A stretch of 64,000 bases of DNA, taken from the IMG/VR virus record IMGVR_UViG_3300036766_002281, positions 1 to 64,000 of that record; one strand, written 5' to 3'. This DNA comes from a virus. Of the stretch, positions 1 to 64,000 are shown one piece after another (the first letter of the stretch is position 1; each line of letters starts with the position of its first letter). The position numbers and the translations under genes are program-made. Below the pieces are notes generated by a model that did not search any database, had not been told where the DNA came from, and saw only the letters and a list, made by a program, of their open reading frames with translations.

Positions 1-189
1 ATGCCAGAACAACTGAATGATTTTGAAAAGGGGTATTTCAAAAGAAATAAAACTGCTAGAGTTAAGATCTCATGGGATGGTGATTACGAAGAAATAAAGT
101 TACTCTCTAAAAGAGAGTATGTAAAGTTACTACAAAATCCAAATTGGAGCTATCTTACGCTTGACCTTCCAGAAAGGAAAAACGAGTAA
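1..189 (+). CDS. Hypothetical small protein, possibly 5'-truncated
   Basis: I do not recognise this 62-residue charged protein. It begins with ATG at the first base of the window, so the true start may lie upstream. Its stop (TAA) is directly followed by the ATG of the RuvC-like gene, so the two are probably co-transcribed and translationally coupled. No motif, signal peptide or membrane segment is visible; the C-terminal half is acidic/aromatic (YEEIKLL, NWSYLTL). Confidence 0.6.
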   Translation: MPEQLNDFEKGYFKRNKTARVKISWDGDYEEIKLLSKREYVKLLQNPNWSYLTLDLPERKNE

Positions 190-660
190 ATGAGTAATAT
201 AATAGCAATCGATCCAGGCTTGTCAGGCGCGTTCGCTATCTTAGACAAAGATACGCAGGTTATTCTACACACCCAGCACATGCCAACTATCAGGGTCGGG
301 GATAGAACCGAGTTGGACGAATCGGCTATTGTTAGATTCTTTAAATTGTACAAACCTGAGCATGCCTTTATTGAATCAGTTCATGCAATTCCCATCTGGG
401 GTTCTACTGCTTCCTTCCAGTTAGGCATGACATACGGGTTTATAAGAGCAATCTTAGCATGCTTGGAAATTCCTTACACTAAAATCAAGCCGCAGGCATG
501 GAAGAAAGCACTCATGGAGGGCATGAGTAAAGACAAGGGGGCAAGTATTGTTCGTGTTAAACAATTGTATCCTAGTATTGTTCTTAATCTCAAAAAAGAT
601 CACAACATAGCTGATGCAATCTTAATTGGCCGCTACGGAATAGCCCTGAAGATTTTGTAA
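190..660 (+). CDS. RuvC-like Holliday junction resolvase
   Basis: Predicted RNase H-fold endonuclease that resolves Holliday junctions or branched DNA during phage recombination and before packaging. The first strand carries IAIDPGLSG with catalytic Asp8; the second acidic residue is Glu62 in AFIES; the C-terminal motif DHNIADA (137-143) supplies the last acidic pair. The length (156 aa) fits the RuvC family (about 160-180 aa). A GxxxGxxRA-like helix (GMTYGFIRA) also matches the family. It lies at the head of a recombination block with SbcD- and SbcC-like genes, which fits a role in replication/recombination. The family assignment is strong; substrate preference is unknown. Confidence 0.88.
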   Translation: MSNIIAIDPGLSGAFAILDKDTQVILHTQHMPTIRVGDRTELDESAIVRFFKLYKPEHAFIESVHAIPIWGSTASFQLGMTYGFIRAILACLEIPYTKIKPQAWKKALMEGMSKDKGASIVRVKQLYPSIVLNLKKDHNIADAILIGRYGIALKIL

Positions 661-665
661 CGATT

Positions 666-1337
666 ATGGGTAAATTCATAGACCTGATAGGACAGATTTT
701 TGATCGATTAACTGTATTGTCCTTCAGTCATTATAATAAATGGGGAGCAGCGTGCTGGCTGTGCCGCTGTATCTGCGGCACAGAAGTTGTTGTCGCAGGG
801 TACAATCTTCGAGATGGAGCTACTAGATCTTGTGGATGTTTGAATCGAGAAATAGTAAAAGAGTTAGCAAAAGAAAAATTTACAACTCATGGATTATCAG
901 AACATCCACTTTACGATGTTTGGAGGATGATGAACTATCGATGTAACAATCCAGACAACAAAGCTTACCACTACTACGGTGGCCGAGCTGTTCCGATCGC
1001 TGTCTGCGATCGATGGCATCAAGACAATTCAGATGGGTTAGCTAACTTCATTACGGACATGTACGATACATACAAAGCAGGCTTGACCATCGAAAGAAAA
1101 GAAAACAACTCAGGTTATTGTAAATCAAACTGCCGCTGGGCCACAAGAAAAGAACAAAATAATAATCAAAGAAGCAATAAATTGATTGTCTACCAAGGAG
1201 AAACAATAACTTTATCTCAGTTAATAGACATAACAGGTACGACAATTCCTAGAAATGTTTTAAATGATAGAATCTTTGTATGGAAATGGCCTATCGAGAA
1301 AGCATTGTCAACACCAGTACAAAAACGAAAACAATAA
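666..1337 (+). CDS. HNH-like phage protein, putative free-standing homing endonuclease (paralog A)
   Basis: The N-terminal part has the common phage pattern FDRLTVLS followed by WLCRCICG and SCGC, a zinc-binding Cys set. The middle has WRMMNYRCNNP and YYGGRAVP. The C-terminal part has LTIERKENNSGYCKSNCRWATRKEQNNN, here given only as landmarks (TIERKENN and CRWATRKEQ), which resembles a degenerate HNH core. Proteins of this kind are usually annotated as HNH or homing endonucleases. A closely related copy lies at 6484-7158, with near-identical DNA over the first ~50 bp. The gene follows the RuvC-like gene by 5 nt. Catalytic competence cannot be judged from the sequence. Confidence 0.7.
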   Translation: MGKFIDLIGQIFDRLTVLSFSHYNKWGAACWLCRCICGTEVVVAGYNLRDGATRSCGCLNREIVKELAKEKFTTHGLSEHPLYDVWRMMNYRCNNPDNKAYHYYGGRAVPIAVCDRWHQDNSDGLANFITDMYDTYKAGLTIERKENNSGYCKSNCRWATRKEQNNNQRSNKLIVYQGETITLSQLIDITGTTIPRNVLNDRIFVWKWPIEKALSTPVQKRKQ

Positions 1338-1349
1338 TCCTAAATTGAG

Positions 1350-1976
1350 TTGACTTTGGCTGTAGTAAAATATAAGTCTATTGTTTGCAAAACACCGGGA
1401 TGTCTAAACGTATTTCTTTCAAGAGTGGATAATCAAAGTAAATCAGTTTATTGTCAGCAGTGTAAAAAGGATTATCCTCTAACTCTTTTAAAGCTGCAAA
1501 CAGAATACGATCTAAAGGTTCCTGAGCTTTTGATTGAGATTGCCAAAACTTTCAACTTCCATTCAGGAGAATTCATTGCTTCGGTTTTGAAGGTTCCTAG
1601 AAAAAAGTTTATTGAATGGCTGAAGCTTTACGTAGGTATCGAGAGCTGGAATGAATTCAAAAAAGAGTATTACTGCAAAAGCTCAACCTGCTATATCGTA
1701 GACACAGATTTCTTTGACATCACTGATAATAAGTATTACTTGATTCATGTTTTAAAAAAAGACCTCAACGTATGCTCATGTATCTATAAACTGTCTGACT
1801 ATGAAAAACAGCAGAGTAGGCCGCGAATCATTAAAAACTTAATGGAATCCAAAAAAGGAAAAACCATCAGTAAGGAATCTACTATCTTAATTCGAATACC
1901 AAACATTGAGACCCTAGAAAAGATTCAGATCAAAATAATAGCTTCAAAGATAGCAAAGGATAAAAATGAAGTATAA
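1350..1976 (+). CDS. Hypothetical protein with N-terminal zinc-finger-like Cys pairs
   Basis: A 208-residue protein with CKTPGC near residue 13 and CQQC near residue 35, a plausible zinc ribbon. A helical stretch follows (LLIEIAKTF, VPRKKFIEWLKLY) that could be a helix-turn-helix, and then a basic C-terminus. The TTG start at 1350 is the best available because no ATG or GTG lies in frame nearby; no clear SD precedes it. It sits between the HNH-like gene and the SbcD-like gene. A DNA-binding role is only an inference from the Cys pairs and basic character. Confidence 0.6.
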   Translation: MTLAVVKYKSIVCKTPGCLNVFLSRVDNQSKSVYCQQCKKDYPLTLLKLQTEYDLKVPELLIEIAKTFNFHSGEFIASVLKVPRKKFIEWLKLYVGIESWNEFKKEYYCKSSTCYIVDTDFFDITDNKYYLIHVLKKDLNVCSCIYKLSDYEKQQSRPRIIKNLMESKKGKTISKESTILIRIPNIETLEKIQIKIIASKIAKDKNEV

Positions 1977-1998
1977 AATACAATAAAGGAATTTTCTA

Positions 1999-3069
1999 AT
2001 GGCTAAAATTGCAATCTGTTCAGACATCCATTTCCATTCTTATTCAAGCTATATAACAACTGAAACAGTATTTAATGTTTTCGACCAAATTCTTACCTAC
2101 TGTGACAGTAATGGAATAGAAGATCTTTATATTTTGGGGGATCTATTTCATGTTCGTGGAAAAATTCCAGTAGTTGTTTTTAATCGTGTTCATGCCTTAT
2201 TCAAATGTGCTACAGATCAAGGAATCAAATTACATTTGATATCAGGTAATCATGACCAATGCTTCAACGAAGATTTGCAGACAAGTTCTATTTGTTCTCT
2301 TGCTGAAATAGATGGAGTAGATATTTTAAATTTCGAATCGTGGGAACTTGGTAAATGTAAGTTTGTAGGCATTCCTTATGTGAATACGAACAAAGAGTTT
2401 ATGAGTTATTTGGATAAGTACAAAGAAAGTATGTCTTCGGACAAGATCAATATCTTGTTTACTCATGGTATGGTAAAAGGCGCCGTAGTAAGTTCTGGGT
2501 ACAGTTTCTCGCATAGTACTGGGGTTGAAGAAGGTTTAAGATTTTTTGATCTAGCCTTTGTAGGCCACATCCATGAGACCCAACGTCTGTTTGATGGTAA
2601 GGTAATTATTACTGGAGCTCCGTTATGCCACAGTAAAAAGGATATGAATGGAGTTCAAAGAGGATTTTGGGTTTTAGACACGAATACAATCGATCTTGCA
2701 TTTGTGCCTACTAAATATCCTAAGTTTATATCAAACGTACTACATTCTAGGGAGGAACTATTAAAGTTTTTGAAAGATTTAACTCCATTTAACGTACAGG
2801 ATTTTATATTCTTAACAGTTACAGAACAGATTGAAGATCTTGAAGCCATTTTAAAGCCCTACAATAAATACTATATTGAAGTGGACGTTACGGCACCAAT
2901 AAAAAGAAAAGAAGCGAGACTGGAAACATCTTTGGCCGATTCAGAAGAAGCTATAGTAGAAAAATATATTCAAAAGTTTGGATCAGATTATAATTCTGAT
3001 TTGTTGAAACATATTTCAACTGAATTATTTGACGATTACAGCAAAATGATTAAAGAAAAGGTGGCGTGA
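1999..3069 (+). CDS. SbcD/T4 gp47-like metallophosphoesterase nuclease subunit
   Basis: Nuclease subunit of an SbcCD/Rad50-Mre11-type complex that processes DNA ends. Calcineurin-like motifs occur in order: SDIHFH (Asp9, His11), GDLFH (Asp48), GNHD (Asn84-His85), FTHG near 155 and GHIHE near 190. The length of 356 aa is close to T4 gp47 and SbcD. The start ATG follows AAGGAATTTTCTA. It overlaps the next gene through GTGGCGTGA. Its ATPase partner is encoded at 4222-6474, separated by three small genes and a gene-free structured stretch. Confidence 0.9.
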   Translation: MAKIAICSDIHFHSYSSYITTETVFNVFDQILTYCDSNGIEDLYILGDLFHVRGKIPVVVFNRVHALFKCATDQGIKLHLISGNHDQCFNEDLQTSSICSLAEIDGVDILNFESWELGKCKFVGIPYVNTNKEFMSYLDKYKESMSSDKINILFTHGMVKGAVVSSGYSFSHSTGVEEGLRFFDLAFVGHIHETQRLFDGKVIITGAPLCHSKKDMNGVQRGFWVLDTNTIDLAFVPTKYPKFISNVLHSREELLKFLKDLTPFNVQDFIFLTVTEQIEDLEAILKPYNKYYIEVDVTAPIKRKEARLETSLADSEEAIVEKYIQKFGSDYNSDLLKHISTELFDDYSKMIKEKVA

Positions 3070-3311
3070 AAGGACAATCAAAATACCATAGCATCGAAGA
3101 AACTGCAGTATCCTACATTTTTGGCTTTGTTTTGGCTATCTTATCTCAACTGATTATTTTTCCGTTTTACGGATTGAAAGTTTCTTTAAGCGATAATTTA
3201 CAAATTACTGGATGGTTTACTATTGTTAGTTTAGTTAGAACTTACATCGTTCGTCGTATATATAATTATAGACAAGTGAGGGCAGGCAATGTCAGAAATT
3301 CCAGTTCATGA
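3066..3311 (+). CDS. Small phage membrane protein, DUF7220-like
   Basis: An 81-residue protein that starts with GTG overlapping the stop of the SbcD-like gene. It has a hydrophobic segment (SYIFGFVLAILSQLIIF), then the pattern FPFYGLKVSL, then FTIVSLVRTYIVRRIYN. This order (membrane segment, F-P-x-x-G, T-x-x-S-x-x-R-x-Y-x-x-R-R-x-x-N) matches a widespread phage family of unknown function that I recall as DUF7220. It is expected to sit in the inner membrane. Its presence between recombination genes is a common phage placement and gives no functional clue. Confidence 0.75.
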   Translation: MKGQSKYHSIEETAVSYIFGFVLAILSQLIIFPFYGLKVSLSDNLQITGWFTIVSLVRTYIVRRIYNYRQVRAGNVRNSSS

Positions 3312-3588
3312 AGTAGTTGTTAAAGTTTCAACTGTTAACGCGGTAAAGATCTGTAAAGGTCTTTTTACTAAGAGGTCTGATATAATAATAGGTATAGTAA
3401 AAAAAGTTGATATGTATGCCTATACTATCACAGTAACAAGACTGGGCAAAGATTTTGCTTTTGAGAGGTTCGATCAGATACTGACTTCAGATTATCGTTT
3501 TAGTAATCCAATACAAGCTAAAGAAGCAGGTTCTTTTTTTGTTGATGAAGTTATTGGTTTAGAAAGAACAGTAGATGGGGCTGAATGA
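3289..3588 (+). CDS. Hypothetical protein, beta-rich
   Basis: A 99-residue protein I do not recognise. The sequence alternates hydrophobic and polar residues (VVVKVSTV, IIIGIVKKV, YTITVTRL), suggesting a small beta-barrel such as an SH3- or KOW-like fold. The phrase FDQILTSDYRFSNP is echoed by AELQTSDHLQNPP in the protein at 7253-7651, so the two may be distant paralogs. It overlaps both neighbours by a few bases and so is probably in the same operon. Confidence 0.6.
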   Translation: MSEIPVHEVVVKVSTVNAVKICKGLFTKRSDIIIGIVKKVDMYAYTITVTRLGKDFAFERFDQILTSDYRFSNPIQAKEAGSFFVDEVIGLERTVDGAE

Positions 3589-3869
3589 TGTGGGAATTCA
3601 AAAAAAGAATGTGGGCAAAGTTTGAGAAGGCCTTCGAAAAAGTGGATGAGGCATTCGCTGAGGCAGATTCAGATTCAGCTTTCGGAGGGTTTGAAGCTTG
3701 TCCTAAGTGTGGTCATTGCAATATAAGTATAAAATATTGTAATGATGAAACTCATAGTTCCCACATTGTTTGGACAAATATGTGTGCAGGACATTATCAA
3801 CATGAGGTGCTTCATATACGTTGTAACGTTTGCAGTTATGAATGGATAACGCCAACGAAAGATAAATAG
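3585..3869 (+). CDS. Small zinc-ribbon protein
   Basis: A 94-residue protein with an acidic N-terminal helix (FEKAFEKVDEAFAEADSD) and a zinc ribbon built from CPKC (near 39) and CNVC (near 81), ending YEWITPTKDK. The same ribbon plan (CTNC ... CLNC, then DWITLV) occurs in the 53-residue protein at 9740-9901. The role is unknown; such ribbons bind nucleic acid or protein partners. The stop lies 4 nt before the structured gene-free stretch. Confidence 0.65.
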   Translation: MMWEFKKRMWAKFEKAFEKVDEAFAEADSDSAFGGFEACPKCGHCNISIKYCNDETHSSHIVWTNMCAGHYQHEVLHIRCNVCSYEWITPTKDK

Positions 3870-3873
3870 AAAC

Positions 3874-4151
3874 AACTGTCACAATCGAGGTGGGAACTCG
3901 ACAGACGATAAAAGAAAAGTGAGTCTGGATTGAATAAGGGTGAGTTGGTCCCCGAATAATCATCTGGCCAATAGGTCTTGACCTGAATTGACAGGACAGT
4001 GGTTGTAAAATGGTGCCGGAGTTCCGGTGATACCGCAACGAGCAAGCCAGATTTTGATCGTTGTTTGGGTGTGAAACAGAGGCATGGGACCTCGCCATGA
4101 ACAACCCCACTTAGTGACCAAATCAAATCCGTTCGAATCGGATTGGCAGTT
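3874..4151 (+). ncRNA. Putative structured RNA with tRNA-like T arm and acceptor helix
   Basis: This 350-base gap between two genes of one operon has no plausible + strand ORF and looks less AT-rich than its neighbours. Positions 3874-3881 (AACTGTCA) pair with 4144-4151 (TGGCAGTT). Directly before the 3' strand is a perfect T-arm: stem 4127-4131 with 4139-4143 around the canonical seven-base loop TTCGAAT, with G before and C after the loop. Internal hairpins include 3885-3889/3897-3901 (TCGAG/CTCGA), 3973-3976/3981-3984 (AGGT, CTTG loop, ACCT), 4017-4020/4025-4028 (CCGG, AGTT loop, CCGG) and 4084-4088/4096-4100 (CATGG/CCATG). No anticodon arm fits a plain tRNA, no CCA is encoded, and tmRNA or group I intron signatures were not found. 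The family is unknown. Confidence 0.55.
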
Positions 4152-4172
4152 TATAACCCTTTGGTGAGAAAC

Positions 4173-4198
4173 CCCACTGAGTTTTCAGCCTCAGTGGG
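4173..4198 (+). promoter_or_regulatory. Stem-loop upstream of the SbcC-like gene
   Basis: A perfect 9-bp stem: CCCACTGAG (4173-4181) pairs with CTCAGTGGG (4190-4198) around an 8-base loop. No T-tract follows, so it is not a typical intrinsic terminator. It lies 23 bases upstream of the SbcC-like start and just 3' of the structured RNA. It may be an RNA-processing site, a stabilising 5' hairpin, or part of the same RNA. Confidence 0.6.
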
Positions 4199-4221
4199 CA
4201 GTTCAAAGAAAAGGATATCAA

Positions 4222-6474
4222 ATGATTACTTTCGAAAGACTAAGATTACAAAATTTTCTTTCTTTTAAAGAAGCTTCTTTAAACTTGGAGGCACAGGGAA
4301 TTGTAGCCATCGAGGGAAAAAACAATTCCAATAAATGTTTTACTTCGAATGGATCTGGCAAATCTACTTTGCTAGAAGCATTCTGTTGGGTTCTTTGGGG
4401 GGCAACAATCAGGGGTTACAAAGCTGACGAAATTATAAATACTAAAATAGGAAAGAATTGTGCTGTTGAGATATCTTTCAAGGATAACGCCGAAGTAAGC
4501 TGGGAAATAAAACGTTATCGTAAACATTCTGAATTCGGAAATAAAGTCTTTCTCTATCGAGAAGGTGGGGAATGGACTCAGAATGTAGATGTCCAGGAAA
4601 AGATAGACGAAGTGTTGGGCATGGATTTCAAAACGTTTGTTAGCTCGTTTATTTTCTTTAAGAACGATTCTAAATCCTTTTCGAACAGCACAGATTCAGA
4701 GCAGAAGAAGATGCTTGAAAAATTATACGATCTTGAAAAGTATTCTACCTTATTAACGATCGTACGGGATAAGATGGCTAAAGTAGTTTCCAATTGCCAC
4801 GCTGTTTCACTGGACATAAATGTGAATGAGCTCAAATACAATATGCTTTTAACCGATATTGATAAGTTAGAAAAGGATCGAGAAAAATTTGAGATAGATA
4901 AATTGGCAAAAATACAAGAACTTACTTCGAAGTTATATTTTTTGGAGACAGCGAGGGATGAAGAAAAAATCAAATTCGAAGTTGATAAGAAAAATCGAAT
5001 TAGAACTGTTGAAGCTGAAGTTGTAAAGGCTAGGGATCTTCTAAAACTAGAAGAATTTGATTTTAACATAACTAAAAAGAAAGATTTAGAAGAACTAGCT
5101 AATCAGTTGAAGATGTTGGTATCTAAACAAGCTATAAATAGTGATAATATTCCTGCCACAACAAAATCGGAACATACCAAAGAGTTAGTTGAGATTGATA
5201 GAAAATTACAGGATATTCAGAATAAGGTTTTCTCTCCTGATCTACCTACTTTGCAAAAAGGGTTGGAAAGTAATCAAAAGTACTTGAATCAGCTTGATGT
5301 TTCAATTCTTCAATTTTCTTCACAGCTGTCTGATTTGAAAACTAAAAAAGAGCATTTCGAAAATGATTTAGGAATTGAGTGTCCTTATTGCCTACAACCG
5401 GTTTCTCCTGGGCATCAAGAAAAACATATTAACCAGCTTTTAGCGTCCCTACAAGAAAAAAAAGCTGAGTATGATAAGGTAGTAACTTCCAAACGAGAAG
5501 CTAATGATGCTATAATACAGGTTAAGCAGAATATAAGAGCTGTTGAATCTCAAATGGAGACAGATAGAAAAACAGAACGTTCTTTGTTCAGTCTTAAATC
5601 AGACCTATTAACTAAATTACAAGTTGCTGATCAGGAGTTGTTGAAAATAGAGCGTAGCATTGATCAAGTAAGATTAAAAATAGAACAAAGAAGTAATGGA
5701 GAGTACTCAAATAGAACTGCTGAAACGAACTTAGAATTATTAAAAAATAAGGTGTTGGACTTTCAGAAAGAACAGTATTCGAATACTTCAATTGTTGTTA
5801 GTATTGAAACAACCAGTATTCAGTTAAAGAATACAAATTCTAGTACTTATTTAAATGAAGATACGATTGAGTACAAAAGTCAAGAAGCTGTTGAACTGCA
5901 TGAGCATAATTCCAAATTGAAAGCGAAAGAAAAAGATCTCAAGGAAAAGTTAAGACATTATGAATTTTTCGACGCTGCTTTTTCCAGGGCAGGCATACCT
6001 AGTTTTTTACTTGATAACATTCTTCCCACGCTGAATAAGTATGCCCAGTATTATAGCTCTATTTTAACCGGCGGTTTGATGAAGATCGAATTCAATAATC
6101 AATCTGCTTTGAAGTCCACCAAAGAGATAAGAGAAAAATTCGAAGTCAAAGTTTACGCCAAAGATGGGTCAGAATCGTATAAAGGCGATTCTAGTGGTGA
6201 GAAACGAAGAGTGGACCTCATTGTACTGTTTGCTCTACAAAAGGCGGCTATGACACGAAATAAGAGTAAATTTAACGTATTATTCCTCGATGAAGTTTTT
6301 GATACGCTAGATAAGGCTGGGTTAGAGAACGTAGTCGCTTTGTTGGAAGAAGAGGTCCAGACCTTCCCATCTATTTTCTGCATCTCCCATGATGATTTTT
6401 TAAGCAGTTACTTCGATAGCGTAGTAACAGTGCAGAAAGACGCCGACGGATTTAGTTCTATTATAGGTTCTTAG
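4222..6474 (+). CDS. SbcC/T4 gp46-like SMC-type ATPase
   Basis: Rad50/SbcC-type ATPase that pairs with the SbcD-like nuclease for DNA-end processing and recombination-dependent replication. Walker A is NGSGKST (43-49), preceded by a phage-typical insertion (IEGKNNSNKCF). Long coiled coils run from about 180 to 560. A zinc-hook-like CPYC is at 387-390, the ABC signature SSGEKRR near 657 and Walker B VLFLDEVFD near 690. The length (750 aa) is between T4 gp46 (560) and bacterial SbcC (about 1050). The start follows AAAGGATATCAA. All catalytic motifs look intact. Confidence 0.92.
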   Translation: MITFERLRLQNFLSFKEASLNLEAQGIVAIEGKNNSNKCFTSNGSGKSTLLEAFCWVLWGATIRGYKADEIINTKIGKNCAVEISFKDNAEVSWEIKRYRKHSEFGNKVFLYREGGEWTQNVDVQEKIDEVLGMDFKTFVSSFIFFKNDSKSFSNSTDSEQKKMLEKLYDLEKYSTLLTIVRDKMAKVVSNCHAVSLDINVNELKYNMLLTDIDKLEKDREKFEIDKLAKIQELTSKLYFLETARDEEKIKFEVDKKNRIRTVEAEVVKARDLLKLEEFDFNITKKKDLEELANQLKMLVSKQAINSDNIPATTKSEHTKELVEIDRKLQDIQNKVFSPDLPTLQKGLESNQKYLNQLDVSILQFSSQLSDLKTKKEHFENDLGIECPYCLQPVSPGHQEKHINQLLASLQEKKAEYDKVVTSKREANDAIIQVKQNIRAVESQMETDRKTERSLFSLKSDLLTKLQVADQELLKIERSIDQVRLKIEQRSNGEYSNRTAETNLELLKNKVLDFQKEQYSNTSIVVSIETTSIQLKNTNSSTYLNEDTIEYKSQEAVELHEHNSKLKAKEKDLKEKLRHYEFFDAAFSRAGIPSFLLDNILPTLNKYAQYYSSILTGGLMKIEFNNQSALKSTKEIREKFEVKVYAKDGSESYKGDSSGEKRRVDLIVLFALQKAAMTRNKSKFNVLFLDEVFDTLDKAGLENVVALLEEEVQTFPSIFCISHDDFLSSYFDSVVTVQKDADGFSSIIGS

Positions 6475-6483
6475 TTTAGTTAT

Positions 6484-7158
6484 ATGGACAAATTCATAGA
6501 CATGATAGGACAGATTTTTGATCGATTAACTGTATTGTCTTACCATCATACCGATAAATGGGGGCAAGCGTATTGGCTATGCCGCTGCCTCTGCGGCATA
6601 GAAGTTGTTGTCGCAGGAGGAGATCTTCGGCGCGGCCATTCTAGATCTTGTGGTTGTTTAAGCAGAGAACGTTCTACAACTCACGGATTATCAGATCATC
6701 CACTTTACGATGTTTGGTGGAATATGAACTATCGGTGTAACAATCCAAACGAAGATTCTTATCACAACTACGGTGGCCGATCTGTTCCGATCGCTGTCTG
6801 CGATCGTTGGCATCGTGACAATCTAGAAGGGTTAGCTAACTTCATCTTCGACATGTATCCAACAGATAGGTTTGGAAACCAATACAAAGCAGGCTTGTCC
6901 ATCGAAAGAACAGAAAACAATTTAGGCTACAACGCCGAAAACTGCACCTGGGCCACTTGGGTAGAACAAAACAATAATACAAGAAGTAATAAACTAGTTA
7001 TTTTACCAGATGGAGAAGCAATAACATTAGCTCAGTTATCAGAAAAAACTGGAATTAAATGGACTACTTTAGAATATAGAATCTTTGTACGAAAATGGCC
7101 TATCGAGAAAGCCTTGACAACTCCAGTCAGGAAATGCTCTTCTAAAAACATTTCTTGA
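6484..7158 (+). CDS. HNH-like phage protein, putative homing endonuclease (paralog B)
   Basis: A second copy of the protein at 666-1337. It has the same landmarks: FDRLTVLS, WLCRCLCG, SCGC, MNYRCNNP, YGGRSVP, IAVCDRWH, LSIERTENN, CTWATWVEQNNN and WPIEKAL. It differs by a deletion after SCGC and an insertion (YPTDRFGNQYKAG). The first 50 bp are almost identical in DNA to copy A, indicating recent duplication or gene conversion. It starts 10 nt after the SbcC-like stop. The two copies bracket the SbcD/SbcC block as direct repeats about 5.8 kb apart. Confidence 0.7.
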   Translation: MDKFIDMIGQIFDRLTVLSYHHTDKWGQAYWLCRCLCGIEVVVAGGDLRRGHSRSCGCLSRERSTTHGLSDHPLYDVWWNMNYRCNNPNEDSYHNYGGRSVPIAVCDRWHRDNLEGLANFIFDMYPTDRFGNQYKAGLSIERTENNLGYNAENCTWATWVEQNNNTRSNKLVILPDGEAITLAQLSEKTGIKWTTLEYRIFVRKWPIEKALTTPVRKCSSKNIS

Positions 7159-7181
7159 TCAGTTAATTTTCTAATTTTTGA

Positions 7182-7211
7182 TGGTTTTTAAAACAGTATT
7201 CTTACTAAAAT
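7182..7211 (+). promoter_or_regulatory. Putative phage promoter element A
   Basis: TGGTTTTTAAAAC (7182-7194) is followed after 11 bases by TAAAAT (7206-7211), about 40 bases before the start at 7253. The same 13-mer, followed after 10 bases by TAAAAT, lies upstream of the protease gene (57501-57529). Both occur in two of the few longer intergenic gaps and precede a new set of genes. The shared order suggests a phage-specific promoter, but with only two copies this is provisional. Confidence 0.45.
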
Positions 7212-7252
7212 AAATCAAAATCTATTTTTATGTTCAGGATGAAGGAGATTCT

Positions 7253-7651
7253 ATGGGATTTTTTGTAGGGAAAGGCGTCAAACATTGCTTTAGTAAGAAA
7301 AGTGGAATTGTTATAGCCTGTTCAGTAGCTACCCCATCAAACGTTATTGTTCGATTTGGTTCTGAAGATGAATTAGTTAATGTTGCAGAATTACAAACTT
7401 CAGATCATTTGCAAAATCCTCCTGCTACAGATCTTGTTAATCGTTTGAATACTTTTCTTGAAGATTCAAGAGCCAACCAAGTGGCATCCAATCTTTGCGA
7501 TATTGATGGGGAAATAATTGGGATTGAAGAACTCCCTTATGCAAGCGATGTAGAAGTTTTGTATTCCGCTAATTCTAAGTATGGTACTAAAAAGATTTCA
7601 GCTGAATTTTTAAAAAATATTTTGATGGAAGTTGAAAATCAATTATCATAA
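7253..7651 (+). CDS. Hypothetical protein, beta-rich
   Basis: A 132-residue protein of unknown function. The N-terminal half has an SH3/KOW-like look (GVKHCFSKKSGIVIACSV, then VIVRFG) and ends AELQTSDHLQNPP, a phrase similar to one in the 3289-3588 protein. The start ATG has a strong SD (GAAGGAG, 7 nt upstream) and follows putative promoter A, so this may be the first gene of a transcription unit. Confidence 0.6.
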   Translation: MGFFVGKGVKHCFSKKSGIVIACSVATPSNVIVRFGSEDELVNVAELQTSDHLQNPPATDLVNRLNTFLEDSRANQVASNLCDIDGEIIGIEELPYASDVEVLYSANSKYGTKKISAEFLKNILMEVENQLS

Positions 7652-7682
7652 GCATAGGTATAAAATAAATTGAGGAGAAACG

Positions 7683-9311
7683 ATGAAGTCATTTCTTGAC
7701 CTGGATTTGTCCCGAATTGAAGACAAAAAATTCAAATCCCTAAAAAAATCTAACATAGTGGTATCTGAGCCAACAGAAGATGTTGTAATAGATACTCCAG
7801 CGGACTTTGACCTTCAATCTGTTGCAGAGTCTTTAAAAGAGGCTTCTATTGAACATCCTTATGATAAAGGTTTAAAATATGCTAGAGCTCAGGTAGTTTA
7901 TCTGGCAAAACAGTTATACAATAGTAAAGTTGGTATTGAATCCATTCATCAGATTATAGCTACGAGTCAAGAACGATTTCCAAATTCTTCGATTGGAGAG
8001 TTTGGGGCTACGCAGTTGATGAAGCTTTCAAAATCCAATCAGATAGATCCAGTTTTTCTTTCCAAAGTAGCCCGCCTTATTACATCGCAAGAAGATTACG
8101 AAGTCAAATTAAAACAGCTTGCATACGATCAAATGGATGTAGCTTCAATCGAAGCAAGAAAATTTTTATGTATGAAAGTAAATGAGCATCTTGGAGAAGA
8201 CGTAGTCAATAATCTGACTTACGAAATGGAAGAATCCAGCCAAGATGTTTTGAATCAGCAGCCTGCTATCGAACGACTTATGGAAAACGATTCGTTTGTA
8301 GATACTTTTACCAAACTTTGTAAGGTGACAGAAAAAATTGGAGTAGATGTTGTCAACGATCCAAAAGTTTTTGACCTTATTGATTTTACAGGCTACAAAG
8401 GGGCTTACAAAAAGTTTGGGGTCCGAACTCCAGAATATCAGGTTCTTGATTCTCTGTCTGATGAGGATTGGAATTCTTATAGAAGCAAAATGGGATCTTC
8501 TAATTTGATTGTGGAATACAACGCAGATGATGATGTTTTTGAAGTTCATTCCATTTCTAGCTATAGAAAACGGGCAGAAGACCCAAAACCAGAAGAAGGA
8601 ACTACTACGTACAAGTACTCGCCAGAAATTAAAGCTCCAGCAAAAATGAAGAAAGATATTATTCATCCACTCGAAGGACAGGGAAAAGAGGCCTTGACTA
8701 AGATTTGGAATAGAACTGAAAAATCAAGGGAGCTGAAAGACAAAGCTGCTGAATCTCAAGCTCAGTTAACTAAGGATAATAATCTTCTTGCAAAAGAGAA
8801 AGAGGCAATTAGTGAAGATCTTGAAAATTATTTAAAGTTTGCAGACGCTGCTTTTTTGAAAATGGAATTGGCAATAGATGCAGCATACTCCTTGAAAACA
8901 CAAGAAGGAGTTATTCTTGCAGCTATACATGCTGAATCTAAAGATGTTCCTATCGATCCAAAAGAAAAAATTATTCCTGTAACAAGATCAGCAATTTTAG
9001 CTCACCTGGATAAAATGGGAGAGATATCGGAAGAAATGGTTAAACGGGCAGAAAAACAGCTTAATGAAATGAATTCAGCTGTGCGAACAGTCAAGAGCAT
9101 GACCAAGACTATTTACACATGGCCTCCAAGTCAGGAAGATATTAAAAAGATGGAAAAAGGCAGTTTTAAAACTGCTGGAGTTCTTGATAAATTCATTGAT
9201 TGGGCAAAAAAATCTGTAGCATCAATAAAAGGGTTTTTTACATCAACAAATAAGTTGGTTGATAGTTTTTTAAATGAGTACCAGAAATTACAGACTCTTT
9301 TAGAACAATAA
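7683..9311 (+). CDS. Large hypothetical protein, candidate virion-internal protein
   Basis: A 542-residue, mostly helical, charged protein that I cannot assign. It has a Pro/Lys/Glu-rich linker near 300 (KRAEDPKPEEG), a probable coiled coil at 345-400, and GSFKTAGVLDKF near 497 followed by a short helical domain. The K-T-A phrase preceded by a linker and followed by a new domain recurs in many proteins here and may be a protease site. SD GAGGAG precedes the ATG. It could be an inner-body or scaffold-like component, but that is inference. Confidence 0.6.
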   Translation: MKSFLDLDLSRIEDKKFKSLKKSNIVVSEPTEDVVIDTPADFDLQSVAESLKEASIEHPYDKGLKYARAQVVYLAKQLYNSKVGIESIHQIIATSQERFPNSSIGEFGATQLMKLSKSNQIDPVFLSKVARLITSQEDYEVKLKQLAYDQMDVASIEARKFLCMKVNEHLGEDVVNNLTYEMEESSQDVLNQQPAIERLMENDSFVDTFTKLCKVTEKIGVDVVNDPKVFDLIDFTGYKGAYKKFGVRTPEYQVLDSLSDEDWNSYRSKMGSSNLIVEYNADDDVFEVHSISSYRKRAEDPKPEEGTTTYKYSPEIKAPAKMKKDIIHPLEGQGKEALTKIWNRTEKSRELKDKAAESQAQLTKDNNLLAKEKEAISEDLENYLKFADAAFLKMELAIDAAYSLKTQEGVILAAIHAESKDVPIDPKEKIIPVTRSAILAHLDKMGEISEEMVKRAEKQLNEMNSAVRTVKSMTKTIYTWPPSQEDIKKMEKGSFKTAGVLDKFIDWAKKSVASIKGFFTSTNKLVDSFLNEYQKLQTLLEQ

Positions 9312-9346
9312 CGAACAAACGATAGATCCTAAAAGGCTTCTATTAT

Positions 9347-9508
9347 ATGCCATATAGTTCTGGGGCTTTACATTATTCCTGCCGCTACTGCAGCACAGAA
9401 ATTCCCATTGACAAAAGAGAAACTCAAGTCTATTGTACCCACTGTAAAACAATTGTAATTTTAAACGAAAGTACCGTAAAAGAGTTGGAAATCATGTTCG
9501 CAGAATAA
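9347..9508 (+). CDS. Small zinc-ribbon protein (53 aa)
   Basis: A short ORF with CRYC near residue 12 and CTHC near 31, a classic small zinc ribbon, ending KELEIMFAE. The ATG at 9347 follows AAAAGGCTTC. It fills what would otherwise be a 220-base gap between the large hypothetical gene and the next zinc-ribbon gene. Function is unknown; it belongs to a local run of small Cys-pair proteins (9.3-10.9 kb). Confidence 0.6.
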   Translation: MPYSSGALHYSCRYCSTEIPIDKRETQVYCTHCKTIVILNESTVKELEIMFAE

Positions 9509-9531
9509 CCTTATCTGTACAAGGATTCCAA

Positions 9532-9765
9532 ATGAGGTGTCCAAAATGTGGTGGAAGACTAGAAATCAATAAATGGGTTTTAGAAGAATGGAATCCAGGA
9601 GAGAATTACGAAGAAGTTTATCATAGATGCATCAACTGCGGTAAGTATTACAGCTCAGGAATTTATTGCAACAAGATGTTTCCACCGGAAGTCAAAGAAC
9701 GAAGTGGGAGAGGAGTTATTACTGTAGTGGGGGACGCAGATGAGTGGAATGAATTCGATTTGTGA
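9532..9765 (+). CDS. Zinc-ribbon protein (77 aa)
   Basis: Begins MRCPKCGG with the first Cys pair at residues 3 and 6, and has CINC near 33 in the sequence HRCINCGKYYSSG. It ends in an acidic tail (VGDADEWNEFDL). This is a common small phage zinc-ribbon plan. Its end overlaps the start of the next small gene at 9740. No catalytic motif is present. Confidence 0.65.
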   Translation: MRCPKCGGRLEINKWVLEEWNPGENYEEVYHRCINCGKYYSSGIYCNKMFPPEVKERSGRGVITVVGDADEWNEFDL

Positions 9766-9901
9766 CGGTATTATTTGCACTAATTGTGGACGTTCCGATA
9801 TAGATATTGGAAGTTGTGAACCAGAAGAATGTGCCACAAACAATCATTATCACATTATTTGTTTAAACTGTGGTTTTGATTGGATAACTTTGGTAATGTA
9901 A
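9740..9901 (+). CDS. Small zinc-ribbon protein (53 aa)
   Basis: Overlaps the end of the preceding gene by 26 nt in another frame. Cys pairs CTNC (13-16) and CLNC near 42, ending GFDWITLVM. The arrangement parallels the ribbon of the 94-residue protein at 3585-3869 (CPKC ... CNVC ... YEWITP), suggesting paralogy. The coupling by overlap and the conserved ribbon make it a credible gene despite its size. Confidence 0.6.
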   Translation: MSGMNSICDGIICTNCGRSDIDIGSCEPEECATNNHYHIICLNCGFDWITLVM

Positions 9902-9914
9902 CGTAGCGTAGAAG

Positions 9915-10190
9915 ATGGTCGAAGGTAAGATGGAACTATGGGAACAAAACGTTGCACAATTACGAAAGGATTTGGATCAAACTGGAGAATGGAGAGCTGT
10001 TGAAGTTGATTTCACCAGGTTTCCATGCTTAGATTGTTTAAAAAATCCTATTTCCCAGATTTACATTTGTAATCGTGTTAATAGACCCAGACGAGTTTGT
10101 GATCTTTGTTTTAAAGTAGCTTATAGAGAAGGCAGAATAGTAAAAGAAGTAGGAGAATTCGATGTGGTTCTTTCTACGCCAGAAAGCTGA
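9915..10190 (+). CDS. Zinc-binding hypothetical protein
   Basis: A 91-residue protein with CLDC near 38 and CDLC near 62 framing a basic stretch (NRVNRPRRV), consistent with one zinc site that may touch nucleic acid. An in-frame ATG at 9930 (MELWEQNV) is an alternative start with GAAGGT just upstream. Unrecognised family; part of the small Cys-pair gene run. Confidence 0.6.
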   Translation: MVEGKMELWEQNVAQLRKDLDQTGEWRAVEVDFTRFPCLDCLKNPISQIYICNRVNRPRRVCDLCFKVAYREGRIVKEVGEFDVVLSTPES

Positions 10191-10200
10191 AAGATTTAAA

Positions 10201-10224
10201 GAACAAGAACAAGAACAGAAACAG
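10201..10224 (+). repeat. Hexamer tandem repeat GAACAA-type x4
   Basis: GAACAA, GAACAA, GAACAG, AAACAG in the 41-base linker before the DUF6527-like gene; no other signal is seen in this linker. Confidence 0.8.
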
Positions 10225-10231
10225 AGTCAAA

Positions 10232-10501
10232 ATGGAAGTTAGCCTTTTATCATTAGATCCTCGTTGGATTGAACATGACGAACACTATATTGGAATAGCA
10301 TTTACTTGCCCATTTGAAAAATGTCCTAGTGTTGCAGGAGATAAACATACAATCGGAGCCTATTGGGCTTATCCAGGTAAAAATAATTGGAAAAAGACTG
10401 GTGAGACGTTTGAGAACTTAACTCTTGAACCATCAATCGATGGTAGTCCAATGGGATGTTCCTTTCATGGACATATAATCAATGGAAAGGTGGTTTATTG
10501 A
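10232..10501 (+). CDS. DUF6527-like small protein
   Basis: An 89-residue protein with the family-like order FTCPFEKCP, HTIGAYWAYPG, KTGETFENLTLEPSI and CSFHGHIINGKVVY. This closely matches the phage/bacterial family I recall as DUF6527, in which Cys and His residues (CPFEKC, CSFH) probably bind a metal. The molecular role is unknown. The stop codon overlaps the ATG of the next gene (TTGATGG), so the pair is translationally coupled. Confidence 0.75.
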   Translation: MEVSLLSLDPRWIEHDEHYIGIAFTCPFEKCPSVAGDKHTIGAYWAYPGKNNWKKTGETFENLTLEPSIDGSPMGCSFHGHIINGKVVY

Positions 10502-10848
10502 TGGAGGAAGAAAAACCTAAGAAAGTAACTTTGTCTGGTAAGGATCCAGAAGTAAATGATCCATTTCTCGGCGCTCCAGCTCCTATTGATCCTAAAACGG
10601 GAATGCATGGTGATTATTGGATTTTAAGCGATGAAGAACGAGCCAAAGGATATGTTCGTCCAGTTCGTACAAAGTATATTCATAAGACTTGTGGGGTTGA
10701 GACCGTAATGCATATTAAATTTGCTGAAACCTATGCAAGAGACCCAAAGTTTTATGGATCGACGTTTTGTGCTGGATCAAGATGTAGAGCTCATTTTCCG
10801 GTAAGTGAATTTTTGTGGTCGGATACGAAGGAAGAGGTAGGAAGTTAG
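10501..10848 (+). CDS. Conserved phage hypothetical protein
   Basis: A 115-residue protein that starts at the ATG overlapping the previous stop (10501). An upstream in-frame ATG at 10456 lies inside the previous gene and is less likely. Landmarks: HGDYWILSDEERAKG, RPVRTKYIHKTCG, AETYARDPKFYGSTFC and HFPVSEF. I recognise this as a recurrent phage/bacterial hypothetical family with a His/Cys metal-like site (HKTCG ... FC...C) but with no known function. Confidence 0.65.
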   Translation: MEEEKPKKVTLSGKDPEVNDPFLGAPAPIDPKTGMHGDYWILSDEERAKGYVRPVRTKYIHKTCGVETVMHIKFAETYARDPKFYGSTFCAGSRCRAHFPVSEFLWSDTKEEVGS

Positions 10849-10937
10849 CTCAGGGGTAGTTCACATAAATCAAAACGCAAACGTAGGCAAACGAATAACC
10901 AGAAAATAGTAAACTTGAATGGAAAGGAAGAAATCAA

Positions 10938-11414
10938 ATGGAAGTAATATATGCTCCTACTAAGTACGATTATGATTTTAATAAGAAGTATGTTTTCATA
11001 GCTGGTTCTATCGAAATGGGAACGGCAGAAGATTGGCAGAGCGAGGTTATTAAACAGTTTGAGCATACTAATTTTGTTATTTTGAATCCTCGTAGATTAG
11101 ATTGGGATTCGAGTTGGGAACAGACGAAGGATAATCCAAAGTTTCGAGAACAAGTAATGTGGGAGTTAGCTAGTCTTGAACGGGCAGACCATATTTTGTT
11201 GTACTTTAGTCCTGGAACTAAATCTCCAATCTCATTACTCGAATTAGGACTATTTCAATTAAGTAGAAAATTGATTGTAGTCTGCCCAGAAGGATTTTGG
11301 AGAAAAGGCAACGTAGATCTTGTCTGCGAACGATATAGTATTGTTCAAGAAGAAACATTAAATGAAGCTGTTAATTTAATAAAAAGGAAAGTGAGGATAA
11401 ACGCAATTGTCTAA
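10938..11414 (+). CDS. Nucleoside 2-deoxyribosyltransferase-like protein
   Basis: Predicted member of the nucleoside deoxyribosyltransferase-like superfamily, which cleaves or exchanges N-glycosidic bonds of (deoxy)nucleosides or nucleotides. Landmarks: VFIAGSIEMGTAEDWQ near 18-33 (the nucleotide-binding loop), NPRRLDWDSSW, FREQVMWELASLERADHILLYFSPGT (with the catalytic-type Glu in WEL), and SLLELGLF. The length of 158 aa fits. It may act in nucleotide salvage or base exchange in the infected cell. The start has SD GGAAG. Substrate cannot be predicted. Confidence 0.85.
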   Translation: MEVIYAPTKYDYDFNKKYVFIAGSIEMGTAEDWQSEVIKQFEHTNFVILNPRRLDWDSSWEQTKDNPKFREQVMWELASLERADHILLYFSPGTKSPISLLELGLFQLSRKLIVVCPEGFWRKGNVDLVCERYSIVQEETLNEAVNLIKRKVRINAIV

Positions 11415-11553
11415 CTCTAACTCTAACTCTAATTCTAATCCAAACGAAAACGCACCATCAAACACAAGAAATAGTTTCTTTAACGAGCTATTTAAAGATG
11501 CCAAGACTAAGACGATTCATGATCTTATAGATGAGGCAAGGGGTAGTTCATGA
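11407..11553 (+). CDS. Small Ser-Asn-repeat protein
   Basis: A TTG-initiated ORF overlapping the end of the preceding gene; GAGGA lies about 12 nt upstream. The N-terminus is a Ser-Asn dipeptide repeat encoded by a TCTAAC hexamer array (11410-11439), followed by a folded-looking stretch (RNSFFNELFKDAK, TIHDLIDEARGSS). The helix is amphipathic and codon use looks like the neighbours. It is short (48 aa) and unsupported by any known family, so confidence is modest. Confidence 0.4.
   Translation: MSNSNSNSNSNPNENAPSNTRNSFFNELFKDAKTKTIHDLIDEARGSS
11410..11439 (+). repeat. Hexamer tandem repeat TCTAAC x5
   Basis: Five consecutive TCTAA(C/T) units. They overlap the end of one gene and encode a Ser-Asn dipeptide run in the small ORF at 11407. 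This is one of at least ten 6-bp arrays in the window. Confidence 0.9.
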
Positions 11554-11614
11554 CAGTTTCCGGGTAAGATGCCTCAGAAACGTTGACAATTTCAGAATCA
11601 AACGAACGAACGAA

Positions 11615-12070
11615 ATGAGCTATTTTTTCTACCGTCTAAAATATAGTATAAAGAGCTTTTTTCGTAGATGGTATTTTACTGCTGAAAAATGGTATTTGGT
11701 TCGACTCAGGAAAAGAACTCAAACTTGTCCTAGACGATCGGAGCTTGGAGTAGCTAGTCAAGTATTCAAAGATCCAGATTATTGGCGCTTGGACAATACT
11801 TGCTCCTATTGCGGTGGCTTAAATCCTGAACGATTTTTAGAGGAAGTGCGAAATGGGGCAGAAGTAGAACCAACTAACAAAAGTTACAAAGCTTACGTGC
11901 ATGTTAATAAACGTATGTACAAAATCTATTTCCAACATTTCAATGACCCACATAAAAAAGAGTTTGTACGCTTGTATAACGATCACACGATGAAGATAGG
12001 TTATCCAGGATGTTTCTATGCTAAGCCTTATTTTGTTCAGATACGAGGTGGAAAAACTGAAGTTGTTTAA
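11615..12070 (+). CDS. Hypothetical basic protein with Cys pair
   Basis: A 151-residue protein taken from the ATG at 11615; the same frame is open from 11531 but that start overlaps the upstream gene. The N-terminus is strongly basic/aromatic (YFFYRLKYSIKSFFRRWYF), possibly membrane- or nucleic-acid-associated. A CSYCGG pair lies near 86. The C-terminal half is rich in Tyr, Lys and His. No family recognised. Confidence 0.5.
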   Translation: MSYFFYRLKYSIKSFFRRWYFTAEKWYLVRLRKRTQTCPRRSELGVASQVFKDPDYWRLDNTCSYCGGLNPERFLEEVRNGAEVEPTNKSYKAYVHVNKRMYKIYFQHFNDPHKKEFVRLYNDHTMKIGYPGCFYAKPYFVQIRGGKTEVV

Positions 12071-12158
12071 ACTGTTCTCTAGTTAAAAGCGGAAAGGAAA
12101 GGAAATTAAAAAGGATTAATCTTAAAATGTATAATATAATGGGAAGGAAATAGAGAAT

Positions 12159-12353
12159 ATGCCAATTTTTGAATATCAGTGTAATATCTCAGAATGTAAT
12201 CATAAATTTGATCATTTGATTCTTAGTTCTCGTAAACCGGAAGAGGTTATTCCTTGCGAAAAGTGTGGAAAGGAAGCAAGCAGAATTCTTTATAGTGGAT
12301 CAAGCTTTAATTCTCAATTTTTGTGTTGGGATCGCGTCGGAGAAGGATCGTAA
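12159..12353 (+). CDS. FmdB-like zinc-ribbon protein
   Basis: A 64-residue protein starting MPIFEYQC, with the first Cys pair (C8 and C13) and CEKC near 38, then EASRILYSGSSF. The order 'M-P-x-F-E-Y-x-C' plus IPCEKCG is the hallmark of the FmdB/CxxC regulatory zinc-ribbon family. SD GGAAGG precedes the ATG. Function in phages is unknown; small FmdB proteins are presumed regulators. Confidence 0.75.
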   Translation: MPIFEYQCNISECNHKFDHLILSSRKPEEVIPCEKCGKEASRILYSGSSFNSQFLCWDRVGEGS

Positions 12354-12375
12354 AAGATCGTTAAAGATCGTTACA
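12346..12375 (+). repeat. Ten-base tandem repeat (GATCGTTAAA type) x3
   Basis: Three near-identical ten-base units, GATCGTAAAA, GATCGTTAAA and GATCGTTACA, begin inside the end of the FmdB-like gene and run into the 140-base gap before 12494. Apart from this, the gap shows no hairpin or clear promoter. Confidence 0.8.
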
Positions 12376-12493
12376 CTGAACGAGTTAAGGTTGTAGTACT
12401 GAATCGTTAACAATTTGAGATCCTTTACGTTTAAACACGAAATCAGTATAACGGTAGTGAAAGATCTTAAAAAAGAAACTAAGGGAGACATAA

Positions 12494-14161
12494 ATGTACG
12501 CAGGAAAAAGAGCAAATAGAGAGAATACGGGAGCAGATACTCTATCAGATGGCTTTGTAAAGAGTATGGGAGCAAAGCTCAATTCTAAAAAGAAAGGCAA
12601 TAAGGTAGTAACTTCTAAGCAAAAGAAGCCTATTACAATTAAGATTAGTTATCTGTCGGAACTTAGCAAAAAGGGTTTTGAGAGTTGTGGAACTGGAATC
12701 TACAAAGATGCTAAGCATCATTTGTGGACAGTAGAACGTTCTGCAGATGGTTATACTCTATCAAGAAACGCTGATGAAGATGGTACAGCAGATTCTTCAG
12801 AAACGAAAAAAGAAGGTTCTGAAGAGAAAGAAGCAGATCTTACCTCTTTAATGCAGGAATATGATGAATGGGTAGAAGAAGGTGGCTATCCTGTTGGAGG
12901 TAGTGCTAGTTCAATTCTTAATCAGTTCAGGAAGGAAAAGAACCTATCAAACGAGCAGTTCGAGCAAATGCACAAGGAGTTGAAGTTTGGAAGGAGAGAT
13001 CTAAAACAAGCAGATCAAAAACAAGGTCTAATTCAAGCAATTATTGATGCTATGTTTGAGATAGATAAGACAGATGACGAGGAGTTGGCTCATCAAGCAA
13101 TTAAAATTTTCTGGGAGTTTGGAGTATCAAGTGTTGCTCCAGATCTTGTTGATGAACTCATGGGTGAACTTGAAGAATTAAATTCAGCATCACTGGAAGA
13201 ACTACTTACGAAACTTGAAACTTTAACAAAGAAAAAAGGATCAAAAACTGCTTTCGATCTTGATAGTAAACCAAGTGTAGAAGAGTTAGAAGAAGCAGAA
13301 TCAAATGAGCGTCAAACTCAGATTGGAGAACCATACGAAGAAAAGGATGTAACTGAGTTTTATGACGAGGCAGAAGATAGAGAGGTTATGGAAGGGCCAC
13401 AGACAAAGCCTTACAAGCTAGAAGAGAATGAGACTCCGGCTGAGAAAAAGATATCAGCTATAATCAAAGTTTTTACTAGTTCTGGAAAAGTAAAAGGTTA
13501 TAAAATTGCCTTCGTTGCAACTGATGATACTTACATAGACAAAGGACGTTTAGGAGGGTACATACTCCTAAACGATAAAACAAAACTTCCAGGATATTTT
13601 GAATATAATGAAGAAACAGGTCTGGGTTGGGATTTCGAAAATAATGAGCAGGTAACTGCTGTACTTGATCAACTTTATGATGCTAATGATAATTTTTCGT
13701 TTGGTATTGCATCGTATATTCTTAAAAATACTGACAGAGGTGGAAGTACAAAGATTTCGTACTCAATTTCAGATGTTTTACGCTTAGACAGTTTAAAAAA
13801 GTTTGCTATCAGTAAGACTAGAAAGAAATTAAGGGGGACATCAGTGATAGACGCAGACGCAGACGCAGACGCAGACGAATTAGATGAAGTAGGAAAATGG
13901 TGGGACATGACCTCTGACGACGAACATTCCGAAATTCTTCAAAGTATTGGATATGGAAAAGAAATTATAAGTAAGTATAATTCCCTTACCTGGGAAGATC
14001 AATTATGGGATGTCAAAGAAAGGCTTGAAGATTACTATGACAAACGAGTACGAGTACGAACACGAAGTGAGAATGAGAATGAGAATGAGAATGAGAATGA
14101 GAAAGCCAAAGCCAAAACTAAAGTCAGCAGACCAACAACAATATCATCAAAACCTTTTTAA
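12494..14161 (+). CDS. Large multi-module hypothetical protein
   Basis: A 555-residue acidic protein with no recognised family. It starts after SD GGGAGA. Visible parts: a basic N-terminus (1-50), a region around ERSADGYTLSR, a helical domain at 115-250, GSKTAFDLDSK near 253, an acidic linker, a beta domain at 315-405 (KISAIIKVFTSSGKVKGYKIAFV), an Ala-Asp dipeptide repeat near 455, a short domain with KWWDMTSDDEHSEIL, and an Arg-Val / Glu-Asn low-complexity tail. R-S-A and K-T-A phrases sit at module borders. Its last 152 bases overlap the next large gene in another frame; either a true overlap or a frameshift joins them. Confidence 0.6.
   Translation: MYAGKRANRENTGADTLSDGFVKSMGAKLNSKKKGNKVVTSKQKKPITIKISYLSELSKKGFESCGTGIYKDAKHHLWTVERSADGYTLSRNADEDGTADSSETKKEGSEEKEADLTSLMQEYDEWVEEGGYPVGGSASSILNQFRKEKNLSNEQFEQMHKELKFGRRDLKQADQKQGLIQAIIDAMFEIDKTDDEELAHQAIKIFWEFGVSSVAPDLVDELMGELEELNSASLEELLTKLETLTKKKGSKTAFDLDSKPSVEELEEAESNERQTQIGEPYEEKDVTEFYDEAEDREVMEGPQTKPYKLEENETPAEKKISAIIKVFTSSGKVKGYKIAFVATDDTYIDKGRLGGYILLNDKTKLPGYFEYNEETGLGWDFENNEQVTAVLDQLYDANDNFSFGIASYILKNTDRGGSTKISYSISDVLRLDSLKKFAISKTRKKLRGTSVIDADADADADELDEVGKWWDMTSDDEHSEILQSIGYGKEIISKYNSLTWEDQLWDVKERLEDYYDKRVRVRTRSENENENENENEKAKAKTKVSRPTTISSKPF
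13850..13878 (+). repeat. Hexamer tandem repeat GACGCA x4-5
   Basis: Four perfect GACGCA units plus a partial fifth inside the large gene at 12494. They encode an Ala-Asp dipeptide run. Because the unit is 6 bp, expansion or contraction would not alter the reading frame. Confidence 0.9.
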
Positions 14162-16691
14162 TACTGATTACGCTTTAGGAGAAATAAAGGAATCTACGAG
14201 TACGACTACGACTATACCTACCAAATGTCCGTTCTGTAAATCTGAACTTATGACAGTAGACAATGAGCCAGGAAGTACGATTGTAATGTGTAAGGAATGT
14301 GGATATGCAGGTTTAATTCCAGATCATCCTCTGGCACTTGAACGAGGGGCAGAAATGAAAACAGCAGATACAGCAGATAGAGTTTCCGAAGCTCTTAAAC
14401 GAACTTACTACGAATCTAAAACAGTGCAAGGGGTATTTGCAAATTCAGTTGAGTTTGTAGACTGGGTTTACAATCGTTGGGGAGATTGGTTGCATTCAGA
14501 AGAAGAGTTAGAAAGAAAATTTGATGGAGATACCTGGGAATTTATTAAATCAAAGATGCTTAACAAGAAAGACTTTTTAGAAGCATTGTTAGATAATCTT
14601 CCAGAACCACTAGATCCGAATAGAGAAAGTAGTATGAAAACTACTTCAGCTGACGAACATGGAGTAAGAGAACTTTTACTGTATATTGCTCAAGATGATG
14701 AACTTCAGAATAGGATTGTAAACCCACTGAAGGAGAGACTTACACGTAAAATTGAAAAAGGAATATTCGATTTAGATCGTTCTATTTCGGCTTGGCAGAA
14801 CGTAGTTGAGAAATCAACGCATAAGTATATGATGGATTTTGGAGATCCAGGAGAGAAAGTAAGTAATATATTTAATCGATCTACTAGAACTAAGGTGGCT
14901 GAAGAGTTGGCTGAAGCATTTAAAGTAGAATATGACTTGGGTCATGATCGTGAACGTGAACCTGCCGCTATAGTGGAAAAGGAAGGGGCACCAGAAGCAA
15001 GTGATGAAACTCTTTGTTCAAGGTGTCAGCATATGAAGGGAATTCATGATCCAGATGGATGTAGTGGATCAACAGGAGTCGTAGAAGATCCACTAGAATG
15101 TTTTTGTCAAGGGTTTGTAGAGGAAGGAGCATCTAGGACTGCCGCAGATGAATCTATCTTCAATGAGTTAGTAGATAAGATTGAAAACGAAATTAAAAAT
15201 ACGGAGTCAATGAGTTACTTCAATGTAACTCAACCGCTAAAAGAAATTGGAAAGTTATTTGGTAAGGATCGTTTGAATCAAGCTATTGACCAACTTGGTT
15301 TAGAAGATTACGGTATAAGAAAAGTTTCTCACGTATCAGAGTTAGACTCTTGGCTAATTCGTTCTAATTTTACAACAGTCAAACAGGCAGGTGAAGGCGA
15401 GGTTGAAGTAGACCCAAGAACTGGAAAATGGTTTTGGTTTTCTATCGATCCAGCTCAAGAGGGTAAAGAGGGATTTGAGACTGAAGATGAAGCACGAGCA
15501 GATATGGCAAAATTTATGCAACATGTCCATGGAAGTAGAAAGCAAGCTGCTGGTGGGGAAGAAGCTGCTCGGGCAGTCTGGGAGGCACTTGACGACGCAG
15601 GAAGAAAAGAAGAGTTGGAAGCCATTGGAGTTCTAAAACTTGAGACATCAAAAAAGGATTGGATTGCTCTTCCACCAGTTACAAGACAGAGACTTACGGA
15701 GAAGTTGGAAGGAGTTCCCAAACCTGTAGAAGAGGGAAAGCAGTATCAAATCAAAAGACCTGATGGGTTTCACGTTTACACTGTAACGGACATTCGTGGT
15801 AACCTGATAGAGTTCATGGACGAGCAGGAGAAAAAGTTTACCGCCCCGAAGGAGACCATAGAACAAGGACTTGCCAAAGGACAGGTTAAGGAAGCGTATA
15901 TTAACCAGATAGCCGGGGAATTTTGTCCCCAGTGTAAGATTCCTGTACAAATGGTGGGAAGGGAAGATAATCTCCTTATTATGGGTTGTATAGCCTGTAG
16001 CTACAAAACAGCAGAGTACGATAATGAGTTTAAGATCCAATCTGACCTAGCTGACCAAAAGAGTTTACAAAAAGAAGTAAACAAAATTGATATGTTGTTT
16101 ATGCATGATAAGAAGTATGCTACTAATCCTGCGGCACAAAAGTGGTTAAACGACGCAGAAGAATTGTTGGGGCAATGCGAAAAAGCTTATTGGGTTAACG
16201 CTGTAAATGAAGATCCTCAAGGAGTAGCAGAATTAGTTAGAAAAGGTTTGGATATTATAGAACAAATGAAGAGACAGTCAAGAGGTAAAACAGCAGAGTA
16301 CGAGCGAGAGCGAGAGCGAGAGCAAGAATATGCTGTTCTAAATAGCACGTCCAGTGTTTTGACAAAGAATCCAATGGCGAATGAACTGATAGAAGATTGG
16401 GAAAGCCCTCAGCATGGAGAACCTTCGCTTCATTCTTATCTGCTTATTAAAACGAATAAGTATACTACTCCATTTGTTTTAGTAGGGTCAGGAAAAGAAT
16501 ACTCATCAGTAGGAGATCATATTCTATTATGGGATGATGGGAATGGGAGCACTAGATTTCCATTTAGAGATTATAGACCAGGTTATCAAAGACCAGCTGC
16601 ACGAGGAGAAGTTATTGCCACTGCTTACGGAGCAGAAGAAATCAAAACTAACTTTCCTCCCGGTCGATATAAAATGATGGTTATGAAGTAG
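14010..16691 (+). CDS. Very large multi-module protein with zinc ribbons and K-[ST]-A junctions
   Basis: An 893-residue protein of unknown family. After a low-complexity start (EYEYEH, then an Arg-Met run from the GAGAAT array) it shows KLKSADQQ near 37, a zinc ribbon (C73, C76, C94, C97), MKTADTAD near 116, helical modules, another Cys-rich segment (CSRCQHMKG ... CFCQGF) near 330, SRTAADES near 370, KQAAGGEE, a third ribbon (CPQC ... CIAC) followed by YKTAEYD, then GKTAEYE and a Glu-Arg repeat. The recurring K/R-S/T-A-D/E phrases between compact domains suggest proteolytic processing. The start is uncertain: 14010, 14037, or one of the in-frame ATGs within the repeat. Confidence 0.6.
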   Translation: MSKKGLKITMTNEYEYEHEVRMRMRMRMRMRKPKPKLKSADQQQYHQNLFNTDYALGEIKESTSTTTTIPTKCPFCKSELMTVDNEPGSTIVMCKECGYAGLIPDHPLALERGAEMKTADTADRVSEALKRTYYESKTVQGVFANSVEFVDWVYNRWGDWLHSEEELERKFDGDTWEFIKSKMLNKKDFLEALLDNLPEPLDPNRESSMKTTSADEHGVRELLLYIAQDDELQNRIVNPLKERLTRKIEKGIFDLDRSISAWQNVVEKSTHKYMMDFGDPGEKVSNIFNRSTRTKVAEELAEAFKVEYDLGHDREREPAAIVEKEGAPEASDETLCSRCQHMKGIHDPDGCSGSTGVVEDPLECFCQGFVEEGASRTAADESIFNELVDKIENEIKNTESMSYFNVTQPLKEIGKLFGKDRLNQAIDQLGLEDYGIRKVSHVSELDSWLIRSNFTTVKQAGEGEVEVDPRTGKWFWFSIDPAQEGKEGFETEDEARADMAKFMQHVHGSRKQAAGGEEAARAVWEALDDAGRKEELEAIGVLKLETSKKDWIALPPVTRQRLTEKLEGVPKPVEEGKQYQIKRPDGFHVYTVTDIRGNLIEFMDEQEKKFTAPKETIEQGLAKGQVKEAYINQIAGEFCPQCKIPVQMVGREDNLLIMGCIACSYKTAEYDNEFKIQSDLADQKSLQKEVNKIDMLFMHDKKYATNPAAQKWLNDAEELLGQCEKAYWVNAVNEDPQGVAELVRKGLDIIEQMKRQSRGKTAEYEREREREQEYAVLNSTSSVLTKNPMANELIEDWESPQHGEPSLHSYLLIKTNKYTTPFVLVGSGKEYSSVGDHILLWDDGNGSTRFPFRDYRPGYQRPAARGEVIATAYGAEEIKTNFPPGRYKMMVMK
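14069..14103 (+). repeat. Hexamer tandem repeat GAGAAT x5-6
   Basis: Five perfect GAGAAT units and a partial sixth in the overlap of two large ORFs. It reads as Glu-Asn repeats in the upstream frame and Arg-Met repeats in the downstream frame. Each unit also places a purine-rich GAGA just before an ATG, so it could offer several weak start sites. Confidence 0.9.
16302..16325 (+). repeat. Hexamer tandem repeat GAGCGA x3-4
   Basis: Three perfect GAGCGA units plus GAGCAA, inside the 893-residue protein directly after GKTAEY. It encodes a Glu-Arg dipeptide run. Confidence 0.9.
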
Positions 16692-16697
16692 ACGAGA

Positions 16698-17084
16698 ATG
16701 ATGACCCAGATTTCAGATTCTATTTTTATTGGAAATAGTCAAGATCATAAACGACTTGATGTTCTAAAAACAACTGGTATAACCGCAGTATACAATGTCG
16801 CAGCAGATTTGAATACTGAATGGTGTACTGAAATTGTTTACGTTAAATGTGGTTTATGGGATGGACCTGCTGGCAGTAATAGAATTGAGTTAGCTGTTGA
16901 TCTGCTTGAGAAGTTAGTCGATGGTGGAGAAAGAGTTCTTATTCATTGCCATGAAGGATGCAATCGTAGTCCATATATTGTGGCAAAGTATTTAGCGAAA
17001 AAGAATGGAACTGATTGGAAGAAAGAGTTTGAAGGCATTAAAGTCAAAAGACCACAAGTCTATATTAAAGATTGGATGAGTTAA
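16698..17084 (+). CDS. Dual-specificity/tyrosine phosphatase-like protein
   Basis: A 128-residue cysteine-based phosphatase of the DSP fold. The catalytic loop is HCHEGCNRSP (His83-Cys84 to Arg90), preceded by the conserved beta strand VLIH. Asp55 in LWDGP is a candidate general acid. The N-terminal IGNSQD and VYNVAAD segments also match DSP proteins. It may dephosphorylate protein or nucleotide substrates in the host. It lies 6 nt after the 893-residue protein; a second, module-tagged phosphatase is at 23595. Confidence 0.85.
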   Translation: MMTQISDSIFIGNSQDHKRLDVLKTTGITAVYNVAADLNTEWCTEIVYVKCGLWDGPAGSNRIELAVDLLEKLVDGGERVLIHCHEGCNRSPYIVAKYLAKKNGTDWKKEFEGIKVKRPQVYIKDWMS

Positions 17085-17109
17085 GTTACGTTAAGTTACG
17101 TTAAGTTAC
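17081..17109 (+). repeat. Ten-base tandem repeat TTAAGTTACG x3
   Basis: Three consecutive ten-base units starting at the stop codon of the phosphatase gene and filling the gap before the next start. They are spaced exactly one helical turn apart, so they could be binding sites; they may equally be slippage products like the other short repeats here. Confidence 0.85.
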
Positions 17110-17125
17110 TAAATGGAGTAATCAA

Positions 17126-17695
17126 ATGCGATTAGAAGAATTAAAAAGTAGTGATGATTTTGAGAATGATGATGATTACTATGAGTACATACATGAATGG
17201 GAAACAGCCGACTGGAAAGATATTGAAGGTTTAATGAATGCTATTGATCATGCGCTGGGAGCTCATGGTCTTGAGTTGATTCAAGGTAAAGGTGAAGATG
17301 ATAATTACTACGTTAAAGTGGAACAACTTGGGGAAGGAAAAGACAAAGGAAAACGATCTGAGATCGAAGCTAGTCTTATGACTAAGATGAAGATCTTTCA
17401 ACGGGAAGCCGTAAGATTAAATCGTAATCCAAAATCAGTTAAAGAATTTAAGCTTTGGTTAGAAGCTCAAGAACAGAGACAAGCTATTGGTAAACAGAAA
17501 GGTCCAGACGTTGGGGAAACGATCGAAGTCTATGACTTTAGAACTGACGAGATGCTTCCTGCAGAAGTTACTAGTAAACCAAGTCTCAACCAAGATACTG
17601 GGCTCGAAGAAGTGGATGTGGTCTTCGAGGATGGTATGGAACACTACGCGGTCTGGAATGATGATGAAATGATGTGGGAATCAGGGGAGCTATAG
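17126..17695 (+). CDS. Protein with internal repeated module and beta-rich C-terminal domain
   Basis: A 189-residue protein. Residues 1-75 are acidic and unassigned. The repeated module starts at Met85 (17378): KIFQREAVRL ... NPKSVKEFKLWLEA. The C-terminal domain (about 125-189, GETIEVYDF ... VVFEDGMEHYAVWNDDEMMW) is clearly related to the cargo of the module protein at 21893 (IDIVFDNGLETTAIWYPEDSRW). This is one of three cases where the module is not N-terminal, suggesting fusion of an upstream ORF. SD TGGAG precedes the ATG. Confidence 0.65.
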   Translation: MRLEELKSSDDFENDDDYYEYIHEWETADWKDIEGLMNAIDHALGAHGLELIQGKGEDDNYYVKVEQLGEGKDKGKRSEIEASLMTKMKIFQREAVRLNRNPKSVKEFKLWLEAQEQRQAIGKQKGPDVGETIEVYDFRTDEMLPAEVTSKPSLNQDTGLEEVDVVFEDGMEHYAVWNDDEMMWESGEL

Positions 17696-17699
17696 TTTA

Positions 17700-17885
17700 A
17701 TGATAAACAGCATAAAAGTTTCAGATATAATTGATCGTAGTGATTCTCCAAGAGCAGAGTTAGATAAGCATATCGACAAAATAAACTTATCTGCTGATGA
17801 GAAAGAACGCTTACGAAAACTAATTAGTGACGCATTAGATCAATCCTACCAAGAAGGAATTTGGGCAGGACAGGAATCTAGATAG
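17700..17885 (+). CDS. Small helical hypothetical protein
   Basis: A 61-residue acidic, helical protein (DKHIDKINLSADEKERLRKLI) with no known family. It starts 4 nt after the previous stop and ends 11 nt before the next gene, so it fits the operon. No membrane segment or Cys pair. Confidence 0.55.
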   Translation: MINSIKVSDIIDRSDSPRAELDKHIDKINLSADEKERLRKLISDALDQSYQEGIWAGQESR

Positions 17886-17896
17886 GGAAATGTGAG

Positions 17897-18559
17897 ATGA
17901 AAAAATACGAGCTAACCAACGAGACAACTCAATCTGCTGCTGGAGCTACTTTGTATAGGATCAAATCCTTAATCAAATCATCAGCAGATTTTGGCATTAT
18001 CGATTCCGGAGAACTAGGCGGGTTTGTTGAGAGTGAGGACAATTTAGCACATGATGGTCAATGCTGGATTTCTGATAATGCACAAGTCTCTGGCAACGCA
18101 CGGGTCTTTGGAAGGGCACAGGTCTCTGGAAATGCAAAAGTATTCGGCGACGCGTGGGTGGCTGGCGAAGTACAAGTCTATGACAACGCCCAAGTCTATG
18201 GAAATGCGCGGATCTCTGGGAGTGAGAAAGTTTATGGGGATATGGAAGTCAAAGGAGACGAGAAATCAACCCAGAAGGAGGGTAAAAATATGCTAAACAA
18301 GATCGAAAAGTTTCAACGTCAAGCAAAAGCTCTTGGACGAGATGAGAACTCTGTTGAAGAGTTTAAAATGTGGTTGAAGGCAGAAGAGGGAGATTCACTC
18401 AAGTTTGAAACCACAAGTGATGAAGAAGTCCATAGCAATATAGATGACATCATATCCGATTTGAATGATGTAAAGAGTTTAGGCGGTAGAGACGATATCA
18501 AAGAAAGATTACGTAATATCAAACATACTTTAGATGACATTATTAATTACTACAGATAA
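17897..18559 (+). CDS. Hexapeptide-repeat beta-helix protein fused to the repeated module
   Basis: A 220-residue protein. Residues about 45-120 are left-handed beta-helix hexapeptide repeats of the 'polymer-forming' type (NAQVSGNARVFG, RAQVSGNAKVFG, NAQVYGNARISG). The repeated module begins at Met132 (18290), followed by a helical tail related to other module cargos (DDIISDLNDVKSL). A strong SD, AAGGAGGG (18275-18282), lies 7 nt upstream of Met132, so the module part could also be made separately. This looks like a fusion of two once-separate genes through loss of a stop codon. Confidence 0.7.
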   Translation: MKKYELTNETTQSAAGATLYRIKSLIKSSADFGIIDSGELGGFVESEDNLAHDGQCWISDNAQVSGNARVFGRAQVSGNAKVFGDAWVAGEVQVYDNAQVYGNARISGSEKVYGDMEVKGDEKSTQKEGKNMLNKIEKFQRQAKALGRDENSVEEFKMWLKAEEGDSLKFETTSDEEVHSNIDDIISDLNDVKSLGGRDDIKERLRNIKHTLDDIINYYR

Positions 18560-18569
18560 GGGAGATAAC

Positions 18570-18869
18570 ATGCTATCAAAAATCAAAGAATTTCAACGTC
18601 AAGCAAAAGCTCTTGGACGAAATGCCTACAGCATTGAAGAATTCAAACTCTGGCTGGATGCTCAGACCAAAACCGCTGAAAAACCAGTTGAAACAGATCT
18701 AGAACTAGCTGAAGTGGCTTTAGCTAAAGCAACGGCAGCTTATTTGGATGCCCTATTACAAGACTTCGGCAAAGATGTTGTTTTAGATGAGGTAGAAGAA
18801 GCATTGGATGAGCTGACCTCTGAAACTTTTGGTCTTTGGGCAAAAGAAAAGTTTCCTTTAGATATTTAG
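18570..18869 (+). CDS. Repeated-module protein
   Basis: The start is taken at ATG 18570 (SD AAGGGAG) rather than the in-frame ATG at 18534 inside the previous gene. It begins with the module (MLSKIKEFQRQAKAL, then NAYSIEEFKLWLDA), followed by QTKTAEKP, and then about 65 residues of helical cargo (LAEVALAKATAAYLDALLQ). The K-T-A at residues 34-36 is the proposed processing site. No function is known. Confidence 0.7.
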   Translation: MLSKIKEFQRQAKALGRNAYSIEEFKLWLDAQTKTAEKPVETDLELAEVALAKATAAYLDALLQDFGKDVVLDEVEEALDELTSETFGLWAKEKFPLDI

Positions 18870-18930
18870 GTGATGTCAGATCTAGAAAACCATCTCAGGA
18901 AGAGGAATAACCCGAACTAGGAGTAAGATT

Positions 18931-19458
18931 ATGTCAAACGTAAACGCAAACGTAAAAGATGTAGCTCATTATGAAGAGTACCAAAAGGAAGTAGAAACAC
19001 ATAAATTTGTTAGCTGGGGTATAGGTATAGGTATAGGATTAGAATTAGATAAACCTTATATTGTGGCTCCTTTAGTTGGCAAACTAGTTTTTTGTGATGA
19101 ACAAGTTGATTTGGATTCTGATTATCCATGGGATAAAAAACTTCTTGCCCCCGATCCAAGAAAAAGCCCTACTTCTCGTAGAGCAGCAATGATGTATAAA
19201 TTTGTTACCTGTGGAAGTAGTGTAAAAAAAGCAAGCGAAGAAATAGTAAAAAATATAAGTATGGTTTTGAATTGTTACCCAGATTTTCAGCTGGTAGTAC
19301 AAATTGCTTTGGCAGAACCTTATGAGCTTAGACGTTCTGTTGATGGGACAAAAACTTCTCGGTCTTTCGAGAAAATCGAAGGGGAATCCTACGTTGAAGA
19401 TTGTGGGTTTGCCTGCGTTGTGCAAGGTTGTATTGTTAAGAATCCTAGATGGGAATAG
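18931..19458 (+). CDS. Hypothetical protein with Gly-Ile repeat
   Basis: A 175-residue protein, unrecognised. It contains a Gly-Ile dipeptide run encoded by a GGTATA hexamer array (19018-19038) and later several Cys residues without ribbon spacing. The N-terminus carries another near-repeat (NVNANVKD). SD TAGGAG precedes the ATG. Confidence 0.55.
   Translation: MSNVNANVKDVAHYEEYQKEVETHKFVSWGIGIGIGLELDKPYIVAPLVGKLVFCDEQVDLDSDYPWDKKLLAPDPRKSPTSRRAAMMYKFVTCGSSVKKASEEIVKNISMVLNCYPDFQLVVQIALAEPYELRRSVDGTKTSRSFEKIEGESYVEDCGFACVVQGCIVKNPRWE
19018..19038 (+). repeat. Hexamer tandem repeat GGTATA x3
   Basis: Three perfect GGTATA units plus GGA within the 175-residue protein, encoding Gly-Ile repeats. 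Confidence 0.85.
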
Positions 19459-19491
19459 GTAAAAAGGAAATTACTAGACTAGGGAAATAAA

Positions 19492-19719
19492 ATGACACTT
19501 TCTGAGCTAAGGACATTGATTGGTAATAAATATCTTTATACTGATTTCTATACTGATTGGGAAAATAAAGGGTATGGATTTAGTTTTTCTATAATAGAAG
19601 ATTCTAAAAATAAAAAAATTTATACTTTTCCAGGATTGTTTCCTGATTACAAAAGTAGAGATTTGACAGTTAAGTATATGAGACAAGTGTTTGTGCCTGA
19701 TCCTGAGGAAATAATATGA
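19492..19719 (+). CDS. Small hypothetical protein
   Basis: A 75-residue aromatic-rich protein (KYLYTDFYTDWENKGYGF). No family recognised. It overlaps the next start through ATATGATAG, indicating coupling with the 529-residue protein. SD AGGGAAA upstream. Confidence 0.5.
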   Translation: MTLSELRTLIGNKYLYTDFYTDWENKGYGFSFSIIEDSKNKKIYTFPGLFPDYKSRDLTVKYMRQVFVPDPEEII

Positions 19720-21305
19720 TAGAAACTATAATCTTTAAAGATCTTTTACGTTTAACTGCTGATAAAGAAGGGTTTGTAGCCCTAAACACTTCTCGGCATA
19801 CAAACAAGTGGGTAGCTGGACTTCCAGAAGAGTTGTGGGAAAGTATCTACGAGGTCAAAACAGGTGATAGAGTTGATCTAGCTTTTGTATTTAGACCAGA
19901 TGCAAAGTACGATCATGCGAAACTTGCTCTTTGGCGTAATCATTTTGGAGATGCCCCTAGATTAGAAGATTACAAAGCAGACCATGCTGAAGAGTTTGGT
20001 ATTGACGAAGAAGAGTTAGAACAGTTTGAGAACGCACAGGGAGAGAAAGAGGAAATCTATCGCAATGATCGTTACCAGGCTACCAACAAGGATGCCGCTA
20101 ATTGGCTGTTGAACATTCCAATGAAGTTTCTTGAACGGTATTTCTATTCACGTACTACTCCAGAAGAGATTGTAAGCATCAGGCACGAACTGATCAATAC
20201 CCTAGAAGGATTTGAAGCACAGCTCGAGCAGATTGGAGTCGACCCATCGGAAGTAAAGGAACTGGAATCTGAGTTTGAGACTGTAGCCACCCCTCAACAA
20301 ATGGATAGGGCATTAGAAGATTTGTACAAGTTTGGGAAAGACCATGGCGTCTGGTTTGAAAGCACTTTAATGAAAGGTAGTGCAGTTACGGCTTCCAGAG
20401 TTTATAAACGATTGGTAGATGGGTGGAATAGAATAGTTGAACCAGATTGGAGTCCGAAGATGGATAAAAGTCTGAATACAGTAGTAATTGAATTCTATGA
20501 TGGGCGGACGGAAAATGTTTTAACTGAAGAACAGTTAGATGAGTTCTTGGAAGAACAATTCTCTTACAATGATATGAATGCTGGAAAGGGTTTTAAAGTT
20601 TTTAAACGAATGAGTTATCAGGATTATCAAGTTGCGGTAAACGAAATGATTGATGAGATCTTTCCCGGGCATAATATTGGATCAAGCGTGCTAGATAACT
20701 TGTGGAGAGATGGGTACAAGATTGCAACAGTAACTTTGTACAATCGGGTTTGGTATGATAAGTGTGCCCCAGATCTTAATCAACCAAGTAGTTTTGTTGA
20801 GCCAAAGATTGTGGGAATGAACCGATATTATGAAGTAGTACAAGCTCTCGATCAAATGAATACTGCGATTGGGCATTCCGTATTGAATTGTTTCAGCGAC
20901 CTTATCCTGTTTAAGAAATCAAACGCTGTAGGAAGAAAAGCACATGATCAGGATTCAGATACTGTTAGTTCCCTTGACTTGATACTCTTGAACAAGACTG
21001 TAGAAGCATTAAATAGCAGAGGACTTTCGGTAAAGGTAGAAGACTATATCGATTGGCTGACTGGAAATGTGACAAAAGGAAGTTCCCGTTTCGACCAGGC
21101 TATTAAACTCTTCTTAACAGAACCAGTTTATAACACGTTTAAGCATTTGAATCTTGTAGATGCTAAGGTTAAATTCGAACTAGGTCTTGGCCCACCTACG
21201 GTAGACGGGATCGATGTAAGTATGAGTCCAGAAAAAGAGTCACTACAGTTACTGCCGGGATTTACTGATGCAACAGTGGAGCCGCCAGTAGTAATAACTA
21301 GGTAG
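19716..21305 (+). CDS. Large hypothetical protein, candidate virion-associated
   Basis: A 529-residue soluble protein of unknown family. Landmarks: FKDLLRLTADKEGF at the N-terminus, an acidic helical region at 85-135, AANWLLNIPMKFLERYFYS near 145, GSAVTASRVYKRL near 225 and an alpha/beta C-terminal half. L-T-A-D and V-T-A-S phrases are reminiscent of the K-[ST]-A junctions elsewhere. Overlaps the preceding stop by 4 nt. No catalytic motif seen. Confidence 0.55.
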   Translation: MIETIIFKDLLRLTADKEGFVALNTSRHTNKWVAGLPEELWESIYEVKTGDRVDLAFVFRPDAKYDHAKLALWRNHFGDAPRLEDYKADHAEEFGIDEEELEQFENAQGEKEEIYRNDRYQATNKDAANWLLNIPMKFLERYFYSRTTPEEIVSIRHELINTLEGFEAQLEQIGVDPSEVKELESEFETVATPQQMDRALEDLYKFGKDHGVWFESTLMKGSAVTASRVYKRLVDGWNRIVEPDWSPKMDKSLNTVVIEFYDGRTENVLTEEQLDEFLEEQFSYNDMNAGKGFKVFKRMSYQDYQVAVNEMIDEIFPGHNIGSSVLDNLWRDGYKIATVTLYNRVWYDKCAPDLNQPSSFVEPKIVGMNRYYEVVQALDQMNTAIGHSVLNCFSDLILFKKSNAVGRKAHDQDSDTVSSLDLILLNKTVEALNSRGLSVKVEDYIDWLTGNVTKGSSRFDQAIKLFLTEPVYNTFKHLNLVDAKVKFELGLGPPTVDGIDVSMSPEKESLQLLPGFTDATVEPPVVITR

Positions 21306-21358
21306 AACAACGAAATGTATAGAGCTGCGAACATGTACGCATGAAGGAGTTTATGCTT

Positions 21359-21544
21359 ATGTTCAAGTTCACTGACGATGATGAAGTTTTGTTACGTTGC
21401 TTGAATGCCTATTTAGATTGTCCAGGATGTAAAGGGCAGTTAGTCATTACGCACATAGAATTTTCGAATACATTTTTGAGATTTGTTCCAGTTAAGAGCT
21501 GTCTATCATGCAAATCAGATTATTTTATTACTGAGTCAGATTAG
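21359..21544 (+). CDS. Small zinc-ribbon protein
   Basis: The frame opens at 21341, but AAGGAG (21344-21349) sits 9 nt before ATG 21359, so that start is preferred (61 aa). CPGC near 20 and CLSC near 50 form a zinc ribbon; the sequence ends SDYFITESD. Function unknown. Confidence 0.6.
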   Translation: MFKFTDDDEVLLRCLNAYLDCPGCKGQLVITHIEFSNTFLRFVPVKSCLSCKSDYFITESD

Positions 21545-21564
21545 GAGCAAGCAAGCACGCACAA

Positions 21565-21732
21565 ATGGAATGCCTACATTTAGAACTAATTAGAATCGAC
21601 AAGGAAGACAGTTGGCTGTTCTACCAGTGTAAGAATTGTCATTTCGAAACGGAAGTGAAGGAAACTGAATTTTACAAATCAATGACAGAAGAAGAGAGAA
21701 AACAAGTTCACGAACCTTTAGATGGAAATTAA
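21565..21732 (+). CDS. Small protein with Cys pair (55 aa)
   Basis: Fills part of the gap before the next module gene. It contains CKNC (22-25), an earlier Cys-His pair (MECLHLE), and an acidic helical tail (TEEERKQVHE). The Cys/His set suggests one zinc site. No clear SD. The coding potential looks real but the family is unknown. Confidence 0.45.
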   Translation: MECLHLELIRIDKEDSWLFYQCKNCHFETEVKETEFYKSMTEEERKQVHEPLDGN

Positions 21733-21768
21733 TTAAAGTTAATAAACCTAAGGAGAAATCAAACGAAC

Positions 21769-21891
21769 GTGTTCAATCCTACTCAACCTGCTAGTAAAGT
21801 ATCTAAACCGAAAGCAAATATTGTAAGACCATTTGAAAAGATAATGAGACCTAAAACAAAAGTAATTAAAATAAAATTTGAAGGGAATTAA
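21769..21891 (+). CDS. Small basic peptide (40 aa)
   Basis: A GTG-started ORF with AAGGAG about 13 nt upstream, ending directly before the next module gene. Basic and Pro-rich (SKVSKPKANIVRPFEK, RPKTKVIKIKF). No family known; it could be a nucleic-acid-binding peptide or a spurious ORF. Confidence 0.35.
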   Translation: MFNPTQPASKVSKPKANIVRPFEKIMRPKTKVIKIKFEGN

Positions 21892-21892
21892 C

Positions 21893-22213
21893 ATGCTATC
21901 AAAAATAAAAGAATTTCAACGTCAAGCAAACGAACTTAAACGGGATGAGAACTCAGTGGATGAGTTTCGTCTTTGGTTAGAAGCTAAGACAGCAGAAGAA
22001 AAAGTTTTTCCTGAAAATACACTTCCTAGACGTATCCAACCAGGTATTCGACTTGAAATACCTAGTGGAGATATAGTAAAAGTTGTAAGTAAGCCATATG
22101 ATTATATGGACAATACTGTGATTGATATAGTTTTTGATAATGGGTTGGAAACTACTGCTATATGGTATCCTGAAGATAGTAGATGGGATGCCGTAGAAGA
22201 GCCAACTGAATAA
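21893..22213 (+). CDS. Repeated-module protein with beta-rich cargo
   Basis: Starts at ATG 21893 after GAAGGG. Residues 1-30 are the module (MLSKIKEFQRQANELKR, NSVDEFRLWLEA), followed immediately by KTAEEK (31-36). The cargo, about 65 residues (PGIRLEIPSGDIVKVV ... FDNGLETTAIWYP), is a small beta domain related to the C-terminal domain of the protein at 17126. This is a clear example of module, K-T-A, then compact domain. Confidence 0.7.
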   Translation: MLSKIKEFQRQANELKRDENSVDEFRLWLEAKTAEEKVFPENTLPRRIQPGIRLEIPSGDIVKVVSKPYDYMDNTVIDIVFDNGLETTAIWYPEDSRWDAVEEPTE

Positions 22214-22239
22214 GAAGAGCTTATCAACAACGAAGCGGA

Positions 22240-22263
22240 ACCAAGACCAAGACCAAGACCAAG
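22240..22263 (+). repeat. Hexamer tandem repeat ACCAAG x4
   Basis: Four perfect ACCAAG units in the intergenic linker directly before the SD (GGAG) of the next module gene. Confidence 0.9.
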
Positions 22264-22271
22264 GAGATAAC

Positions 22272-22580
22272 ATGCTATCAAAAATCAAAGAATTTCAACG
22301 TACTGCAAAAGAGCTGGATACTGATCCAAATTCAATAGAACAGTTCAAGATGTACCTTGAAGCAGAATATCCTGAAGGTGGAGAAGGTTCTGCAGACGAA
22401 GTAGATTTTGCCATCGAGAAGGTAATTTCTAGTTTGTATGAATTCAAAAATGGGTTGGATAAATTAAGATATACTAACGAATCTATTTTGGAAGAGTTAG
22501 AAAATATGGATATGGTATGGGAAGTATTTAGAACTGCTGTTACAACCTTTGTTGAATCAAACACAGAAGGGGAATCTTAA
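22272..22580 (+). CDS. Repeated-module protein with helical cargo
   Basis: Starts with MLSKIKEFQRTAKEL and NSIEQFKMYLEA, then GSADEVDF near 39-46 (an S-A-D-E phrase where others have K-T-A), then a helical cargo (AIEKVISSLYEFKNGLDKL). SD AAGGAG, 7 nt before the ATG. Related helical cargos occur at 18290 and 22590. Function unknown. Confidence 0.7.
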   Translation: MLSKIKEFQRTAKELDTDPNSIEQFKMYLEAEYPEGGEGSADEVDFAIEKVISSLYEFKNGLDKLRYTNESILEELENMDMVWEVFRTAVTTFVESNTEGES

Positions 22581-22589
22581 GGAGATAAC

Positions 22590-22895
22590 ATGTTAAATAA
22601 AATCAAAGAATTTCAACGTCAAGCAAACAAACTTAAAAGAGATGCCAACAGCGTTGAAGAATTTCGTCTTTGGTTAGAAGCCGATCAAAAAATGATAGAA
22701 CTTAATGCTGGAATTGTTCCTAGCACAATTAAGCAAGTTGACGAAGTCTATTCTCGATTCAAAGGTGCGAAGAATGATCTTACTAAATTGTACCACGAAC
22801 TCAAGGGGGAAGACGCTGTGGATCTTTCAGCAGTTCTTACTTCCATGGATAAGGCCATGGAAGGCCTTGAAACTTTATTACAGAGGTATGCCTAA
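22590..22895 (+). CDS. Repeated-module protein with helical cargo
   Basis: Begins MLNKIKEFQRQANKLKR, NSVEEFRLWLEA, then about 70 residues of predicted helix (QVDEVYSRFKGAKNDLTKLYHEL). SD AAGGAG. No K-T-A follows the module here. It ends one base before the ATG of the cargo-less module ORF at 22897. Confidence 0.7.
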   Translation: MLNKIKEFQRQANKLKRDANSVEEFRLWLEADQKMIELNAGIVPSTIKQVDEVYSRFKGAKNDLTKLYHELKGEDAVDLSAVLTSMDKAMEGLETLLQRYA

Positions 22896-22896
22896 T

Positions 22897-22986
22897 ATGT
22901 TAAACAAAATCAAAGAATTTCAACGTCAAGCTAGCGAGTTAGGAAGAAATCCAAACAGCGTAGAAGAGCTTAAGTTCTGGCTGTAA
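22897..22986 (+). CDS. Solitary repeated module without cargo (29 aa)
   Basis: A complete module (MLNKIKEFQRQASEL, NPNSVEELKFWL) stops with TAA exactly at the end of the module's second helix. The start follows the previous stop by one base (TAATATG). It is either a minimal functional peptide or the remnant of a gene that lost its cargo. The near-perfect match to the consensus makes it a real member of the family. Confidence 0.6.
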   Translation: MLNKIKEFQRQASELGRNPNSVEELKFWL

Positions 22987-23030
22987 GCAATACCGCTATT
23001 GTTATAAACCTATTTGTAGAAAGTGAGGGA

Positions 23031-23432
23031 GTGAATCGATATAAGTATAAAAACGGGGCAATAGTTCGCATACTTACGTTTTTAACAGTTTTAATTCTTT
23101 CTACGAGTATTATAGCGGTACAAGCACGAACACTTCTCTCTACGGTGACTTTACTTAAATTTGAGGATGATTACGATCAGAAGGACGTAGCAGTCATGGC
23201 AGTTGTAGATCGAATAGCAAAAGTTGATGGTGCTCACGGTGGTTTTTATTACGAAGTGAGTTTATATCCAGATGTAGTAGCAGTAGCTTTTACAACACAG
23301 ATAAGTAAAAGGTTAAAGGTTGGAAGCCTAGTTGAAGTCCGTGGACGTTATTTTAAGTCGAACATGTTCATGGGGAACGTTTACAAACGATTTATTATTG
23401 CAGAAAAGCTTCTGGTTCTTGACGTAAGTTAA
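23031..23432 (+). CDS. Exported hypothetical protein with signal peptide
   Basis: A GTG-started 133-residue protein (SD AGTGAGGGA). A basic N-terminus and hydrophobic core (VRILTFLTVLILSTSIIAVQA) form a plausible signal peptide or membrane anchor with a cleavage-like AVQA-RT. The mature part is beta-rich (VAVMAVVDRIAKV, YYEVSLYPDVVAVAF, GSLVEVRGRYF), reminiscent of an OB fold. Likely periplasmic in a Gram-negative host. The 160 bases after it hold no gene or clear signal. Confidence 0.6.
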   Translation: MNRYKYKNGAIVRILTFLTVLILSTSIIAVQARTLLSTVTLLKFEDDYDQKDVAVMAVVDRIAKVDGAHGGFYYEVSLYPDVVAVAFTTQISKRLKVGSLVEVRGRYFKSNMFMGNVYKRFIIAEKLLVLDVS

Positions 23433-23594
23433 ACAGTAATAAATCAAACGAAAGCATCTTAGTTTGCGGACCGAAAATTGAGAAACACCAGCAAAAACGG
23501 TATAACAAAGTAAATCTAAAACTGAGAAAGTAAATCTACGAATAGAATGAAATCAATAGAATTAGAGCCATAAAGGAAATCTAAAAGGAAACAA

Positions 23595-24116
23595 ATGTTA
23601 TCTATTATTGGAGAATTTCAAAGGGAAGCTGTTAAGTTGGCCAAAGATCCTAACTCGGTTGAGGAATTAAAGAGATTTGCTTATGCAAGAATGTCTTTTA
23701 TTCATTATTCTAAAACTGAGATAGAAAATTTAGGAAGTATGAGAGTAAATTCAATTCTTATATCTATTGCGGGACTGAACGATGATTTTGCTGAAGTAGA
23801 TGATTCTCGTTTTAAAGATGTATTACGTTTAAGATTTAGTGATGTAACAAGGGACTTTGGAAAATTTTTAGCTTTTAGAAAAAATCAAGCTGAACAGATT
23901 ATCGCTTTTGTAAATAGAAACATTCCAGTTGATTTTGTTTACATCAACTGCGAACAAGGCAGATCTAGATCGGCAGCTATTCATTCAGCTTTAGAAAAAA
24001 TTTATCATGCAAAAGAGGTTAATTTCCTTCATTGTAATTTACAGGTCAAGGAGACTTTGTTAGATGTTATCAAAAATCAAAGAGTTTCAGAAGTTAGCAC
24101 AAGAATTAGACCGTAA
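23595..24116 (+). CDS. Repeated-module protein with Cys-phosphatase domain
   Basis: A 173-residue protein. Residues 1-30 are a diverged module (MLSIIGEFQREAVKLAK, NSVEELKRFAYA). The rest is a PTP/DSP-like domain: strand VNSILISIAG, and the catalytic loop INCEQGRSRSAAI with Cys119 and Arg125 (C-x5-R). It is thus a module-tagged phosphatase, distinct from the untagged DSP at 16698. SD AAAGGAAA. Its last 53 bases overlap the next module gene in another frame. Confidence 0.75.
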   Translation: MLSIIGEFQREAVKLAKDPNSVEELKRFAYARMSFIHYSKTEIENLGSMRVNSILISIAGLNDDFAEVDDSRFKDVLRLRFSDVTRDFGKFLAFRKNQAEQIIAFVNRNIPVDFVYINCEQGRSRSAAIHSALEKIYHAKEVNFLHCNLQVKETLLDVIKNQRVSEVSTRIRP

Positions 24117-24522
24117 TCCAAACAGCGTAGAAGAGCTTCGGCTTTGGTTAGAGGCTCAAACCAAAACGGCTCAGGATCTTAGTTTTACTTCGGATGTTGA
24201 TGATGTTGATATTCGACCTCGACCAAAAGATGTTGATTTTGTAAATGCAAAAGCCAAAGTATTCTGGGATCTGCAAATGGACGCCCGGGAATATGGGATT
24301 AAGGATATCTACCCAACAGTTAGAAAAGTTGTGATTTCAGGAACGTATGAGTACGCCGTAGATATTGATGAAGAGGCAAGAGAAGAAGAGTTTGAGCTCT
24401 CCATTACAGCGGAAGAATGGAATATAAAAGAGGACTTAATGGGTGCGAAATTTGCTAACGGGTTGTACCCTTCTACAGTAAACGTAGACCAAGAATCAAA
24501 ACAATGTACAGTTGAGTTTTGA
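24064..24522 (+). CDS. Repeated-module protein with K-T-A and alpha/beta cargo
   Basis: Begins MLSKIKEFQKLAQEL, NSVEELRLWLEA, then QTKTAQDL (31-38), an Asp-rich linker, and a ~100-residue cargo (VFWDLQMDAREYGIKDI, VVISGTYEYAVDIDEEA). The start lies inside the end of the phosphatase gene. Function of the cargo is unknown. Confidence 0.7.
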   Translation: MLSKIKEFQKLAQELDRNPNSVEELRLWLEAQTKTAQDLSFTSDVDDVDIRPRPKDVDFVNAKAKVFWDLQMDAREYGIKDIYPTVRKVVISGTYEYAVDIDEEAREEEFELSITAEEWNIKEDLMGAKFANGLYPSTVNVDQESKQCTVEF

Positions 24523-24543
24523 TAGATAGAACGTTACGAACGA

Positions 24544-24936
24544 ATGATATTAGATCTGAAACAATTTAAAAACGATCTTAAGCATTTGAATCGACATGGA
24601 AGTTCCCGGTGCGTTTTAGTAAATGTTTACATGATTTCAGATTCAGAGCTCTATCACCGTTTTGTTACAGAACGTTTGAGAGTAGCATTTCCACTCGTTC
24701 TAGTTGTGGAAGAATCAAAAATTTTTAGTGGTTTTTCAAACGATTCTTATAGTAAAATTATGGATAAAATATACAATCGAGAGATTGTACTGTTTTCATT
24801 TGAGAATGCTGATGTAGGATTTGGTTATAATATTGAGCATCTTCGTAGTAAAGTGCAAGCTGTTGTTGATGAAAGTTTTAGACAAAGAATAGACAAGACC
24901 TTTAAACGTATGGAGAGTGAACATGTTGTCAGATGA
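24544..24936 (+). CDS. Hypothetical protein, possibly a decayed module at its N-terminus
   Basis: A 130-residue protein. The first 20 residues (ILDLKQFKNDLKHLNRHGSS) resemble the first helix and turn of the repeated module but lack the second helix. The remainder is alpha/beta (CVLVNVYMIS, FPLVLVVEESK, EIVLFSFENADVGFG). It overlaps the next gene slightly. No family recognised. Confidence 0.55.
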   Translation: MILDLKQFKNDLKHLNRHGSSRCVLVNVYMISDSELYHRFVTERLRVAFPLVLVVEESKIFSGFSNDSYSKIMDKIYNREIVLFSFENADVGFGYNIEHLRSKVQAVVDESFRQRIDKTFKRMESEHVVR

Positions 24937-27088
24937 AATAGGCGGTAAACTTCTAGATCTTGAACAACGTAAAGAAGCTGCAAAAGTTAGTAATCATCTA
25001 CATACTGCAGTAGAAAAGCTCAGAGCAATAGAAGAAGCTATTTTAAAGTTTTGTACCAAACCTAGAACTTCCAGCCAGGTTATACAGCTCTTTCCTGCTC
25101 GTCCTTTTAACATCTTGGCAATCATGGAAAATCTTAGAGTTAAAGATATGCTTACTCTTGCTGCCAATAAGTATGTCACAAACGTTGAGCATAGAGAGTT
25201 TGATGTCAGCATGACTATGACAGCTGATAGACGCAGCTTTACTTCGAAGACAGAGGAAATGTGGAGCTATTCCGACCAGGAAAGCAAACGTAGGCTTCTT
25301 TCAAAAGCTCATGTAATTCCAGAGAACGTTCCCAGATTCGCAGCAGAAGAATGGGCTCATCTTCCATCATGGGTTCAGAAGGCAGTTGAATATGAGCATA
25401 AGCATCCAGCCATTTTAGCAGAAGTTGAGGGTCAGGCAGAATATCCAGATCGCCCAAGTATTCAAACTATAAAAGATGCAGACGGACAATTCTACGCAGA
25501 AGAAGTTGAAGAGTCTGGAGGAGATTGGGGAGTATTCGATACCGAAGTAGGACATTGTTTTGCTACTTACTCAGGATCAGCTAAAGCAGAAAAAGAAGCG
25601 GATAAAATGAATCAAGAACATGGGCTAGGAAAGTATAAAAAGAAAAAAGCTGATGACGCTCCTGCAACTATAAATGTCAATGAGCAATCGCAACTTCAGC
25701 AAGTTGAAGGTGCAGAAGAAGATCACGGTCCTTCGTGTGAGATCTGTGGTTATGAATTTACCGAATCCCCTCAATTTGGAAACTCAGATATATGCCAACG
25801 TTGTGCTAAGGATCCTAACAAACGAGAACAGTATGCAAGAGATGCTGGTTACGGTAAATGGCGGGGTGGGGACGAACGTAGTCTTGATCAGGCAGTTTCG
25901 GGCGAGATTGTTCCCTTCGGGGATAAATGGTGGAAGTTTACAGGTAGAATGACTTACAAACAATTGCGACCTGGAGTGATTTTTGGAGCCACTTATAGAG
26001 CCTTTAACGCCGGGTTTACTATTGAAGAGTTTCTTGGCTATTCTGGAAGAGATGTTAAGTATGGAGAAGGTGGTAAAAAGTATGATACCATCCAAGAAGT
26101 TTTTAAAGCTGAAGGAGTTAATTCCTTAAAGGCATTAGAAGCAAAACAAGATGAAGGGGAATACGGTTTTCATACCTACATGTGTACCAAGGAGTTGAGT
26201 GGTAAGCTGGAAGAGGGATGTTACTACTACATTAGCGAAGGTAGATGGAGTAGAGGATCTGGTGCTGAGGCATTAAGCTTCTGGACAGTTGAAGAAATGG
26301 CAAAGCCAGAAAAGTATGAGGATGAAGAAGGTGGAGCCTTCGCACCAAGAAAGCATTCTCCTAGAGATCTATCGGTATCTGATCTTAAGGAAAGCCGGAG
26401 ACGAAGACAAGCTTGTGATAAGGGGCAATTTATCGAGCTTACATCAGTACAGGATGTTGATACAGGAGTAACTACAGATAATCCAATAGAGCTCCAGGAA
26501 GTGGTTGACTCTGGATTGAGTGCCAATTACAAAGCTACGTTTATTACCAATGGTAGATCCAGAACTGCAATGTTGTCTACCTTGCCTGTAAAGAAGATAA
26601 AAGTTAAAACAGCAGAACCATTAATTCGACAAGTTAAATCGGCAGATTCCAGTTTCGAAGAACATGTTAAGAAATTAATGCAAGAGGCTTTCAAGTATTA
26701 TTCTGAACAGACAAAAATTATTCCAGACACAGTAGATATCTGGAACGACGTTTTGAACAGTTTGTCTAGAGAACGTGGTACTACCTTAACCAAAGAAGAA
26801 GAGAATGAAGTCTGGGCTATTATTACTGGCGAGGAACCAGAAGGCGGAGGCGAAGACGAGATTGATATCAGTGGCTGTGGAACACAGATTAAGCAATTCC
26901 AAAGTGAAGCCAAACGATTAGGTCGTAATGCTAACAGTGTTGAAGAACTTAAACTATGGATGGAAGCTGACAACGCTGAAAAAGAAGAACCTTTCAAATG
27001 GAAACACAAAACTTATGAAGAACCACCACCTACAGCAGAACAAATATTACAAGAAATGGAAGATAAAGAATTTGATTCGTTCTGGTAA
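24923..27088 (+). CDS. Large multi-module protein with internal repeated module
   Basis: About 721 residues from ATG 24923 (SD GGAGA). Modules: an N-terminal helical region; DADGQFYAEEVEESGGDWGVFD near 185; KKKADDAP near 245; a zinc ribbon (CEICGYEF ... CQRC) near 275-300; a domain with YYYISEGRWSRG near 440; KVKTAEPL and QVKSADSS near 570-585; a helical domain; and near the C-terminus a repeated module (IKQFQSEAKRLGR, NSVEELKLWMEA, about 26887-26970). K-[TS]-A phrases again lie at domain borders. No catalytic motif recognised; candidate processed virion-internal protein. Confidence 0.6.
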   Translation: MLSDEIGGKLLDLEQRKEAAKVSNHLHTAVEKLRAIEEAILKFCTKPRTSSQVIQLFPARPFNILAIMENLRVKDMLTLAANKYVTNVEHREFDVSMTMTADRRSFTSKTEEMWSYSDQESKRRLLSKAHVIPENVPRFAAEEWAHLPSWVQKAVEYEHKHPAILAEVEGQAEYPDRPSIQTIKDADGQFYAEEVEESGGDWGVFDTEVGHCFATYSGSAKAEKEADKMNQEHGLGKYKKKKADDAPATINVNEQSQLQQVEGAEEDHGPSCEICGYEFTESPQFGNSDICQRCAKDPNKREQYARDAGYGKWRGGDERSLDQAVSGEIVPFGDKWWKFTGRMTYKQLRPGVIFGATYRAFNAGFTIEEFLGYSGRDVKYGEGGKKYDTIQEVFKAEGVNSLKALEAKQDEGEYGFHTYMCTKELSGKLEEGCYYYISEGRWSRGSGAEALSFWTVEEMAKPEKYEDEEGGAFAPRKHSPRDLSVSDLKESRRRRQACDKGQFIELTSVQDVDTGVTTDNPIELQEVVDSGLSANYKATFITNGRSRTAMLSTLPVKKIKVKTAEPLIRQVKSADSSFEEHVKKLMQEAFKYYSEQTKIIPDTVDIWNDVLNSLSRERGTTLTKEEENEVWAIITGEEPEGGGEDEIDISGCGTQIKQFQSEAKRLGRNANSVEELKLWMEADNAEKEEPFKWKHKTYEEPPPTAEQILQEMEDKEFDSFW

Positions 27089-27186
27089 GTCTTAATTAAA
27101 AATGATGGAAGAATATTAATTCGAAAGGATTAAAACAATTAACAAACTAACAATCAACATTAAACGAAACGAAGGAGAACACGACT

Positions 27187-27591
27187 ATGTACGCTTTCAT
27201 CGCAGCTTACAAACTTTATATTACCAATGGTGGTTCTGGATCAGCAACAAGTTTAACTGACTTCTTGACCTGGTTTAATGGCATTAGAAATGCCCTTACT
27301 CAGGAGCAGCAGATTTATATTGATCTTCTGAGTAATTCTGCTTATGCAACGTTCAGAAACAAATCTTCTGCTGTAATTCAAGAAGCAGTGCATGGTCTTG
27401 AATTTATTGATAACGTTGATAACTATACAGATCCAGCAAATACTGCCACTGCCTATCCAACAACTGTTTCAGGAAGTACTGTGATGGCCACAGCATTTAT
27501 TAAGGCAGAGCTGGCAATGTTTGATAAGGTTATTAACGAGAATGGGCAATCGAGTAATAGTCAGGTAAATACTCTTCAAACGCTTTTATAA
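27187..27591 (+). CDS. Hypothetical protein, possible structural
   Basis: A 134-residue, Ser/Thr/Asn-rich protein (TNGGSGSATSLTDFL, TATAYPTTVSGSTVMATA), compositionally like virion proteins and unlike its charged neighbours. Strong SD AAGGAG. It follows a 98-base gap with no recognisable signal. Function unknown. Confidence 0.55.
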   Translation: MYAFIAAYKLYITNGGSGSATSLTDFLTWFNGIRNALTQEQQIYIDLLSNSAYATFRNKSSAVIQEAVHGLEFIDNVDNYTDPANTATAYPTTVSGSTVMATAFIKAELAMFDKVINENGQSSNSQVNTLQTLL

Positions 27592-27632
27592 GCGTAAGTG
27601 ATCAAACGAAAGAAAGGTAGGCAATTAAATCC

Positions 27633-27929
27633 ATGCTGGACCAAATCAAAGCATTTCAAAAGGAAGCTAAAGCTCTTGGTCGTAATGAGAACTCTGTGGA
27701 GGAGTTCAAGCTATGGATTGAGAGCGAGTCTCAGTCTCAATCGCAGACCAAGCAAGCTGCTGAACCAGAGGAAGATTACGATGAAGATAGAAAAAAGGTA
27801 ATGGGAGATATCAAAAAGGAAATTGATTTTGTGTTAGAAAATTCATTTCCAGAGTTAGAGAACTTAGAGACTGTTATGTTCTTTGAGGACAATGATCCTG
27901 TTATAAAAGTAAGATTTATAGGTAGGTAA
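27633..27929 (+). CDS. Repeated-module protein
   Basis: MLDQIKAFQKEAKALGR and NSVEEFKLWIES form the module, followed by a Ser-Gln repeat (SQSQSQTKQAAEPEE), where K-Q-A-A replaces K-T-A. The ~60-residue cargo (RKKVMGDIKKEIDFVLENSF, VMFFEDNDPVIKVRFIGR) is alpha/beta. It is 7 nt from the next module gene. Confidence 0.7.
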   Translation: MLDQIKAFQKEAKALGRNENSVEEFKLWIESESQSQSQTKQAAEPEEDYDEDRKKVMGDIKKEIDFVLENSFPELENLETVMFFEDNDPVIKVRFIGR

Positions 27930-27936
27930 AATACCA

Positions 27937-28239
27937 ATGCTGAATAAAATTAAAGAATTTCAACGTCAAGCAAACGAACTTAAACGAGATCCAAACTCTT
28001 TGTCTGAGTTCAAACTCTGGCTGGATGCTCAGACCAAGACAGCTGCTTCAGACACTGTAAAAGCTATTTTCACTTTAGAAATCAGAGATGATGATACTGG
28101 ATATCCTGTTGATGTAGATTACAGTGAGTATGAGGAAATGATGGAAAAACTTGAACAGATACTTATGAGAGCAAGATACAAAGGAGAAGGGTTAAACGCA
28201 GTAATTACTTCCCATGCTGATTCTGGTTGGCAAGGGTAA
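27937..28239 (+). CDS. Repeated-module protein with K-T-A
   Basis: MLNKIKEFQRQANELKR, NSLSEFKLWLDA, then QTKTAASDT (31-39), and a ~60-residue alpha/beta cargo (AIFTLEIRDDDTGYPVDV, MMEKLEQILMRARYKG). The start follows GGTAGGTAAAATACC. Function unknown. Confidence 0.7.
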   Translation: MLNKIKEFQRQANELKRDPNSLSEFKLWLDAQTKTAASDTVKAIFTLEIRDDDTGYPVDVDYSEYEEMMEKLEQILMRARYKGEGLNAVITSHADSGWQG

Positions 28240-28252
28240 ACTGTAAGAGCCT

Positions 28253-29275
28253 ATGAATTACAAATACCTGATGGTAAAAGTGGCTCATTTCCAGCACGAT
28301 GCCCATAATCCGAATTCGATAGATGAATTTAAACTTTGGTTAGAAGCCAGAAACAGGCATGCCTGGATTGAACCACTGGGGGATGAAGATACTTTAAGAA
28401 CGTATCTGAAAGAAAACCATCCAGAATCTTTGGATGGTAACCATCCTGTGTATCTTTTTGTGGATGAGTCGTTTGAAGAACATAAACTGATGTTAGTAGG
28501 CTCCACGCCTATTACTCTAAACTTTTTGAAGAACTTTAAAAGATTGTATAATGAGACAGAGCAAGAACGTGAAGACGAAGCGGCAGAAAAAGAAGCACTA
28601 CCACCAGTTCTATCAAATAAAAAATCGTATAAAAATGGAGCGCCCAACATGTTAAAAGAACTAAATCAATTTCAGAAGGAAGCAAAACAACTAGGAAGAA
28701 ATGAGAACTCTGTTAATGAGTTTATATTATGGCTGGAAGCAAGATCGCAATCTAAAACGGCATTAAGTGATGAGGCAAACAAATTCATTAGTGACAAAAT
28801 TAGTAAGCTTCATGACGAAGGTTATGAAGGGGATCAAGCTATTGCTATAGCTCATGAGTATGCCAGAGATGCTGGCTACGATGTTCCAAGTCCAAAAAGT
28901 TCTTATACAAAAACGAAAAAGAAAGCTGATCCAGATCCAGAACCTGAGGCAGACTTTGGACCAGACGAAGACTTGGGGGATCAAATAGAAGACGTAATGG
29001 AACATGAGGATGACCCAGAAAAGGAAGCCAAGCAGTTGATGGCTCTTTGGGAAAAAGGTGAGATGAGTTTGAAAGAGCTTCACCACCATATCTTAGAAGA
29101 ATATGGTACGGAGCAGGAAGAAGAAAACATTGAAGACATCGTTTTTGATCTAATTGACAAGCACGTCAAAGAGCTCAAGGGCGAAACCGAAGATGAGAGC
29201 GAGAGCGAGAGCGAGCTCGAAGAAGAGGAAGAGGAAGAAGGAGTAGGCGAAGAAGTTGGAGTACCAGAAAAATAG
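28253..29275 (+). CDS. Protein with two repeated modules
   Basis: A 340-residue protein. A diverged module lies at residues 9-34 (VAHFQHDA..NPNSIDEFKLWLEA), followed by a small alpha/beta domain. A second, intact module begins at Met133 (28649: MLKELNQFQKEAKQLGR, NSVNEFILWLEA), followed by SQSKTALSDE, a helical domain (ISKLHDEGYEGDQAIAIAHEYARDAGY), KKKADPDPEPEADFG, another helical domain, and an acidic Ser-Glu repeat tail. It looks like a tandem fusion of two module genes; Met133 could be an internal start. Confidence 0.65.
   Translation: MNYKYLMVKVAHFQHDAHNPNSIDEFKLWLEARNRHAWIEPLGDEDTLRTYLKENHPESLDGNHPVYLFVDESFEEHKLMLVGSTPITLNFLKNFKRLYNETEQEREDEAAEKEALPPVLSNKKSYKNGAPNMLKELNQFQKEAKQLGRNENSVNEFILWLEARSQSKTALSDEANKFISDKISKLHDEGYEGDQAIAIAHEYARDAGYDVPSPKSSYTKTKKKADPDPEPEADFGPDEDLGDQIEDVMEHEDDPEKEAKQLMALWEKGEMSLKELHHHILEEYGTEQEEENIEDIVFDLIDKHVKELKGETEDESESESELEEEEEEEGVGEEVGVPEK
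29195..29218 (+). repeat. Hexamer tandem repeat GAGAGC x3-4
   Basis: Three perfect GAGAGC units plus GAGCTC at the 3' end of the two-module gene, encoding a Ser-Glu run. Confidence 0.85.
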
Positions 29276-29276
29276 G

Positions 29277-29663
29277 ATGAAAATAATCGTGTACAAGACT
29301 AGGGAAATAGAGAAGATAATTTCGTTTTTCCAGCATTTACCCGATGACTGGGATAGTTACGGGAGCCCACGTCCTAGTGCTAAAACTATTTATTCGTTAG
29401 AAAAGTTTACATCAAAGTTCTTTAAATTTTTCTATCTTCGAAATTCTGTTTATGCTATTCCAGGTGGGGGTATCCAACTTGATTTTAGGTATGAGCAGAA
29501 AGTTTTAGGATTTGAAATCTTTTCCAACGGGGAAATTCGTTATGAGCAGTATATAGGTAATAATCTGCTTTCCTGCAACGATCCTATTTGTAATAAGATT
29601 TCTTTGAAGGAAGATCTGGCAGATGCTCAGTTTAATGCTTTACTAAACTGGTTGATGGAGTAG
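29277..29663 (+). CDS. Hypothetical protein with W-D-S-Y-G motif
   Basis: About 128 residues from ATG 29277, one base after the previous stop. Landmarks: HLPDDWDSYGSPRPSAKTI near the N-terminus, VYAIPGGGIQLDF in the middle, GFEIFSNGEIRYEQ. I recognise this layout from small bacterial and phage proteins, some near toxin-antitoxin loci, but no biochemical function is established to my knowledge. Confidence 0.6.
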   Translation: MKIIVYKTREIEKIISFFQHLPDDWDSYGSPRPSAKTIYSLEKFTSKFFKFFYLRNSVYAIPGGGIQLDFRYEQKVLGFEIFSNGEIRYEQYIGNNLLSCNDPICNKISLKEDLADAQFNALLNWLME

Positions 29664-29670
29664 CGAGTAA

Positions 29671-30015
29671 ATGATTCATGCGATAAAGGTTTTTCAACGT
29701 GAGGCAAGAGAGTTGGGTAGAGATGCCAACAGCGTTAAAGAGTTAAAACTTTGGTTTCAGGCAATGACTGACGCTAAGTTTGATTACATTTTTGAGAAGC
29801 ATCCAGAGTTTAAAACGCAATCAAGTCATGAAATAATACAAATACTTAAGAATAGGTATCATCTGGACGGAGAAGAGATTACAGATTTTTTAAAACGTTT
29901 TATGCTAAGAGATGAAAAAGAAGCAGTAGCTCCTTATGATGTGGATCAGACGGAGGGTCGGCCAGGACATTCTTATGAAGAAATTCGTGATGTGTTAACT
30001 GGATTAGGAATATAA
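29671..30015 (+). CDS. Repeated-module protein with helical cargo
   Basis: MIHAIKVFQREARELGR, NSVKELKLWFQA is the last module copy in the window. The cargo of about 80 residues is helical (FDYIFEKHPEFKTQSS, ITDFLKRFMLRDE, SYEEIRDVLTGLGI). No K-T-A. Starts 8 nt after the previous stop. Confidence 0.65.
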   Translation: MIHAIKVFQREARELGRDANSVKELKLWFQAMTDAKFDYIFEKHPEFKTQSSHEIIQILKNRYHLDGEEITDFLKRFMLRDEKEAVAPYDVDQTEGRPGHSYEEIRDVLTGLGI

Positions 30016-30017
30016 TC

Positions 30018-30197
30018 ATGTATGGGGCAATAGAAACTAGTTCTGAAGTAAAAAGACTTTCTTCAGATCGATCTAGTTCTATAAGTAATAGATCTATGGT
30101 TGTTCAATGTCACAACTGTTTTGCTTTTGGAAGCGTAGAAACAAACGAAAGATTTGATTTCTTTTTATGTGATATATGCGTAAACGTAAAGGACTAA
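30018..30197 (+). CDS. Small zinc-knuckle protein (59 aa)
   Basis: Starts ATG 30018, 2 nt after the previous stop. A Ser/Arg-rich N-terminus (SSDRSSSISNRS) precedes CHNC (31-34) and CDIC (51-54). CHNC recurs in the two genes at 30237 and 30552, and all lie in one row, so it is probably a diverged member of the same local family. Confidence 0.5.
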   Translation: MYGAIETSSEVKRLSSDRSSSISNRSMVVQCHNCFAFGSVETNERFDFFLCDICVNVKD

Positions 30198-30236
30198 AAC
30201 GTTCGTTTGTTCTCATTCCACTAAGGGAGGCTGAAC

Positions 30237-30542
30237 ATGGAAGTAAAAGAATACCAGGCTAGAGTATGTCATAACTGTGTTAAGCCGTTTATTGTGGAAG
30301 AGGTATCATTTCGGCGAGTATGCCCCGTATGTGCCAGAATTGGTCATGAAAATACAAGTTCGAAGAAGAAATGTTCTAAATGTAGATCGCAGGTCTGGTA
30401 TAGAAGAATCGTAAGAAAGATTTCGTCCTGGTTTAAGTATATGGTTGAAGGAGTTAAAAATAGATCACGATTAGTAAAGAAGAAGTCTAAAACTTTAACA
30501 ATAAGATTAAAAACTGTATCAAAACGATCAAAACGAAAGTAA
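30237..30542 (+). CDS. Zinc-knuckle protein, local family member 1
   Basis: A 101-residue protein with CHNC (11-14), then CPVCARIGHEN (near 29), then CSKC (near 46), followed by a very basic tail (KKSKTLTIRLKTVSKRSKRK). The Cys2-Cys2-G-H-x-N-Cys2 pattern is shared by the next two proteins. The basic tail suggests nucleic-acid binding. SD GGGAGG upstream. Confidence 0.65.
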   Translation: MEVKEYQARVCHNCVKPFIVEEVSFRRVCPVCARIGHENTSSKKKCSKCRSQVWYRRIVRKISSWFKYMVEGVKNRSRLVKKKSKTLTIRLKTVSKRSKRK

Positions 30543-30551
30543 ACAAACTAC

Positions 30552-30752
30552 ATGATGTCAAAAGTTACACTTTCAAGATGTCATAATTGCAACGAATACT
30601 TTAAAACAGGTCCGGCAAAGAAACAGGCTTGTGACGAGTGTGCAAAGTTGGGACACGATAATCAAACAGCGGCAAGATGTGCAAAGTGTTTAAACGAAGT
30701 AATGGCAGTTACCTGGGATGCCAATAATGCTGGAACAGAAGAAGGATGCTAA
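30552..30752 (+). CDS. Zinc-knuckle protein, local family member 2
   Basis: A 66-residue protein: CHNC (10-13), CDECAKLGHDN (near 27), CAKC (near 43). It is the family core without the basic tail. Starts with tandem ATGs at 30552 (ATGATG). Confidence 0.65.
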   Translation: MMSKVTLSRCHNCNEYFKTGPAKKQACDECAKLGHDNQTAARCAKCLNEVMAVTWDANNAGTEEGC

Positions 30753-30776
30753 ACAGTCATGTATCGAAAGTAAGAA

Positions 30777-30971
30777 ATGGAAAAGAAATGCCACTGGTGT
30801 TTTGTCGTTATCGTTGTGGAACGGAAACAAAACGAAAAGGAACTTTGTTGCTCTAATTGTGAAACTTTAGGACATAACAAAAATGGATGTGCCAAATGTA
30901 AAAGATACTGGCGAGAACGCTTCATTGAATGCTCTTCCGCAGGAGTTGGAAAAGAACCAGTTAACTCTTGA
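30777..30971 (+). CDS. Zinc-knuckle protein, local family member 3
   Basis: A 64-residue protein: CHWC (5-8), CSNCETLGHNK (near 25), CAKC (near 38). The spacing matches members 1 and 2. Its last 89 bases overlap the next ORF in another frame. Start follows GTAAGAA; SD weak. Confidence 0.6.
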   Translation: MEKKCHWCFVVIVVERKQNEKELCCSNCETLGHNKNGCAKCKRYWRERFIECSSAGVGKEPVNS

Positions 30972-31332
30972 GCAAAGGCATGTTGTGGAATGCTTCAAAA
31001 CATGGTTGGATATTAGACATAAGAACCATCAGGGAGATTCCCCAACTTCTGCAGATATAGATCATTCAGCCTTGCTTTGGAGAATGATCGTGGAAAGAAA
31101 ACAGCCATTACTAGAGCCACCACTTTTGCACATGAGCTGCCCAGATTATAACTCTGTGGAGGGAGATAGTCCAAAACATCCATGGGATCCATATCGTGAT
31201 CCAACAAAATGTGCCTCTTGTCATACTGGTCATAGATGGGAAAGAGACAAAGAAATTCATCCACGATGTGTTGTCTGTGGAGGGTATGGTCATTTAGCTT
31301 GTTTAAGGGAAAAATCAGTAGAGGTAAAATGA
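30883..31332 (+). CDS. Cys-rich hypothetical protein
   Basis: A 149-residue frame beginning inside the previous gene; the exact start is unclear because no SD is seen. The convincing part runs from about LEQRHVVECFKTWLDIRHKNH onward: a helical segment, then CASCHTGHRW and CVVCGGYGHLACL near the C-terminus. The C-V-V-C-G-G-Y-G-H element echoes the C-x-x-C-x-x-L-G-H element of the three preceding proteins. Confidence 0.55.
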   Translation: MDVPNVKDTGENASLNALPQELEKNQLTLEQRHVVECFKTWLDIRHKNHQGDSPTSADIDHSALLWRMIVERKQPLLEPPLLHMSCPDYNSVEGDSPKHPWDPYRDPTKCASCHTGHRWERDKEIHPRCVVCGGYGHLACLREKSVEVK

Positions 31333-31333
31333 A

Positions 31334-31903
31334 ATGAAAAAAGTTCACGAGGCATTGCTTATTATTTTAATGTTAGTAACTGCCATAGTATCTTCAAATA
31401 CAGTTAGGGCTTCTGGTTCTATTGCTACCACCTATTATTTTCTACCACAACAAAAAGATGAAGTTCTAAAGTTCCAACACGATCTTATTACAACGGCTAA
31501 AAAGAAGTTGGATGTTGCTATGTACGGTCTTACTTCCTCGAATAATAATAGCTATGCAACAGATTTATTGGATGCCTGTAAAAGAGGAATACAAGTTCGT
31601 TTACTGAGGGACCAACTTCAATCTAGTTCTAAAGCTTCATCCGCTATCAATCTAGAAATTTCTAAGTTTAAGAATTGTGAAGTTAGATTAAAAAAGGTAG
31701 TAGCACCAATTATGCATTCTAAGGTGACCATTGTAGATGGAACAAAAGTTTTCTGGGGAAGTTTAAACGAATCTGGATCAGGTCCAGCAGAAACAAACAT
31801 AATGGAATCGAATAGTTCTGGAACAGTATTTGAAAAAGCCTTTGAAGACTGGTGGAAGAACTCAATCTCACTAGCAGATTTCTTACTAAAGAGCAAAAAA
31901 TAA
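31334..31903 (+). CDS. Secreted PLD-family (HKD) nuclease-like protein
   Basis: A 189-residue protein with a signal peptide (MKKVHEALLIILMLVTAIVSS, cleavage after VRA or nearby) and one HKD motif, HSKVTIVDG (His128, Lys130, Asp135), followed by GSLNES. The size and single HKD match the Nuc/EndA-type nucleases that dimerise to form one active site; a phospholipase activity is also possible. It is expected in the periplasm. It might degrade incoming or cell-envelope DNA, for example in superinfection exclusion (inference). Confidence 0.85.
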   Translation: MKKVHEALLIILMLVTAIVSSNTVRASGSIATTYYFLPQQKDEVLKFQHDLITTAKKKLDVAMYGLTSSNNNSYATDLLDACKRGIQVRLLRDQLQSSSKASSAINLEISKFKNCEVRLKKVVAPIMHSKVTIVDGTKVFWGSLNESGSGPAETNIMESNSSGTVFEKAFEDWWKNSISLADFLLKSKK

Positions 31904-31917
31904 TCTAAGGAGAATAC

Positions 31918-32742
31918 ATGTCAGATCTATTTGAGAAGATCGGAGAACGTCTTATAAATGAAGTTAAGCAACCAGTTCTTGTTCCAGCAGGACAGATTAT
32001 TTTCTTCTTAAAGGATGCTGAAGAAGGGGTGGGAGCAGGAGCAGAAGTTGGGGAAGGGGAATTTGTAGAACAGATTGCAGATGACTTCGTTCAGATTCAA
32101 AGTAATGGAGATGTTCTTGGTTATCCTGTAGAGAGTATTGCCGACGATGAGAAGTTGTCTATTGTGCCTGCCTCAAAGATTTTTGCTTCGATCGAAGAAT
32201 GTCAAGAAGCCTATCCAGAAGTTTTTGCATTAAAAGAACAAAAGGTATCAGACAATCTATCGGTAGTTGGTAAACGTACAGCATGGATAATCAATGACGA
32301 TACAGAAAAAGAGTTAACCAGTCATAATCTACAAAAGCAAGTTGTATCGTTTGTACGTAACTTTCTTTCTAACTATGATATTGGTGCTCAGTATGATTTG
32401 AAATTCTATACGGTAAGAAATGGATCTTACAAAGAGCGTAACGTTATTGAATCAGGGGATATTAGTCTAGGATTAAATCTCAGAACGATCTCGAATGTTA
32501 AAATCAAAACAGATGTTACTGTGCCAATTCGGGGTGGAAAAATGATTGAGCCATCTGTATTGTTCCTAAACGGAGGACCAAGAATTATTTGTCAGTCCAC
32601 CTTCGATCGACTAATTAAGGATAATACCTTCAGTCATCCAATGTATGGCAATCCTGAACGGTTTGTTACCCCTGAGATTTTGAAAATGTACCAACGTACT
32701 CGTATTCCAAGAATTAATCCTGGAGTGTATGGGCGTGAGTGA
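31918..32742 (+). CDS. Hypothetical protein, possible virion component
   Basis: A 274-residue protein with strong SD AAGGAG. The N-terminal half has an acidic Gly-rich insertion (GVGAGAEVGEGEF). The C-terminal half is beta-rich (YDLKFYTVRNGSYKERNV, LGLNLRTISNVKIKTDV) and ends RIPRINPGVYGRE. No family recognised. Composition would suit a structural or baseplate-associated protein. Confidence 0.5.
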   Translation: MSDLFEKIGERLINEVKQPVLVPAGQIIFFLKDAEEGVGAGAEVGEGEFVEQIADDFVQIQSNGDVLGYPVESIADDEKLSIVPASKIFASIEECQEAYPEVFALKEQKVSDNLSVVGKRTAWIINDDTEKELTSHNLQKQVVSFVRNFLSNYDIGAQYDLKFYTVRNGSYKERNVIESGDISLGLNLRTISNVKIKTDVTVPIRGGKMIEPSVLFLNGGPRIICQSTFDRLIKDNTFSHPMYGNPERFVTPEILKMYQRTRIPRINPGVYGRE

Positions 32743-32745
32743 CCT

Positions 32746-32820
32746 ATGAATAGTAATTTAGAAAGTTGCGTTAGTAAAATAAAGGAAGAATTAATTTTGG
32801 AGGGAATAAATTATGAATAG
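32746..32820 (+). CDS. Very small hypothetical ORF (24 aa)
   Basis: MNSNLESCVSKIKEELILEG and four more residues, in the gap between two genes; its end overlaps the next start. An amphipathic helix is possible. Weak support; it could be a leader peptide for translational coupling. Confidence 0.25.
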   Translation: MNSNLESCVSKIKEELILEGINYE

Positions 32821-32986
32821 ACGCGATGTTAGAAATAGGATAAAGAAAAAAAGAACTCGTCCTACAAGTATACAAATTCATAGGGCGTTTAATCGCTTTA
32901 AACAATTGGCTTGTAATGCCATTAGAATCCCGGTTGATTATGAAGGTTGGGCTAAAAAGATTTTGAAAGTTGTACCAATGGGGTAG
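32813..32986 (+). CDS. Small basic hypothetical protein (57 aa)
   Basis: Starts ATG 32813 with a strong SD (GGAGGG, 9 nt). It is highly basic (NRRDVRNRIKKKRTR, HRAFNRFKQLA) with a hydrophobic C-terminal half (VDYEGWAKKILKVVPMG). Probably binds nucleic acid. The strong SD and the tight fit between neighbours argue that it is real. Confidence 0.55.
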   Translation: MNRRDVRNRIKKKRTRPTSIQIHRAFNRFKQLACNAIRIPVDYEGWAKKILKVVPMG

Positions 32987-32995
32987 AAATTGAAT

Positions 32996-33274
32996 ATGGA
33001 AAAACTTAAAGATAGTATTTCGCGTCTAAGAACTGTTGATAAATGGATACTAGATCAGTGGATACTAGTTCAATTTTTTGATTTACGAAAAGGCGATATC
33101 TTTCGTATGTTTGAAGACGAAGCTCGTACTGAACCAGTGAAGGACAAAGAAGGAAATATTGTTTCTGTGGCAACTTCAGATCCTTACAAAGATTATAGTA
33201 ATAGTGTGGTTGGAGTTTACACAATAGAATGCGATCCCTACATTGGAGGACTACATGACAGAGTCTTCAACTAA
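32996..33274 (+). CDS. Hypothetical protein (92 aa)
   Basis: The protein starts MEKLKDSISRLRT at ATG 32996; an in-frame TTG lies 6 nt upstream. Landmarks: KWILDQWILVQFFDLRKGDIFRMFE and DPYKDYSNSVVGVYTIECDPYIGG. It is reminiscent of small phage proteins that describe a 'functional handle' beta element, but I cannot name a family. It overlaps the next gene by 20 nt. Confidence 0.5.
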   Translation: MEKLKDSISRLRTVDKWILDQWILVQFFDLRKGDIFRMFEDEARTEPVKDKEGNIVSVATSDPYKDYSNSVVGVYTIECDPYIGGLHDRVFN

Positions 33275-33608
33275 GAAATCCTTCTTTTCTATCTTGTTAG
33301 GAAGAATAGATGGAATAATGGCTATCGTAGGTTTAGTAGCTTTAGGATTTGGGGCACCGTATTGGCTGGATGATCACTATGCTCGAGCTTCAGAAGTTGT
33401 GCAACTAAAAGAACAATTTGAGCAACAACAACTTGAGAGTCGTCAGTTTTCTGTTCAGCAGAATATATTTGCACTGACGAATAAGTACAAGGATACTTCT
33501 AAGATGTCGATTGAAGACAAAATCAATTTACAGAAGTTGCAAGATTTATTAAAAAGGGTGAACGATCGTTTGGAAGTACTGGACAAGAAATTAGGCCTCA
33601 CCCCGTAA
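33255..33608 (+). CDS. Membrane-anchored coiled-coil protein
   Basis: About 117 residues from ATG 33255 (SD GGAGG, 5 nt). A short polar N-terminus is followed by a transmembrane segment (GIMAIVGLVALGFGAPYWL), then a Gln/Glu-rich coiled coil (LKEQFEQQQLESRQF; INLQKLQDLLKRVNDRLEVLDKKL). This topology fits an inner-membrane spanin or another envelope protein, but no lysis neighbours are adjacent, so the role is open. It directly precedes the FtsZ-like gene. Confidence 0.5.
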   Translation: MTESSTKKSFFSILLGRIDGIMAIVGLVALGFGAPYWLDDHYARASEVVQLKEQFEQQQLESRQFSVQQNIFALTNKYKDTSKMSIEDKINLQKLQDLLKRVNDRLEVLDKKLGLTP

Positions 33609-33629
33609 TAAAGAATGGAGGAATAAGCA

Positions 33630-34571
33630 TTGGAACAGAAAAGCATCCAGGTCAGCGTTCTTGGGATCGGTGGTTGTGGTGGTAACATCTTAGCAGATGT
33701 CTATGCTGATTTGAAAGATTCTACTACCCCTATTACTTATAGAATTATGAATACCGATGTTCAGGCGCTTTCTTTTGTAATGGATCGTGGTTTTCCAAAA
33801 GACTTTCTCACTCAGATTGGTGGTAATGCTACTCGTGGGTTAGGGGCAGGATCGAATCCCGATGTAGGACGTTCAGCAGCGCAAGAGGACATTACTGAGA
33901 TAAGAAGTTTGGTTACGGGAAAAGATCTGGTTATTGTTATTACTGGTCTGGGTGGAGGAACAGGATCAGGGGCTACTCCAGTAATACTTAAAGAAGCCAA
34001 AGAAGCAAATGCCCTGACAATGTGTTGTTGCGTAATGCCGTATTCTTTTGAATCAGCGGCAAGAAATAGTATTGCAAAGAAAGCCTTGAAAGAGATTGCA
34101 GAAACTTGCGATGCCTATCTTGCTGTATCAAACGACGCAGCAGAAAGCCTTGTTTTCAAAGACGTAATCAAGGAAATTAACAGTTCAGTATCTCAAGGTA
34201 TTCAAGTTACTTTAGACGTACTACTCAATGCCAGTTTAGTAAACTTAGATTTTGCAGATTTTACTACCGTAATAAAGAATGGAGGGAAAACATATTTTTC
34301 GTATGCTTGTTTCGATGGAGACAAACGAGACGAGAAAATAGTCAAGGAACTCACCAGATTGAAGTTATATCCTGGTGCATCTCTTAAAAAGATTCAACGT
34401 GCTGTCATATTTGTGCGCGGTGGATCTGATATGAGAAAAGAGGAGCTGAAAACTATTGTTAACTCTATTCAAGAAAAGCTATCGGAAGATGTGCTTGTGC
34501 TTATGGGGGTATCCGTCAAGGAATCTAAAAGTACTATCGAAGCGGCATTCGTTGGAGTTGTTGGAAATTGA
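33630..34571 (+). CDS. FtsZ/tubulin-like GTPase
   Basis: A 313-residue tubulin/FtsZ-superfamily GTPase. The TTG start has a strong SD (GGAGG). GTP-binding motifs: GIGGCGGNI (12-20), MNTDVQAL (40-47), TRGLGAGSNPDVG (68-80) and the tubulin signature GLGGGTGSG (106-114). The T7 loop NLDFADFTTVI (205-215) keeps the two Asp residues needed for GTP hydrolysis on polymerisation. These features are closer to cellular FtsZ than to phage PhuZ as I recall them. The long acidic FtsZ tail and its FtsA/ZipA-binding peptide are absent. It may centre phage replication like PhuZ, or disturb host division. Confidence 0.88.
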   Translation: MEQKSIQVSVLGIGGCGGNILADVYADLKDSTTPITYRIMNTDVQALSFVMDRGFPKDFLTQIGGNATRGLGAGSNPDVGRSAAQEDITEIRSLVTGKDLVIVITGLGGGTGSGATPVILKEAKEANALTMCCCVMPYSFESAARNSIAKKALKEIAETCDAYLAVSNDAAESLVFKDVIKEINSSVSQGIQVTLDVLLNASLVNLDFADFTTVIKNGGKTYFSYACFDGDKRDEKIVKELTRLKLYPGASLKKIQRAVIFVRGGSDMRKEELKTIVNSIQEKLSEDVLVLMGVSVKESKSTIEAAFVGVVGN

Positions 34572-34572
34572 T

Positions 34573-34809
34573 ATGTTGGATGTAGTAAGTGGGGTAAAGG
34601 GAATTGTGTATATGAAACGTAGAAAGCATGAGATTCCTGCTAAATGGGCATTCGTTTTTCTAAACAAAAGTGCCTATATAACCCATACCTATTTTAGGCA
34701 GATGGGAAAAAGATTTTGGTTTCATTTTTGGACTCCAAAGTGGCATGAAGGCAGAGGACCTTATTTATCAGTTGGTCTTGGAATAGTAGCAATCTATAGA
34801 GGATATTAG
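34573..34809 (+). CDS. Small basic hypothetical protein
   Basis: 78 residues from ATG 34573, 1 nt after the FtsZ-like stop; an alternative ATG at 34612 gives MKRRKHEIP. Aromatic and basic (FRQMGKRFWFHFWTPKWHEG), ending VGLGIVAIYRGY, possibly membrane-peripheral. No family recognised. Confidence 0.45.
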   Translation: MLDVVSGVKGIVYMKRRKHEIPAKWAFVFLNKSAYITHTYFRQMGKRFWFHFWTPKWHEGRGPYLSVGLGIVAIYRGY

Positions 34810-34841
34810 TTTAGGGGATGAATCGTAAAATTATAAAGTAA

Positions 34842-36011
34842 ATGATAAAAACATATAAATATAGACTTTACCCAACAAAAAAGCAGGTTCAGAAACTAGA
34901 GCTTACTCTTGATATTTGTCGTATCCTGTATAATTCTTGTCTCTTGGATAGGAAAAATACTTGGGAGAAAACAGGAAAAGGTTTGTCTTACAATCAGCAA
35001 TGTGAAATTTTAACTCAAAACAAGAAAACTGTTTTATTCTTAAAAGAAATACATTCTCAGGTTCTCCAGGATGTCTTACTGAGAGTAGATAAGTCTTTTC
35101 AGAATTTCTTCAGGCGAATAAAACAAAAACAAGGTAAAGCCGGGTACCCAAGATTCAAGGCAATGAATCGTTACGATAGTTTCTGCTATCCACAAAGTGG
35201 TTTTGAAATTGTAGACGGTAAACTAAAACTCTCTAAAATCGGAACTATTAAGCTAAAACTACATAGAAAAATAGTAGGACAAATCAAAACTTGTACTATT
35301 AAGAAAGAACTTGATCGCTGGTACGCCTGTTTCTCGGTTGAACATCAACCACAAAAACGACCGGTACCAACCAAATCTATAGGAATAGATGTAGGCCTCA
35401 CCAATTTTGCTACTCTTTCCAACGTAGAGGTTATAGAAAATCCAAGGCATCTTAGAAAATCAGAAAACAAACTAAAACTGAAACAACGATTACTTTCTAA
35501 AAAAATTAAAGGTTCTAATAACAGAACCAAAGCCAGAACTACCTTAGCTAAACTGCATAGAAAAGTAAGAAACCAAAGATTAGATTTTCATCATCAAGAA
35601 AGTAGAAAGTTAGTCAACGAATATGGCTTTATAGCTGTAGAAGATCTACAAATCAAAAACATGGTTCAGAACCACCATCTTGCTAAATCAATTTCAGATG
35701 CTGGATGGGGTCAGTTTTTGTCCCTGCTCAAGTACAAAGCGGAAGAAGCTGGTAGTTGGGTAGAAAAAGTAGGAGCTTATTATACAAGTCAGATATGTAG
35801 TCATTGCGGTGAACTGGTCAAGAAAACACTCTCACAAAGAGTGCACTTGTGCACAAACTGTGGGCTGTTATTAGACCGAGATCATAACGCTGCTATAAAT
35901 ATTATTAATAAATCTACGGCAGGAACTGCCGGATTTCAAGCTTGGGGAGAAACGACGTATCAAAGTCCTTCGACGAACCAAGAAGTCACTGAGTTTTTAA
36001 CTCAAGGGTAG
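34842..36011 (+). CDS. tnpB: TnpB (IS200/IS605 OrfB) RNA-guided nuclease
   Basis: A 389-residue TnpB with an N-terminal wedge/REC-like region starting MIKTYKYRLYPT, RuvC-I GIDVGL (Asp183), RuvC-II VEDL (Glu267), a zinc finger (C319, C322, C337, C340) and RuvC-III DRDHNAA (Asp347). All catalytic residues are present. TnpB is a transposon-encoded nuclease guided by an omega RNA from the element's right end. No tnpA lies beside it, so the element is a non-autonomous or domesticated tnpB-only type. The C-terminal coding part (STAGTAGFQAWGE) overlaps the putative omega RNA. Confidence 0.93.
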   Translation: MIKTYKYRLYPTKKQVQKLELTLDICRILYNSCLLDRKNTWEKTGKGLSYNQQCEILTQNKKTVLFLKEIHSQVLQDVLLRVDKSFQNFFRRIKQKQGKAGYPRFKAMNRYDSFCYPQSGFEIVDGKLKLSKIGTIKLKLHRKIVGQIKTCTIKKELDRWYACFSVEHQPQKRPVPTKSIGIDVGLTNFATLSNVEVIENPRHLRKSENKLKLKQRLLSKKIKGSNNRTKARTTLAKLHRKVRNQRLDFHHQESRKLVNEYGFIAVEDLQIKNMVQNHHLAKSISDAGWGQFLSLLKYKAEEAGSWVEKVGAYYTSQICSHCGELVKKTLSQRVHLCTNCGLLLDRDHNAAINIINKSTAGTAGFQAWGETTYQSPSTNQEVTEFLTQG

Positions 36012-36016
36012 TTCAC
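35917..36016 (+). ncRNA. Putative omega RNA 3' part / right end of the tnpB element
   Basis: TnpB guide RNAs usually overlap the 3' end of tnpB and run to the transposon right end. Here CGGCAG/CTGCCG (35917-35922 with 35926-35931) and TGAGTT/AACTCA (35990-35995 with 35999-36004) form hairpins, followed by AGGGTAGTTCAC, which would be the scaffold end. The guide would be the bases downstream. The 5' limit and the exact end are not determinable by eye. Confidence 0.45.
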
Positions 36017-36077
36017 TTGGTAGAACATCATTGTAATGTAATTAAAATTAGTATCTAAGAGGATAAGACTAAATAGA

Positions 36078-36359
36078 ATGACTCGTCGTAGGCATTCTAA
36101 AAAACTGTTGGAAGAATACAGGAAAAAGATTTTAGCTAGTTCAAAGGATTTACATTTCTATGGAATACAAGCATCGGAAGACTATCTGGACAATCGACTA
36201 AGTAATGAGCAGTACATTTACATTATGGATCAGATTGAGGAAGATGTAGGTAGATTTTTGTTACTGATTCAAGAGTGTAAGAAGTTTCACCAGGCAATCA
36301 ACATTAAACAGTTGTTAGCAGTAACAACTGAAAAACCAAATAGGAGGAGATTACAATGA
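36078..36359 (+). CDS. Hypothetical helical protein
   Basis: A 93-residue basic helical protein (TRRRHSKKLLEEYRKKIL; YIYIMDQIEEDVGRFLLLI). No family recognised. Its stop overlaps the ATG of the first Fn3-like exported protein (ATGA), linking them in one operon. It is the first gene after the tnpB element. Confidence 0.5.
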   Translation: MTRRRHSKKLLEEYRKKILASSKDLHFYGIQASEDYLDNRLSNEQYIYIMDQIEEDVGRFLLLIQECKKFHQAINIKQLLAVTTEKPNRRRLQ

Positions 36360-36742
36360 AAGTATTTAAATTAGTATTGATGTTAACGGTATTGATGGTT
36401 GGATTGAGTTTGAGCATGCCAAGGAAGGCTAGTGCAACTGGAAATGTTTGTACTCCATGTACAGCTACTTGGACAGCCAACGCGTCAACAGATAACGTTA
36501 CTGGATATAATGTTTATCTGTCTACGAATGCCGCCGCAACAATTGCCAATTCAACAAAGGCCGCCGCAGGAAATGTTACGACAGCCACAATGGCAACTCT
36601 GTTTACTTTAACAAATGGTACCCAGTATTATACCTTTGTTACAGCTGTTAACGTTGCTGGAGAATCAGGTGCAAGCACTATTGTTCCATTTGTTTATCAG
36701 AATGCAGCTCCTGGGGTTGTTCAGGGCGTAACAGTTAAGTAA
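36356..36742 (+). CDS. Exported Fn3-like protein 1
   Basis: A 128-residue protein with a signal peptide (MKVFKLVLMLTVLMVGLSLS, cleavage near ASA-TG) and one fibronectin type III-like domain: WTANASTDNVTGYNVYLST, then TNGTQYYTFVTAVNVAGES. CTPC near the mature start may form a disulfide. Strong SD AGGAGG. Expected in the periplasm or on the surface. It is the first of three consecutive exported Fn3-like proteins. Confidence 0.7.
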   Translation: MKVFKLVLMLTVLMVGLSLSMPRKASATGNVCTPCTATWTANASTDNVTGYNVYLSTNAAATIANSTKAAAGNVTTATMATLFTLTNGTQYYTFVTAVNVAGESGASTIVPFVYQNAAPGVVQGVTVK

Positions 36743-36758
36743 AAGTAAGAGTAAGCTA

Positions 36759-36782
36759 CAACGACAACGACAATGACAATGA
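36759..36782 (+). repeat. Hexamer tandem repeat CAACGA/CAATGA x4
   Basis: Two CAACGA units followed by two CAATGA units fill the linker and run over the start of the lipoprotein gene. The array itself creates the ATG start codons. Confidence 0.85.
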
Positions 36783-37270
36783 AGAAGCATGAAATGAGAA
36801 AATGGAATTATCTATATCTTGGTATAGTGGTTCTTCTTCTCATTTCATGCGCTTCTTCTCCAACAGTTTATCCATCTTCAAATGGGCAGATATCTGGGGA
36901 ACTTAGATCAAGTGCAAAGCAAGGAATAAGATTTGCGCAAACTGCAGGAAGCGTAAGTGCCTTAACGTGGGATGCCCCTACTACAAATGTAGATGGAAGC
37001 CTTTTAACAGATTTGGCTGGATTCAAAGTCTACTGGGGATTGACTTCTGGATCTTATTCAAGCGTAAAAGATGTTGGAATGGCTGGCGTAGGCAATGGTA
37101 ATTTAGTAGGTGGAGTAGATATCAGTAGCTTAGGATGGCCTCAGAATACAACGTATTATGTTGTGCTTACAGCCTATGATACCTATGGCAACGAATCTTC
37201 TTATTCAAATCAAGTAAGTGGATTTTACGATGGACTTGCTGGATCTCCTTTTCAGATTAAAGTACAGTAA
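36773..37270 (+). CDS. Fn3-like lipoprotein 2
   Basis: A 165-residue protein with a lipoprotein signal: hydrophobic core (YLYLGIVVLLLISCAS) and lipobox LISC with the lipid Cys near residue 26. The mature part has one Fn3-like domain: LAGFKVYWGLTSGSYS, then NTTYYVVLTAYDTYGNESSYSNQ. It should be anchored in a membrane facing the periplasm, implying a Gram-negative-type envelope. The start lies within a CAATGA repeat; alternative ATGs occur at residues 3 and 8. Confidence 0.72.
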   Translation: MTMKKHEMRKWNYLYLGIVVLLLISCASSPTVYPSSNGQISGELRSSAKQGIRFAQTAGSVSALTWDAPTTNVDGSLLTDLAGFKVYWGLTSGSYSSVKDVGMAGVGNGNLVGGVDISSLGWPQNTTYYVVLTAYDTYGNESSYSNQVSGFYDGLAGSPFQIKVQ

Positions 37271-37282
37271 TAGGATAAGGCT

Positions 37283-37609
37283 ATGAAAAACTTTATAAGA
37301 TTTTTGGTTCTTGCATTAATTGGTTTCTTTCAGTTGGCAGCAACTTGCACGCCTATTCCTACTACTGATCCAAAAGTTTCAGCAGTACAATGGATTCCAA
37401 ATATTGCTACTGATTATGTTCAAGGGTATAAAGTTTACGTGGGAATTCAAACGCAGGTTTACCCACTGGTTAAAGATGTTGGAGAGGTATCAAGCTATTC
37501 CCTAACAAGTCTTGGGTTAAAAACTGGGGTACATTATTATCTTACAGTTACTGCTTATAATGTTGCTGGAGAATCTATAAAGTCTGCAGAAGTGCAATTT
37601 GATTACTAG
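37283..37609 (+). CDS. Exported Fn3-like protein 3
   Basis: A 108-residue protein with a signal peptide (KNFIRFLVLALIGFFQLAATC), possibly a lipoprotein signal since a Cys follows AAT, although the lipobox is imperfect. One Fn3-like domain: DYVQGYKVYVGIQTQVYP, then GVHYYLTVTAYNVAGES. Related in plan to the two preceding proteins, indicating tandem duplication. SD AAGG. Confidence 0.7.
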   Translation: MKNFIRFLVLALIGFFQLAATCTPIPTTDPKVSAVQWIPNIATDYVQGYKVYVGIQTQVYPLVKDVGEVSSYSLTSLGLKTGVHYYLTVTAYNVAGESIKSAEVQFDY

Positions 37610-37626
37610 TAGTAGAGAGGAAGATA

Positions 37627-38367
37627 ATGACTGGAAAGGTATTGGAATTCAAAAATTATACAAAATGTAAAGTTTGTAAGATTGAGAAAGAAGATCAAAC
37701 CTTTTTTGATTATTTTCATGGTTTAAGATTTAAAGATAATCTTTCCCTATCTGCCCTTATTGAAAAGATAAGAATAAGATTTATGGAAAAGGGTATTCAG
37801 CTTCTTCTTCCTAACGAAGTAAATCTTTCAAATCACTTCAGCAAACACATTCCTTTAGATTTAGCGTCAAAGTATAAAGCTCAATCTCTGGTGAGAGCTT
37901 CCCAACAGTCTAAGGCAATTAAAAAAGAAACTATTCAGACCTCAACGATTGTAAAAGAAAAGATTGCTATCTACGATGAGTTTGAAAAACTGTACAGCAA
38001 ATTCAAAGGGGTAATTGAAGAATTTGAACGAAAAGAGAATAATCAGATTACTGCTTTGAATTGGCTTCCGTATACAAGTTTGATTAGAGAGTTGAAATCT
38101 TTTCTCGTAGAGCTCAATAAAATGAATTCTAATGAGCAGATTGTAAAATTAGTTCTTCAAACTGCATTTCAGCAATACACGTTAGGAGCCCTTCAAGGAA
38201 CGTTAAAGGAATGCGATCTGTTTAAGATGAGTTTGAAGAGTTACATTAAAGAATACGACGTTGTAGAAAAACTTGTGGATATGCATCAATCTAGATTGTA
38301 TGATTGCCTATCATCAAGTAGCAAAGAAGCTATAAACCTTGTAAAAGAAGAGTACAAAATAGCCTAA
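37627..38367 (+). CDS. Hypothetical protein, candidate small terminase-like
   Basis: A 246-residue helical protein with an N-terminal Cys pair (CKVC, residues 14-17), then a segment that could be a helix-turn-helix (LSLSALIEKIRIRF; PNEVNLSNHFSKHIP), a central coiled coil (EFEKLYSKFKGVIEEFERKE) and a helical C-terminus. It lies two genes before the large terminase, and a DNA-binding N-terminus plus a coiled coil is a small-terminase plan. This is placement-based inference; no diagnostic motif exists. Confidence 0.45.
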   Translation: MTGKVLEFKNYTKCKVCKIEKEDQTFFDYFHGLRFKDNLSLSALIEKIRIRFMEKGIQLLLPNEVNLSNHFSKHIPLDLASKYKAQSLVRASQQSKAIKKETIQTSTIVKEKIAIYDEFEKLYSKFKGVIEEFERKENNQITALNWLPYTSLIRELKSFLVELNKMNSNEQIVKLVLQTAFQQYTLGALQGTLKECDLFKMSLKSYIKEYDVVEKLVDMHQSRLYDCLSSSSKEAINLVKEEYKIA

Positions 38368-38400
38368 TCAATAAAACTTAACAAAGTAAGGGGTAGAAAA

Positions 38401-39084
38401 ATGTTTAAAAAGGTTATAGTTGCAGTAGCATTATTGCTAGTTTGTTTTACCGTTAAGACGCAAACGCAGGCTCAGGCTGAAGATAGTTTGAAGCTTGAAA
38501 ATGTATCTGTGCATGTTGGAAATCATATTCTTTCTAGTGCTCCTTCAGGAATATCGGGAACTCAGTTCGAATACGGTATTGAAACTGAGTTTAACGTTAG
38601 ACATTGGAAGAATTGGAGGATAGCAGCATCTATCTCTAGATCATCTTCTTCTGGGTCTGAGGCATTTAAGGAATCATCTTCTTCATGCACAACAGTTTCA
38701 GCAGTTCATTACAACGATGATTATATGCCTCTGCCTACTTCGCATACTGTTTGCACAACTGCAGATTCAGTTTACTACAGCTCCAGTTCTTTGGATCTTT
38801 TAACTTTAGATCTTGGAATTAAAAGGCATTGGCATTTGCACAAACATCTTGAGACATCAGTTGGATTAGGATTGAATCACGTGAACGCAGATTTTCATTC
38901 TGGAGGTAGATCTGATACGAATTCAACGCTGGGAGTTTTTGTATCAACAGGAATTCAGCTAGAGCATAAAACATATCTATTTGGAGTAGATCTAAAAGCT
39001 AGCACAGATCCAGTAACGTTGAATGGCAACAGAGTAGATGTTGGTGGAACTTCTATTATGGTGCTGGCTGGAAAATCTTTCTAA
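38401..39084 (+). CDS. Exported outer-membrane-barrel-like protein
   Basis: A 227-residue protein with a signal peptide (MFKKVIVAVALLLVCFTVKT, cleavage after AQA or nearby). The mature part has alternating amphipathic strands (FEYGIETEFNVRHW, WRIAASISRS, LDLLTLDLGIKRHWH, LETSVGLGLNHV, LGVFVSTGIQLEH) and ends in Phe (AGKSF), typical of outer-membrane barrels. It may alter the host surface, e.g. block receptors, as some phage OMPs do (inference). A Ser-rich loop contains two Cys. Confidence 0.65.
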   Translation: MFKKVIVAVALLLVCFTVKTQTQAQAEDSLKLENVSVHVGNHILSSAPSGISGTQFEYGIETEFNVRHWKNWRIAASISRSSSSGSEAFKESSSSCTTVSAVHYNDDYMPLPTSHTVCTTADSVYYSSSSLDLLTLDLGIKRHWHLHKHLETSVGLGLNHVNADFHSGGRSDTNSTLGVFVSTGIQLEHKTYLFGVDLKASTDPVTLNGNRVDVGGTSIMVLAGKSF

Positions 39085-39123
39085 CGTTAAACGAAAGAAC
39101 GTTACTAACGAAAGGAAATTGCT

Positions 39124-41160
39124 ATTAAGGTTGTTCCTTCAACGGTAAATTTTACTTTAGATGATGTAGCAAGCAATCTACAGAATATCATCGAAAAGTT
39201 TGAAAAGCCCGGTACAGGTAGGTTAACTGATAACGTAAGCCATGTTGACTACATGGTTCATCAAGCTCAAGGACAGGATCTTTCTCTCGATACCTTTTTC
39301 AAGAAGCTTGGTGGGCCAGCCCCCAACATTATCGAATGGGCTTCTCGACCTGAGTATTTGAATTTTATTATTGAGGACGAGGATTCAGAAGAGTTAAGAG
39401 GAATCTACGAACACTATGGACAGTATGAAACATTAAGAGATTTTTTCGAACTACTGTGTCCAATTTGTTCTAGACCAGAAGATCAGGATTGTTGGGGTAA
39501 AAGTAGAGAAACTTTAGAAGCCCAAACTCTTTTGATATGGAGTGCCGAATACAAAGAAGACATTTGTCCAAAGTGCCATAGCACCAGATCTGAGTTAGAA
39601 GAATCTGGAATGTTTAATGCCTACGATACAATGCTTCTTATCGTAGGCATGCGATCGTCTAAATCAACAACAGCAGGAATAATTGGATCGTTCATTGAGC
39701 ATAAAGTTTTGCTATCTCCCTCACCTCAAAAGTTTTTAGGCCAGGCTCCTAGGCAGCTCTTCGAAGTATCCTTTGTTGCTACTACCGCCAAACAGAGTGA
39801 GAAAACTGTTTACGAAGTGTATAAAGGTTTGAGAGATAACTCTCCATGGGTACAATCTTACCTTAAACGCTTGAAAGAGATTGAAAAGTTCAAAGGTCAG
39901 TATTATGATGATGGAAGTAGTACATCGGTAAAATACAAGCATATCAACGTTAATTTCGAGAGTCTAAACAGTAACAGCAGTGGCATTGCTGGAGGAACTA
40001 GGATTGCTGCGTTTATAGATGAGTTGGCTCGGTTTGATACTACTGAAAGTAAAAGAAGCGCAAAAGAAATCTACCGAGTTTTTAATCAAGGACTTAGAAC
40101 AATTAGGTCGGTCAAAAAGCGCAAGAATATTCCTAATTGCTATGGATTGCTCGTTTCAACGACTTCTCCATTAACGGCAAGAGACTATTCCATGCAGTTA
40201 GGTCAAAAAGCGGCAATTTTGAAGAAGATGTATTTCATTCATAAATCAACCTGGGCTTTCAATCCTTACGAGCCGGAGGAAAATTTTGTAGAAGATTTTA
40301 AACTTGATCCTGCTGGAGCGGCTCGAGACTTTGGGGCAACCCCGCCACTTGCTGAAATACCATTCGTAACAGACGTGGAAAACTTCCATCGAAGCATTGA
40401 TGACCTATTAAAACCAACTGCTATCTTTAAATATATTAGTTCGAAAGATCCAACTGGAATTGATTATGTTGCTGCTCAGGTCGAGTTCTGTCAGTTGGAT
40501 AGAATCTCAAATAAAGTTATCTTTGGTGACGCTGGAAAATCTGGGGACAGTTTCGGACTGGCCTGCGCCCACGGAGAGTGGAAAACAATTGATATAGCCC
40601 ACGCTGCGACTAAGGTCTGGGTTACTGTGTTCGATTGGATAATGGCAATTGTTCCAACTCAAAATCCAAGAAGAATTGTTTCGTTTACTTGTATTCCATT
40701 ATTGGTTAAAGATCTTGCAACAAAGCATAAAATTGCTATGATAAGATTTGATAGATGGAATAGTGAATCTATTATACAAGAGCTCAGGCAATCGAGAATT
40801 GACTCGGATGTTTTCAAACTGAGGGTCGAACACTATAAAACTTTTATACAGGATGTATATGGAAGCAAGGTTTCAATGTTACCACCTCTTCCTTCTGATG
40901 CAGGAGAAGATCCTTACCATGGAATGAGTGCGCAGGGAAGAGTCATCCACGAAATTTTGCATTTGGAGAGATCCCCAGATCTAAAGTCAGTTGATCATAG
41001 AGCTGGAGAACATAATGATCTCGCCGTTTGTGTTGTTGGGGCACATTATCTGGTTCAATCTGTTTTACCGACGCACTTTCTCGGTGGAGCCGGATCTGCG
41101 CAAGGAGTACAGCATGCTCAAGATTTTGTAGGAAGTATTGGAAAGTTTCGTCGGTGGTAA
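39124..41160 (+). CDS. terL: Terminase large subunit
   Basis: DNA-packaging motor ATPase and nuclease. From ATG 39253 the protein has 635 aa: two Cys pairs (CPIC 69-72; CPKC 105-108), a Walker A-like VGMRSSKST (131-139), Walker B AAFIDELARF, and an RNase H-like nuclease starting GDAGKSGD with a final acidic motif EHNDLAV. The frame stays open for 43 codons upstream of that ATG with protein-like sequence (KVVPSTVNFTLDDVASNL). The only SD, AAAGGA (39111-39116), lies 7 nt before an ATT at 39124 and no ATG/GTG/TTG exists in that stretch. I therefore place the start at ATT 39124; ATG 39253 is the fallback. Confidence 0.85.
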   Translation: MKVVPSTVNFTLDDVASNLQNIIEKFEKPGTGRLTDNVSHVDYMVHQAQGQDLSLDTFFKKLGGPAPNIIEWASRPEYLNFIIEDEDSEELRGIYEHYGQYETLRDFFELLCPICSRPEDQDCWGKSRETLEAQTLLIWSAEYKEDICPKCHSTRSELEESGMFNAYDTMLLIVGMRSSKSTTAGIIGSFIEHKVLLSPSPQKFLGQAPRQLFEVSFVATTAKQSEKTVYEVYKGLRDNSPWVQSYLKRLKEIEKFKGQYYDDGSSTSVKYKHINVNFESLNSNSSGIAGGTRIAAFIDELARFDTTESKRSAKEIYRVFNQGLRTIRSVKKRKNIPNCYGLLVSTTSPLTARDYSMQLGQKAAILKKMYFIHKSTWAFNPYEPEENFVEDFKLDPAGAARDFGATPPLAEIPFVTDVENFHRSIDDLLKPTAIFKYISSKDPTGIDYVAAQVEFCQLDRISNKVIFGDAGKSGDSFGLACAHGEWKTIDIAHAATKVWVTVFDWIMAIVPTQNPRRIVSFTCIPLLVKDLATKHKIAMIRFDRWNSESIIQELRQSRIDSDVFKLRVEHYKTFIQDVYGSKVSMLPPLPSDAGEDPYHGMSAQGRVIHEILHLERSPDLKSVDHRAGEHNDLAVCVVGAHYLVQSVLPTHFLGGAGSAQGVQHAQDFVGSIGKFRRW

Positions 41161-41189
41161 ATGTTTTAGTAAAAATGGAGGGAATTTGA

Positions 41190-41621
41190 ATGCAAGATTC
41201 AATTACCATTAAAGATGAAAGAGCTACGACTAGTAAGGTAGGAAAGTATTTTTGTAAGATAGCTGGTATAATTAATTTTGAAGGATTGGGTAGTTCAGGT
41301 CCGTTTGATACAGAAGAAGAAGCTATTCAAGCTGGTTGTAAAGAATGGTCCGGTCAAGTATTTATGGTTGGAAGAGGAGAACTTAGGGCACCAAGATTAA
41401 ACGGGTATGCGTTAATAGATCAATGCTATCAGAATTTTTTGGAAGAAACACATTTGGATTCTGTCGTTGATACTTGGCTTCTGAATGTTACTAAGGGGCA
41501 TGAAAAAGATTTAAGCGCAATGATTTCTAAAACTTTTTCAGAATGGTTAGAAAAATATGGCTTCGATCATTACTGGGAAATTATTAAAGTAACTAGAATA
41601 ATTAATATTGATGTAAAATGA
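41190..41621 (+). CDS. Hypothetical protein
   Basis: A 143-residue protein, strong SD GGAGGG. An N-terminal beta part (DTEEEAIQAGCKEW) is followed by helical segments (ALIDQCYQNFLEETHL; SAMISKTFSEWLEKYGFDHYWEIIKV). The C-terminal plan resembles small phage proteins found near terminase genes. Function unknown. Overlaps the next small ORF by ATGA. Confidence 0.55.
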   Translation: MQDSITIKDERATTSKVGKYFCKIAGIINFEGLGSSGPFDTEEEAIQAGCKEWSGQVFMVGRGELRAPRLNGYALIDQCYQNFLEETHLDSVVDTWLLNVTKGHEKDLSAMISKTFSEWLEKYGFDHYWEIIKVTRIINIDVK

Positions 41622-41716
41622 AAGATCATCTTAATAAATATGGTCCTGAGTATTTTTTAGTAGTTTATGTAATAGTTTTTCTTAGTTTTGTTTATTGGCT
41701 TTCAAATTTAAAATGA
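41618..41716 (+). CDS. Single-pass membrane micro-protein (32 aa)
   Basis: Starts at the ATG overlapping the previous stop (AAATGA). Almost the entire peptide is one membrane helix (YFLVVYVIVFLSFVYWL) after a polar start (MKDHLNKYGPE). ATGA coupling and a clean helix support it, but function is unknown. Confidence 0.45.
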   Translation: MKDHLNKYGPEYFLVVYVIVFLSFVYWLSNLK

Positions 41717-41727
41717 AGGAGTATTAA

Positions 41728-42174
41728 ATGAAAAAATCATTTGTCGAATTAACTAGTAATCAGATTCTTGAGAAGTTTCCAGATGCTACTCAAGTCAACT
41801 CATTTTTTGAAATTGCTCAGGCTATGATTGATTCTGGAGTAGAAGAGAAAGAGATTAAGAAGACCTTGAAAGAGTTGTATGGTGCTACGAAAGAAGATTT
41901 AGAAAGGTTGACTGAAAAGTTTTTCAAACGTAAGCAAGGGGAAGTCGAAAAAACTGCCGGAAAAGAATCTGATGAAGTTATACGAGAAGAGTTAGCTACT
42001 GTTAGAAATGAAATGAATCGTCTGATAGGAAGATTAGAATTTTTAGAAGGAAATATTCCTATAACTCAATCAGATTTAGAATCTAAAATTTATGATATTG
42101 TAAAAGAATTTGATAACACTTTACAACTGTTGAATACTTTGGTGGAGTCCTTAACAGAATCCAAAGAAAGTTGA
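41728..42174 (+). CDS. Hypothetical coiled-coil protein with K-T-A
   Basis: A 148-residue acidic helical protein. N-terminal helical domain (NSFFEIAQAMIDSGVEEKEI), then EVEKTAGKESDE near 70-81, then a coiled coil (REELATVRNEMNRLIGRLEFLE). The K-T-A after a linker matches the putative processing motif. Strong SD AAGGAG. Possibly virion-associated. Confidence 0.55.
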   Translation: MKKSFVELTSNQILEKFPDATQVNSFFEIAQAMIDSGVEEKEIKKTLKELYGATKEDLERLTEKFFKRKQGEVEKTAGKESDEVIREELATVRNEMNRLIGRLEFLEGNIPITQSDLESKIYDIVKEFDNTLQLLNTLVESLTESKES

Positions 42175-42193
42175 CTTTCAGATAAAGGAACAA

Positions 42194-42355
42194 ATGCGAA
42201 AACAATATAGAATCAAGCGTAGATCATGTGCGATGTGCAAGCCAAACAAAATGGGCTGGGCAAATAGATTTACAAGTAAGGAGCAGGGCCTTCAAAAAGT
42301 TCACGATAAAGAAATCAAAGATACCTTACAACGAGGACAATCGAGGAGAAGCTAA
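42194..42355 (+). CDS. Small basic Cys-pair protein (53 aa)
   Basis: A short gene with SD AAAGGAA. Very basic, with RRSCAMCKPNKMGWANRF near the N-terminus. This motif (CxxCKPxKMGW) is familiar from short hypothetical proteins next to head genes in several phages. The stop overlaps the next ATG by one base (TAATG). Confidence 0.55.
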   Translation: MRKQYRIKRRSCAMCKPNKMGWANRFTSKEQGLQKVHDKEIKDTLQRGQSRRS

Positions 42356-44361
42356 TGCCAGGAAATTTAATTAATATAACGGTAATGAATCAAAGCACTG
42401 TTTTAACTGACGGAGCTATTCTTGCTAGTATTCCTGATTTTCAAGTGCAGATTAGTAGAGATTTTGCCCCAGCATGGGGAGTAGATGCTGCCTTGAACTT
42501 TTTATCATCAAGCGAGATCGCAGATCATCCTGAAAAATTAGCAGACGTGGCTAATCATTATTGGCTAGTAATTTTGGATACAAGTGACGTTGCTTGTTTT
42601 ACAGGAGATACCAAAGTATCTTTAATGAATGGAACTGAAGTAACTTTTAAGGACCTTGTAGAAAAATATTCCGATAAACAATTTTATGTATATTCTTATG
42701 ATATTGAAAATCAGGAAATAGTTCCAGGGCTGGCACATTCCCCCAGACTAGCAAAACAGAATTCCAAACTAGTAGAAGTTGAATTAGATAATGGTGAAAA
42801 AATTAAATGTACCCCTGATCATTTATTTTTAATGAGAGATGGAACGTATAAAGAAGCTCAAGATTTGAAAGAAAATGATTCTCTTATGCCGTTGTATAGA
42901 AGTTTTACTGTTAAGGATCCGCATAAGAGAGTGAGAGTTGGTTATGAGTTATGTCATGCTGGCAGTTGTTCTGAAGAACAATTTACCCATTATTTATCTG
43001 GTAAGTTATCGAATACTGGCAGTTGTTCTGTTTGTGGTTCAATTCTTCCAGATTATGCTCATCAAATAAGACATCATAGAGATTTTAATAAACTAAATAA
43101 TTCTCCTGAAAATATCCAATGGCTTACTTCTCTAGAACATGCAGAGCTTCATCAACGTCTTTCTAGAAATCTTGCTATGTATGCTAAAACAGAAAAGCAT
43201 AAAAAAAGAGCTAGTGAAACGTTGAAAAAATGGTGGCTATATTCCCGAGATATTATGTTAGAAGGTTGCCGTAAAGGAGGGGCTTCTGTTGATGGGACAA
43301 AAAATCTTATGGAATGGAATAAATCTGAAGAAGGTAAAAAGCTTTCACTGGAAATGGTTGATAAATTTTTAATACCTTATGCTAGATCTAAAGAAAATAG
43401 AGAAAAAATGAGATTGCTAGGTCCAGAAAGACTAACAGCTTACAATGTATCAGATAAGGGAAGATTAAAATCGAGAGAAACAGCTTTAAAAAAGCATCGT
43501 GAAGGTATCTTAAATCCAAAAGAGTTTGTAACGCAATTGCATAAAGAAGGAAAACTTCCAGGATTTAATAATCATGATAGATGGCATGTAAAAAGAGAGA
43601 TTAAAAAAGAAGATTGTATAGATTGTAATTTAGACACTTTGTTTGAAAATTGTGTTCCTGAAGCCATGAAAGAATTGCAATTTAATCACAAAGTAGTATC
43701 GGTAAAATTTCTTAATCATGTTGAAGATGTTTATGATATTACCGTAGAAAAATACCATAATTTTGCTTTGACCTCAGGAGTTTTTGTACATAATTCAGCT
43801 CTCGGATATCATGATTTGAACCCAGCGGGTTATCCTATTTCAAAAGTATTTGCAAAATCTGATCTAGACTATGGGACTAGCTGGACTAATACAGTAAGTC
43901 ATGAATTATTGGAAATGCTGGCGGATCCGAATATTAATAAAACGGCTCAAGTACAAGATCCAGGAACTGGAAGAGATGTTTTTTATGCTATCGAAGTGTG
44001 CGACGCCCCGGAAGCAGACCGCTACGGGTATCTGATTAATAATACCTTAGTATCTGATTTTGTATTTCCAAGCTGGTTTCAACCTTTCGGCCGAGCTCCT
44101 TTTGATCATTGTAACCATATCACTGCTCCATTTCAATTGATGCCTGGTGGGTATATTGGAAAGTATGATTCAGCTCAAGGGGGCTGGACTCAGGTAACTG
44201 CTGAATCTGTGACATCTGCGAAGGTTATTCTGCATCAAGGTTTGTCAATTGATTCGTTTAAAAGATCTTACGGTTCTATTCCAAAAGTTGGAAGTCGTAG
44301 GGAACGTAGAAGCAGGCCTCACTATCAATGGATTCATAGTCAAATCAAATCTGGGTCATGA
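42355..44361 (+). CDS. Metallopeptidase-like phage protein interrupted by an intein
   Basis: A 668-residue precursor. Exteins 1-80 and 481-668 join to a ~268-residue protein with landmarks LGYHDLNPAGYPISKVFAK, SHELLEMLADP and VCDAPEADRYGY, LVSDFVFPSWF, MPGGYIGKYD. The H-E-L-L-E-M-L-A-D-P segment resembles a zinc-metallopeptidase helix (HExxE...D type); this phage family is of unknown function. The intein (81-480) starts at Cys81 and ends His-Asn480 before Ser481, placed in the conserved segment before LGYHD. SD GGAG. The C-terminal tail is basic. Confidence 0.75.
   Translation: MPGNLINITVMNQSTVLTDGAILASIPDFQVQISRDFAPAWGVDAALNFLSSSEIADHPEKLADVANHYWLVILDTSDVACFTGDTKVSLMNGTEVTFKDLVEKYSDKQFYVYSYDIENQEIVPGLAHSPRLAKQNSKLVEVELDNGEKIKCTPDHLFLMRDGTYKEAQDLKENDSLMPLYRSFTVKDPHKRVRVGYELCHAGSCSEEQFTHYLSGKLSNTGSCSVCGSILPDYAHQIRHHRDFNKLNNSPENIQWLTSLEHAELHQRLSRNLAMYAKTEKHKKRASETLKKWWLYSRDIMLEGCRKGGASVDGTKNLMEWNKSEEGKKLSLEMVDKFLIPYARSKENREKMRLLGPERLTAYNVSDKGRLKSRETALKKHREGILNPKEFVTQLHKEGKLPGFNNHDRWHVKREIKKEDCIDCNLDTLFENCVPEAMKELQFNHKVVSVKFLNHVEDVYDITVEKYHNFALTSGVFVHNSALGYHDLNPAGYPISKVFAKSDLDYGTSWTNTVSHELLEMLADPNINKTAQVQDPGTGRDVFYAIEVCDAPEADRYGYLINNTLVSDFVFPSWFQPFGRAPFDHCNHITAPFQLMPGGYIGKYDSAQGGWTQVTAESVTSAKVILHQGLSIDSFKRSYGSIPKVGSRRERRSRPHYQWIHSQIKSGS
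42595..43794 (+). other. Intein with HNH-type homing endonuclease (400 aa)
   Basis: Splicing motifs: N-terminal CFTGDTKVSLMNG (block A), KCTPDHLFLMRDG (block B with the Thr-x-x-His), DVYDITVEKYHNFAL (block F) and GVFVHN followed by Ser (block G). Between them, CSVCGSILPDYAHQIRHH, NNSPENIQWLTSLEHAELH gives an HNH-like endonuclease core. All splicing residues (Cys1, His, Asn, Ser+1) are present, so it should splice itself out after translation. Confidence 0.9.
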
Positions 44362-44546
44362 AAAATTCTTTAATCTATTTAGGTATTTACATTTTTGGGT
44401 TTGTTTCCCCGTTTGTACTTGGCGTCATATTGCCATGTATTGTAGATTATTTCGATAACAGAAAAAGGGAAAAAGGAATAGCCAACGAATGGAAAGAATG
44501 GAATGAGAGACGAATCAATTCTCATACTCATAGAAGAAGTTCTTAA
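44358..44546 (+). CDS. Small membrane protein (62 aa)
   Basis: Starts at the ATG overlapping the previous stop (TCATGA). One membrane helix (LIYLGIYIFGFVSPFVLGVIL) followed by a charged cytoplasmic tail (DNRKREKGIANEWKEW). Overlaps the next gene by 44 nt. Function unknown. Confidence 0.5.
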   Translation: MKNSLIYLGIYIFGFVSPFVLGVILPCIVDYFDNRKREKGIANEWKEWNERRINSHTHRRSS

Positions 44547-46170
44547 ACGAAATTGGTCCAAAGTAAAAGAACTCGTTCACGCACTGGGAGAAAAACTTAG
44601 TCCTGATGAATTTGAAAAGGAACTAAGTCCTTTATCAATTTTTATTAGGTTATACAAAGATGTTGGCCTTTCGGCTCTAGACATAGTACGAGATTATGAA
44701 GAGCAGATATGGTCCATGAAAAAAGATTCTGACTATGTAGATCATGGAATGTATTCTTTAACCAGAAATAAGATGAAGCCTTTTGAAATGGAACCAACTA
44801 AAGGGCCATATCCAAGAGCCTTATCTCCAGTTCAAAAAAGTATTGGAGATATTTCTATGTTCGATCGTATTAGCAGCTCTTTTCAATCTGTTTTGAAATC
44901 GTTAAGAAAGAGATTAGTAACTGCTGATAAAACATTGTTTGAAAACAAGTGGACCTGCATCAAGGAAACCGACGACGGATATGTTTACTATGAAGGAATT
45001 GATGGGGTAGGGGTTCTTCCCTACAAAATTGATGAAGATACGAATAAGATATCGTACCTGGTTCGGGACGAGCACAATCCACTGTTCCAAAACTTTATCA
45101 CAGTTGTTACAGGAAGACGAGCAGAGGATGAGCACGATGATGAGAATTGGATGATCAATACTGCCGTAAGAGAGCTCTTCGAAGAGGCAGGAATTGAAGC
45201 TGAGCCAGAAAGATTTACGTATGTTGGGGAACTTGCCAATGGTAAAGGAAGTACTCCAACAGATAAGTTATTTATCGTAGACGTTACTGGGCTGGAACAG
45301 ACAACGCCAGAAACAGATGGATCTTCCTACGAGGCCAAGAGCAGTAATTTCTGGGTTGACCAAGACGAATTCAATCAGCATTGTGCTAATTCCTTTTGTC
45401 CCTACCTTCCAAAATTTCTTAGTAAATTAGTACAAATCCACAACGAATCTTCTAAGGAAGGTTGCTTAGCAAGCGTAGGAGTAGCAGATCTAATCAAGGA
45501 AGCAAGTGAATCTTTAATGCTGACTCCAAAGAATACTGATCTGGCTCCACAAGTAGATTGGAGGTACCCCGTAAGGCAAGAAAATCCGGGTATAGGGCAT
45601 AGACCATTTATGAGGAATGATCTACCGTTTACTAGATTGAAACCATCAGAAGAAGATTCTCATACGTTCTTCTTCGGTCCTGCCTTTCCTCAGAACTTAA
45701 CAAAATTGAGAAAGGTTAAGAAGTCTTCTTATTTCCCTAGAGTTTTTCTTTGCATTCCAAGATTCAAGATAGCTCAGGAGAAGCAAGTAACCCCTTACAT
45801 TGGGGTTGATTTGGATGGAACACTTGCTCATTATGACAAGTGGAGAGGAATTGAGCATGTCGGCAAACCTATTATGACAATGATAAATCGGGTAAAAGAA
45901 TGGTTACAACTAGGAATTAGGGTTAAAGTATTTACAGCAAGAGCTTCTGAACCTGCAGCCATTCCTTATATTGCTAAATGGTTGGAGGAACAAGGTCTTG
46001 GTGGTCTTGAGATAACCAACATCAAAGATCATTATATGATACAAATCTGGGACGATCGTGCAGTAGCAGTTATCCCGAACACGGGTATCCCAGTAATGGA
46101 AAACCCAGATGAGAGAGTATTGGATGAGACCCGTAAAGAGTTGGAGTTAGTTGAAAAGGAGTATAGATAA
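44503..46170 (+). CDS. Nudix-HAD fusion protein
   Basis: A 555-residue protein with three parts. An unassigned helical N-terminus (1-145). A Nudix hydrolase domain (about 145-310) whose Nudix box runs G204...AVRELFEEAGI (222-231), matching G-x(n)-R-E-U-x-E-E-x-G-U with an enlarged loop. A linker, then a HAD-like phosphatase domain starting GVDLDGTLAHYD (Asp436, Asp438), with VKVFTARAS and IWDDRAVAVIPNTG. Such enzymes hydrolyse nucleoside diphosphate derivatives and phosphate esters. The start overlaps the previous gene; SD AATGGA is weak. Substrates are unknown. Confidence 0.82.
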   Translation: MRDESILILIEEVLKRNWSKVKELVHALGEKLSPDEFEKELSPLSIFIRLYKDVGLSALDIVRDYEEQIWSMKKDSDYVDHGMYSLTRNKMKPFEMEPTKGPYPRALSPVQKSIGDISMFDRISSSFQSVLKSLRKRLVTADKTLFENKWTCIKETDDGYVYYEGIDGVGVLPYKIDEDTNKISYLVRDEHNPLFQNFITVVTGRRAEDEHDDENWMINTAVRELFEEAGIEAEPERFTYVGELANGKGSTPTDKLFIVDVTGLEQTTPETDGSSYEAKSSNFWVDQDEFNQHCANSFCPYLPKFLSKLVQIHNESSKEGCLASVGVADLIKEASESLMLTPKNTDLAPQVDWRYPVRQENPGIGHRPFMRNDLPFTRLKPSEEDSHTFFFGPAFPQNLTKLRKVKKSSYFPRVFLCIPRFKIAQEKQVTPYIGVDLDGTLAHYDKWRGIEHVGKPIMTMINRVKEWLQLGIRVKVFTARASEPAAIPYIAKWLEEQGLGGLEITNIKDHYMIQIWDDRAVAVIPNTGIPVMENPDERVLDETRKELELVEKEYR

Positions 46171-46174
46171 CCAA

Positions 46175-46735
46175 GTGCAAACTATTCAACTAACTCAGAA
46201 TCAAACGACTATTGTTTCTGATGAAGACTTTGAATATCTAAATCAATTCAAATGGTATGTTCTTAAATCTTTGACTTCCTCTGGAATAGAAAAATTCTAT
46301 GCTGTGAGAAATATTCGTAATCTTGCAACAGGAAAACAAATTCTTGTGTTTATGCATCATGAAATTATACGTCGCATAATTTCAGTCGAAGAATACCAAT
46401 CTTATAGAGATCAAGGTCTACTGATAGATCATAAGAACAGAAACAGGCTCGACAATCAACGACCTAATCTCCGCTGGGCTACTTCTCAACAAAATAATTG
46501 GAATCGATCTTTTCAATCGAACAATACTGATAAATACAAAGGTGCTAATAGGCAAGTAAGTAAATACAAAGATAAAATATATCTAAGCTGGCATTCAGAA
46601 CTAGGGTACAACAAGCAGAGAATTTCTTTAGGGTATTTCAAAACCGCACTAGAAGCAGCTCTAAGGTACGATAGTTTTGCAAGATTTTTATACGGCGAAT
46701 TTGCTGTCTTGAATTTTCCAGATTCATATTACTAG
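46175..46735 (+). CDS. HNH homing endonuclease with AP2 DNA-binding domain
   Basis: Read from GTG 46175 (the frame is open from a TTG at 46151), giving VQTIQLTQNQTTIVSDEDFEYL, the usual N-terminus of this family. HNH core: LLIDHKNRNRLDNQRPNLRWATSQQNN, cited here by LIDHKNRN and LRWATSQQ. C-terminal AP2-type domain: NTDKYKGANRQ, ISLGYFKTALEAALRYD, GEFAVLNFP. It is a free-standing homing endonuclease gene inserted between virion-region genes, typical of T4-like and other large phages. Confidence 0.88.
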   Translation: MQTIQLTQNQTTIVSDEDFEYLNQFKWYVLKSLTSSGIEKFYAVRNIRNLATGKQILVFMHHEIIRRIISVEEYQSYRDQGLLIDHKNRNRLDNQRPNLRWATSQQNNWNRSFQSNNTDKYKGANRQVSKYKDKIYLSWHSELGYNKQRISLGYFKTALEAALRYDSFARFLYGEFAVLNFPDSYY

Positions 46736-46761
46736 ATCAATACTAAAATCAAAGGATGTAT

Positions 46762-47046
46762 ATGGTTACTGGATATACCAATTACTTTCGAGACAAATGG
46801 AAGCAACAATTCCAGGAAGAGCCATCTGTTGAAAAACTAAACAAGCAGATGGATCTCAGCATAAGGATTCAGCCTTACTTGATTTTCTGGGACAGTAAGG
46901 CAGCAAAACTGGTAAAGATTCTTGCCTCGTATTGGATTCCTGATAGTAATATCGTTGTGAAGGTGGATTTTGAAAGCAAGTCATTCGTAACGTACTACTC
47001 ACCTCAAGATATTACAAGTGAGGTAGAAAAGGTAGTAGGAACATGA
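46762..47046 (+). CDS. Hypothetical protein
   Basis: 94 residues from ATG 46762 (AAAGGA 5 nt upstream; ATG 46756 is in frame too). Landmarks: YTNYFRDKWKQQFQEEP and QPYLIFWDSKAAKLVKIL. No family recognised. Its stop overlaps the ATG of the next gene (ATGA), linking it to the nucleotidyltransferase-2H fusion. Confidence 0.5.
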   Translation: MVTGYTNYFRDKWKQQFQEEPSVEKLNKQMDLSIRIQPYLIFWDSKAAKLVKILASYWIPDSNIVVKVDFESKSFVTYYSPQDITSEVEKVVGT

Positions 47047-48944
47047 CAGATTTTGTTGATACGTTAACAAAAGTAAGGCATAAAATTAAGAATCCATACG
47101 CAAAGGATGAACTAGAGAGCTTAGATTCAGCAGGCGGTCTTGGATCTGGATCTCGTGGTCCTGGGGCTGATGGCATAGATATGAATCCAACTCCTAAGTA
47201 TAAACCAAAACGTTTAGAGAAAGCGCCTACACCAAACAATCCAGACAAAGATGCTGTTGAGTGGCTGGATAAATTATCCTTCGCCAACGCCTTCGATCAA
47301 ACCCTTCTTCGATTAAAAAATCAACTTACAGGATCAGTCTTAGACTATCCAAAGCCTGGACTTGACCCGCAAATTTGGCAAGCTGATGGTACTTTACATC
47401 CAAACATTAAGCATACGATCCTGAAAAAGATTGTAGACTTCTTCAAAGAGAAGGGCATTAACAAACATATTAGAAGAGTAGTAAAGTATGTTTACATTAT
47501 CGGATCATTGACTTCCTATCAATACAATTCTAAATCCGACCTTGATACCCACATTGGAATCGATATTGATGATTTGAAAAAGGCTTTGTCCAAAACTACT
47601 TTCTGGGTAAGCGATGAAGAACTTGCTGATCTATTGAATAAGCATTGGAAAGACGAACTAAACGAAAAGGAACCAGTTCTAGCTCCGGGAACAGAACATC
47701 CACTTGAATTTTATTTTGAGATAAAAGGTTATACTGGAGCTGAAAGAGCTGACGGAGTTTACAATCTTCTAAAGGATAAATGGATACAAGAACCAAGAAC
47801 AGTTGATTATGATTTCGATCTTGATGAGCTGTATCCAAAAGTTATTGACGAGGCTTCTCATTTCTTGAAGTCAATGGATGCAGAGCTTGGGGATGTTAAA
47901 CGAACTATTAGTGATATAGCTTTTTTGAAGGAAACCTTAGCACGATTTCCAAAGGAAAAGCGTAAACTTTTTAAAGAAAAAATAAGAGAGAAGATAAGAG
48001 ATATCAATTTTTCCATTCAAGAACTTGTAGAAAAAGGGCAGAATATAATCGATGAACGTAAAGAAAAATATAATCCACTGGCTCCTTCCAATATCCATTT
48101 TAAGTATCTACAACGCTATGGTTACATCTGGCTTATAAAACAGCTAGAAGAAGTTCTTGAAGACAAAATGACAGAAGAAGTGAGTGTGCAAGACCTTGAA
48201 GATGTCAAAGCCGTTCAAGAAGTTTTAGATCAGTTTGATTGCTTAGAAGATAGCACAGTAAAATTATCAGAAGCTCAAGTTATTTATGAGGACAGCACTA
48301 TCCAGACTTCAGAAGTTTCAAAAGAAATATTAGATCAAATACGTGGCATTCAGAAGACCATCGATAAGGATTTACTATCTCACGATGAAGATGCTCGTGG
48401 TTGGGTACATGGTGGAATGCAGGAACTTCTTCACGTAACGGTTTTATTCGGAGTTAATGCAGAAGACTTTGAAAAAGCAAAAGAGATATGCAAAGACTTT
48501 AAAGATATTGAGATTGAGGCTACTCACGTTGACTATTTTGATGTGGATACGAAGGAAGGTAAGTTTTCTTGCGCCGTAGTAAAATGTAGTTCCCCTAGGC
48601 TAGAAGAACTTCATAACAAATTAAAGGATAATCTCGAAAATAAACACAAGTTTGATTACAAACCTCATATTACCATTGCCTACTTACAACATGGAAGTAG
48701 ATTAGGGGATATTGAGTTTAAGCCGGTGAAATGGATAGTAGGTGATCTCGAAATGGGTATGCCTGATGGAAGTTTAAAACGATTGGCAACAAAATCTGAT
48801 TTTGAAATCTTATTTGGTGGTAGGGTGGATAAAAAATATGAAAGAAAACTAATTAGCTTTCTTACTATTAAATCAAAGGATAAAGTAGTAGAAGTACTGG
48901 AACGTATCAATAATGGAGAAGATGTAGCAAATGTTATACTTTAA
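47043..48944 (+). CDS. Nucleotidyltransferase-2H phosphoesterase fusion protein
   Basis: A 633-residue protein. Residues about 120-260 contain a nucleotidyltransferase signature: IIGSLTSYQYNSKSDLDTHI (Gly154-Ser155; Asp166, Asp168), with LEFYFEIKG as a candidate third strand. The middle (275-400) is coiled coil. The C-terminal ~200 residues have the two H-x-T motifs of the 2H superfamily: HVTV (464-467) and HITIAY (542-547), spaced as in CNPase/2'-5' ligase-like enzymes. One chain thus could add and remove nucleotides or cyclic phosphates on RNA, a protein, or a signalling nucleotide. The combination is unusual to me. Confidence 0.75.
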   Translation: MTDFVDTLTKVRHKIKNPYAKDELESLDSAGGLGSGSRGPGADGIDMNPTPKYKPKRLEKAPTPNNPDKDAVEWLDKLSFANAFDQTLLRLKNQLTGSVLDYPKPGLDPQIWQADGTLHPNIKHTILKKIVDFFKEKGINKHIRRVVKYVYIIGSLTSYQYNSKSDLDTHIGIDIDDLKKALSKTTFWVSDEELADLLNKHWKDELNEKEPVLAPGTEHPLEFYFEIKGYTGAERADGVYNLLKDKWIQEPRTVDYDFDLDELYPKVIDEASHFLKSMDAELGDVKRTISDIAFLKETLARFPKEKRKLFKEKIREKIRDINFSIQELVEKGQNIIDERKEKYNPLAPSNIHFKYLQRYGYIWLIKQLEEVLEDKMTEEVSVQDLEDVKAVQEVLDQFDCLEDSTVKLSEAQVIYEDSTIQTSEVSKEILDQIRGIQKTIDKDLLSHDEDARGWVHGGMQELLHVTVLFGVNAEDFEKAKEICKDFKDIEIEATHVDYFDVDTKEGKFSCAVVKCSSPRLEELHNKLKDNLENKHKFDYKPHITIAYLQHGSRLGDIEFKPVKWIVGDLEMGMPDGSLKRLATKSDFEILFGGRVDKKYERKLISFLTIKSKDKVVEVLERINNGEDVANVIL

Positions 48945-49395
48945 AGCTTCAGAAATAAATAACTATGGGTATGCTACAACTCCGGACATTGATAAAAATA
49001 TCACAGAATTAATTGTGCGAGTAAGCGTGGTTAGGGGAGCTTGGGGTTTCCCAATGTCCGCGACTTCAGGATTAAGAAACATTGCTGATCAAACTCGTAT
49101 TAATCCAATAAACCCAAAATCAAATCATTTAACTGGTAAAGCTGTGGACATTGCAGATACAGGTGTTCTTTGGCTATGGTCTTTGAGGAATCTGCAGTTA
49201 TTGAAAGATACTGGGCTTTGGCTGGAGCATTTTAATTGGACTCATCATCCAGCAGGAAATGGTTGGGTTCATTTTCAGATAGTCGCTCCAATCAGTGGAC
49301 ATAGAATTTATGTTCCATCAAGTGCTCCTGCGTTAAGTAATGTATGGAATGGAAAGTACGATTCAAAATTCGATGGATTCGATAAAAGTTTTTGA
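48931..49395 (+). CDS. M15-type peptidase, candidate endolysin
   Basis: A 154-residue peptidase M15-like protein. The zinc site: SNHLTGKAVDIAD (His66, Asp73) and GWVHFQI (His114); candidate catalytic Glu99 in WLEHFNW. The upstream SATSGLRN also matches. Members cleave peptidoglycan peptides (D-Ala-D-Ala or L-Ala-D-Glu bonds) and serve as phage endolysins or virion lysins. There is no signal peptide. It overlaps the previous gene by 14 nt; SD GGAGAAG. No holin is evident next to it. Confidence 0.82.
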   Translation: MLYFKASEINNYGYATTPDIDKNITELIVRVSVVRGAWGFPMSATSGLRNIADQTRINPINPKSNHLTGKAVDIADTGVLWLWSLRNLQLLKDTGLWLEHFNWTHHPAGNGWVHFQIVAPISGHRIYVPSSAPALSNVWNGKYDSKFDGFDKSF

Positions 49396-49418
49396 ACCAT
49401 GGAATTTCGTTTGTTTTG

Positions 49419-49449
49419 TTGGTTCTTTAATAAGAATTAATAGTATACT
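49419..49449 (+). promoter_or_regulatory. Possible sigma70-like promoter
   Basis: In the 75-base gap before 49471, TTGGTT (49419-49424) and TATACT (49444-49449) are separated by 19 bases, slightly long. The AT-rich spacer and the position 22 bases before the start are compatible with a promoter, but in AT-rich DNA such matches are common. Confidence 0.3.
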
Positions 49450-49470
49450 ATAACTTTGAGAGAGGAATTC

Positions 49471-50721
49471 ATGAACAAAATCTCTTGGGCAGAAATTCAG
49501 CATCTCCTTCCTAAAGAAGCTAAAACCCACGAACAAGAATTTAAACAACTTTTTAAACGCTTCGGAGCTGAAGAATTATCAGTCAATGATATTGATTTAG
49601 TTCTGAATGAGAAGAGTTTGGATACTGTTACCGTGGCTGATGTTTTAAAAATAGCTAGCTTCGATAGGTATTTCTATGATTCCCTTGGTCAAATCATTGG
49701 ACGTATAGAGACGGACGACAACGGCGATTCCAGGGCATATGATAAATCAGGTAACTATGTAGGACAAACTAGTGCTGGAATGACCCTTAACGCAGCAGGA
49801 GAACTCGTCGCCCAAAGTGACGTCCTTTCTAGTTTGTTTGTAAGAGAAGAAAGAATTGTTGGAAGCGTCTGTGTGGAAGATCTGATTAAAGAAGATTTAA
49901 TGGCTCCAGTATCTATCACAGTTGCACACGTAATCGAAGGAATTGGAATCGATTATCTTGAATTGGAAGATGAGCCCACGCAAGAATATGTTCCAGTAAG
50001 TAAAGGTCGTGGAAAATTCAAAGTATATGATATTGTAATGACCCCATTCGGTAGAGGTAGAATTATCACTAAACAAACAGAGGACAAGCCCTATACTTAT
50101 GGTGTTAAAATTACCTCTACGGATGAGCTTGAAATTGTAGACGAAGATGATCTAAAAATGATCAAAGAAGAAGTGGTCATGAACGAGCTTCAAACTCAAC
50201 AAGGCTATAGTCTAGATAACGTAGTTGGGGTCAAAGATCTAATACGTCTAAGCATGGAGAAGTCGGCTTTAGATATTGAATGGATAAGAGCAAAATGGGA
50301 TGATGAATCTAAAAAAGTAATGGATCAGTTAGCAAAAGAGAGCCAAGACTTTGCTGATGATCTTGAAGCTGGTCATATTCCATTATTGGAAGAATACTCG
50401 TTACATGACCTCAAACGTGTTACTTCCCCTTATATGCAGGGTAGCATTGACCAGGATCAGGCAGAAAAGCTTCTACGAGATCTAATGTATCAATTTAGAG
50501 CTAAGCTGTATTCTGATTATGGGCTAACTGTAGATCAAGCACGTAAAGACAAAGAAAAAGAAGAAGCTAAAGAAAAAGAAAGCCGCTTTGAGAAGGATCT
50601 TCCAGCTTACGGGGTGGCAGATATCTATCCGTACTCGGGAACAGGTGCAGGAATGCCTTCTAGTGGCGATCTTACGCGTATCATTAACGATGCTCCATCT
50701 AGACAAATTAGATTGAAGTAA
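49471..50721 (+). CDS. Hypothetical protein, possible head/structural
   Basis: 416 residues from ATG 49471 (SD GAGAGGAA). Landmarks: VLKIASFDRYFYDSLGQIIGRIETDDNGDSRAYDKSG (given by FDRYFYDSLG), a KOW/SH3-like segment FKVYDIVMTPFGRGRIITKQ, MEKSALDIEWI near 258, a helical domain, and a charged linker. K-I-A-S-F and K-S-A-L are of the K-x-A type seen in other candidate processed proteins. No family recognised. Confidence 0.5.
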   Translation: MNKISWAEIQHLLPKEAKTHEQEFKQLFKRFGAEELSVNDIDLVLNEKSLDTVTVADVLKIASFDRYFYDSLGQIIGRIETDDNGDSRAYDKSGNYVGQTSAGMTLNAAGELVAQSDVLSSLFVREERIVGSVCVEDLIKEDLMAPVSITVAHVIEGIGIDYLELEDEPTQEYVPVSKGRGKFKVYDIVMTPFGRGRIITKQTEDKPYTYGVKITSTDELEIVDEDDLKMIKEEVVMNELQTQQGYSLDNVVGVKDLIRLSMEKSALDIEWIRAKWDDESKKVMDQLAKESQDFADDLEAGHIPLLEEYSLHDLKRVTSPYMQGSIDQDQAEKLLRDLMYQFRAKLYSDYGLTVDQARKDKEKEEAKEKESRFEKDLPAYGVADIYPYSGTGAGMPSSGDLTRIINDAPSRQIRLK

Positions 50722-50725
50722 GCAG

Positions 50726-53098
50726 ATGAATCCACAAATAAAGATATCTTTAAGTCCGATGGAGAAATATTTTATGGGCGCTAATGAATTGAGCACAAAC
50801 ACAAATACAGAGAAAACGACAACTACAAGGGCATTGGTATCTGCAAACGCATATAAAGTTTTAGAGAAGAGATATCTTGCAAAAGATGATGCTGGTAAAG
50901 TTGTAGAAACTCCTCAACAGCTCTTTCAACGGGTAGCAAGTAATATTGCAAAAGCTGAAATGAGTTATTCCAACGATGCAGAAATTACTACATCAGCCTA
51001 TTATGATTTTTACAATGTTATGGCGAATCTAGAATTTCTTCCAAACTCACCTACCCTGATGAATGCTGGTAGGGAACTTCAGCAACTCAGTGCATGCTTC
51101 GTTCTTCCAGTAGAAGATTCTATGGTGGGAATTTTTGATGCCATAAAGAATGCAGCAATCATACACAAGTCGGGTGGTGGCACGGGTTTCTCTTTTTCAC
51201 GTTTAAGACCAAATGGATCTTATGTTCGTAAAACCGGTGGGGTAGCATCAGGACCAATTTCCTTTTTAAAAGTATTCAATCAAGCTACTGAAGCAGTAAA
51301 ACAAGGTGGTCGACGTAGAGGCGCCAACATGGCAATTCTTAGGGTAGATCATCCAGATATTTTAGAATTTATTAAATGCAAGGACAATACCAAAGACCTT
51401 ACCAATTTTAATATTAGCGTTGCTATCACAGATGAGTTTATGAATGCTGTTGATCAGAACCTGGAATACTCTTTGATTCATCCAAAAACAAAAGAAGAAG
51501 TCAAACGATTAAGAGCAAGAGAAGTCTTTGACATGATTGCAAAGCAAGCCCATAAAAACGGGGAGCCCGGATTATTCTTTATTGATAAAGCTAATGCAAC
51601 AAATCCTGTTAAGCATGTTGGAATGATTGAAGCTACGAACCCATGTGGGGAGCAGGAACTTATTGCAAATGACGTTTGTAATCTTGGTAGTATTAATCTT
51701 GAGCAGCACCTTCAATACAGCGATGTATCAGGAATTGTCATTGGAGTTGATTGGGAAAAACTGGCTAAGACCACAAAGATTGCAGTAAGATTTTTGGATA
51801 ACATTATCGATATGAATTGTTACCCATTACCAGATATTGAGACTATGGCAAAAGGAAATCGTAGAATTGGTCTTGGTATAATGGGATTTGCTCGAATGCT
51901 TTATCGTCTTGGTATTAGATATGATAGTGTCGAAGGATTGCAGGCTGCCGCAAGTATTATGTCGCATATTCAAGATGTAGGGCATGCCGCTTCAATGGAG
52001 CTGGCTGAAGAACGAGGAACATACTTAAATTGGGAAGGTTCTGAGCATCAAAACAAAAATAAAAGAATGAGAAATTCTTATGTTACAACGATTGCTCCAA
52101 CTGGAACAATTAGTATGATTGCTGATACGTCGTCAGGGTGCGAACCAGAGTTTAGTCTAATATGGTACAAGAATGTTATGGACGGACAGCATCTTCCATA
52201 CGTTCAAGAATACTTTATCGAAGTAGCTAAACAAGAAGGGTTCTGGTCAGAGACTTTGTTGGATAAGATTGTTGCAAATCATGGGTCAGTTCAAGGGCTA
52301 GAGGAAGTTCCAAAGAAATGGCAAAATATTTTTGTTACTTCTCATGATATACATCCATTGGATCATGTTAAAATGCAAGCCGCTTTCCAGCTCTATGTAG
52401 ATAGTGCCGTATCTAAAACAATTAATATGGCAAAGTCAGCAACTGTGGAAGATGTTAAACAATCTTATATGCTTGCTTACAAACTAGGATGCAAAGGCAT
52501 TACGGTTTATCGTGATGGCAGTAGAGAGGAACAGGTTATGAATTTAGGAGTAAGCATTAAGAACGAGGTAAAAGAAGTTCCTACAAATGGCAATGGTAGT
52601 GGATCCGCCCCGAATAGTTCTTTTCCTTTGATTCAGATAAAACCCAGACCAGAAATTATGAAAGGCTGCACAGTTAAAAGAGAAACTTCGTGTGGGCATT
52701 TGTATCTGACTGTTAACGAGGATGAGACGGGAAAACCTTTTGAAGTATTTTCAACGATGGGGAAAAGTGGTGGATGTGAAGGTTCTCAGAATGAAGCCGT
52801 GGCAAGACTCATTTCTTTGGCTTTGAGAGCTGGAGTTGATTACCATGAAATTGTTAAACAGTTGATTGGCATTAGATGTAATAAGCCTTTTGGATTAGGA
52901 GAAGCAAAAGTTGAATCCTGTTCTGATGGGGTAGCAAAGATGATGTTAAGTTACTACCACAAAACAAGGCAAGAAGAGGTTCGTAAAGTGCTAGTAAAAA
53001 ATAAGATTACAGCTTCATGTCCAGATTGCGAATGCGAGTTAGAAATTAGCGAAGGATGTGAAAAATGTAGGTTCTGTGGGTACTCTCGTTGTGGATAG
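50726..53098 (+). CDS. nrdJ: Class II (B12-dependent) ribonucleoside-diphosphate reductase
   Basis: Makes deoxyribonucleotides for phage DNA synthesis using adenosylcobalamin. Key residues: Cys124 in LSACFV and Cys318 in VCNLGSIN (redox pair), the thiyl-radical Cys307 in NPCGEQE with Asn305 and Glu309. Also present are PTGTISMIADTSSGCEP and the C-terminal TSCPD-type domain (TSCGHLYLTVNEDE; GGCEGSQNEAVARL), plus a terminal Cys-rich tail (CPDCECE ... CRFCGYSRCG) that recycles the disulfide. The length (790 aa) fits NrdJ. The first 30 residues are low-complexity (TNTNTEKTTTT) and SD is weak, so the start may be a few codons downstream. Confidence 0.93.
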   Translation: MNPQIKISLSPMEKYFMGANELSTNTNTEKTTTTRALVSANAYKVLEKRYLAKDDAGKVVETPQQLFQRVASNIAKAEMSYSNDAEITTSAYYDFYNVMANLEFLPNSPTLMNAGRELQQLSACFVLPVEDSMVGIFDAIKNAAIIHKSGGGTGFSFSRLRPNGSYVRKTGGVASGPISFLKVFNQATEAVKQGGRRRGANMAILRVDHPDILEFIKCKDNTKDLTNFNISVAITDEFMNAVDQNLEYSLIHPKTKEEVKRLRAREVFDMIAKQAHKNGEPGLFFIDKANATNPVKHVGMIEATNPCGEQELIANDVCNLGSINLEQHLQYSDVSGIVIGVDWEKLAKTTKIAVRFLDNIIDMNCYPLPDIETMAKGNRRIGLGIMGFARMLYRLGIRYDSVEGLQAAASIMSHIQDVGHAASMELAEERGTYLNWEGSEHQNKNKRMRNSYVTTIAPTGTISMIADTSSGCEPEFSLIWYKNVMDGQHLPYVQEYFIEVAKQEGFWSETLLDKIVANHGSVQGLEEVPKKWQNIFVTSHDIHPLDHVKMQAAFQLYVDSAVSKTINMAKSATVEDVKQSYMLAYKLGCKGITVYRDGSREEQVMNLGVSIKNEVKEVPTNGNGSGSAPNSSFPLIQIKPRPEIMKGCTVKRETSCGHLYLTVNEDETGKPFEVFSTMGKSGGCEGSQNEAVARLISLALRAGVDYHEIVKQLIGIRCNKPFGLGEAKVESCSDGVAKMMLSYYHKTRQEEVRKVLVKNKITASCPDCECELEISEGCEKCRFCGYSRCG

Positions 53099-53104
53099 CT
53101 GCTA

Positions 53105-53518
53105 ATGAAATTAAAGCTTGGGTCGAATGCTTTTTTTAATGTCGGCGTTGTAGTTCCTAAAAGGTCTTCTCACTCTGATACCCAAGGAGAAGGAGTTAGA
53201 AGATGGGTTTCTCTACAAACCGACTTAACTCAGTTAGAGATTCAGCTTTTTACATCGATTAGTTACTTTTGTGATCTTCATGGGTATTTTCATTTAAGTG
53301 TTTTTGATATAAAAAAGTTAGTAAATTGGGAAACTAAAGAAGTAGTACGTATTTTAATCGAGTTAAAGAAAAAACGATTCTTAACTTTTTATTTTAATTT
53401 GCCAGAAAAACCTAGTAGATTATGTTTAGAATTAGTTCGATTGTTTAGAAGTAAGGTTAAAAATAGGATACTTAGGAAAACAAATGAGCTGGGAGCAAAT
53501 CAAGTTACAAAAGTTTAA
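53105..53518 (+). CDS. Hypothetical helix-turn-helix-like protein
   Basis: A 137-residue basic protein. The middle resembles a winged helix (TQLEIQLFTSISYFCDLHGYFHLSVFDI; TKEVVRILIELKKKRFL), like replication-initiator or transcription-regulator N-domains. The C-terminus is strongly basic (RSKVKNRILRKT). Overlaps the next gene in another frame. A DNA-binding role is inferred only. Confidence 0.5.
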   Translation: MKLKLGSNAFFNVGVVVPKRSSHSDTQGEGVRRWVSLQTDLTQLEIQLFTSISYFCDLHGYFHLSVFDIKKLVNWETKEVVRILIELKKKRFLTFYFNLPEKPSRLCLELVRLFRSKVKNRILRKTNELGANQVTKV

Positions 53519-53708
53519 TGAAGAGATTCATAAACTCGTAAATGAGAGTCCATGTGATAATTGTGGGGAGACGGAACATACCTGGTATTCACATCAATCC
53601 TATACTATTCTATGCCCTATTTGTAAAGACATGGTTCAACGAATCTGCGAAAATAGAAATAAAAGAACCGTAAGAATAGAACAATTAAGACAGGATATGA
53701 TGGAGTAG
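53484..53708 (+). CDS. Small zinc-ribbon protein
   Basis: A 74-residue protein with CDNC (24-27) and CPIC (near 44) and a basic helical C-terminus (CENRNKRTVRIEQLRQDMME). Starts within the end of the previous gene, SD TTAGGA upstream. Function unknown. Confidence 0.55.
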   Translation: MSWEQIKLQKFNEEIHKLVNESPCDNCGETEHTWYSHQSYTILCPICKDMVQRICENRNKRTVRIEQLRQDMME

Positions 53709-53712
53709 TGCC

Positions 53713-53961
53713 TTGGATATAATTGAAGCAATCATACAAGCTGCTCGAGAACGTAAATTACTCAGAATTCAGTATAAAAAGCTCAACAACGAGGTTACTG
53801 AGCGCGATGTAGAAGTTTATGAAATAAAGGATGGAACACGTCTCTACGCGTGGGATATTGCCAAAAACGACCATATCAGACAATTTATTATAACTGGAAT
53901 TCTACAAGCGGAAGTGCTTGATCAAGTATTCGAGCCTCGATACCCAATTCTAATTGAGTAA
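53713..53961 (+). CDS. Stand-alone WYL-domain protein
   Basis: An 82-residue TTG-started protein that is essentially a single WYL domain: IIQAARERKLLRIQYKKL, TERDVEVYEI, GTRLYAWDI, HIRQFIITGI, and VFEPRYPI. WYL domains bind nucleic acid or nucleotide ligands and usually sit in longer regulators; single-domain phage versions are less common. It directly precedes the portal gene. Confidence 0.7.
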   Translation: MDIIEAIIQAARERKLLRIQYKKLNNEVTERDVEVYEIKDGTRLYAWDIAKNDHIRQFIITGILQAEVLDQVFEPRYPILIE

Positions 53962-53969
53962 AGGAAAGT

Positions 53970-56900
53970 ATGTCAGACGGAAATAAAAAGAAAGGGTCAA
54001 CTGATAAAAAGTTTGATCCTAATAAAATAATTGATTCTTTAATCGATGCTCAAAACAAGAGAATGGCTGGAGCTTCGGGAAGGCCTAGAATAGCGGCAGA
54101 CCCGGGATTTTCATTTACCCTTCCAATGCCATACCAACCAGAGTTTGCCTCACCGGAACGTGTGCAGTGGCCTATTGATAGGCTACAACAAAATCGGTAC
54201 TGGAGATTATTCTATAAAACGGATCCAGTTATTTCTACATGTGTAGATATGTTCTCTGAAATTATAGGAACAGAATTTACAATGTCAGGGGAAGGAGTTG
54301 AGAAAGAGGTTAAGAATACTTACGAGTACATGATTGAGAAAACGCAGATCATGGCTCTCTTTCCCTACTTCATAAGAGAATTTTTGGTTATGGGAGAGGT
54401 AATACCTCATCTCGTTTTTGATAAGAAAAAAGGTATTTGGACAAGTTTAATTTTTCATAATCCCGATCAGATAAAGGTTATCTCTTCTCCTTTTATTGGA
54501 TTAGATCCAATTCTTGAATACACTCCTGATGAGACCTTGAGAGCCATGGCAAGATCAACTAATCCAATGATACAAGAGTACATGAATAAATTGCCAGCTG
54601 AAGTCTCAGATGCTATTTTATCCGGTAGTAATCTTCCTCTTAATACTAGTCTAAATGTTAGCTTTCTAGCGAGAAAAACTCATCCGTATGATACTCGTGG
54701 TACTAGCATCTTTACCAGACTTTATAGAATTCTGATGTATGAAGATGCTGTAGCCAATGCTTCCATCGCAACAGCTAGAAGACACGCTGGACCGCTGAAG
54801 ATTGCAAAGTTAGGGGACAAGCAATTAGAATGGGTACCAGAAGCATCTTACCAGGACAAGATCATACAGTTACTTACCGTAGCAGAACAAGATCCTCATT
54901 CATTTTTAATCCTACCATGGTTCGTAAACTTCGAAGCCTTTGGTACCACAGATAAGATGATGAACATTGGTAGAGAATGGGATGTGATCGAGCGTATCAA
55001 GCTGACTGCCCTAGGAGTAAGCCAAGGTTTCTTGCATGGCGAGTGTTTTGCAAAAGGGACTAAAATTTTAATGGCTGATTATCTAAATAAATCGATTCAA
55101 AATGTCAAAGAAGGAGATTATGTTTTAGATAGAAACGGGGCTTCTCAAAAAGTTTTAAAATCATGGAAATCTGAAACTCCAGAAAGATTAGTAAAAATTG
55201 ATTTATGGGGAGGAAAATCTTTATTAGTTACAGAGAATCATAAGTTTCCAGTTTGGGCATGGCAAAGAACTTGTGGTTGCGGCTGCGATAAAAAAATGGC
55301 TCCTGATCAAATGTTTGCTCAAGGACATTTCTTAAAGGTTACTAAAGGAAATACTTTAAAGAAGCCAGAATTTATTAGCATACAAGCTGCTGAAGAAGGA
55401 AATAATAAAAGAAAAATCATTTTGAAAACTTATAATCCTTATCAAAAATTAGAAGCTAAAGATATTTGCCGACGCGATTTTTTGCTAGTTCCTAGAAAAT
55501 TTGATGAAATTGTCCCGAAGGTCTCTTTAGATTATGCCAGATTACTAGGTTTTTATGTAGCAGAAGGATGTTATATAGATCCTAACAAAGCTTCAAAGTA
55601 CAATAGTATTCAATGGACTTTTAATAAAAAAGAAAAAAATACTTACGCTGAAGAAGTAATGACGGCAGCTAGAAATTTAGGAATGAAATTTTATTTAACA
55701 ATTGATGATCTTAATAATACATGTCAAGTGAATGCAGTTAGAAAAGGATATCAATTGTTTTATGAGTGGCTTTTAAGCAACGGAGGAAGGTATTCTCATG
55801 AAAAACAATTTAGTTCTGAAGTAATGAGATGGCCTTTGATTTACAAAGAAGAGTTAATAAGAGCTTTGTTCAAAGGAGATGGGTGCAGAAGTACTTCTCT
55901 AAGATTAGACAAGCAAAACAACAAAATTTATCCAGATTTTGTTGTCCAGTATGGAACTGTTTCGGAAGTGTTAGCTGATCAGATAGGTACCTTATTGGCA
56001 CATTTAGGTATTTATGCTTCCTTATATTTTACTCCTTTAGAAAAGTTAGGCAAAGCACATAAACACGATGTTTACAATATTAGTTGTTATGGTACTCAGG
56101 CTCGAAAGGTAGCAAAACTTGTATGGGGGGACGACGTCAAGCCAGCAAAAAATTCAAGAAATAAATATTGGGTTGATGAAAATTACATCTATGTTCCGGT
56201 AAGGAAAGTTAGTATTATACCTAATGTAGAACGTATTCCTGTTTATAATCTTACGGTTGATGAAGATCATAGTTATATTGCTGAAGGAGTAGCTACCTAT
56301 AATTCAACTTATGCGTCGATGAAAGGGAATATGCAAACCCTTTTGATGCGCTTAGCTGGGCTAAGATCCATGTTTGAAAGTGCCTGGTGGAAGCCAAAAT
56401 TCTTTAGGCCTATTGCTGAAATGAATGAGTTTGTCAAGCCTACCAAGGCAGAGGTTAGTCATAAACTTAAATTTAGAAGAAGTAAAAGGGAGTTGATTGA
56501 GGATGATCGTTATATCATTCCTACCCTACAGTGGAAGAGATCATTAGATCCCAGAATCGATGCAGAACTGCTTGATGCCTATGAGCAAGTTATCGGCCGT
56601 TTGAAATTCCCAATTAGTAAGACGACAGTTTATTCTGCTGCCGGATTGGATATAGAAGAAGAACAGCGTAATATGGCTAACGAGAAGAAAAATGAAGTTG
56701 AGTTAGCAAAAGAGATGGGCGTTACTACAGAAACTCTTACGGGAGAAGAACCTGCCGCTGCAGGTGGTGGTGCGGGTATGCCTGCTGGTGGAGAAGCTGG
56801 TGGAGAAGAGGTTCCTCTAACCCCAGTTGAAGAAGCTGCTTCTAAACGTTCCAAAACAGCTGAACTAGATATTGGAATGGAGGATGATGAGTATAATAGT

Positions 56901-57290
56901 TTAATCGATTTGATACACGGCAAAAAAGCATCTGCCTTTTGGAAACCTATTTTGAAAAAGAATGAGAAGGTAGAAGACTTTTCTAAAAGGTTTGATTGGG
57001 ATAGGGTAGAAGAATTTTTGGATGGGAATGATTTTACTCCAGCTCAGGTTCAGGCGCTCAGACAGAAGTTATTGGATGAGAATTTAGTAACTTCAACAAG
57101 AGATGAGATTATCAATTCCATGGTTGCTTCCCTCGACCCTGATAGTTCAGACGAAGAATTAAATAGAATTTCAGATATAGTTATACAGTCCAATAAAAGA
57201 ATCAAGCAAAAGAGTGCCTCAAACGATTTATTTTTTGCAGGTGAAGGAAATAAGCATCATTTAAATGGAAATGAAAAGAAAGGAGGTTAG
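53970..57290 (+). CDS. Portal protein with intein
   Basis: A 1106-residue precursor. The exteins (1-358 and 779-1106) form a ~686-residue T4 gp20-type portal: LPMPYQPEFASPERVQWP, RYWRLFYKTDPVISTCVDMFSE, TRLYRILMYEDAVANASIATARRH, and after the intein STYASMKGNMQTLLMRLAG. The intein interrupts the conserved segment at SQGFLHGE / STYASM. The C-terminal extein ends in Gly/Ala-rich and helical stretches with RSKTAELDIG, KKASAFWK and KQKSASND, candidate protease sites. SD AAAGGAAAG. The portal is the dodecameric vertex for DNA packaging. Confidence 0.88.
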   Translation: MSDGNKKKGSTDKKFDPNKIIDSLIDAQNKRMAGASGRPRIAADPGFSFTLPMPYQPEFASPERVQWPIDRLQQNRYWRLFYKTDPVISTCVDMFSEIIGTEFTMSGEGVEKEVKNTYEYMIEKTQIMALFPYFIREFLVMGEVIPHLVFDKKKGIWTSLIFHNPDQIKVISSPFIGLDPILEYTPDETLRAMARSTNPMIQEYMNKLPAEVSDAILSGSNLPLNTSLNVSFLARKTHPYDTRGTSIFTRLYRILMYEDAVANASIATARRHAGPLKIAKLGDKQLEWVPEASYQDKIIQLLTVAEQDPHSFLILPWFVNFEAFGTTDKMMNIGREWDVIERIKLTALGVSQGFLHGECFAKGTKILMADYLNKSIQNVKEGDYVLDRNGASQKVLKSWKSETPERLVKIDLWGGKSLLVTENHKFPVWAWQRTCGCGCDKKMAPDQMFAQGHFLKVTKGNTLKKPEFISIQAAEEGNNKRKIILKTYNPYQKLEAKDICRRDFLLVPRKFDEIVPKVSLDYARLLGFYVAEGCYIDPNKASKYNSIQWTFNKKEKNTYAEEVMTAARNLGMKFYLTIDDLNNTCQVNAVRKGYQLFYEWLLSNGGRYSHEKQFSSEVMRWPLIYKEELIRALFKGDGCRSTSLRLDKQNNKIYPDFVVQYGTVSEVLADQIGTLLAHLGIYASLYFTPLEKLGKAHKHDVYNISCYGTQARKVAKLVWGDDVKPAKNSRNKYWVDENYIYVPVRKVSIIPNVERIPVYNLTVDEDHSYIAEGVATYNSTYASMKGNMQTLLMRLAGLRSMFESAWWKPKFFRPIAEMNEFVKPTKAEVSHKLKFRRSKRELIEDDRYIIPTLQWKRSLDPRIDAELLDAYEQVIGRLKFPISKTTVYSAAGLDIEEEQRNMANEKKNEVELAKEMGVTTETLTGEEPAAAGGGAGMPAGGEAGGEEVPLTPVEEAASKRSKTAELDIGMEDDEYNSLIDLIHGKKASAFWKPILKKNEKVEDFSKRFDWDRVEEFLDGNDFTPAQVQALRQKLLDENLVTSTRDEIINSMVASLDPDSSDEELNRISDIVIQSNKRIKQKSASNDLFFAGEGNKHHLNGNEKKGG
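55044..56303 (+). other. Intein with LAGLIDADG homing endonuclease in portal (420 aa)
   Basis: Starts at Cys359 (CFAKGTKILMADY, block A), block B is VTENHKFPVWAW, block F VPVYNLTVDEDHSYI, and it ends GVATYN (Asn778) before Ser779. The LAGLIDADG-type motifs are LLGFYVAEGCYID and LIRALFKGDGCRS. The penultimate residue is Tyr rather than the usual His, which may slow Asn cyclisation but is known to be tolerated in some inteins. Confidence 0.92.
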
Positions 57291-57292
57291 TT

Positions 57293-57478
57293 ATGGTTAT
57301 GAAGAGAACTGGAAAGTCTACAGTGATTGCTGTTGGAGAGGCTGAAACAGAAGTTGAAGAACAAACTCAAACTCAAACTCAAACTCAAGAATCTTCGAAG
57401 AGCAATAGCAAGGGCGGGTCTAAATCATCTTCGAGTAAAATAAAAATCAAGATGAAACAAAAATCAATTGATTTTTGA
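57293..57478 (+). CDS. Small low-complexity protein
   Basis: A 61-residue protein with strong SD (AAAGGAGG). It has an acidic stretch, a Gln-Thr dipeptide repeat from a CAAACT array, and a Ser/Lys-rich tail (SSSSKIKIKMKQKSIDF). Probably disordered. It ends just before the regulatory region of the protease gene. Function unknown. Confidence 0.5.
   Translation: MVMKRTGKSTVIAVGEAETEVEEQTQTQTQTQESSKSNSKGGSKSSSSKIKIKMKQKSIDF
57362..57388 (+). repeat. Hexamer tandem repeat CAAACT x4
   Basis: Four perfect CAAACT units in the small gene at 57293, encoding a Gln-Thr run. Confidence 0.9.
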
Positions 57479-57500
57479 CTTTTTGAATTTTGAATTTTAG

Positions 57501-57559
57501 TGGTTTTTAAAACGAACTCCCTTTAAAATGGATTTAAATTGATTCATTTTAAAGGGAGT
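57501..57559 (+). promoter_or_regulatory. Putative promoter B and SD-sequestering hairpin
   Basis: TGGTTTTTAAAAC (57501-57513) with TAAAAT (57524-57529) repeats the element at 7182. A perfect 15-bp inverted repeat follows: 57516-57530 pairs with 57545-57559 around a 14-base loop. The right arm contains AAAGGGAG, the SD of the GTG start at 57565. In the mRNA the hairpin would hide the ribosome-binding site, suggesting translational control of the protease/scaffold gene. It could alternatively act as a DNA operator. Confidence 0.55.
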
Positions 57560-57564
57560 GCCTA

Positions 57565-60456
57565 GTGAGTTTTTTTAAATCTGCAAAGACAGAAATTCTT
57601 TCTTTCACAGATAATTTAACAAATCCTTCTATAATTAGTAAATCTGCTAGTATTCAAAAGATAGCTAGCTTCTATAACGACAATCCTCCTGTAGCTGAAG
57701 ATATAGCTTCCAAATTAGAATCTGTCGCTGAATCCTATTCTATTAGCACTAATCCAAAAGATTATGTTTATGTTGCTGTAAGAGCCCTTACAGCAGATCT
57801 TCCAAATGAAAATTTTGATGCTTTCTCCGAAAAGGAGCTTTTGAGGTTCGAACCTAAGTTTGGATGTAAGGTTTATCAAACTTTTAAAATGAAACCCCAT
57901 CATGTCAATCATCGTTCTGCTGATCCTAAACAAGCTCGTGGTGTTATTCTTGACGCTCATTACAATACCAAGAACGAAAAACACTTTCCAGAAATTCTTA
58001 TTGCAGTAGACAAAACCAAAGACAAAAAATTGGCAGAAGGAATTGTGAGTGGGGATATTCCCGGGTTTAGCATGGGATGCACAGCTGATTGGACTATTTG
58101 TGCCGTTTGCGACCATAAGGCATCTTCTCCAGCAGACTTTTGTAATCATATTCGTTTCCACAAAGGAAAAGAAATTAACAGTAAAGTGGCTTTTGAATGG
58201 TGCGAAGGAGTTTGTTTCGAAGAGGAATCAAGCGTAGATGATCCAGCGGACAAAGAAGCTTTAACACAAGAAGTTATTTTGGCAAGCAAAGGCTTAAGTA
58301 AAGATTTACAGATGGAAACTGAGTTTTTGGCATTGAATACGAAGGTCAACCAACTTAACGCGGGATTAAATAAAGTGATTGATAAATTAGATGGTAAGAG
58401 TACCCCGCTTTTAAAGGCGGCTTCGAATTCAAAGAAAGCTAATCCTCTTATGGTAGCTCCAGAGCAAGAGGAAGAGTCTGACGTAGAAAAGAAAAAGACC
58501 AAGAATTTTGAAAAGTATACGAAAGATAAAAAAGAAGAAGATGAAAAACAGATGTCTGGCACTGAGTATGGTGTAATTCCGGACATGGAAACAGAGAGAG
58601 GGCGAGGAGTGGAAAACACAGCTAAGAAATCAGAAGGTATTAAAATGGCAAAAAATCCTTATCTGAAACAAGCTCTTGATTCTGCTGGTAAAGAGTATTG
58701 GAGTAAGTATTTGGCAGATTATGGGAAAGATATAACAAAGGATGTTAAAAAGAAAAAGCTTTCTTCTGAAACCAAAAAAGCTGATTCAGGCCAAATGTGG
58801 AAAGGTACAGCTAAAGGTGGTGGTAACCCTCCAGCTGAATTCAAGATTGATAGAAAACCGGGAAATCCTCCTGCGGAGTTCAAATTTGCTGGATTGTACA
58901 AGGATGTTGAGATTTACCCTTCTAAAAAATCTTATCTGCTTGTTGCCAAATCCAAATGTCCTATTTATTTGATTTCTTGTAAGGATGAAAAAGTCAATCT
59001 TAAACATGCTGCTTCAGATATTTTGAAATCAGTAATCACTGTAGGATTGGCTTCAACAATGAAGAAGTTCGAAGCCATCCAACTTAAGTCCTACACGCCT
59101 ACTTTCAAACCTTCGCTTGTAGAAGAGTTTTCAAGCGATGTTCGGGATAAGAGTTTAAGAACTAAGCCTACGGAAGGCGTCAATGAAGATGGAGTTGTTG
59201 ACAAAGGTAAACCTTTTATGAAAGGTAAATTCAGAGAAGATTCTGTTGATGCTGACGGGGTTAATACAGTTAAGCTCTCTTCTGCCGAGATGAATAGGCG
59301 GATTACCGCTATGCAAGATCTTATGCAAATGATTGACGATGAGCAATCTAAAGGAACAGCTCAAGAAGAGATTGTAAAGATGATTGATACCTGGATTGAG
59401 AATTGGGATAAATCAGGACGTCCTGCAATCACACCAGGTTCAGGAACATCAGTTGTACCTGGAGCTAGCCCCGGAACTACTTCTGCAACTCCTGCTGGAC
59501 CAATGGCACGTGTGCAAAAAAAGAAAGCGAAAGAAGCTGGATCTCAGGATAGAGCTTTGTCAGATCTTGCTAACCAGGATAGATTTAAAAAGGAAGAATC
59601 TGCCCCGGTAACAGCAGATGGTACTGACGATCTTGCTAAAATACAAAGAGATACCACTAAGGCAGATGAAATATGGTCGGCAGGAAAAGACGATTTAAAC
59701 ATTACTCGTAAGCAAGTGGTAGATCTTAAAGCAGAAAAAGAAAATCCATATTCTAAGGCATCTAGCAGACCTAGAATTTCTTACGAGACCAAAGAAACAG
59801 CAGTGAATGAAAAGAACTGGAAAGAAGTTTCTGATAAGAAATGGAAAGCTATCCAGAAAGCAGAAGTAGAACGTATTCAAAAGGAAAGTTCAAAACAAGT
59901 GCAAGAGTTTAAAACAGCTTTCAGACAGAGGCTTGTCAGAGCCTTGAAATTAGCTTCCATGCGTTCTGATTTAAACCTGATTGAAAGTCCATTAAAAATG
60001 CATCTGGCAGATGTTTTAATCGAGGAAAATGGGGACTATACAGGTATGGATACTGAGTTAGCCACCAATTTAATTGAGAATGCCTTTGCTAGTACAGGAT
60101 CAGCCCATATTGAATATCTTTTGAAGGAAGCGGAATCCTACATTGATATGCCAGAAGAAAGCTTCTTAGCAATTGAAGAAGATACAAAGAAGTTGAATTT
60201 GGTGCTTCCTGTAGCAGATGTGACGGATCGTCCAGGAGGAGAGTTCCCAATGTCTCTTGGAGAAGGTGAGGAAGGATTTTTAGATGAATCCGAACCGGGA
60301 TTAGACCTTGGTATGGAAGAGGAAGAAATAGGTTCCCCGGCAGAAGAGCTTGCAACTAAAGCTTCTAAATCTAATCCAGTTTTTACACCTCATGATAGTT
60401 CAACGGTTGGTAGATTCAGTGAGTTGAAGGGAATTTTTAGGAATCGTTTTAAGTAA
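57565..60456 (+). CDS. Prohead maturation protease fused to a long scaffold-like region
   Basis: A 963-residue, GTG-started protein. Residues about 65-215 look like a phage prohead protease: KPHHVNHR (111-117, catalytic-type His), RGVILDAHYN, EILIAVDK, LAEGIVSGDIPGFSMGC (Ser169 as candidate nucleophile), then a Cys/His cluster (CAVCDH ... FCNHIRFH). The rest is charged, helical and linker-rich, like an internal scaffold, with many K-x-A sites (FKSAKTE, SKSASIQKIAS, SKKADSG, FKTAFRQ). It sits between portal and capsid, the usual place for protease and scaffold. Some regions may be released by self-processing. Confidence 0.75.
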   Translation: MSFFKSAKTEILSFTDNLTNPSIISKSASIQKIASFYNDNPPVAEDIASKLESVAESYSISTNPKDYVYVAVRALTADLPNENFDAFSEKELLRFEPKFGCKVYQTFKMKPHHVNHRSADPKQARGVILDAHYNTKNEKHFPEILIAVDKTKDKKLAEGIVSGDIPGFSMGCTADWTICAVCDHKASSPADFCNHIRFHKGKEINSKVAFEWCEGVCFEEESSVDDPADKEALTQEVILASKGLSKDLQMETEFLALNTKVNQLNAGLNKVIDKLDGKSTPLLKAASNSKKANPLMVAPEQEEESDVEKKKTKNFEKYTKDKKEEDEKQMSGTEYGVIPDMETERGRGVENTAKKSEGIKMAKNPYLKQALDSAGKEYWSKYLADYGKDITKDVKKKKLSSETKKADSGQMWKGTAKGGGNPPAEFKIDRKPGNPPAEFKFAGLYKDVEIYPSKKSYLLVAKSKCPIYLISCKDEKVNLKHAASDILKSVITVGLASTMKKFEAIQLKSYTPTFKPSLVEEFSSDVRDKSLRTKPTEGVNEDGVVDKGKPFMKGKFREDSVDADGVNTVKLSSAEMNRRITAMQDLMQMIDDEQSKGTAQEEIVKMIDTWIENWDKSGRPAITPGSGTSVVPGASPGTTSATPAGPMARVQKKKAKEAGSQDRALSDLANQDRFKKEESAPVTADGTDDLAKIQRDTTKADEIWSAGKDDLNITRKQVVDLKAEKENPYSKASSRPRISYETKETAVNEKNWKEVSDKKWKAIQKAEVERIQKESSKQVQEFKTAFRQRLVRALKLASMRSDLNLIESPLKMHLADVLIEENGDYTGMDTELATNLIENAFASTGSAHIEYLLKEAESYIDMPEESFLAIEEDTKKLNLVLPVADVTDRPGGEFPMSLGEGEEGFLDESEPGLDLGMEEEEIGSPAEELATKASKSNPVFTPHDSSTVGRFSELKGIFRNRFK

Positions 60457-60470
60457 TAAGTTAGACGATT

Positions 60471-60494
60471 AGGAACAGGAACAGGTGCAGGTAA
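60471..60494 (+). repeat. Hexamer-like repeat AGGAAC/AGGTGC/AGGTAA
   Basis: Four six-base units, each beginning AGG, in the gap after the protease gene, followed by AACGAACG-type low-complexity DNA. No hairpin or gene is seen in the remaining gap up to the SD at about 60545. Confidence 0.7.
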
Positions 60495-60559
60495 GGACAA
60501 GAAACAAAAACGAACGAAAACGAACGAATCGAAAAGAACAATAGAAGGAGTATAAAGAA

Positions 60560-61273
60560 ATGGCAATCGATCTTAAAAGAAGTTTCATCGGTAGGGAAGT
60601 TGGAAATAAAACGGTAGAACCAACTACCTCTTTCAACGCGGGTATGATTGGAACTATCAATTCTTCTGGCAATGTTGCCGTCTGTGATTCTACAGCAGTG
60701 CCGGCAGGTATCTTGAAATGGAATAAGACATCTACAGAGTATGGTGTAACTGTTGATGAGCCAGTGGTTATGAATACGGATGGGACTACTGCTTCTAATC
60801 TGAAACATGCCAATGTTTCTAACGTTAAAGTTAGAAGTGTTGCTGGTGGTGGTACAACCTATATCTTGACTACAGACTATACTGTTAACGCTGTTAATGG
60901 TACAGTTACAAGGGTGGCAACCATTACTTCTGGTGCCACTGTGTATATTTCTTACACCTACCAGTTAACGGCAAATGATCTGGCTTCCAATGTTGCCGCT
61001 CCTGGTTATACCGGTCTTAATTTTCAATTAAGCACGGATGACACTCAGGGAAGTAACAAGATAACGCTGATTCAAGGGGTTAGCACAGTCTACACAGACC
61101 AGTACGATACCTCTAGAAACTATGCGATTAACGACGTGTTGTATTGCACTTCTGCCGGGATCTTTATCAACACTCCGGTTGGACCAGCATACAAGTTTGG
61201 AAGGGTTATCTCCGTGCCAACAGCATCTGATCCATTTCTCGGCGTAGAAGGTAACTTTATTCAAGATAGATAA
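60560..61273 (+). CDS. Head decoration-like structural protein
   Basis: A 237-residue, beta-rich, low-charge protein (SFNAGMIGTINSSGNVAVCDSTAVPAGIL, given by AGMIGTINSSGNVAV). It also has TTYILTTDYTVNAVNGTVTRVA, YALL-like strands and a C-terminal FGRVISVPTASDPFLGVEG. This plan (N-terminal 'A-G-x-x-G', Gly/Thr-rich beta) and the position immediately before the capsid gene fit a capsid decoration or stabilisation protein. SD AAGGAG. Confidence 0.65.
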   Translation: MAIDLKRSFIGREVGNKTVEPTTSFNAGMIGTINSSGNVAVCDSTAVPAGILKWNKTSTEYGVTVDEPVVMNTDGTTASNLKHANVSNVKVRSVAGGGTTYILTTDYTVNAVNGTVTRVATITSGATVYISYTYQLTANDLASNVAAPGYTGLNFQLSTDDTQGSNKITLIQGVSTVYTDQYDTSRNYAINDVLYCTSAGIFINTPVGPAYKFGRVISVPTASDPFLGVEGNFIQDR

Positions 61274-61281
61274 TCTGATTT

Positions 61282-61313
61282 CAGGCTAGACTAGTCTAGT
61301 CTAGACTAGCCTG
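61282..61313 (+). promoter_or_regulatory. Imperfect palindrome between decoration and capsid genes
   Basis: A 32-base palindromic stretch from CAGGCTAG to CTAGCCTG with two internal mismatches, built of CTAG units. It can form a long stem of 8 + 4 bp plus CTAG. There is no T-tract after it. It may be an RNA-stability or processing hairpin that sets the ratio of decoration to capsid mRNA, or a leaky terminator. Confidence 0.55.
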
Positions 61314-61387
61314 GGTTGGATTAAGACAAATTGAATTCAAAATGAACCAAGAAAAGAACGATTGAAAATGAAAAGGAGTTTATAAAA

Positions 61388-62542
61388 ATGTTAAAAACCA
61401 ATCCGTATAGGAAAGCTGCTAAAAAGGCAACCATTCCTAGCAAGACAAATGAAAAAGTATTTGATGAAGCTGGAAAATACAATCCAAGACCTATTGGAAG
61501 AATGAGAGGCGATGGTAAAATAGTTGCTGCAAAATCTGGTCGGATGTTTGACAAGTCAGGGCAGGTCAACGCATACGACAATAAAGATTTGCTTCAGCAG
61601 GTTGCCTATCTTCTCCAGAATGTAACAAAAGAGAATCCAGTTCCAAAAGAAGCCATGAGAAAAGAATCTGCTCTTTCTAAATCTGCAAAACAGAGAGCAA
61701 TCGTGGCGGCTTTCAAAGATCCAACAGGAGAAGGATTCCATATGATTGGCCAGGAATTACTTGCTCCAATCAAGGAACTCATCGACTATGAAGGTTGGGC
61801 AAGAAAGTGCTTGAGAGTTCGGCCTTTAGCTCAGGGTGAGATCTTCCGTTTGACGAAAGACGTTGCATATCAAACGGTTTCCTGGGTTATCGGACAGGAT
61901 GGTATGACTCCTGAATCAAGGGTGATTGGTCGGTATGTTGTCGGTCCAGAATTCAAAGTGACCGCCTTCGTAGATATCGATATCGCTGAGATCTACCAAA
62001 TGCAGTTCGATGGACTCGATCGGGCACAAGACCTGGCCAGACAGGACATCGAAAGAAAAGAAGATCAGGCTTTCATCACGGCACTAGACAAAGCTTCGAC
62101 CACTTACAATTCAATTACCTACTTCTCTAGCTTATCAGTTTCAGCTTTTGAAGATGTCCGGTTTCAGGTTGAACGTAACCGGTTGGTAGTTGATAAATTT
62201 CTCATTAACCGTCAAGAGTTGTCTGATGTTGTTAAGACAATGTCCGGGGCGGTTGATCCAGCCACTCAGAGAGAGTTGATCCTTTCTGGGTACATTGGAA
62301 ATATTTTAAATACCCAGATCGTAACATCAGCGGGTACAGGAACTTTCGAAGTTGTCCCTGCTGGAAAGATCTACGCGGTTCCAGCAGCGGAATATCTTGG
62401 AGACATGGGTATTCGTATCGATCTGTTCTCAGAGCCCTACAACAGATATGCAGTTGGAGAAACTGTTAAGGGCTGGGCCCTGATCGAGCAAATTGGATAC
62501 ATTCTTCCGAATGCTCGTGCAGCTGCAAAAGGTAGCAAATAA
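61388..62542 (+). CDS. Major capsid protein, HK97 fold
   Basis: A 384-residue HK97-type capsid protein. The N-terminal ~105 residues are basic and linker-like, then helical (KDLLQQVAYLLQNVTKENP), i.e. a delta-type propeptide. KESALSKSAKQRAIVAAF (94-109) contains K-S-A at 98-100 and probably marks the cleavage region. The shell part contains EGFHMIGQELLAPIKELIDYEGWARK, VVGPEFKVTAFVDIDIAEI, RQDIERKEDQAFITALDKA and DLFSEPYNRYAVGETVKGW, matching phage MCPs. SD AAAGGAG. Strong terminator downstream. Confidence 0.9.
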   Translation: MLKTNPYRKAAKKATIPSKTNEKVFDEAGKYNPRPIGRMRGDGKIVAAKSGRMFDKSGQVNAYDNKDLLQQVAYLLQNVTKENPVPKEAMRKESALSKSAKQRAIVAAFKDPTGEGFHMIGQELLAPIKELIDYEGWARKCLRVRPLAQGEIFRLTKDVAYQTVSWVIGQDGMTPESRVIGRYVVGPEFKVTAFVDIDIAEIYQMQFDGLDRAQDLARQDIERKEDQAFITALDKASTTYNSITYFSSLSVSAFEDVRFQVERNRLVVDKFLINRQELSDVVKTMSGAVDPATQRELILSGYIGNILNTQIVTSAGTGTFEVVPAGKIYAVPAAEYLGDMGIRIDLFSEPYNRYAVGETVKGWALIEQIGYILPNARAAAKGSK

Positions 62543-62572
62543 GTAAGTAGTAAAAGTGGTTTATCTAGGCCC

Positions 62573-62614
62573 AACAAGGTAGGTACTCTTAAAGTGGGTA
62601 CCTACCTTGTTTTC
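62573..62614 (+). terminator. Intrinsic terminator after the capsid gene
   Basis: A perfect 14-bp stem: AACAAGGTAGGTAC (62573-62586) with GTACCTACCTTGTT (62598-62611), loop of 11 bases, followed by TT within TTTTCT. Located 30 bases after the capsid stop. This is a textbook rho-independent terminator and the strongest in the window. Confidence 0.85.
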
Positions 62615-62715
62615 TATCACCACAAAATGGAAAGGAGGAAATCTAACGTCTTTCCATACCTGTTTATCTAATGGTAGGTAAACAGAGGTCAACCAGCAAT
62701 CTGAGGAGACATTCT

Positions 62716-63729
62716 ATGAATGGTCCCTCCAATAAAAACAAGGAGGTTCTTGTTCTCGATGGAGATGGAAAGTATCTTTTACCAACTACACCTGCACTTG
62801 CTCGTAAGCTGCTAAATGAAGGCAAAGCAAGGGTAGTATCGAAAGATCCTTTTTCAATTTCCTTATTCAAGAACGTAGAATCCCCAAACACATCACGGAG
62901 GTATGAAACAATGAAGGCAATCAACTTACATGAGTATTTTAACGTATCAAAAGCAGTTTATATTCAAAACATCAGTGACCCTATTGGTGTTATCAGTTTA
63001 ACGTTCAAAAAACTCAACGGGGAAATTATTCCCTGCCCAATTCTCTCCTCAAGAAATCCAATTATACTAACTGATAAAGTAGCGTTTGAAGATATCAAGG
63101 AAAGTATCGAATTTAGGACCTATCTTCGCGCTAATAGTTATGGACCTGCCAAGTTACAGCTTTTAACGGAGGAAGAGTTCAACGGTTATTATGACCGAAG
63201 AGCTAAAGAAATAGGGGCATCCACTTCAGAACTTATTGAAGAAACGCATAGGAAAGCAGAAAGCATTGCGGCAAGAGAGAAAATCGTTACAGAGAAAGAG
63301 GCGTTTGTGGATCCAAGAACTATGGATCACTCTATCCTTGAACCTGAAGTCAACACAAGAGTTATTTCTACCTGTCAGCAACTGGATCCTTCTAATCCAA
63401 GCAAAATTAGTGCAAGAGATGCCATTGACACCTTTAATTCTTTGAATATGACTCAGGTGGATTATGATTATATTTTATCAAATTGCTTTGACAGATTAGA
63501 AAAGAATAATGCAGTTATTCGGAAGTGGGCTATGGGCAGGTTGAAGGATATAAATGGTCCTTCGATGGCTCATTCTGAAATTATCATGCCACAGCAGGAA
63601 ACAGAGCAATTACAAAAGGATCTTAATCCACCAGTACAACGGACACAAACCAAAGAGAAGAAAGCCGCTCCTCAACAAAAAGAGCTAAATCAAGCTAGAG
63701 TAAAAGTAGGCGCCGGTGCGAGTAAGTAG
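62716..63729 (+). CDS. PLMP/RRXRR-like domain fused to a hypothetical phage protein
   Basis: Start at ATG 62716 (SD GAGGAG, 8 nt); the frame opens at 62671. Residues ~10-50 (EVLVLDGDGKYLLPTTPALARKLL, then EGKARVVSKDPFSISLF) match the RRXRR/PLMP domain found at the N-terminus of IscB proteins. From Met66 (ATG 62911, own SD CGGAGG 9 nt upstream) the chain continues as a separate-looking protein (INLHEYFNVSKAVYIQNI ... NGEIIPCPILSSRNPIIL), with a helical coiled C-terminus and a linker tail. It may be a fusion or two nested products. No HNH or RuvC is present. Confidence 0.65.
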   Translation: MNGPSNKNKEVLVLDGDGKYLLPTTPALARKLLNEGKARVVSKDPFSISLFKNVESPNTSRRYETMKAINLHEYFNVSKAVYIQNISDPIGVISLTFKKLNGEIIPCPILSSRNPIILTDKVAFEDIKESIEFRTYLRANSYGPAKLQLLTEEEFNGYYDRRAKEIGASTSELIEETHRKAESIAAREKIVTEKEAFVDPRTMDHSILEPEVNTRVISTCQQLDPSNPSKISARDAIDTFNSLNMTQVDYDYILSNCFDRLEKNNAVIRKWAMGRLKDINGPSMAHSEIIMPQQETEQLQKDLNPPVQRTQTKEKKAAPQQKELNQARVKVGAGASK

Positions 63730-63769
63730 TAGAGAGTAGAGAGTAGGTGCGTGCGTGGAGGATCTGGAA

Positions 63770-64000
63770 ATGGTTGAACCCGTAGTGGTTAAAGAAGTAT
63801 TTGAACTACCTTCTTTAACAGAGAGGAACATTCTAGTAAAAATTCCAGATCGTTTCCACAGAAATATTTTCTTGTGGATGCATTCAATTCGTCCAATTAG
63901 CTACGAGTATGATGTTCGTACGGAAAAGACTTCTCTAAAATTAGGGAAGTCTTTTCCGGAGCATTCTATTCCTTTTTTGGTTTTATACAAAGGCAGAGTT
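63770..64000 (+). CDS. Hypothetical protein, 3'-truncated by window end
   Basis: Open from ATG 63770 (SD GGAGGA, 7 nt) to the end of the window: MVEPVVVKEVFELPSL, NILVKIPDRFHRNIFLWMHS, YEYDVRTEKTSLKLG. Likely a head-region protein continuing beyond 64000. It contains an internal terminator-like hairpin. No family assignable from 77 residues. Confidence 0.6.
   Translation, partial: MVEPVVVKEVFELPSLTERNILVKIPDRFHRNIFLWMHSIRPISYEYDVRTEKTSLKLGKSFPEHSIPFLVLYKGRV
63921..63958 (+). terminator. Terminator-like hairpin inside the last ORF
   Basis: A perfect 13-bp stem, CGGAAAAGACTTC (63921-63933) with GAAGTCTTTTCCG (63946-63958), extendable inward by 3 bp (one T-G). It has an A-tract on the left and T-tract on the right, the form of a bidirectional intrinsic terminator, yet it lies inside an ORF that stays open. 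It could attenuate transcription or be fortuitous. Confidence 0.45.

Follow-up and report, generated by a model that had tools for sequence, protein, structure and literature searches.

A recurrent two-helix module in a tailed phage as a probable address label for head-packaged proteins

We detected a module of about 31 residues that recurs in 15 copies in 14 genes, all on the plus strand between positions 17378 and 29763 of the window, the whole 64,000-nucleotide stretch of viral DNA analysed here; the genes number 14 and not 15 because the copies at 28277 and 28649 share one ORF. Since half of the copies end in a motif resembling a head-protease cutting site, the module probably serves as a label that directs proteins to the inside of the virus head. 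Judged from the sequence, it would be a prohead-targeting tag that is functionally analogous, not homologous, to the capsid-targeting sequence (CTS) of phage T4, a reading to which we give a probability of roughly 0.57. The copies are as follows.

17378..17467, plus strand: copy 1, internal in ORF 17126-17695, followed by a beta-domain cargo; RQA at 17477-17485; HMM i-Evalue 1e-19, left-out 1e-15
18290..18382, plus strand: copy 2, following a YdcK-type beta-solenoid (PF18836, 6e-12) within ORF 17897-18559; SD-like aaggagg just upstream
18570..18662, plus strand: copy 3, N-terminal; KTA at 18669-18677; helical cargo
21893..21985, plus strand: copy 4, N-terminal; KTA at 21986-21994; its cargo is a beta domain with a paralogue in ORF 17126
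22272..22364, plus strand: copy 5, N-terminal; helical cargo; not followed by [KR]xA
22590..22682, plus strand: copy 6, N-terminal; helical cargo; not followed by [KR]xA
22897..22986, plus strand: copy 7, stand-alone 29-residue ORF, no cargo
23595..23687, plus strand: copy 8, N-terminal; phosphatase-like cargo (phrog_5614, CEQGRSR loop); ORF to 24116
24064..24156, plus strand: copy 9, N-terminal; KTA at 24163-24171
26879..26968, plus strand: copy 10, no start codon; close to the C-terminal end of the multi-bead protein of 723 aa (24917-27088)
27633..27725, plus strand: copy 11, N-terminal; KQA at 27750-27758
27937..28029, plus strand: copy 12, N-terminal; KTA at 28036-28044
28277..28348, plus strand: copy 13, diverged and shortened by a 4-residue deletion, close to the N-terminal end of ORF 28253-29275; RHA at 28355-28363; left-out i-Evalue 6e-8
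28649..28741, plus strand: copy 14, inside ORF 28253-29275 and preceded by an SD-like sequence plus ATG; KTA at 28754-28762
29671..29763, plus strand: copy 15, N-terminal; ORF to 30015

An earlier note on this DNA had listed the module at 15 places, and it is present in the stated reading frame at every one of them, all copies being recovered by leave-one-out profiles from the six-frame translation (i-Evalues 2e-21 to 6e-8). The copy placed at about 26887 begins at about 26879. The decayed copy suspected at 24544 scored 1.6 bits and was not supported, nor was a decayed copy at 27187. Beyond these, the best remaining profile hits in the window are at chance level (E > 2), and the full record of 74,629 b, tail genes included, contains no additional copy.

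The consensus is M-L-x-K-I-K-E-F-Q-[RK]-x-A-x-x-L-x-R-[DN]-x-N-S-[VI]-x-E-[FL]-[KR]-x-W-L-E-A, with F8, Q9, A12, L15 and S21 invariant among 14 aligned copies and a net charge near zero. AlphaFold2 predicted two helices (pLDDT 91) for a module that folds on its own in prediction. The helices had been described as both amphipathic, which is clear for helix 1 and does not hold for helix 2 by hydrophobic moment. Synonymous change between the copies has reached saturation (mean pS 0.74), whereas the protein sequence has been conserved (pN 0.29), so selection acts to keep the module as protein.

Eleven of the 15 copies are located at a protein N-terminus and four are internal (17378, 18290, 26879 and 28649). 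The internal copies at 18290 and 28649 retain an SD-like sequence plus ATG, and the one at 26879 has no start codon; an SD-plus-ATG context (aaggagataacATG) is found upstream of several copies, and a promoter scan gave no more than the shuffle level. The stand-alone ORF at 22897 ends by a TAA in place of the E of WLEA (E30). The cargos, thought earlier to be unrelated, mostly are so, except for the paralogous beta domains of 17126 and 21893, and many of them are small, acidic and helical. The module gene cluster lies upstream of the terminase, portal, protease and capsid genes and includes three proteins with motifs of the [KR]xA type.

12494..14161, plus strand: KxA-bearing protein without the module; its N-terminal domain is common to a relative's 559-aa protein with two YGK beads (see below)
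14010..16691, plus strand: 893-aa protein of the beads-on-a-string type; seven [KR][TQS]A motifs
24917..27088, plus strand: 723-aa protein; carries module copy 10 and five [KR][TQSK]A motifs

A [KR]xA motif (KTA, KQA, RQA or RHA) comes after the module in 8 of the 14 testable copies; the six copies without it count against the prohead-tag reading, as do the four internal copies. The narrower motif [KR][TQ]A was detected no more than 14 residues past the module in 7 of the 14, at varying spacing, where 0.7 were expected from shuffles, counts that are not fully independent because the copies share ancestry. In the cluster as a whole (12494-30015) the [KR][TQ]A motif occurs 25 times vs 4.1 expected, a 6-fold enrichment, compared with 0.9-1.9x elsewhere in the genome, and the reversed motif is not enriched in the cluster. 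The portal-to-capsid genes of this phage are not enriched either (1.3x), which again speaks against a prohead tag. Two head genes bear on the motif.

57565..60456, plus strand: head maturation protease (protease domain about residues 1-260) fused to a scaffold-like region (phrog_18299, 4e-39; A2 match, 5e-17)
61388..62542, plus strand: major capsid protein (phrog_2522, 9e-53), with KEA at 61646-61654 and KSA at 61679-61687 at the propeptide/body boundary

The boundary sites of this phage are thus KEA and KSA, not [KR][TQ]A, a further point against the prohead-tag reading. At the same boundary, [KR]xA is present in 43 of 45 distinct relatives, where 21 were expected (maximum 33 in 5000 shuffles), and just past it the motif is nearly absent (1/41). 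The capsid protein of phage G has no propeptide, and in the alignment its start coincides with the propeptide/body boundary. From the enrichment after the module in the cluster and the conservation at the capsid-protein boundary, we infer that [KR]xA is the head-protease site of this lineage, for which neither a virion proteome nor a protease motif was found in the literature.

In relatives such as Virus Rctr197k, which comes from a methane-oxidising enrichment, the equivalent neighbourhood encodes multi-bead proteins and a protein of about 110 aa with a different recurrent element of about 30 residues, the YGK bead (A-[VL]-D-S-x-A-x-x-Y-W-x-x-Y-F-x-x-Y-G-K). Like the module, this bead stands near [KR]xA, mostly before the bead and often after it, and is carried by a small protein and by large multi-bead proteins; unlike the module, to which it is unrelated in sequence, it has 1-3 copies per genome. 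The form YW..YFG.YGK is directly preceded by [KR]xA in 29 of 42 cases. The only YGK bead of this phage is in the protease-scaffold protein (58672-58761), followed by KKA at 58774-58782, and one bead of the 893-aa protein also occurs in a 1353-aa YGK-bearing protein of the relative G004. A terminal cut in the protease-scaffold protein was considered and dropped, KQA or RQA being present near the C-terminus in the relatives G2 and Rctr and only KA or RA in this phage and in G1. The conserved C-terminal scaffold domain ('QEFKTAF') showed no kinship to the module.

The module could instead be a retained docking domain that ties its proteins to another partner (a host protein, the tail or baseplate, the FtsZ/tubulin-like protein of the phage, or one another), the [KR][TQ]A motifs being inter-domain linkers. 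The conservation of the two-helix domain where no [KR]xA comes after it, the four internal copies and a tubulin/FtsZ-family protein encoded at 33630 are consistent with docking, but the motif enrichment is specific to the cluster and to orientation, motifs of this class also mark the boundary in the capsid protein, and no other protein of the record carries the module, tail genes included; we consider docking unlikely, though deserving of real weight. Less probable still is a structural role, in which the tagged proteins, as parts of the core or scaffold, would give the head its shape and exit once cut, the module assembling the core and nothing reaching the host. In T4, the head protease also breaks the core proteins down into small pieces (PMC5694885), and the many small, acidic, helical cargos and the cargo-less copy at 22897 would suit such a role, yet several cargos resemble enzymes or folded beta domains (the phosphatase, the beta-solenoid), which is unusual for scaffolding.

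Two readings have very little in their favour. A DNA-binding helix pair, kin to the repeats beside homing endonucleases (PF18780), was suggested by a match of one copy at 12.6 bits and rejected, this score being far under the curated cut-off of 26 bits, with only 18 positions matching and the module net charge near zero. Slightly more improbable even than this is that the repeats are recombination cassettes for gene swapping, kept as DNA and not as protein: the SD-plus-ATG context common to several copies fits with it, but near-identical DNA would be expected, whereas synonymous sites are saturated and the protein is conserved.

A profile built from the copies, proposed earlier as a check against phage genomes, recovered every copy in the record; searches of viral and genome contigs with the profile and with degenerate DNA patterns gave nothing outside it. 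The module was not found in about 40 relatives at the level of the major capsid protein (profile), which counts against the prohead-tag reading, nor, by strict pattern, in 2.9 million viral contigs and 85,000 genomes, among which near-identical records may be hidden. Searches by tblastn with the module consensus and the 893-aa and 723-aa proteins gave no real match in 50,697 phages, no closer relative came up when the terminase large subunit (TerL) or the 723-aa protein served as bait, and the module had no significant match in Pfam, PDB or the phage collection. A weak match of single copies to phrog_28431 (best E 0.001) was not used, the family being of unknown function and also matched by unrelated control genomes.

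The suggestion of a capsid address tag analogous to that of T4 holds up in part: the motif after the module, its concentration in the cluster and its presence at the capsid-protein boundary and beside the relatives' bead agree with it, while no kinship to the T4 CTS was found and the motif differs from that of gp21. Like the CTS of IPI-IPIII, processed by the protease gp21, the module is a short element repeated on small proteins that are mostly unrelated to one another; it is N-terminal in 11 of the 15 copies, and a putative protease site comes after it in 8 of the 14 testable ones. In T4 the first 10 residues of IPIII suffice for targeting (PMC9026906), whereas the module has about 31 residues and two helices, is present in 15 copies and is sometimes internal. 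No sequence homology was detected between the module and the T4 CTS or internal proteins, and gp21 and the giant-phage proteases cut after glutamate, while the putative site here ends in alanine. In phiKZ and SPN3US, N-terminal propeptides of head and ejection proteins are removed at the motif A-X-E, which also occurs inside the propeptides, and the paralogs gp53 and gp54 have an identical N-terminus (PMC5694885, PMC10052503). Removal of head-protein propeptides at a protease motif would be the shared feature; those propeptides, mostly longer than 100 residues and cut after E, are unlike a small tag across unrelated cargos.

In the mechanism that we propose for the prohead tag, a self-contained two-helix element, fused mostly N-terminally to small cargo proteins, would carry these to the core of the prohead through contact with a component of the core or scaffold, presumably the long extension of the head maturation protease. 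As the head matures, this enzyme would cut after [KR]xA in the linker past helix 2 (eight copies) and perhaps at a second place, behind A12 of helix 1 (FQ[RK]xA), freeing the cargo inside the head, and ejection with the DNA could follow. We infer that the module is a targeting element whose cargos are in the virion and are ejected. The tag would be an invention independent of the T4 CTS, multiplied in this single phage through old duplications. More tentatively, and at somewhat less than even odds, this lineage of large tailed phages may use a [KR]xA-specific head protease to free many small domains in the capsid, carried as beads on long polyproteins or, in this phage, additionally as separate proteins with a newly evolved two-helix tag, which would make a modular system that loads about a dozen different proteins for delivery to the host.

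Taken together, if the prohead-tag reading is true, the module would be a second, unrelated solution to the problem solved by the T4 CTS, on a larger scale, with 14 genes of a single phage sharing one tag, and [KR]xA would be a new putative protease motif for the whole lineage. Virion-packaged proteins of uncultured phages would then be predictable from sequence alone, and the tag and protease would provide an orthogonal pair for loading proteins into capsids.

The earlier note had described a module of about 30 residues repeated some 15 times, and this was borne out. All 15 noted sites, translated and aligned, carry the module, and when the window was translated in all six frames, a profile built from them matched exactly these 15, the rest being at chance level. 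Since a profile built from all copies is a circular test, we added leave-one-out profiles (from the other 14 copies), which recovered every copy with i-Evalues of 2e-21 to 6e-8. Searching with the consensus across all 74,629 b of the record found the same 15. The copies lie in 14 genes, all on the + strand, from 17378 to 29763; the module starts the protein in 11 copies and is internal in four (17378, 18290, 26879 and 28649). AlphaFold2 on a 14-copy alignment predicted a helix (2-14), a loop and a second helix (22-37), mean pLDDT 91. Of the two amphipathic helices proposed, helix 1 is amphipathic and helix 2, by hydrophobic moment, is not.

Pairwise comparison of the copies gave a mean pS of 0.74 (saturated) and pN of 0.29, with a median dN/dS of 0.25 among unsaturated pairs. 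On these values the duplications are old and the protein is what selection maintains, evidence against a recombination cassette kept as DNA. An HMM search of phage genomes had been proposed earlier; the profile detected no module in any of about 40 relatives, and an exact degenerate pattern detected none in 2.9 million viral contigs or 85,000 genomes. Within these collections the module seems private to this phage, although near-identical records may be hidden.

Two phosphatase-type proteins are encoded here, one without the module (16698-17084, dual-specificity phosphatase, PF00782 3e-15) and one with it (23595-24116, phrog_5614). The reading frame of a YdcK-type beta-solenoid protein (17897-18559) runs on into a module. 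This module has an SD-like sequence and an ATG of its own, which suggests a lost stop codon or internal initiation.

The record belongs to a tailed phage. Its features include the following, PHROGs having identified the head and packaging genes:
22897, + strand: module copy, stand-alone 29-residue ORF
39253: terminase (PHROGs)
42355-44361: 668-aa protein containing an intein with HNH domain
53970-57290: portal protein (PHROGs) with intein (Hint and LAGLIDADG-like)
57565: head maturation protease fused to a long scaffold-like region (PHROGs)
58672-58761: YGK bead, a second recurrent element of about 30 residues, in the protease-scaffold and followed by KKA; the only one found in this phage
61388: major capsid protein (PHROGs)

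Relatives at 50-81% capsid-protein identity include two IMG/VR contigs (G1 and G2), contig G005 and Virus Rctr197k (KX853510, 197 kb), which came from a DAMO/AAA enrichment culture; at 30.6%, Bacillus phage G is further removed. A second scan for relatives gave 48. The phage also carries a tubulin/FtsZ-family GTPase gene (33630-34571, PF00091 8e-36) and a TnpB/OrfB-IS605-type protein (34842-36008; PF01385, Cas12f1-like TNB), whose copy in relative G004 is 38% identical. A 57-aa ORF (32813-32986) is similar to the major capsid protein in its DYEGWA+K segment (E about 1e-3 against relatives) and is possibly the remnant of a duplicated capsid gene.

The tripeptides KTA (19 vs 6.1 expected) and KEA (27 vs 9.9) are in excess. 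[KR][TQ]A occurs 25 times in the gene cluster 12494-30015 against 4.1 expected (z 10.7). The replication, middle, head and tail regions have it at only 0.9-1.9 times expectation, and read backwards (A[TQ][KR]) the motif shows no enrichment. Of the 25, about six lie within module helix 1 (FQRQA/FQRTA) and roughly 19 elsewhere. Fourteen copies are followed by further sequence. In seven of them [KR][TQ]A comes within 14 residues after the module (0.7 expected; not one of 20,000 shuffles gave seven), and in eight [KR]xA does (3.2 expected); these probabilities are optimistic because the copies share ancestry. Spacing and form (AKTA, SQSKTA, SQTKQA, EQRQA, NRHA) differ between copies, which argues that the motif was kept or regained.

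[KR]xA also marks the capsid protein. In this lineage its N-terminal 90-100 residues or so form a propeptide-like extension, which the phage G protein lacks, its start being the boundary. Around this boundary, 43 of 45 distinct sequences have the motif, where 21.3 would be expected and 5000 shuffles gave at most 33; its forms include KKA before S, YREA before S, KTA, RQA and KSA. Within the 23 residues past the boundary just 1 of 41 has it (14.8 expected). Such a pattern would be expected of a maturation cleavage motif, and [KR]xA may be the protease site. The candidate site ends in A, whereas the T4, phiKZ and SPN3US proteases cut after glutamate (PMC5694885, PMC10052503).

The simplest account of these sequence patterns is a prohead-targeting tag, and we put the probability of targeting at roughly 0.57. 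The module would carry each small protein to the prohead core, where the head protease would act at [KR]xA and set it free. A possible second site is F-Q-[RK]-x-A (positions 8-12), which would leave a 12-residue N-terminal peptide. In the T4 capsid-targeting sequence (CTS), targeting is governed by residues 4 and 7 and processing by 8 and 10 (PMC9026906). The putative peptide is close in size to that 10-residue CTS, a resemblance only: the module would act like a CTS but falls outside that class in sequence and in its putative cleavage residue. Several points count against a targeting tag: six copies have no motif downstream, some copies are internal, no relative searched carries the module, and the motif signal is modest in the phage's own head genes. 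The module could instead be a docking domain that stays on its protein, or the tagged proteins could be core proteins without delivery.

The YGK bead emerged from comparing the protease-scaffold with Rctr197k proteins. Its consensus is A-[VL]-D-S-x-A-x-x-Y-W-x-x-Y-F-x-x-Y-G-K (also YW..YFG.YGK..T+DI), and at least 18 of 35 relatives have one to three copies, typically one on a protein of about 110 residues and one on a long multi-bead protein. [KR]xA directly precedes it in 29 of 42 distinct examples and follows within 50 residues in 38 of 45 (26 expected). In the open-licence papers searched, neither the lineage-wide motif nor the bead was found. Beads-on-a-string proteins are a lineage-wide class (14010-16691 and 24917-27088 here; also in relative G006 and Rctr197k), with zinc ribbons, beta domains and helical domains separated by KTA/KQA. 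The relatives' long proteins have small domains with these motifs between them (20 vs 2.6 expected in G006), and share beads with the 12494 and 14010 proteins of this phage. Thus, the neighbourhoods that correspond to the module cluster in relatives share its motif architecture but carry another recurrent element.
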